IMG/VR virus record: IMGVR_UViG_3300009130_000147
Span: 1 to 22,690 of that record
Reading direction: 5' to 3' (one strand)
From: a virus
DNA length: 22,690 nt
Position 1 is the stretch's first letter; every line of letters starts with the position of its first letter. The notes under the pieces were generated by a model that saw only the letters and a program-made list of their open reading frames with translations, made no database searches and had not been told where the DNA came from. The position numbers and the translations under genes are program-made. Positions 1-22,690 of this stretch are shown piece after piece.

Positions 1-106
1 AAAAGTGCAAATTGGAGATTATGAAGTAGATTACACTATTATGCCAACCATGAGTCAATTTGCTGATGGTATGTTTTCCAAATTTCCACCTGAAGGAGAG
101 GGATAG
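1..106 (+). CDS. C-terminal end of an upstream phage protein (partial, 5' end outside window)
   Basis: The frame beginning at base 2 is open for 34 codons and ends with TAG at 104-106. The visible tail is acidic and aromatic, includes the segment DYTIMPTMSQFADGMF, and ends in PPEGEG. No domain can be recognised from so short a piece. The likely Shine-Dalgarno of the next gene (AAGGAG at 93-98) lies inside these last codons. The next ATG follows the stop by only two bases, so the two genes are probably cotranscribed and translationally coupled. From its position it is probably another virion or tail gene, but that is inference from context only. Confidence 0.6.
   Translation, partial: KVQIGDYEVDYTIMPTMSQFADGMFSKFPPEGEG
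93..98 (+). promoter_or_regulatory. Shine-Dalgarno of the 404-residue protein
   Basis: AAGGAG lies ten bases before the ATG at 109 and is the strongest ribosome-binding sequence in the first 1.4 kb. It supports that start codon. It overlaps the coding end of the upstream gene. Confidence 0.65.
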
Positions 107-108
107 AA

Positions 109-1323
109 ATGGCTTCGAAGAAAAAGAAAAATCCAAATAAACCACAAGTTGATCCAAAACTGTGTGATGATGTAAAACAATACTTAAATAAAGTCGCTGA
201 TCCTGCCGCTGCCAAAAGATGGAAAGGTTCTGTCGGTGGCGAACATATGCCTGAAGCGTTGCCACAATTTATTCAATTAGACTGTGAGGACGTTTGGGAG
301 GGCGCAAACAATACATATATTGTTCTTGGTAGAGATCGCCCAGGCTCCTCTACTTCAGGATATGTTGACACCACACAAGCAGGTGCAATTGACATTGTGG
401 TTGGACGAATGGGGTCTTCTGTGGTTGAATGTGGTCCAAGTAGCATCGCAGAACGTGCAGCTGACTTCAACGACGAGTATGGACCAAACATCCAACCTGA
501 CGATTCTTTCACAGACCGCGTGGGGAAAGGTCTTAAAAGCAACTTCAATATGATGAAAGGCATCTACGACGACATAGGCGACGGCATTGTTGAGAAGGGT
601 CCAATTGCGGCTCCAGATGTGGCTTATGAGGCTTTCAAAAAGAGGGTTGATGCTTTCAATAAAAAAATATATATCCATCCCATGTTCCAACATGATGCCG
701 CAAGAATTTATATCAGCCAAAAATCTGATGTTGATGAAAACTTTAATTTAGTCGCAGGAAAAATCGGCTTCGTTGGCAAAAAGTCACGCAAGCAGGACTG
801 GGGTCCAGCCGGTTGTATTGCAATCAAATCAGATGATGTGCGAGTTATCGCTCGTCGCGGAATAAAATTGGTTACAATGGGTCCGGGGGAAGAAACAACT
901 TCGCAAAGCCGCCAGCCAACAAAAAGCATTGCAGGTATTAACATAATTGCGGGCAACAAAACTGACGGTAAGTTTATGTCACTACAGCCAATGGTGAAGG
1001 GTGAAAATTTAGTAGAATGTTTGCAGAGTATGCAAAAAAGAATTAATGAATTATCGGGCATTTTGGGATCTTTTTTGGTCTTTCAACATCGAATGAATGG
1101 TGAGGTGGCTAAACACACTCATCGTGGTATGGATGGTAAAACAGAGCTTCCCGAGAATCCTGTTTTGAAGTGGTTCATTGGACCTTCCACAGCACAAGCC
1201 TTAACAGGTCATTGTCAGGAGAGTTTAGAAAGTTGGAAAAAAAATATGGGCTCACTAAATCTCAACACACTCAAACCATCCAGTTCTAAATATATTTGTA
1301 GCAGATGGAATTATGTTAATTAA
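109..1323 (+). CDS. Phage virion structural protein, possibly baseplate spike or hub associated (404 aa)
   Basis: The start is fixed by AAGGAG ten bases upstream. The N-terminus is lysine-rich (MASKKKKNPNK). Visible segments in order are a short beta-type stretch AGAIDIVVGR (residues about 93-102), DAARIYISQKSDVDENF (196-212), a strand-turn-strand run around DDVRVIARRGIKLVT (about 243-257), and LQPMVKGENL (292-301), followed by a helical stretch. The alternating hydrophobic pattern at 238-257 recalls the repeats of phage spike beta-helices, and an HTH triplet (His336, His338) forms an HxH motif. In phage spike tips such as P2 gpV, HxH binds iron, but there it sits at the extreme C-terminus; here 66 residues follow. 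There is no signal peptide or membrane segment. Position a few genes before gp25 and gp6 supports a baseplate role. The structural call is fairly sure; the spike assignment is a guess. Confidence 0.55.
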   Translation: MASKKKKNPNKPQVDPKLCDDVKQYLNKVADPAAAKRWKGSVGGEHMPEALPQFIQLDCEDVWEGANNTYIVLGRDRPGSSTSGYVDTTQAGAIDIVVGRMGSSVVECGPSSIAERAADFNDEYGPNIQPDDSFTDRVGKGLKSNFNMMKGIYDDIGDGIVEKGPIAAPDVAYEAFKKRVDAFNKKIYIHPMFQHDAARIYISQKSDVDENFNLVAGKIGFVGKKSRKQDWGPAGCIAIKSDDVRVIARRGIKLVTMGPGEETTSQSRQPTKSIAGINIIAGNKTDGKFMSLQPMVKGENLVECLQSMQKRINELSGILGSFLVFQHRMNGEVAKHTHRGMDGKTELPENPVLKWFIGPSTAQALTGHCQESLESWKKNMGSLNLNTLKPSSSKYICSRWNYVN

Positions 1324-1328
1324 TAATG
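1321..1328 (+). promoter_or_regulatory. TAATAATG stop/start junction, likely translational coupling
   Basis: The TAA stop of the 404-residue gene (1321-1323) is followed two bases later by the ATG (1326) of the 2703-residue gene. The preceding 20 bases are AT-rich with no good Shine-Dalgarno; the nearest purine run, ATGGA, is about 16 bases upstream. Termination followed by reinitiation is the simplest way to start this very long gene. Confidence 0.5.
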
Positions 1329-4300
1329 GCTTCTTTTGATCCAAATAAAGCAAAATCTATTTTGCCGGTCGATTGGACCAGTCTAGGTTCTAGCGCGAAA
1401 CCTTTTTTCCAATCTGCTTCTGGCAGTTTGCCGGATAGATATTCTGTCACTATTCTTTCGCAATATTCTACCACTGGTGGACCAGAATTGGATAGCCGAT
1501 TGGCAGAGAGCATTACTCCCGCACTTGATAAAGTTTTAGACTTTTATGAAAAACAACCAGAAGACTCCACAAGAGATAATTTTCGTGTAGAAGATTATTA
1601 TATATCGGAACGTCCTTCAGCGAAAATCAAAGTATTAATATCTGTTCCATGTAATATAATTGACAACCTCCCAGATCAAGAATACTCAATTGATTATAAT
1701 ACCGCTAAACCCCCAACCAAGGAAATAAGTTTAAACACTTCTGATTTATCTCTTAACCTGGACATTGCCGCAACATTTTTAGAAAAATACAAGGGAGAGA
1801 TAGACCAGTTTTACGGGAGGGTCTATGATATCGATCTAGATGACGAAATCACGAAACTAAAAGGATTCCTCCCGGCTCTAACAACCTTTGTCCAAGCTAA
1901 CAACATTGTTTATTCTAGTGCAAATTCAGATCTTATAACGCTATATGCCAATGACGATTATAAAGTTTTGGTGGCAAAAGTAAATCAAGGTTCAGGGTAT
2001 GTTGAACTGACCAAGGGGTATAATAACTTTCTCACCGACTCAAGTGTTAACCATGATCGAACCATTTTCCTTTTAACCAAATTAGATCAAATTGCTGATG
2101 TTTATTTAAAAAATCAATCAATCTCTTGGTCTGAATTTTTTAAAGAATATATTTTTCGACCACCAACGATTGATTTTTCAAAACCACCTCCTCAATCACA
2201 TGTTCTTAGCGAAGAAGAAGATGAAAAAATAAAACAAGAGCAGCGACAACTAGCTGTAACCAAAGAACAGATCACTTTATTCAACGGATACATGAATAAC
2301 GAGGAGGTTAGAGAAAGTTATCTCAAGAAGATGAACGAGGCATCTCAGTTTACAGGCGATACTGTTCTGGCAAACCTTGATCAATTATCATCTTTGATGA
2401 AAGATATGGACTCTTTATACGATAGTCTGTTAAACAAGGTTGGGATCGATGGCTTGCTCGATTCAGCCATGCAGTGCTTGGACTATCAACAACTCGGTCT
2501 TACTGGTATATCAACGGATATATTAGATACACTAACCCAAGCCACTGCAACAGTTCAGGGCGCATTCAACCCTCCAACAATGGAGTTTCCTGATAATTTT
2601 CCAATAGTTGACTTTATGAAGGATACTATTGAAAAAATGCTTGTTGGTATTCTTGAGAGCATGTTTAACACACTGGTCAGCATGATCATAGAAATTATCA
2701 AGTCTTTATTCGATTTCTGTAACGAATGCGCGGTTGAATCTGATGCACAAGGAAACAAAACTTTTTCTGAGTTGAGATTTGGTCAAGCAAGTTTTGGCGG
2801 AATTGTCAAATCTGCTTTTGGTTTAGGTTTCGCTAATCCGGAAAGCATTTTATTGGGCTCCTTTTATTCATCATTAGATGATGGTAGTGGAGGCAATATT
2901 GAATTATTTGCCCAGAGTGTTCTAAAAAACAGCATTAAAAACAAGGATCAACTTCTAGTGATGGAAGCCCAGAAGGTATATGCTGAATATCAAGATGGCA
3001 AACTTCCACAAGATCAGCGAGTTATACTTGAAGATAAGGTTGAAAAACTTTTTAAAGATCCAGCGAGAGTCGCCCGTCCAGATGATCAAGGGGAGATCCA
3101 AGCCTCAACTTGGGCAAGGTTCGGTCTTGTTGCGATGCCAACAAATTCATTATTTTATAACCTAGATGAGAACACTCTTTTTGAGTCAACCGAGGTAACT
3201 CCTGCAAGAATCTTCCTAGTTCTAAGAAATGAGAGTCCGTGGGAATCAAAAACGTTTAAGAATGCAGCCCAACAATTAACAGAATATTTAGAACTTACTT
3301 CCACTGTCTTAAATCCTGGCGAATTAGGCAACGCCATGCTGGGATGTAATGTTGGTGGCGAAGCCAAAGAAGCTATGAGGAATGCATTACCAGATTTTCC
3401 TGATATTTATAGCATTTTGGCTGGAACCACAGACGAAGAAACTGATGACAACATTTCACGATGTTGGCTTGGTGTTGGCAATTTATTGCCAGAAACCGTT
3501 ATTGTTGAGCAAATAACTTCAATCGTAAATAATGTTCCTGAGAAGTACAGGTGCTTGTGTGAGGCTGATGATACTGCTTTGAGAGAGCAGTTATTGGCTA
3601 AAAAGGATCCACAAATGTCCCCTGAACAAAGAAGGGAACAAGTTCAAAAATCAAAAGACAGAAAAAAACAAAGATTAAAAGACTTGGCATCTTTGATGGG
3701 TAAGGGAAATGCTCTCGAAGGTCTATTGCCACCATTGGTTTGTAGCGGCAGTTTTGATGAAAGTGGAAATCCCATTATAGTCCCAGGCGTCCTGTCTTCA
3801 ACTCATCCTGTTACTCAGATGATGGTCAAAGGGACTCTTGATACAATTTATGATCCCCTGCATACAACTTTTAGTAGAGATCTTTCTGGCTTGATCCCCG
3901 CGATGTCTCAACGACCTATTGTAAAAAAAGAGGTCAAGCGAACTGTAATCGCAAATGTAAATGACACGGATGTAAGGGTCTTTAATCCTGAATTTTTGGA
4001 TATGATCGGCAAAGGTCTTGTGACTTATGGTTCATTACCTTATGGATCCAAAATTCCTCAATCTGCTGCGCCTGTGACAGAGAGCGACGGCAGCCTACCC
4101 GAAGGGGAACCTATTTTATATAACTGGTTCCTTGGCAGCATTGGATTTGATGATTATAAAAATTTTGCTGGCGCAGGAATGTGGGAAGAAGGTCAGACGC
4201 GACCAACACCCGAACAGGAATACGATTGGGAACAAGTAAATCGCGCAGCAACTGCTTCAGCAGGTCAGTCAATAATTGGTGGTAGGAGAATGGGGGATTA

Positions 4301-7300
4301 TGTTAAACACCCTGAACTTGGCAAAAATTACGCTGGCGAAACGCTTACAATGGACGCCTATGCTAAAACCTTTGGTGCCTCACCCATTCCCGTTGAGACT
4401 TATGATTTTGGAGAATTAAACTTCGCACCAGGACTTAAGACTTCTTATAACCAAATGTGCTCACCGGAAGCTGGGATTTTTAAAATAAGCAATCAACCAA
4501 CCTCAACCAAATATGAATTTGATTTACCAAATCCAACCAAAGACATCGGTATAGATTTTAATAATATAGCAGCCCAGATGGGGACAGTAAAGGGTGAAAT
4601 TCTTTCGTCTTTCGGTTCTCGCGAAACAAGAACACAAAAATCTGACGAAGAAATGATGAGCAACATGGAAACCCAAATGGCATTGCTCGGCGGCTCGTCA
4701 TTTGATATTGTTTATGATGTGAAACATGACGACGGAACCAACAATATCCAGCAGGACAAGTTTTCATTGGATATGTTGATTTCCCCGCCACAACCTCTCT
4801 TGGGGAGATCTGGCGCAAGCCCAGATGCGTTGGCAGAAAAGAATTTAGGTGGTCCGATTGCAACCTCTCCAATCAATCCTAAAGCAATTGAAATTTTAAA
4901 CTGGAAGAACTTGGAAGTTGCTAAGGGAACAAATCAGAGCGTACAACCACAAGAGGGATACTTTTATGATTTTGCTAAATATTCTTGGGAGAATGGCAAC
5001 ACAATCTATCGAAATGGAGAAGCAGTACAGAAAGTTTCGCCTCGGCAAACTCCCGCATCTCTTAAAGGTATTCTTAACACAACTGATCCTGCCAACTATC
5101 CAGCAGAGTTCATAGATTACTTATATTCTAAGGATACCTATTCTAATCAATTTAAAGATTTGCTCTGCTCTATGACAAATCAAATCGCCCAGTCTCCTTA
5201 CATAAATCTGCAACCGGATGATCAGGGTCGCGGACTGCTTAATGTTAAATTATCTCCAGCAAAAGTTGTTGGACAAGGACCATTGTGTTATAGAACACTT
5301 TTGGATGTTGATTTGATCAAGCAACGTGTTCTTGAAGAATATGAATACGTTAAGTGCTTTAGGGAGGCATTTGATCTGCCGCCCGGAACTGACAGCACAG
5401 GTTTGCTTGGAAATAAAGACAGCGCATTTGAGGTTTCCAACCGTTCGGGCGCAGTGCTATTAACTGTTCGTTTGTATGCTGTGGAGTTTTTATTAAAGTC
5501 AGTCTATACTTTCCATTATTTTGTGATTAACGACGCAAGCCAGGTGGATGATACTTCTGTATACTATCTCTATCATCAAATTCATGATGCCCTGAAGAAC
5601 CGTTCAATCGGAACAACTTACTATTCTGAATTTCAAAAAGAAACCATTGGGTTGTACAATCGAAATGTTGAAAGTAATCCCCTGAGTATGGAAAATAAAG
5701 ATTCCGAGGGCAACTACCCAGATTTTAGAGTCGCTCTTGAGTTTTTTATTAGAAACCAAATCGCATCGGTGTCAAGAAGGCTTGCAAAACATGTTAAACT
5801 TAAGGGTGATGGCTCTATCGATAGTATTCTGGTAGACGAATGGATTCCAACGGTTGAACCGGTGAAGGCTCCAAATGAAATCCGCTTTGCAGAACTTGTG
5901 GAAGACCAGGCGGGTATAGAAACTTGGAAAAACAAAACTCTAGGGAACTATAAGACAGTCGCCGGAATCCCAACTATCTCAGACGAGATTATATCAGCCA
6001 TTAGCCCAGATGGTACTTTGTCTGAAAAGCGAATAAACCTGATTCGTGGCGGATCGGGCGCGAAAGGTGGAGTCTGGGGAATGCTTTATCAGAAAGCTTC
6101 TGGTTATTTCTTTAGAGAATATTTTGCACCAGATATTAAAAACGAAGAAGCAAGAAATCTTTTAAGACCTTTTACCAAAGCATCCGAGTTGAAAACAAAA
6201 GCCCGAGATGCCGCAAATAGTCTTTGGACACCAACCGCAGGCACGGTTACATCTCCTGCCCAAAGCAGTCGAGTTCCAGGCACCGTGAATCCCAATGTCA
6301 ATGCTTTCCGCGAAGGGATTCTATTAGGTTGGTCTGCAAGCGAACAACCATTCGCCAAAGACGCAGGCATTTTGAATAATGCGTGTAACTATGAATCCGA
6401 AGGTCTTGTTGGTAAATACGGTTTTCCTTTTAAGAGGGCAATAATAGATTCTCCAATTGCTGTGGGCAAGGAATTACCAACTCCCATCGGAGAGAATGAA
6501 ACAATTTTAAGTGGTTCATTTCCTTTTGGCGTTTCTCAGGCTGAAATTGAGGGTATGATTGGTGATGGTGACTCTATTCCTGGCGGGCTCATAAGGTTTA
6601 TTGAAGCTGCAACAAACTGGACCATGGGACCAAAAGGGCAACAATCAGGAATAAATCGCGACCTGCCGCCCAACTATCTTCGGTATGAAAAGCTCGGAGA
6701 CACACGCACCCCAAATGGTGAATATGTTATTTATGAGAGGACAAACCGTCCTTGGTGGTATAATGGACCAAATTTTTACCCAAATGGTGCAATTACCCAC
6801 TCTGATGATCGAGTTGTCACAAAACGTGTAAATTACTTACGCAGTTATAACATGATCGGACCAGGAAGCTTGTTGTGGGCGATGTCTCGGTATGATGGTC
6901 GCAAACAGCTTCCCGGAAACAGTAATAGATGGGCTAATGGTGTGGGAGTATTTGGGCTTGTTAACCACTTGTTAATGTATCAAGACTCCGCGTTGTTTTG
7001 GCCCAACGAATATAAAAGTGGCACATCTGCCACTGCGCGAGGTCAAGATTATGGCTCCACAATCATTACAAACGCCATTTCCCAAAGACCTGGCAGGACA
7101 GAAACTCAGATCCCATTTTTGATTGATTGGCACAATTATGTGCTAGGAAAAGGGACAGAACAAGATTACACACTAGGAACAAATAGCGAGATCACTAAAA
7201 ATGTTGAATCGGCAATATATCACTGTGATGAAAATATAATACCTTATATAAGCTTATTAGATTTGGATGTTCGGACAATTATAAAAACTTTAGAATGGGA

Positions 7301-9437
7301 ACGTCAACAATATATCGATTTTAAACACGATTTCGAAAATCAAGATTGGGCAACCACCAACGAAGAACCTCATTCTTTTTGTTTAAAAGTGTTGAAAAAG
7401 GGAACCCTCGGTGCAAGAAGTGCTCCTGAACTCGAAACACTCTCACGAAACGCCATCGAAGCCTTTCGAACACAACTTCCAACCAACGTGGGTCACTATG
7501 ACAATATCATAGCAAAATATGGCGACTGGATAGCCGAAATGGTTGAAATTCGCAACCGCTTTACATTAGCCGAGGAGCAACGACAATGTATGGCAGAGCC
7601 TGCAAGAGAACTTCTTGCTAACGGGAGGATGCCGAGAAACGAAATGCTTGTACCTCCGACTTTCGATTTAGAAAATGGGGGAGTCATCCTAGAGCCATAT
7701 ATTCGGGTCGAAGATCATGAACCAGATCCAAACATTCAAGATAACATTGATTTTGTTAAAAATCGTGGAGTGGATGCTGTTGGCAACATTGATCTCAATG
7801 TCACCCAAAACGTACAAGCTCTTGAGCAAAATATGTTGAAAGGAGTTGTTAATATTGACTTGTGGGATCAATATATGAAAAAACGATTCGAAGGCTCAAT
7901 CCCAACTCAAAAACTCCCTGCCGATGAACTTGTCGCCACAACCATCAACCAAGAAGATTGTGGAGATACGTTGCCCAATAGACAAACAGATTTTAACACT
8001 TTAACCCAAGATCCTCCAATCGTTCAACCTTCCGATCCTCAACTGAGGGATTTCTTTAAAAGTGTTTATTTCGGAGTAAGGCTTTCGCATGTATCTTCTC
8101 TACCAGATGGTTTTGAAAACTCAGCCACATCCCAGGGTTTTGGAACTCCCCGCAATGATATAGCGAGAATCAATGCAGCAAAAGAAAAAACATATGAACT
8201 TATAGAGAAAACTCCTGACGGAAAAGTAAGAAGGATTTATGTTACCCCATTAACTGCGGTTGAAAAAGAGACAAACATGTTTACCAAAATAAGTGACATG
8301 AATTTGGCTCAAGGATACTCTGTGGAAAATGATGTAGCCGAAATTTTAAATAAATGCGGAGCACAAAGAGAAACACCAGATGATGCGAAAAAGGTGGGAT
8401 ATTTCCGGTACATGTTCGGAAAGGCAAACGAAGACATGGCAGGAGACACAATTCCACTCTCAAGCCCTCGTGATGACTTGCAACAACAACTAATACGAAC
8501 AGATGAATATTCTTTCTTGTTTAAATACGTATTTCCAGTAAACCGAATGCTGTCTTTAACAAATATTTATTCAGCCATGTATTTGGAATCTTTACCAGAT
8601 ATTAAAAATATGTTTGCCCCAACCAAGGAAAACTTAATGTATATTTTCTTGAATTCTTTGAGAAGCGGGCAATATGCTGATGCTTGTCAAACAGGCAATA
8701 AAGATCTGCTTGACGCATTTGCTAACGGTATTAACCCTCCATGGGCAGCATTCCTTGCTCTTGTACTGAAGTTTCCTTTAAAAATATTTAAGTCATTTAT
8801 GGAGCAATCTGATATTAATATTGCGATCTCTAAAAATATTCAAAGAGTTATACAAACTTTGAACGGTATTATTGCCGATGCGCAACGCCAAGCAAATGCT
8901 GTTAAAGCCCAAGCAGAGGCATTTGCGGCATCTGCCGAGAGGATTGCCAATCTTGAAATAACGGAACAGGGCTGCGGCTTCGGAATCCACTCACCAGAAG
9001 CGACACAAAAGCCACCAGATAATTGGTTTGATCCAGTTGATGCGACATTTTTATATGAACCTGAAACGTGGATGATTGGTTTATCATTGATGCCAGCAAC
9101 AATTTTTGCTCCATGGTTGTGGGGACCACCAATAACACTCCCTCATGGGTTGGCTTATTGGGCTCTTGATGATAGTCGGGTGAATTGGCTTGACGCATAC
9201 GTGGATGACTGGATCAGTCAATTACAAAATGATAAGGACAACTTAGAGGTAGAAGTTCTCACTGAAGAATGTGATATTGATCATGAACTTGAGTTTGGTA
9301 CAACACCTGCCCAACTTAAAAAATTGCTAAAGACCAGCAACAAACAAATAACCGCTGGCTCATCTCCACCAGAAGGTATCAGTGCTGGCAATACTGGTGA
9401 CACTAATGGTTCTGGAAATCAGTCTGGAGGTTATTAG
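1326..9437 (+). CDS. Giant phage structural protein of unknown function (2703 aa)
   Basis: I do not recognise a named family. The frame is open for 2703 codons and ends in TAG. The first 350 residues are mixed and acidic. Residues about 425-468 form a strongly hydrophobic or amphipathic helix pair (around MLVGILESMFNTLVSMIIEI) followed by a Cys-containing stretch (CNEC). Residues 770-790 are very charged (QKSKDRKKQRLKD). The middle 1500 residues are rich in Pro, Gly, Asn and aromatics, suggesting many globular beta or mixed domains rather than one long coiled coil. Near the C-terminus there is a hydrophobic stretch at about 2472 (PPWAAFLALVLKFPLKIF), an Ala/Gln coiled-coil-like segment at about 2505-2543, a Trp/Pro-rich hydrophobic stretch at about 2582-2615 (MPATIFAPWLWGPP), and a Gly/Ser/Asn tail ending in SGGY. 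It lies directly upstream of gp25. A hub, tail-tip or cell-puncturing component is possible. A tape measure is less likely because of the low helical content. Confidence 0.6.
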   Translation: MASFDPNKAKSILPVDWTSLGSSAKPFFQSASGSLPDRYSVTILSQYSTTGGPELDSRLAESITPALDKVLDFYEKQPEDSTRDNFRVEDYYISERPSAKIKVLISVPCNIIDNLPDQEYSIDYNTAKPPTKEISLNTSDLSLNLDIAATFLEKYKGEIDQFYGRVYDIDLDDEITKLKGFLPALTTFVQANNIVYSSANSDLITLYANDDYKVLVAKVNQGSGYVELTKGYNNFLTDSSVNHDRTIFLLTKLDQIADVYLKNQSISWSEFFKEYIFRPPTIDFSKPPPQSHVLSEEEDEKIKQEQRQLAVTKEQITLFNGYMNNEEVRESYLKKMNEASQFTGDTVLANLDQLSSLMKDMDSLYDSLLNKVGIDGLLDSAMQCLDYQQLGLTGISTDILDTLTQATATVQGAFNPPTMEFPDNFPIVDFMKDTIEKMLVGILESMFNTLVSMIIEIIKSLFDFCNECAVESDAQGNKTFSELRFGQASFGGIVKSAFGLGFANPESILLGSFYSSLDDGSGGNIELFAQSVLKNSIKNKDQLLVMEAQKVYAEYQDGKLPQDQRVILEDKVEKLFKDPARVARPDDQGEIQASTWARFGLVAMPTNSLFYNLDENTLFESTEVTPARIFLVLRNESPWESKTFKNAAQQLTEYLELTSTVLNPGELGNAMLGCNVGGEAKEAMRNALPDFPDIYSILAGTTDEETDDNISRCWLGVGNLLPETVIVEQITSIVNNVPEKYRCLCEADDTALREQLLAKKDPQMSPEQRREQVQKSKDRKKQRLKDLASLMGKGNALEGLLPPLVCSGSFDESGNPIIVPGVLSSTHPVTQMMVKGTLDTIYDPLHTTFSRDLSGLIPAMSQRPIVKKEVKRTVIANVNDTDVRVFNPEFLDMIGKGLVTYGSLPYGSKIPQSAAPVTESDGSLPEGEPILYNWFLGSIGFDDYKNFAGAGMWEEGQTRPTPEQEYDWEQVNRAATASAGQSIIGGRRMGDYVKHPELGKNYAGETLTMDAYAKTFGASPIPVETYDFGELNFAPGLKTSYNQMCSPEAGIFKISNQPTSTKYEFDLPNPTKDIGIDFNNIAAQMGTVKGEILSSFGSRETRTQKSDEEMMSNMETQMALLGGSSFDIVYDVKHDDGTNNIQQDKFSLDMLISPPQPLLGRSGASPDALAEKNLGGPIATSPINPKAIEILNWKNLEVAKGTNQSVQPQEGYFYDFAKYSWENGNTIYRNGEAVQKVSPRQTPASLKGILNTTDPANYPAEFIDYLYSKDTYSNQFKDLLCSMTNQIAQSPYINLQPDDQGRGLLNVKLSPAKVVGQGPLCYRTLLDVDLIKQRVLEEYEYVKCFREAFDLPPGTDSTGLLGNKDSAFEVSNRSGAVLLTVRLYAVEFLLKSVYTFHYFVINDASQVDDTSVYYLYHQIHDALKNRSIGTTYYSEFQKETIGLYNRNVESNPLSMENKDSEGNYPDFRVALEFFIRNQIASVSRRLAKHVKLKGDGSIDSILVDEWIPTVEPVKAPNEIRFAELVEDQAGIETWKNKTLGNYKTVAGIPTISDEIISAISPDGTLSEKRINLIRGGSGAKGGVWGMLYQKASGYFFREYFAPDIKNEEARNLLRPFTKASELKTKARDAANSLWTPTAGTVTSPAQSSRVPGTVNPNVNAFREGILLGWSASEQPFAKDAGILNNACNYESEGLVGKYGFPFKRAIIDSPIAVGKELPTPIGENETILSGSFPFGVSQAEIEGMIGDGDSIPGGLIRFIEAATNWTMGPKGQQSGINRDLPPNYLRYEKLGDTRTPNGEYVIYERTNRPWWYNGPNFYPNGAITHSDDRVVTKRVNYLRSYNMIGPGSLLWAMSRYDGRKQLPGNSNRWANGVGVFGLVNHLLMYQDSALFWPNEYKSGTSATARGQDYGSTIITNAISQRPGRTETQIPFLIDWHNYVLGKGTEQDYTLGTNSEITKNVESAIYHCDENIIPYISLLDLDVRTIIKTLEWERQQYIDFKHDFENQDWATTNEEPHSFCLKVLKKGTLGARSAPELETLSRNAIEAFRTQLPTNVGHYDNIIAKYGDWIAEMVEIRNRFTLAEEQRQCMAEPARELLANGRMPRNEMLVPPTFDLENGGVILEPYIRVEDHEPDPNIQDNIDFVKNRGVDAVGNIDLNVTQNVQALEQNMLKGVVNIDLWDQYMKKRFEGSIPTQKLPADELVATTINQEDCGDTLPNRQTDFNTLTQDPPIVQPSDPQLRDFFKSVYFGVRLSHVSSLPDGFENSATSQGFGTPRNDIARINAAKEKTYELIEKTPDGKVRRIYVTPLTAVEKETNMFTKISDMNLAQGYSVENDVAEILNKCGAQRETPDDAKKVGYFRYMFGKANEDMAGDTIPLSSPRDDLQQQLIRTDEYSFLFKYVFPVNRMLSLTNIYSAMYLESLPDIKNMFAPTKENLMYIFLNSLRSGQYADACQTGNKDLLDAFANGINPPWAAFLALVLKFPLKIFKSFMEQSDINIAISKNIQRVIQTLNGIIADAQRQANAVKAQAEAFAASAERIANLEITEQGCGFGIHSPEATQKPPDNWFDPVDATFLYEPETWMIGLSLMPATIFAPWLWGPPITLPHGLAYWALDDSRVNWLDAYVDDWISQLQNDKDNLEVEVLTEECDIDHELEFGTTPAQLKKLLKTSNKQITAGSSPPEGISAGNTGDTNGSGNQSGGY

Positions 9438-9443
9438 AAATAA

Positions 9444-9482
9444 ATGAATGAAAGTTCTAATTATTACAGAGGGAATTTTTAA
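9444..9482 (+). other. Possible 12-codon leader ORF overlapping the gp25 start (speculative)
   Basis: In the only sizeable gap of the window (44 bases, 9438-9481) a frame reads MNESSNYYRGNF and stops with TAA at 9480-9482. The last base of that stop is the first base of the gp25 ATG (TAATG). A GGAGG at 9426-9430 lies 13 bases before its ATG, rather far for efficient initiation. It may be chance, or a coupling device for gp25. It is too short to judge as a protein. Confidence 0.15.
9468..9473 (+). promoter_or_regulatory. Shine-Dalgarno of the gp25-like gene
   Basis: AGAGGG lies eight bases upstream of the ATG at 9482 and supports that start. No promoter-like element or terminator hairpin is evident in the surrounding 44-base gap. 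Confidence 0.6.
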
Positions 9483-9871
9483 TGCCTTATTTATCTCCAA
9501 GACTGCCAATTAACAGAAATCTTATCACCGGATATGATTTGATAAGTGATTATGTAACTCTTGTCAAACAGAATTTAAAAAACTTACTTCTTACGGTGCC
9601 CGGAGAGAAGATGATGAATCCGGATTTTGGCATTGGTCTTAAAAGGTTTCTTTTCGAGAATGATGATCCTACTATATACGACTCAGTTGCGAGCAGAATT
9701 AGAGAACAGATTAACAAATATTTACCTTACCTAGAAATAACGGATATCGTCTTTAATTCAGCTTCTCAAGATTCGTCATCTGAACCCAATACACTTTATG
9801 TGCAAGTAGAATATCGTATTATTCCTTTAGAGTTGAGCGATGCTATTATTGTAAATGGAGCGATTAACTAA
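9482..9871 (+). CDS. 25: Baseplate wedge protein, GPW/gp25 family (129 aa)
   Basis: This is a core wedge component of contractile tails. In T4, gp25 binds gp6 and helps nucleate the sheath at the baseplate; homologues occur in P2 (gpW) and type VI secretion. The length matches T4 gp25 (about 132 residues). The family signature is visible: helix LVKQNLKNLLLTVPGEKMMN with the Gly41-Glu42 pair, then PDFGIGLKRFLFE (47-59), where the conserved P-x-FG turn precedes a hydrophobic helix, and then a helix with SRIREQINKYLPYL. The C-terminal strands (TLYVQVEYRIIP) complete the small alpha/beta fold. The start is supported by AGAGGG eight bases upstream. It is followed after 23 bases by the gp6-like gene, its expected partner. 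The family call is secure; assigning it to T4 rather than P2 lineage is not. Confidence 0.9.
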   Translation: MPYLSPRLPINRNLITGYDLISDYVTLVKQNLKNLLLTVPGEKMMNPDFGIGLKRFLFENDDPTIYDSVASRIREQINKYLPYLEITDIVFNSASQDSSSEPNTLYVQVEYRIIPLELSDAIIVNGAIN

Positions 9872-9883
9872 TTATTTTTTAAA

Positions 9884-9889
9884 AGAGGA
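9884..9889 (+). promoter_or_regulatory. Shine-Dalgarno of the gp6-like gene
   Basis: AGAGGA lies five bases before the ATG at 9895, in the 23-base gap after the gp25-like gene. It supports that start codon. Confidence 0.6.
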
Positions 9890-9894
9890 ACAGT

Positions 9895-11697
9895 ATGTCA
9901 ACCAAGAAACAATATCCAGCCATCAAATATACATCTCGCGATTTTAACACTATCAAAAACGACTTGGTAGAATATGCCAAGCGATATTACCCCAACACTT
10001 TTAGGGACTTCTCTGAAGCCGGTTTTGGCTCAATGATGATTGATATGGTGGCTTATGTGGGCGACATTTTATCATTTTACCTTGATTATGAAGTTAATGA
10101 ATCTTTCCTAGATACAGCAATCGAATATAATAATGTCTTAAGAATTGGTAGGCAATTAGGGTTTCATTTCAAAGGCACGCCAGTTTCATCAGGCTTGGCG
10201 TCTTTTTTTATAATAATACCTGCTCGTGCCGCAACCGGCGAAATTGACGAAACTTATATTCCAATATTAAAAAAAGGAAGTATAATATCAACTGCTGATG
10301 GAGTTGCTTTTACTTTAAATGAAGATATTAATTTTGCCGACCCCAAAAACGACAGAGTGGTTGCCACTGTCGATGAGGATAACGGAAATATCACTTCTTA
10401 TGCGATTAAAGCTGTTGGTCTTGTCACCTCTGGTCAAGAGTACGAGGAGAAGTTTACCATTGGAGATTTCCAGAAATTTCTTAGTATTTCGCTCGGAGGC
10501 TCTAATATCAGTGAAATTATCTCAATTGAAGATTCTTTGGGTAATGAATATTATGAGGTAGATTATCTCTCGCAAGATGTAGTTTATCGTGCAGTCCAAA
10601 ATACAGGAGCAAATTCATCCGATACAACATCCACGATGCGACCATTTGCAGTTCCCCGCAGATTCACTGCCGAATTGCTTGGTGGAACCACGGTTATTCA
10701 ATTCGGTTTTGGCAGCGAAAAGGATGTGACAACGGATCCTCTCATCGACCCAAGTAAGTCTGTCTTAAAGGTTCATGGAAAGGACTATGTGTCAGACGTT
10801 TCTTTTGATCCTACCAATTTAATCTCAACAGATAAATTTGGAGTAGCCCCCTCAAATACAACCCTCACAGTAACTTATCGAGCAAATACCATGGGTTATG
10901 TGAACGCTTCGGCTAACTCTCTTATCAACGCTGTGGAACCACGCTTTGATTTTGCGAACCCCAACTCGCTTAGCACCTCTAAAATGTCCAATGTTGTAAA
11001 CTCTTTGGAGGTTAACAACGAAGAACCAATTGTTGGGGATGTAAGTCTTCCCACACTTAATGAACTCAAACAAAGGATTAATAACGTTTTTTCTACCCAA
11101 AATCGAGCAGTTACTGCTCTAGATTATAAGTCTTTATGTTATTCAATGCCCCCTCAATATGGGGCAATCAAAAGAGCAGCCATCTTTAAGGACGAAGGAT
11201 CGCTAAAGAGAAACTTAAATATTTATGTTCTCTCTGAGAATTCAAACGGTGATTTTTCCAAGTCTAATTCTACAATAAAACAGAATTTAAAACAATGGCT
11301 GAATCAATCCAGAATGATAAATGATACGGTTGATATTTTGGACGCTAAAATAATAAACATTGGAATTGAATTTGATGCAGTCTCCACTGTAGAATCAAAT
11401 CCTTTCGAAGTGTTAAACAATGCAGTGGCAAGCTTGTCTGTTTTTTATGAGAGAAAGTTCGAAATTGGTGAACCGTTCCATATTGGGGAAATCTTTTCGC
11501 ACCTGAATAAAACACCAGGAATATTAGACACCACTCGTGTTAAGGTTTTTCAAAAAACAGGAACAGGATATGCCAATGAAGTTCTTTTTAATGTTGATGA
11601 TAACATGTCTGAGGATGACCGGTATATAGTGGTTCCCAAAAATGCAGTTTTGGAGATAAAATACCCTCAAAGCGATATCAAGGGAAATGTGAAGTAA
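9895..11697 (+). CDS. 6: Baseplate wedge protein, gp6 / baseplate-J-like (600 aa)
   Basis: This is the wedge protein that forms the ring around the tail hub in contractile tails (T4 gp6; gpJ in P2; TssF-related in type VI secretion). The N-terminus has the typical pattern YTSRDFNTIKNDLVEYAK (about 10-27), then a helical region with MMIDMVAYVGDILSFYLD and NESFLDTA, and RQLGFHFKGTP, which matches the 'ELNY.PR' region of cyanophage gp6. A central beta domain carries the family's T-x-T-V-x-Y-R-x-N...GYVN segment (GYVN at 334-337). The C-terminal part has LPTLNELKQRI (385-395), AVTALDYKSL (404-413) and YGAIKRAAIF (422-431), which are characteristic of J-like proteins. At 600 residues it is close to T4 gp6 (660). 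It directly follows gp25, and the next ATG begins one base after its TAA. No truncation or missing core region is seen. Confidence in the family is high. Confidence 0.88.
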   Translation: MSTKKQYPAIKYTSRDFNTIKNDLVEYAKRYYPNTFRDFSEAGFGSMMIDMVAYVGDILSFYLDYEVNESFLDTAIEYNNVLRIGRQLGFHFKGTPVSSGLASFFIIIPARAATGEIDETYIPILKKGSIISTADGVAFTLNEDINFADPKNDRVVATVDEDNGNITSYAIKAVGLVTSGQEYEEKFTIGDFQKFLSISLGGSNISEIISIEDSLGNEYYEVDYLSQDVVYRAVQNTGANSSDTTSTMRPFAVPRRFTAELLGGTTVIQFGFGSEKDVTTDPLIDPSKSVLKVHGKDYVSDVSFDPTNLISTDKFGVAPSNTTLTVTYRANTMGYVNASANSLINAVEPRFDFANPNSLSTSKMSNVVNSLEVNNEEPIVGDVSLPTLNELKQRINNVFSTQNRAVTALDYKSLCYSMPPQYGAIKRAAIFKDEGSLKRNLNIYVLSENSNGDFSKSNSTIKQNLKQWLNQSRMINDTVDILDAKIINIGIEFDAVSTVESNPFEVLNNAVASLSVFYERKFEIGEPFHIGEIFSHLNKTPGILDTTRVKVFQKTGTGYANEVLFNVDDNMSEDDRYIVVPKNAVLEIKYPQSDIKGNVK

Positions 11698-11698
11698 A

Positions 11699-13201
11699 AT
11701 GGCTATCAAGAGATACACGGCAATCAAGAACAACACGCTTACAAATGCTTTTCAATCTAACCTAATAACACGCGGCACAGGTTCAAACATGGGTCGATCT
11801 GATTCGTTGGAAATTTTTTCAATCTATGCACAAGCAAACTCCTCATCCAATGAACAGGCAAAAACAATTCTCCAGTTTCCCGTTATGTCTTCGGACATTT
11901 CAACACCGAATAGCTTATATAAAATTCAAACAGATCGCACTACGGGAAAGATTCCGGCAAGCGGAAGTGTTGATTTTTATTTAAGAGTTTTTAATGTTGC
12001 TCATGATAGAACATTGCCCCCCGATTTTACTCTAGTTGTTTCACCAGTTTCCCAATCCTGGGAAGAAGGTTATGGCTTAGATATGGATAATTATTCCGAT
12101 CTGACTTATGGCGGAACAGGTTCTAACTGGGTTAATGCTTCTGCGCATACTCCATGGGTAGACGCCAATTCAACAGCATTCCAGGGTGGAAGCTTCTTAA
12201 GCGCATCTTGGATGGGCGCAGACTCGCCCGTTTATGATGAGTTTAACTACAAACAATCTTACACCGAGGGAACCGCAGATGTCGAAATAAAGATTACCGG
12301 CTTGGTTGAGAAGTGGTTATCTGGCGATTATTCAAATTATGGCATCGGATTGATGTTAACTTCCAGTCAGGCTAGCGGAAGTCGTTCTTATTATACTAAG
12401 AGGTTTTCTGCCCGAGAAAGCGAATACTTCTTCAAACGCCCTATCATTGAAGCCCGTTGGGATAATTCCACATTAGACAACAGAGGAGACTTTTATATCT
12501 CCAGCTCTAATTTGAGTGCAGCAGATAATCTTAATACTCTTTATTTATACAACTATGTTAGAGGGCAACCCACAAATCTAGCAGATGTTGGCACTGGCGA
12601 AATTTTTGTTACAGTCCATACTTCAGCGTCTGGGGGTGAGCAGTTAACAACAACACCCCAACAACCAGTAACAGGCGGGCATGTCTCTACTGGCGTTTAT
12701 AGTGCGTCCTTCGCGCTTTCTACTACCGCAAGTCATGTTTATGACCGCTGGTTTAGTGGAAGTGTTTATTATCACACTGGGGCATTTGTGCCAAAATCGT
12801 TTGCTGCATCTAATATATTTTCTATCCCCAGTTATGTTACAACTATAACCAATTTGATGTCTGAGTATTCTAACAATGATCTAGTCAGGTTACGCTTGTT
12901 TACTCGATTAAAAGATTGGAGCCCAACTATTTACTCTGTAGCATCGAAAGAAATTGAAAACAGTTTCGTTCAAAATGCTTATTGGAAGGTTTATCGCGAA
13001 ATTGACAACTATGATGTAGTGGCATACGGGACTGGTAGCGAAAAACACACCAAACTCTCTTATGACACATCAGGAAGCTATTTTGACTTAGATATGCGTT
13101 TGTTGGAGCCGAAATATTCTTATGGAATTAAATTTCTCTATTATATTAACGGCGCATACGAAGAACAGCCAGAAGTTTTTAAATTTCGTGTAAAAGAGTA
13201 G
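11699..13201 (+). CDS. Phage structural protein with DNRLRE-like N-terminal domain, probable peripheral baseplate protein (500 aa)
   Basis: The gene starts one base after the gp6 TAA. A weak AGGGA lies 13 bases upstream, so coupling is likely. Residues 1-250 look like a DNRLRE-type beta-sandwich: strand-rich ends, SQSWEEGYGLDMD (about 117-130), a NW.....W segment, VEKWLSGDYSNYGIGLML (203-220), and the closing signature RFSARESEYFFKRP (235-248). Such domains are known from bacterial cell-surface and cell-wall proteins. Residues 255-500 carry at least two more beta-rich modules, with DNRGDFYIS, LYLYNYVRGQPTNL, TGVYSASFAL and DRWFSGSVYY, ending in a strand FKFRVKE. There are no membrane or coiled-coil segments. 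The place just after gp6 corresponds to T4 genes 7 and 8, so a peripheral wedge or fibre-attachment protein is a reasonable inference. Homology to gp7 or gp8 was not seen. Confidence 0.6.
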   Translation: MAIKRYTAIKNNTLTNAFQSNLITRGTGSNMGRSDSLEIFSIYAQANSSSNEQAKTILQFPVMSSDISTPNSLYKIQTDRTTGKIPASGSVDFYLRVFNVAHDRTLPPDFTLVVSPVSQSWEEGYGLDMDNYSDLTYGGTGSNWVNASAHTPWVDANSTAFQGGSFLSASWMGADSPVYDEFNYKQSYTEGTADVEIKITGLVEKWLSGDYSNYGIGLMLTSSQASGSRSYYTKRFSARESEYFFKRPIIEARWDNSTLDNRGDFYISSSNLSAADNLNTLYLYNYVRGQPTNLADVGTGEIFVTVHTSASGGEQLTTTPQQPVTGGHVSTGVYSASFALSTTASHVYDRWFSGSVYYHTGAFVPKSFAASNIFSIPSYVTTITNLMSEYSNNDLVRLRLFTRLKDWSPTIYSVASKEIENSFVQNAYWKVYREIDNYDVVAYGTGSEKHTKLSYDTSGSYFDLDMRLLEPKYSYGIKFLYYINGAYEEQPEVFKFRVKE

Positions 13202-13207
13202 TGAAGT

Positions 13208-16200
13208 ATGTCTGATATAAAGAATCTTTTCGGAAAAAACAAAAATACACAGGTTTTATCTGATTCTTCTTTACAGAAAGAAGGAGCAAAGATAGAGTCA
13301 GTAGATTACTTAAAAAGTAATTTGAAGCAAAAGCGCCGCTTTATTCCTTATATCGACTTCTCTTCAGCTTCTAATTTTGCTCGCTATGGCTCTGCTGAGA
13401 AATATTATACTGATTCTATAAATTATATCTCCAATGAATACCCCTATGATGGCTCTTTGCGCGAAAAAATTGACTGGAATCTTTCTGGTTCTTATTTTGA
13501 TAAGCACTTATTCGACAATGAATATCCTCGTACAAATGGATTTATTTTAGTTGGAAAAAATTATGGCACACCAATAGCCGATGCTGGTGGTTATGATACT
13601 TTTTCTGCTGCATCGAAGGAATATATCTTTGTTAAGGGCTCTCCACATCCAGCTATCGGAAACGGGAGCCTAAGAAATGACTGGAAAGATTATAATCTTT
13701 ATAACACCTCTAGTTTTGGTAGGTATAACCTTGAGATTCAAGGGGACAACGGGCTAACTTTAGAATTTTGGTTAAATAAAGATGACTATGACAGCTCCGA
13801 TGAGTCGTCAAAAGAAATTGTTTTTGATTTATGGAACAGTGGAACTTTTGGCAATTCTGATTACGGTCGCTTTCGTGTTGAATTAACAGGTGGCGCAAGC
13901 ACTGATGTCCTGGATCCTGTTTTCAATATCGAACTACGGTCAGGATCCGCTGGCTTTTCTTATAGAAGTGACATTACCGGTCCTCATAGCACAACCATCT
14001 CTCTAAGCTCAAGTGTTTCACTAACCGGCTCCTGGAATCATTATGCCCTATCCTTCCAAAATACTGGAAGCCAAATGTTTGGGAAGTTATATTGCAACGG
14101 TCAGCTAGCCCATTCTGTGGTGGCTGGTTCAAGTATCGGTCAAGTGACGGGCTCGATGATTGCCACTATTGGTTCTTTAGTGACTTCTGTTTCTGGTACA
14201 TATGGTGCCATTGGAGCAGGAAAGTTATCTGCTTCTTTAGACGATTTTCGATATTGGAGAAGGATAAGGACTTCTGAAAAAATTGGTAAATATTGGTTCA
14301 CCTCTGTTAATGGTGGAACTAATAGTGATATTACGAATGCGGCAAGTGCGTCAACGAAATATAGTTATGAGAACCCTCTTGATCTGGGCGTATATTATAA
14401 ATTCAATGAAGGTATTAATAATACAACCGCATCAGTTCCAAATGACGCAATAATTTTAGATTATTCAGGGAGAACCACTAATGGAGCGTGGACTGGATAT
14501 ACTTACGGATCTCGCTTTACGGGCTCTGCTATGGTCATTTCCAAGGCAGCAAAATCTGAATTTAAAGACCCGATTATTTATTCTAACCATCCTGATGTAG
14601 TCAGTTTGAGAACAGATAAGACCGCTGAAGGTTTGGTCTATGACCAACAAAATAACGCCAGCCTTTACCACTCTTTCCCCGCATGGATAATCGAGGAGGA
14701 CGAGAGTAATAATTCCGATGGTCTGAAAGATCTTACTCAAATTCTTGGCAGTTATTTTGATACACTGCAACTGCAAATTGAGGCAGTTCCTAAGTTAAAA
14801 GAATTAAAATACCCTTCTGGAAGCAATAAGCCGTACCCGTTTGCCGACAAACTTGTAAATTCTTTAGGGTTTGTAACGTCAGAGGTGTTAGAGAATGCGA
14901 CTGCATTAGAGTATTTTGCATCTCGAAATGATGTCCAGAGTTATTCCAAAAAGCTAAACGAAACAAAGAATATAATTTATCAAAACATTTACAATAACTT
15001 AAACTATATTTTCAAAACAAAGGGCACTGAGAAATCATTTAGAAACCTTATCAGGTGCTATGGTATTGATGAGGAGTTGGTTAAGTTAAACTTGTATGCC
15101 AGCAACACCTCTTATGAATTCAGGGATAATAAAGATTTTAGAGTTGTAAAGAAGCGTTATGCTGATTTTAATAAATCTACCAGATTCGGCGCAACAGTTT
15201 TTCAACAAACGTCCAGTTTAAATGTCAATTCGAGAGAGTATGTCAGCTCAAGCGCCGAGATGATATTTCGCGGAAACACGTATGAAGCGGAAGTCATTTT
15301 TCCAGATAAACTAGATTTTAACAGTCCTTATTACGTTTCGAATGATTTTGTTACGGCTTCAATTTACGGTTGCCATACTTTAGGGACATCCGGTAATTGG
15401 GGCAGCCCCGATGTTGGAAACTTCCAAGTACAATCAGTGCGCCCAGGCATCCATTCTTCTGATGCATACTTTCAATTAACTGGTTCCTCGGGTGGATTTT
15501 TCCCACTATTAACCAGTAGTGTGTTCAGAAATGTTTATGATGATTCAAAGTGGAATTTTGCTGTTAAAATAAAACCTTCCAAATACCCTCAAGCTGATGG
15601 TGTTGCGGGAAGTGCAACTGGCAGTTATGATATCGAGTTCAGTGGTTACAATTATGTCTTGGATGTTCTCGTAAACTCCTTTGAGGCATCCTCAACAATC
15701 TCCTCTAATGGCGCTAGGAAATTCCTATCAGCTAATAAAAGGTTTTTTGTCGGCGCTCATAGAACTAACTTTGATGGAGGCATATTACAAAGAGCCGATT
15801 CAAAAATTTCTTCTGCTCGTGTTTGGATGGATTATCTGGACAACAGCGTCATTAAGGCTCACGCACAAGACGTAGGCAACTTTGGCTCCCAATATCCTTA
15901 TAAAAACGCTTATATATCACAAATGAGCCAGTCTTTGGGGGATAACGTTGTTAATATACCTCAAATGGAGACTCTGGCGCTTTATTGGGATTTCGAAACG
16001 ATTACGGGCTCTAATGCATCGGGACAATTTGTTGTTCCCGATGTTTCTTCGGGCTCTGTGTCTCTGGCAAATCGATGGGGATGGCTAGGACCAATCGCCA
16101 AATATCAACACACTGGCTTGGGCTACGACTTTGAAGCATCGGACACTGGTTCCATCGACCGCAGATATGTTCAGTCAGCGAAACAGCAACTACCTGAAGT

Positions 16201-19200
16201 TGGGAATAGCTCTGATATGGTTTCGATCATTGATGACACAACTAATCAGATTTTTACAAGAGACTCACGCCCCATAGATTACTATTTTGCATTTGAAAAG
16301 AGTATGTATGGAATTGTTTCAGAGCAAATTATTAACTATTTTGGAACAATTGTTGCCTTCAATGATTTGATCGGTGCGCCAGTTAATCGTTATCGTCAAG
16401 ATTATAAAGATTTAGAAAAATTAAGATCCCTTTACTTCGAAAGAGTGCAAAACACTCCTGACTTTGAGAAGTTTATGGAATACTATAAGTGGATTGATTC
16501 TTCCATAGGATTAATGCTTCAACAGTTAATTCCAGCATCAGCCAATTTTACTGAAGATTTACGCAACATGGTTGAAAGTCATGTCCTAGAGCGAAATAAA
16601 TATTGGAATAAATTTCCAACACTTGAGATGAAAGCAAGTGATCCGGAAGCTGGTCTTCGCGGCATCAATGAAATGCTTTATTCTGGGAAACGAGGCTTAG
16701 CCCCAATCCCCACCACCGCAACAGATTCAAACTGTGAGTGGTGGTTGGATCGTACAGAACGAAATAATCCTAATATCACTTCGGGCGTTTCGAGTGTTGA
16801 TACTGACAGAAATACAATTCGCAGGGCAAATGATTTCAAAAGCGGAAGCGGTCCAACCCTTGCAGTTTCAAGGGATTCCACATCCACCACAACAACTTAT
16901 ACAGGGCAAGCATATGCTTTAAGAAACTTTACAAAACCTTATAAATTGACAGTTGATGAATCGCCGGAAATTCATGGCGGATCAAATTTTGCAAAAAATA
17001 AAACAGTTGAATATACTCACGAAGCTCTTAAATTTGATTCATCAGAACAACTTACTATTGCAGCTGCGAGTGTTCCTGCTAAAGAGGGGTGCGAGGATGT
17101 AATAGATCCTAATTCGAAATTTAAATTAGATGCAAAAGTTGCTAATTCTACTGATCCAGAGGGATATTTGAGTGGGAAATCTCGCATTTTCGCACCCTTT
17201 AGCATCTATAGTTCTTCAGTACAATCAGGATATGAAAGTGTATTTCTCAAGGATTTTAATCGGTGGGATATTAATAATTATCATGATGACATTTACGGTG
17301 ATGATAAAGGGATTCCAGTTCAAGGTCCATTTACTGAAGCGCATGTCGGCGGAAGACAGCATCGACATGTAAATGTTAACACTGCATCAACGGATACAAC
17401 CCTTACAAGACCCGAAGCTTGGGATTTGTCAATGGATGCTAACACCTTAACAATATCTCATCGATCAGCTCACCAACCTCGTGCAACGATGATTCGTGAT
17501 GCATACGCAAAACGACCATTAAATATTGCAAACATTAAATGGGGAACCGGCTCTCAAGTTGCTGGCAACTATCAACATGATTATCAGATTGTACAAACTT
17601 CTGGTAGAAAAATTAACAATAGGTACTTTGTAAAGTCTGAAGGTTTTGTCCCTGACGTTAATTTTGTGACAGCTTCCTCAACTTACCTCTCGGGTGTTAT
17701 TGATTATGCTCTGCCTCGATATGATCTGACGGGAAGTAACAAATTTATTTTTGTGGAACGGTTTTCTGCACCTGGTGGACCTGAAGTGACTCGCGGCAAC
17801 TTGGACACTAATTCCGAAGAATTTGGAATTTATAATGGACTGAATTATCGCAACTTAACTGTCAGAAATGCATTACAAAGTTGGCAAACAGAACACTGTG
17901 GACAATTTGGGATTAGTCCAACAGGAAGTCCAGGCGATGGAACTAGTCCTGTAGAACATCGTACAAATGCACTATCTTATGATGGGGTCATCGCCTCTTA
18001 TCATAAGATTAATAGAAACCCATTTGTAAATGCGAGTAATGTTAAAGAACAATCCAAGTATGTGTGGTGGAACATTGTAGATGGCTGTGCGGTTCCATCA
18101 TATCAAAATAATGATGTTTATTTAACAAAGTTACTAAACGCGGGCACTTCCTACAATAATGGTGTTGCCATATCAGAACAAAGAGTGGGAATGAATGGTT
18201 TTGTAGAGTTTCAAGTACATGAACCAGAATCAAACACTGATTATTCCGGAAGTGTTGCAGTCGGCTTCTTCGGTGTGTCTTCTAATGCTTATCTCGATTC
18301 GATTGCGAACATTACTCTTGATTGGCAAACGGTGCCTAGGGGAAGAATTTATTGTACTATTAATGGAGGAACTGTACACACAGTAAGCGTCCCAAACGGT
18401 TATCTTGCATGGACACCGAACGAAAGATTTCGCATTGTGCGTGAAGGGGATAATATTTATTTTCAGCGAACTTCCGGAAGTAACGTCTTTAAAGATTTTT
18501 TTAAAACTCAATTGCCATATGATGGACCAGGTTCATACACTTCATTCAAAGCGGGGGCGTGGCTTTACCATGACGGCAATTACAGTTATGGACGGTCATC
18601 GGTTAAAAATGTTAAAATTTCTAGCGGAAGATACGACAACTGGTATGTCCAACACGCAATTCCACAAAGTGAATTGCAATATGCGTGGATAAATGATTCT
18701 TATGATCTATACAAAAGCCAACCATCTGGTTATGCTTCCAACTATTCTGTTCCATCTGGAAGCACTTCCACAACTGCGTCGGCAGTTCAGTTTTCATCTG
18801 CAAGCAATTGGGGTTTCGATCCGATTGAAAACGGAGAATTATATCCTGTTAATTATGTTAATATGCTTCCGGTGTTGCCCACATCACTGAAATCCCCATC
18901 TGCATACAAGTATGGTCTTTTTGGGAATATAGGTTCAAAGTCTCGTGTAAAAGCTGGGTGGTATGACCTAAAAAATGTCACTTTAACAGAGAACGGCACC
19001 AAACTCACCAAGACATCAGCTGATGGTTGGGACGGCGCAGCAGCAGGCACACAAGAAATAAATGGTAATGGATATATAGAGTTTACCGCTGATCAAACAG
19101 ACGCCTATCTTTTCGTGGGATTAAATGATAATCCCCCTGCACATTTCTCGGGCGGTAGCCCAGCCTATCTTGCATTTAGCGATATGGAATACTCCATCGA

Positions 19201-22200
19201 ACTTCAAGCATCGGATGTGGAGATCTGGGAAGATGGTTCATCTGTATTTAGCTTGGGCGCTGGTGTTTATCAGGTCGGGTGGAAATTTAGAATAACTCGG
19301 CAATATAACAATATCTTTTACCAACATGACAATGGTACGGACACTTGGACGACTTTTTATAAGAGTTCTAAGCCAATTATCACAAAATTGTTGCCGGATG
19401 CCTCTATTCACGAGGAAGGTGCTTCAATATCGGGCATAGTAGTTAATGTTAGTCGCGACAATAACATAGTTTATCCAGGATTTTGCTTTTTTACAGGTTC
19501 TGACTTGGCAGCATCTGGTGCAATTGGCACATACCTCAACAACCTTAACGGTCCTTATGGCTATCCTTCTTGGAAGCAAATCCGCACAGGCGAAACACCA
19601 GTTGCGCGGTATCATAAGAATAATAACATTCTTTCAATTTTAAAATCTAGCTCAACTGGTCGAACAGATCAATATAGAAATTTTGTCCAACCACCCGTAG
19701 AGTTCAAATATCGCCCACTCAACACCGTCCATTCGGCACCAGTGGGCGAAACAGTGTCTCAACCGATCACACTAAGACATACTTACGGTAACAATAAATG
19801 TCTCTTTTCTGAAGGTCCGACCAATGATGGAACTTCCGATAGTGGTTCCATTGCCAATTGGTTGCTCCAGTCCGACACAAATGGTTCAGTGGAAGTTTAT
19901 GATCGGATCGTTGCAGATGCTTCTCTCGACGCAGATTTGTCATCAGTGGAATATCGAGAAATCATTTATCCTCGTTCGACTAACACTGGTTTGGCACAAA
20001 CACGCGGAAGAATAGGTTACGCGGAAGTTGCAAATGGAACGTTAAATGCTGATGGAACAATTTCAGCGTCTTTATCAAATGGAACAAACGGCATTGATCG
20101 CGGACCACTGGAGAGAAGGACTTATTGGAGAAACCAAGCAAAGTATAGGAATAGGAGGTCTGGAATAACTCCTGGTGGAGCAAATCTTGGAGTCGTGGCT
20201 CTCGGCGGGAGCAACAACGAGTCTAAGTGGTATAGTATAGCCAGCACACTACCAAATTCTCAAGGATATTATGATGGATTTGCCACAAGTATTTACGGTC
20301 TGGGTAAAACACCAATTGTCGCTGAGTTGGATTGGGTGTTTCGGACTGGACTCAAACAAAACTGGGCGTTTAGTAATTATCGAATAAGTGGCGGCGTATC
20401 AATCAACAATTTTGCTGACATGGGTGAACTTAACTCTGCCAACGCATGGACCTGGGAAGGTTGGGCAGGAACCAATGTTAGCGGTAATGTTCCTGCGGGC
20501 GGATTACAATATACTTCTGTGCATTATCCCACAGCTTCAGCATATTACTATCACTTTCCAGCCTTATCGCCTGGGCAGTTTTCGGCATCGGCATATGGAA
20601 TCTCCCCAACACAACATACGCAGTCTTTAATGGCAAATCGACCATTAGAATGGCGCACAGAAGAACTTTCAGGCAAAAAACCATTCTTTGATTCATACAA
20701 AGAATATGCAGAAGATATTCGAGGTCTTGGAAAAAGCTTGACAGTTATTCCAGAGTTTAAGATTTCTGAACATATGCCATATTATTTAAAATACAATTTC
20801 AGAAGCCAGAATGATAAGATTCTGTCTTTGCCAGGTGGCAATATAACATCCAGTGCAAATATTGAAGAATTCCGCGCCCCAACCCAATTTCCAGCGATGA
20901 CGCTCCCAACTGGTATCCGCGAGCTTGATGAGAAATTCTTTAATGATTATTCTAATTCTGATTTCCAAAAATATTTTGGAGAATTTGAAGGCTCATATCC
21001 TGATGAGAAATCTGAAATAACTTTGCGCTGTAATGGGGTTAAAAAGCTGCTCCCTTATGACGGTTTCTATCCACAGCAAAGAACTTTGCAGCTCGCCTCA
21101 TTATTTTCACAATCAATTGCTCCATATGTAAACGGCATCGGCTGGCGACATGGTGCATCTGACGGTTCATCAAACTCTGCACAGTCGGGTGCTCTGGCAT
21201 TACAATCTTTGCTCCAACCGTATTATGCGCCCGGTATTATGTATAATACCATTAAGTCAGGAATAGCAGTCGATTGGGGAGCCTTGACTGGTTCATCGCT
21301 TTCTCTTGCTGGGTCAGGCGTTCTTACTAATGCTGCAATAAGTTCTAGTATAAATTATCGAATTGGCTTCGAAAGTATTCTCGACCCTCTAGGTAGTGTC
21401 GGCTTACCCGCGAGCGCATCCGGCAATTCTAAAATGTTTTTGTTAACTCCAACATGGCAATACATACAACGCGGAAATAATTACGCGGGAGATCAAACCT
21501 ACCAACGAAATTCTCCTCGTCAACCTTGGACCTCAATCGATCAAGTTAAAAGAACCGCAGCAAAAGACACAAAAGAATACAATCTTTATAAAGCGGCAAC
21601 AAACAACTTCTTCGCTGAAATTCCAAATTTTTTCTTACAAGGAGAAAAACTGAAAGCCATTTATTCCAAGAACCAGGGCGATGTTGGGCAGAGCTTACAG
21701 GAGGGTTATGATTACTATATGAACATAACTCTTGAAAAGACACCGGATTTAGTGATGATGCAGGAGGATAATCAAGATATCTTAATTCCCCTAACGGGGG
21801 CTGCCGGTTTTCGAGATGTTCCGTTTTACGATGGAAGATTGTTTGGTCCACCTGTTTTGGCAGGAATGAAAGAGACATGGGGAAAAACCGAATTTATGAA
21901 TGGCGATGCAACACCAACACTTCGGGTATCTGCGCCGGGATATGCACCCTATACACCGCCATATTTTTATGGAAAATCTGTCATGACGCTTAAATTTTCT
22001 GCTAATTCTTCAAATGTGCGTGAGAATTTTTCATGGAATAAGTATTTTAATGAAGTGTCTATGAGCTTTTCGAATGAGAGGATGGATGCAATGTTTGCCT
22101 CTATTGCTGGTTCAGATTATACTTCCAACCCATCTCCAGCAAAAGCATCAGCTATGCAGATTACAAGCTCTATTAAGTGGGATGGTTTGTCAATACAAAG

Positions 22201-22690
22201 AGAGGTGATTAGGGATTCACTAGGAAAGGTTAAAGAAGTTAGGGAGCAAAATGACTCCCTACGTCAATGGGTTATTAGTCCATTTATGGAGACTCCTGTT
22301 TTAGATTTTAGTAGTAATTCTTATCCACCAGCAACTGGTCCTCGTGGAATGTGGTCCGGGTATGGTTCAATCCCTGACAACGCTAGTGGCGTAAAACTGT
22401 CTGTCGAAGAAAGTCTCGAACAAGTAGAATTTAGCAGTGAAACCGCCAAAGACTTTGCGTCAATTGCTTTCGCCAAGGGAGCAGCAAGAGAACAGAAAAT
22501 CGGTCAAGTTAATTCAGCCGGTAAAGACATTTCAGAGGCAATTGTCGCAATCCCATATCTCACCCGACCAACGACGGGTGATGAAGCCTATACCACTGAA
22601 AATACTTTTCTTGATGATCGTTATTTCTTTTCGTTAAGAGCATACCCAGGCAACGCTTGGGATGCCTCCGGCGTATTCAAGGCAATTAAA
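13208..22690 (+). CDS. Giant modular tail/fibre protein with LamG-like and lectin-like domains (at least 3161 aa, 3' end outside window)
   Basis: Reading from ATG 13208, six bases after the previous stop, I find no stop in 3161 codons. AAGAG at 13194-13198 is a modest ribosome site. Domains in order: a LamG/concanavalin-A-like sandwich at about 173-350 (LTLEFWLN, SWNHYALSF, LDDFRYWRR); an adaptor-like helical segment with FDTLQLQIEAVPKLKELKYP (517-536) and KGTEKSFRNLIRCYGI (605-620), a pattern I associate with phage tail proteins; a second LamG-like sandwich at about 691-888 (KWNFAVKIK, FFVGAHR, SSARVWMDY); segments VGGRQHRH (1380-1387) and RFSAPGGPE (1518-1526); two diverged copies of a lectin-like domain (1619-1805 and 1916-2081); and a C-terminal region with SGKKPFFDSY (2488-2497) and IPEFKISEHMPYY (about 2514-2526). 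The protein is rich in Gly, Ser, Thr, Asn and Tyr, with no membrane segment. It is probably a peripheral baseplate or long fibre protein for surface binding. The exact role is unknown. Confidence 0.7.
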   Translation, partial: MSDIKNLFGKNKNTQVLSDSSLQKEGAKIESVDYLKSNLKQKRRFIPYIDFSSASNFARYGSAEKYYTDSINYISNEYPYDGSLREKIDWNLSGSYFDKHLFDNEYPRTNGFILVGKNYGTPIADAGGYDTFSAASKEYIFVKGSPHPAIGNGSLRNDWKDYNLYNTSSFGRYNLEIQGDNGLTLEFWLNKDDYDSSDESSKEIVFDLWNSGTFGNSDYGRFRVELTGGASTDVLDPVFNIELRSGSAGFSYRSDITGPHSTTISLSSSVSLTGSWNHYALSFQNTGSQMFGKLYCNGQLAHSVVAGSSIGQVTGSMIATIGSLVTSVSGTYGAIGAGKLSASLDDFRYWRRIRTSEKIGKYWFTSVNGGTNSDITNAASASTKYSYENPLDLGVYYKFNEGINNTTASVPNDAIILDYSGRTTNGAWTGYTYGSRFTGSAMVISKAAKSEFKDPIIYSNHPDVVSLRTDKTAEGLVYDQQNNASLYHSFPAWIIEEDESNNSDGLKDLTQILGSYFDTLQLQIEAVPKLKELKYPSGSNKPYPFADKLVNSLGFVTSEVLENATALEYFASRNDVQSYSKKLNETKNIIYQNIYNNLNYIFKTKGTEKSFRNLIRCYGIDEELVKLNLYASNTSYEFRDNKDFRVVKKRYADFNKSTRFGATVFQQTSSLNVNSREYVSSSAEMIFRGNTYEAEVIFPDKLDFNSPYYVSNDFVTASIYGCHTLGTSGNWGSPDVGNFQVQSVRPGIHSSDAYFQLTGSSGGFFPLLTSSVFRNVYDDSKWNFAVKIKPSKYPQADGVAGSATGSYDIEFSGYNYVLDVLVNSFEASSTISSNGARKFLSANKRFFVGAHRTNFDGGILQRADSKISSARVWMDYLDNSVIKAHAQDVGNFGSQYPYKNAYISQMSQSLGDNVVNIPQMETLALYWDFETITGSNASGQFVVPDVSSGSVSLANRWGWLGPIAKYQHTGLGYDFEASDTGSIDRRYVQSAKQQLPEVGNSSDMVSIIDDTTNQIFTRDSRPIDYYFAFEKSMYGIVSEQIINYFGTIVAFNDLIGAPVNRYRQDYKDLEKLRSLYFERVQNTPDFEKFMEYYKWIDSSIGLMLQQLIPASANFTEDLRNMVESHVLERNKYWNKFPTLEMKASDPEAGLRGINEMLYSGKRGLAPIPTTATDSNCEWWLDRTERNNPNITSGVSSVDTDRNTIRRANDFKSGSGPTLAVSRDSTSTTTTYTGQAYALRNFTKPYKLTVDESPEIHGGSNFAKNKTVEYTHEALKFDSSEQLTIAAASVPAKEGCEDVIDPNSKFKLDAKVANSTDPEGYLSGKSRIFAPFSIYSSSVQSGYESVFLKDFNRWDINNYHDDIYGDDKGIPVQGPFTEAHVGGRQHRHVNVNTASTDTTLTRPEAWDLSMDANTLTISHRSAHQPRATMIRDAYAKRPLNIANIKWGTGSQVAGNYQHDYQIVQTSGRKINNRYFVKSEGFVPDVNFVTASSTYLSGVIDYALPRYDLTGSNKFIFVERFSAPGGPEVTRGNLDTNSEEFGIYNGLNYRNLTVRNALQSWQTEHCGQFGISPTGSPGDGTSPVEHRTNALSYDGVIASYHKINRNPFVNASNVKEQSKYVWWNIVDGCAVPSYQNNDVYLTKLLNAGTSYNNGVAISEQRVGMNGFVEFQVHEPESNTDYSGSVAVGFFGVSSNAYLDSIANITLDWQTVPRGRIYCTINGGTVHTVSVPNGYLAWTPNERFRIVREGDNIYFQRTSGSNVFKDFFKTQLPYDGPGSYTSFKAGAWLYHDGNYSYGRSSVKNVKISSGRYDNWYVQHAIPQSELQYAWINDSYDLYKSQPSGYASNYSVPSGSTSTTASAVQFSSASNWGFDPIENGELYPVNYVNMLPVLPTSLKSPSAYKYGLFGNIGSKSRVKAGWYDLKNVTLTENGTKLTKTSADGWDGAAAGTQEINGNGYIEFTADQTDAYLFVGLNDNPPAHFSGGSPAYLAFSDMEYSIELQASDVEIWEDGSSVFSLGAGVYQVGWKFRITRQYNNIFYQHDNGTDTWTTFYKSSKPIITKLLPDASIHEEGASISGIVVNVSRDNNIVYPGFCFFTGSDLAASGAIGTYLNNLNGPYGYPSWKQIRTGETPVARYHKNNNILSILKSSSTGRTDQYRNFVQPPVEFKYRPLNTVHSAPVGETVSQPITLRHTYGNNKCLFSEGPTNDGTSDSGSIANWLLQSDTNGSVEVYDRIVADASLDADLSSVEYREIIYPRSTNTGLAQTRGRIGYAEVANGTLNADGTISASLSNGTNGIDRGPLERRTYWRNQAKYRNRRSGITPGGANLGVVALGGSNNESKWYSIASTLPNSQGYYDGFATSIYGLGKTPIVAELDWVFRTGLKQNWAFSNYRISGGVSINNFADMGELNSANAWTWEGWAGTNVSGNVPAGGLQYTSVHYPTASAYYYHFPALSPGQFSASAYGISPTQHTQSLMANRPLEWRTEELSGKKPFFDSYKEYAEDIRGLGKSLTVIPEFKISEHMPYYLKYNFRSQNDKILSLPGGNITSSANIEEFRAPTQFPAMTLPTGIRELDEKFFNDYSNSDFQKYFGEFEGSYPDEKSEITLRCNGVKKLLPYDGFYPQQRTLQLASLFSQSIAPYVNGIGWRHGASDGSSNSAQSGALALQSLLQPYYAPGIMYNTIKSGIAVDWGALTGSSLSLAGSGVLTNAAISSSINYRIGFESILDPLGSVGLPASASGNSKMFLLTPTWQYIQRGNNYAGDQTYQRNSPRQPWTSIDQVKRTAAKDTKEYNLYKAATNNFFAEIPNFFLQGEKLKAIYSKNQGDVGQSLQEGYDYYMNITLEKTPDLVMMQEDNQDILIPLTGAAGFRDVPFYDGRLFGPPVLAGMKETWGKTEFMNGDATPTLRVSAPGYAPYTPPYFYGKSVMTLKFSANSSNVRENFSWNKYFNEVSMSFSNERMDAMFASIAGSDYTSNPSPAKASAMQITSSIKWDGLSIQREVIRDSLGKVKEVREQNDSLRQWVISPFMETPVLDFSSNSYPPATGPRGMWSGYGSIPDNASGVKLSVEESLEQVEFSSETAKDFASIAFAKGAAREQKIGQVNSAGKDISEAIVAIPYLTRPTTGDEAYTTENTFLDDRYFFSLRAYPGNAWDASGVFKAIK
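18062..18622 (+). repeat. Lectin-like (SPRY/concanavalin-A-type) domain, copy 1 within the giant tail protein
   Basis: This covers residues 1619-1805. Key marks are VWWNIV at the start, AISEQ...NGFVEF, AVGFFGVS, RGRIYCTINGG, ERFRIVREGDNIYFQR, and a closing AGAWLYH...VKNVKIS. The order of strands matches copy 2 at 18953-19450: N-G-(F/Y)-(V/I)-E-F, then (F)VG(F/L), then (E/K)FRI.R....I(Y/F)(F/Y)Q, then a final strand after D.S/A. The copies are recognisable only as protein; no nucleotide repeat is evident. Confidence 0.5.
18953..19450 (+). repeat. Lectin-like (SPRY/concanavalin-A-type) domain, copy 2 within the giant tail protein
   Basis: This covers residues 1916-2081. It has the textbook form of the module: LTKTSADGWDGAAAGTQ, GNGYIEFTADQTDAYLFVGL, MEYSIELQASDVEIWEDG, GWKFRITRQYNNIFYQHDNG, then LLPDASIHEEGASISGIVV. 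This layout (GW..GA..TQ, GYVEF, VGL, ..YE.G, FRI....G.V.Y..NG, DASL...GA) is one I associate with repeated domains of large bacterial surface and Rhs-like proteins. It probably binds a glycan or other surface ligand. Confidence 0.6.

Follow-up and report, generated by a model that had tools for sequence, protein, structure and literature searches.

A putative multi-slot baseplate scaffold with exchangeable SPRY-like modules in a lineage of marine phages

Adhesion modules inserted in tail proteins are already known from a few cultured phages. In the evolved Dit proteins of lactococcal skunaviruses, carbohydrate-binding domains are inserted in a conserved tail-tip protein and promote adsorption (PMC10688798). 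The baseplate wedge protein Gp119 of Bacillus phage Vp4 (831 aa) binds cells and has predicted carbohydrate-binding modules, and its shorter Deep-Blue homologue (341 aa) is given without such a module in the available part of that report (PMC11406892). SPRY and Laminin G3 domains, proposed to act in host surface recognition, are described for jumbo phage tail proteins in the accessible text of a third source (PMC7824862). Among titles and abstracts on baseplate domain insertion with concanavalin-like folds, we found nothing on the scaffold described here. The locus studied here lies in a 22.7-kb fragment of an uncultivated marine virus of bacteria (hereafter the window, the whole analysed stretch of 22,690 nucleotides). 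Its giant protein resembles evolved Dit in that the presence of the inserted domain varies between close phages, but the scaffold is much larger (approximately 3000-4800 aa), follows gp25 and gp6 homologues in a myovirus-type setting, and offers four or more slots that take modules of two families (compare PMC10688798). Like Gp119, it is predicted to be a baseplate protein with modules whose homologue can lack them; the module folds, scaffold and host group differ, and the available part of PMC11406892 describes no multi-slot population series. The two fold types reported for jumbo phage tails are the same as those of the slot fillers found here, whereas the accessible text of PMC7824862 describes no interchange of SPRY and Laminin G3 at one slot, and the present module does not match Pfam SPRY. 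What this locus provides is a natural series of 73 distinct proteins in which the same slots occur empty, occupied or swapped, some pairs being nearly identical elsewhere. The series marks permissive sites in a giant scaffold and makes the relation between module content and host adhesion directly testable in a widespread uncultivated group.

The gene order in the window was a gp25 homologue, a gp6 homologue, a 500-aa gene and then the giant gene, with the following features.

9482..9871, + strand: baseplate wedge protein gp25 homologue (Pfam PF04965, E=2.2e-15; phrog_261, E=1.7e-22)
9895..11697, + strand: baseplate wedge protein gp6 homologue (phrog_219, E=8.3e-18; baseplate wedge protein of Flavobacterium phage immuto, E=2e-65)
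13208..22690, + strand: giant scaffold ("chassis") protein, an ORF open to the window end and cut there, 3161 aa
16076..16744, + strand: most conserved chassis core, residues 957-1179, 44-76% identical in distant relatives

The adjoining gp25 and gp6 homologues identify a T4-like baseplate region. The best full-length cultured relatives of the gp6 homologue were those of immuto and a Microcystis phage, at about 31% identity. The complete giant gene was found in the relative L004 (3369 aa; the shared part is 100% identical to the window), and complete unsplit relatives ranged from roughly 2860 to 4834 aa. The chassis core was used as the query for finding relatives, which yielded at least 550 confirmed relatives at viral loci, 80 of which were kept for comparison. 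Residues 1-1618 of the giant protein had no match among 50,697 phage records at the sensitivity of tblastn. A profile of giant residues 440-760 matched immuto gp109 (E=5.7e-18), as did the core profile (domain E=1.8e-5). This 1265-aa protein (L126:21249-25046) is annotated as hypothetical and encoded three genes past the gp6 homologue, and no module copy was found in it by profile search. As a chassis homologue, gp109 offers a cultured model for the giant protein. Gene order together with this homologue led us to read the giant protein as a probable enlarged baseplate-associated protein, its location in the virion being deduced from gene order. Upstream of gp25, the window also encodes a 2703-aa protein (1326-9437) without a Pfam or PHROG match except for a sub-threshold YkuD hit (E=0.058).

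A previous reading of the sequence without database searches (the sequence-only reading) had proposed two diverged copies of one domain in the giant protein, at residues 1619-1805 and 1916-2081. An iterated profile set nearly identical boundaries.

18062..18625, + strand: module copy 1 in slot A, residues 1619-1806, predicted SPRY-like sandwich, highly diverged allele
18956..19450, + strand: module copy 2 in slot B, residues 1917-2081, predicted SPRY-like sandwich, close to a bacterial surface module

Aligned to each other, as that reading had suggested, the copies shared 23% identity across 133 columns in BLASTP run with composition adjustment and the low-complexity filter off (E=9e-9). Their Smith-Waterman score of 93 lay far above those of 1000 shuffles (mean 32.9, s.d. 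5.4, maximum 58), and copy 2 alone as the query against the window record recovered copy 1 at E=4e-6. On this similarity, which is well beyond chance, the two copies are homologous. The common motifs quoted earlier (NG[FY][VI]EF, FRI and I[YF][FY]Q) were all present in the translated segments.

The structure predictions agreed with the expectation that both copies share one fold. The AlphaFold2 model of copy 2 (mean pLDDT 91; 59-sequence alignment) found its best matches among SPRY domains (Foldseek E to 2.4e-7) and superposed on RanBP10 SPRY (5jia) with Z 16.0 over 149 residues (rmsd 2.5). The weaker model of copy 1 (mean pLDDT 80; 48-sequence alignment) matched concanavalin-type folds generally, with CBM66 at the top (Z 14.7), followed by the human SPRY domain 2yyo (Z 14.6, 140 residues, rmsd 2.2), and chains 2yyo and 4azz scored highly for both models. 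The two models are not independent, since their alignments have most rows in common. The superposition on the SPRY/B30.2 fold extended across the whole domain for both copies, with a pLDDT of only 80 for copy 1, and both are predicted to form the same concanavalin/SPRY-type beta-sandwich; the different folds that would have spoken against a common origin did not appear. At the sequence level, Pfam SPRY (PF00622) matched neither the whole giant protein at E<=1 nor five module copies at E<=10, and Laminin_G_3 (PF13385) matched neither copy 1 nor copy 2; the module is thus named SPRY-like by fold only. No Pfam model matched the family that phages have in common with bacterial surface proteins, apart from a weak hit to Neuralized (E=0.011) in a single member. 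We took this hit, and the likewise weak ones to Big_9 and ribosomal protein, to be due to chance or to be distant hints of the fold. A PDB sequence search with the module returned no convincing solved structure, and the module carried no ligand-site signature. The name "lectin", given to the domain in the sequence-only reading, found no support, as the fold is of the SPRY/concanavalin type and no carbohydrate-binding family model matched the module. Eukaryotic SPRY domains mostly bind proteins, and the name may therefore be wrong.

The resemblance of copy 2 to a repeated module of bacterial surface proteins, also suggested earlier, was borne out. Pattern-based scans of the collections were unusable because alignment A1 was too diverse; genome contigs were scanned instead with a bait consensus, and the matches were then confirmed with a profile made from phage sequences only. 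The phage-only profile reached bacterial loci with a best E of 1e-18 and showed that Bacteroidota carry the module in arrays that reach 10 copies, at intervals of about 250 aa. A Verrucomicrobia genome had eight copies, and Acidobacteriota, Nitrospirota and Elusimicrobiota had one or a few; a bait-free search found the module in 17 of 295 genomes of one class. Two of the three bacterial carriers scanned end in Por_Secre_tail, the type IX secretion sorting domain, which marks them as secreted or surface proteins. In the reciprocal direction, the bacteria-only profile gave 69.9 bits for copy 2 and a weak 6.5 bits over 41 residues for copy 1 (shuffle maximum 3.4). Being barely reached from the bacterial side, copy 1 is probably a far-diverged member, tied to the rest by intermediate phage sequences; this membership is suggested by its direct comparison with copy 2, by those intermediates and by its lower-confidence model. 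The domain thus also exists outside phages, its profiles connecting it with tandemly repeated units of secreted bacterial surface proteins, chiefly in Bacteroidota. Unlike the phage modules, the Bacteroidota repeats form long, regularly spaced arrays with type IX sorting tails. Searches of phage and plasmid sequences with the module found only Cellulophaga phages and one Bernardetia plasmid. Cellulophaga phage phiST, a Bacteroidota phage, has a single copy of this family in its virion structural protein CGPG_00086, as do its relatives, but the carrier (555 aa) is not a giant chassis, and the phiST copy groups with the bacterial ones.

Across the viral relatives, the module occupies four sites of the giant gene (slots A-D), two of which are empty in the window.

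16052..16052, + strand: slot C, approximate position, empty in the window; module there in L007 and L031
16745..16745, + strand: slot D, approximate position, empty in the window; module there in L007, L037 and L069
17999..18019, + strand: left anchor of slot A, YHKINRN, residues 1598-1604; YHKxNRN or close variants at the same place in relatives
18632..18691, + strand: anchor between slots A and B, YDNWYVQHAIPQSELQYAWI, residues 1809-1828, kept in nearly all relatives
19556..19594, + strand: right anchor of slot B, YGYPSWKQIRTGE, residues 2117-2129, conserved in relatives

The anchor consensus was YDNWYVQHxIPQSxxQYAWI between slots A and B and YPSWKQIRTGE to the right of slot B. The length of the slot A gap was bimodal among the 73 distinct proteins: 53 were empty (10-37 aa) and 20 filled (161-864 aa), with none between. 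The fillers of the 20 occupied slots included the SPRY-like module in seven and Laminin_G_3 above the Pfam cut-off in eight. The chassis tree called for a minimum of 12 changes of state in slot A and 10 in slot B; these counts are approximate because the tree was a quick one. All strict module profile matches fell within one 12-member clade of this tree. A 189-aa slot A insert in L062 (9485-10051), which had no Pfam match, may be a very diverged module copy and was left out of the counts (E about 0.3). Laminin_G_3 also occurs near the N-terminus of the giant protein in L007 (10526-11041, residues 180-351; E=2.2e-7), where the corresponding region of the window had no Pfam match.

Exchange was most evident between close relatives. 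The window and L005 shared 99% nucleotide identity at residues 1501-1560 (97-100% at third positions), dropping to 24-53% across slot A (about 20% at the protein level), and copy 2 was 77% identical in protein. L007 and L031 were 98% identical in nucleotides over residues 1-1345, and L007 had 169 extra residues at slot D, whereas L031 had about 172 at slot B. Close relatives thus differ by gains and losses of whole modules and by allele replacement, beside nearly identical DNA. To judge from these alignments, the giant gene is a mosaic beyond the modules, and variation is not restricted to them, since residues from about 1260 to 1440 and those after 2310 also diverge strongly between close relatives. 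A diversity-generating retroelement that mutated the slot A module could account for how very strongly this slot differs between close relatives. We regard this as extremely improbable: no reverse transcriptase was detected at E<=1e-3 in 13 related records, some of them fragments and four of them of 184-206 kb, and the differences span the whole domain with length changes, whole modules coming and going.

When the copies were compared in a module tree, they sorted mainly by slot. The slot B copies of the window, L005 and L031 formed one group (99% support), the slot C and D copies formed another with full support, and copy 1 was a long branch of unsure placement. In the unrooted tree, a branch with a support of 85 separated the phage chassis copies from the bacterial copies and that of phage phiST. 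These results bear on the proposal of the sequence-only reading that one host adhesion domain was captured, duplicated in tandem within the phage lineage and then diverged. The copies are indeed homologous, and a single branch can set the phage chassis copies apart, which would allow a single acquisition followed by spread among the slots; the module tree is compatible with such a course. Copy 2, however, is sister to the copy 2 of L005 and L031 rather than to copy 1, a conserved anchor separates the two slots, which are independently empty in relatives, and phages with almost the same sequence immediately upstream have site A alleles of only about 20% identity. On the copy trees, we reject a recent tandem duplication in the window phage, and we consider the proposal as a whole unlikely, its recent, in-place form being disfavoured. 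As copy 2 is sister to the copies at the same site in L005 and L031 and each site is empty in relatives, the pair appears to be older and to reflect the occupancy of two slots. Capture from a host, with the direction of transfer that this implies, was likewise not supported as stated, because the tree is unrooted and a single branch splits phage from bacterial copies.

The reading that best accommodates these observations, to which we assign a probability of about 0.68, is a multi-slot baseplate-associated scaffold with exchangeable SPRY-like modules that would be exchanged in their flanks and bind the host surface. The giant protein would offer several permissive slots between conserved blocks, slots A and B in the window phage holding modules of a family that bacteria use as secreted surface-protein repeats. 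From the near-identical DNA beside the replaced stretch, we infer that modules are exchanged by recombination in the conserved flanks. The modules may stick out from the baseplate and attach to glycans or proteins on the host surface during adsorption, and a phage that exchanged its slot A allele would adhere to a different target. By analogy with evolved Dit and Gp119, the most likely predicted role is host-surface adhesion, and the earlier idea of a candidate receptor-binding region is strengthened by the allele exchange at site A. The modules could instead be structural or stabilising inserts that serve within the baseplate as spacers or decoration contacts and do not bind the host. The SPRY fold is used for protein binding in general, and the natural split of the giant gene at slot A indicates that the region tolerates change; nevertheless, the Laminin_G_3 swap at the same slot and the rapid allele replacement fit recognition better than fixed internal contacts, and we find this option quite unlikely. 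Slightly more doubtful, although nothing specific speaks against it, is binding to environmental particles, a mucus-like matrix or polymers instead of a cell receptor, which would raise the encounter rate. Folds of the Laminin_G_3 and CBM66-like types often take part in polysaccharide binding, and both were met here, in the slot A inserts and among the matches of the copy 1 model. Returning to the exchangeable scaffold, the finding that relatives have nothing, another version or a different kind of binding domain at the same slots suggests that these phages change adhesion by ready-made modules. The chances are about even that the wider form of this view holds, in which the giant baseplate protein of a widespread marine phage lineage is a multi-slot display scaffold, SPRY-like and Laminin-G modules from a pool shared by phages and bacteria are swapped via the flanks, and adhesion specificity evolves by cassette rather than whole-gene exchange.

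Further observations concerned the giant gene outside the module sites and its division into separate ORFs. Between the window and L005, nucleotide identity was mostly 96-100% at window positions 16088-16930 (residues 961-1240), mostly 74-94% at residues 1-930 and only 54-67% at residues 1260-1440. In L052 (12140-12200; the same in L050), two ORFs take the place of the single giant gene, the break falling exactly at slot A; the first of them stops after ...YHKVNRNPLKRIEEA and the next starts at MAFVTASVYDNYWV, and L053 has the same ORF layout as L052. The giant gene is also split at two further places in other relatives (L075:10900-10930, L099:10900-10930, L018:15400-15460 and L020:15440-15460), in each case with a new start codon at or just past the stop.
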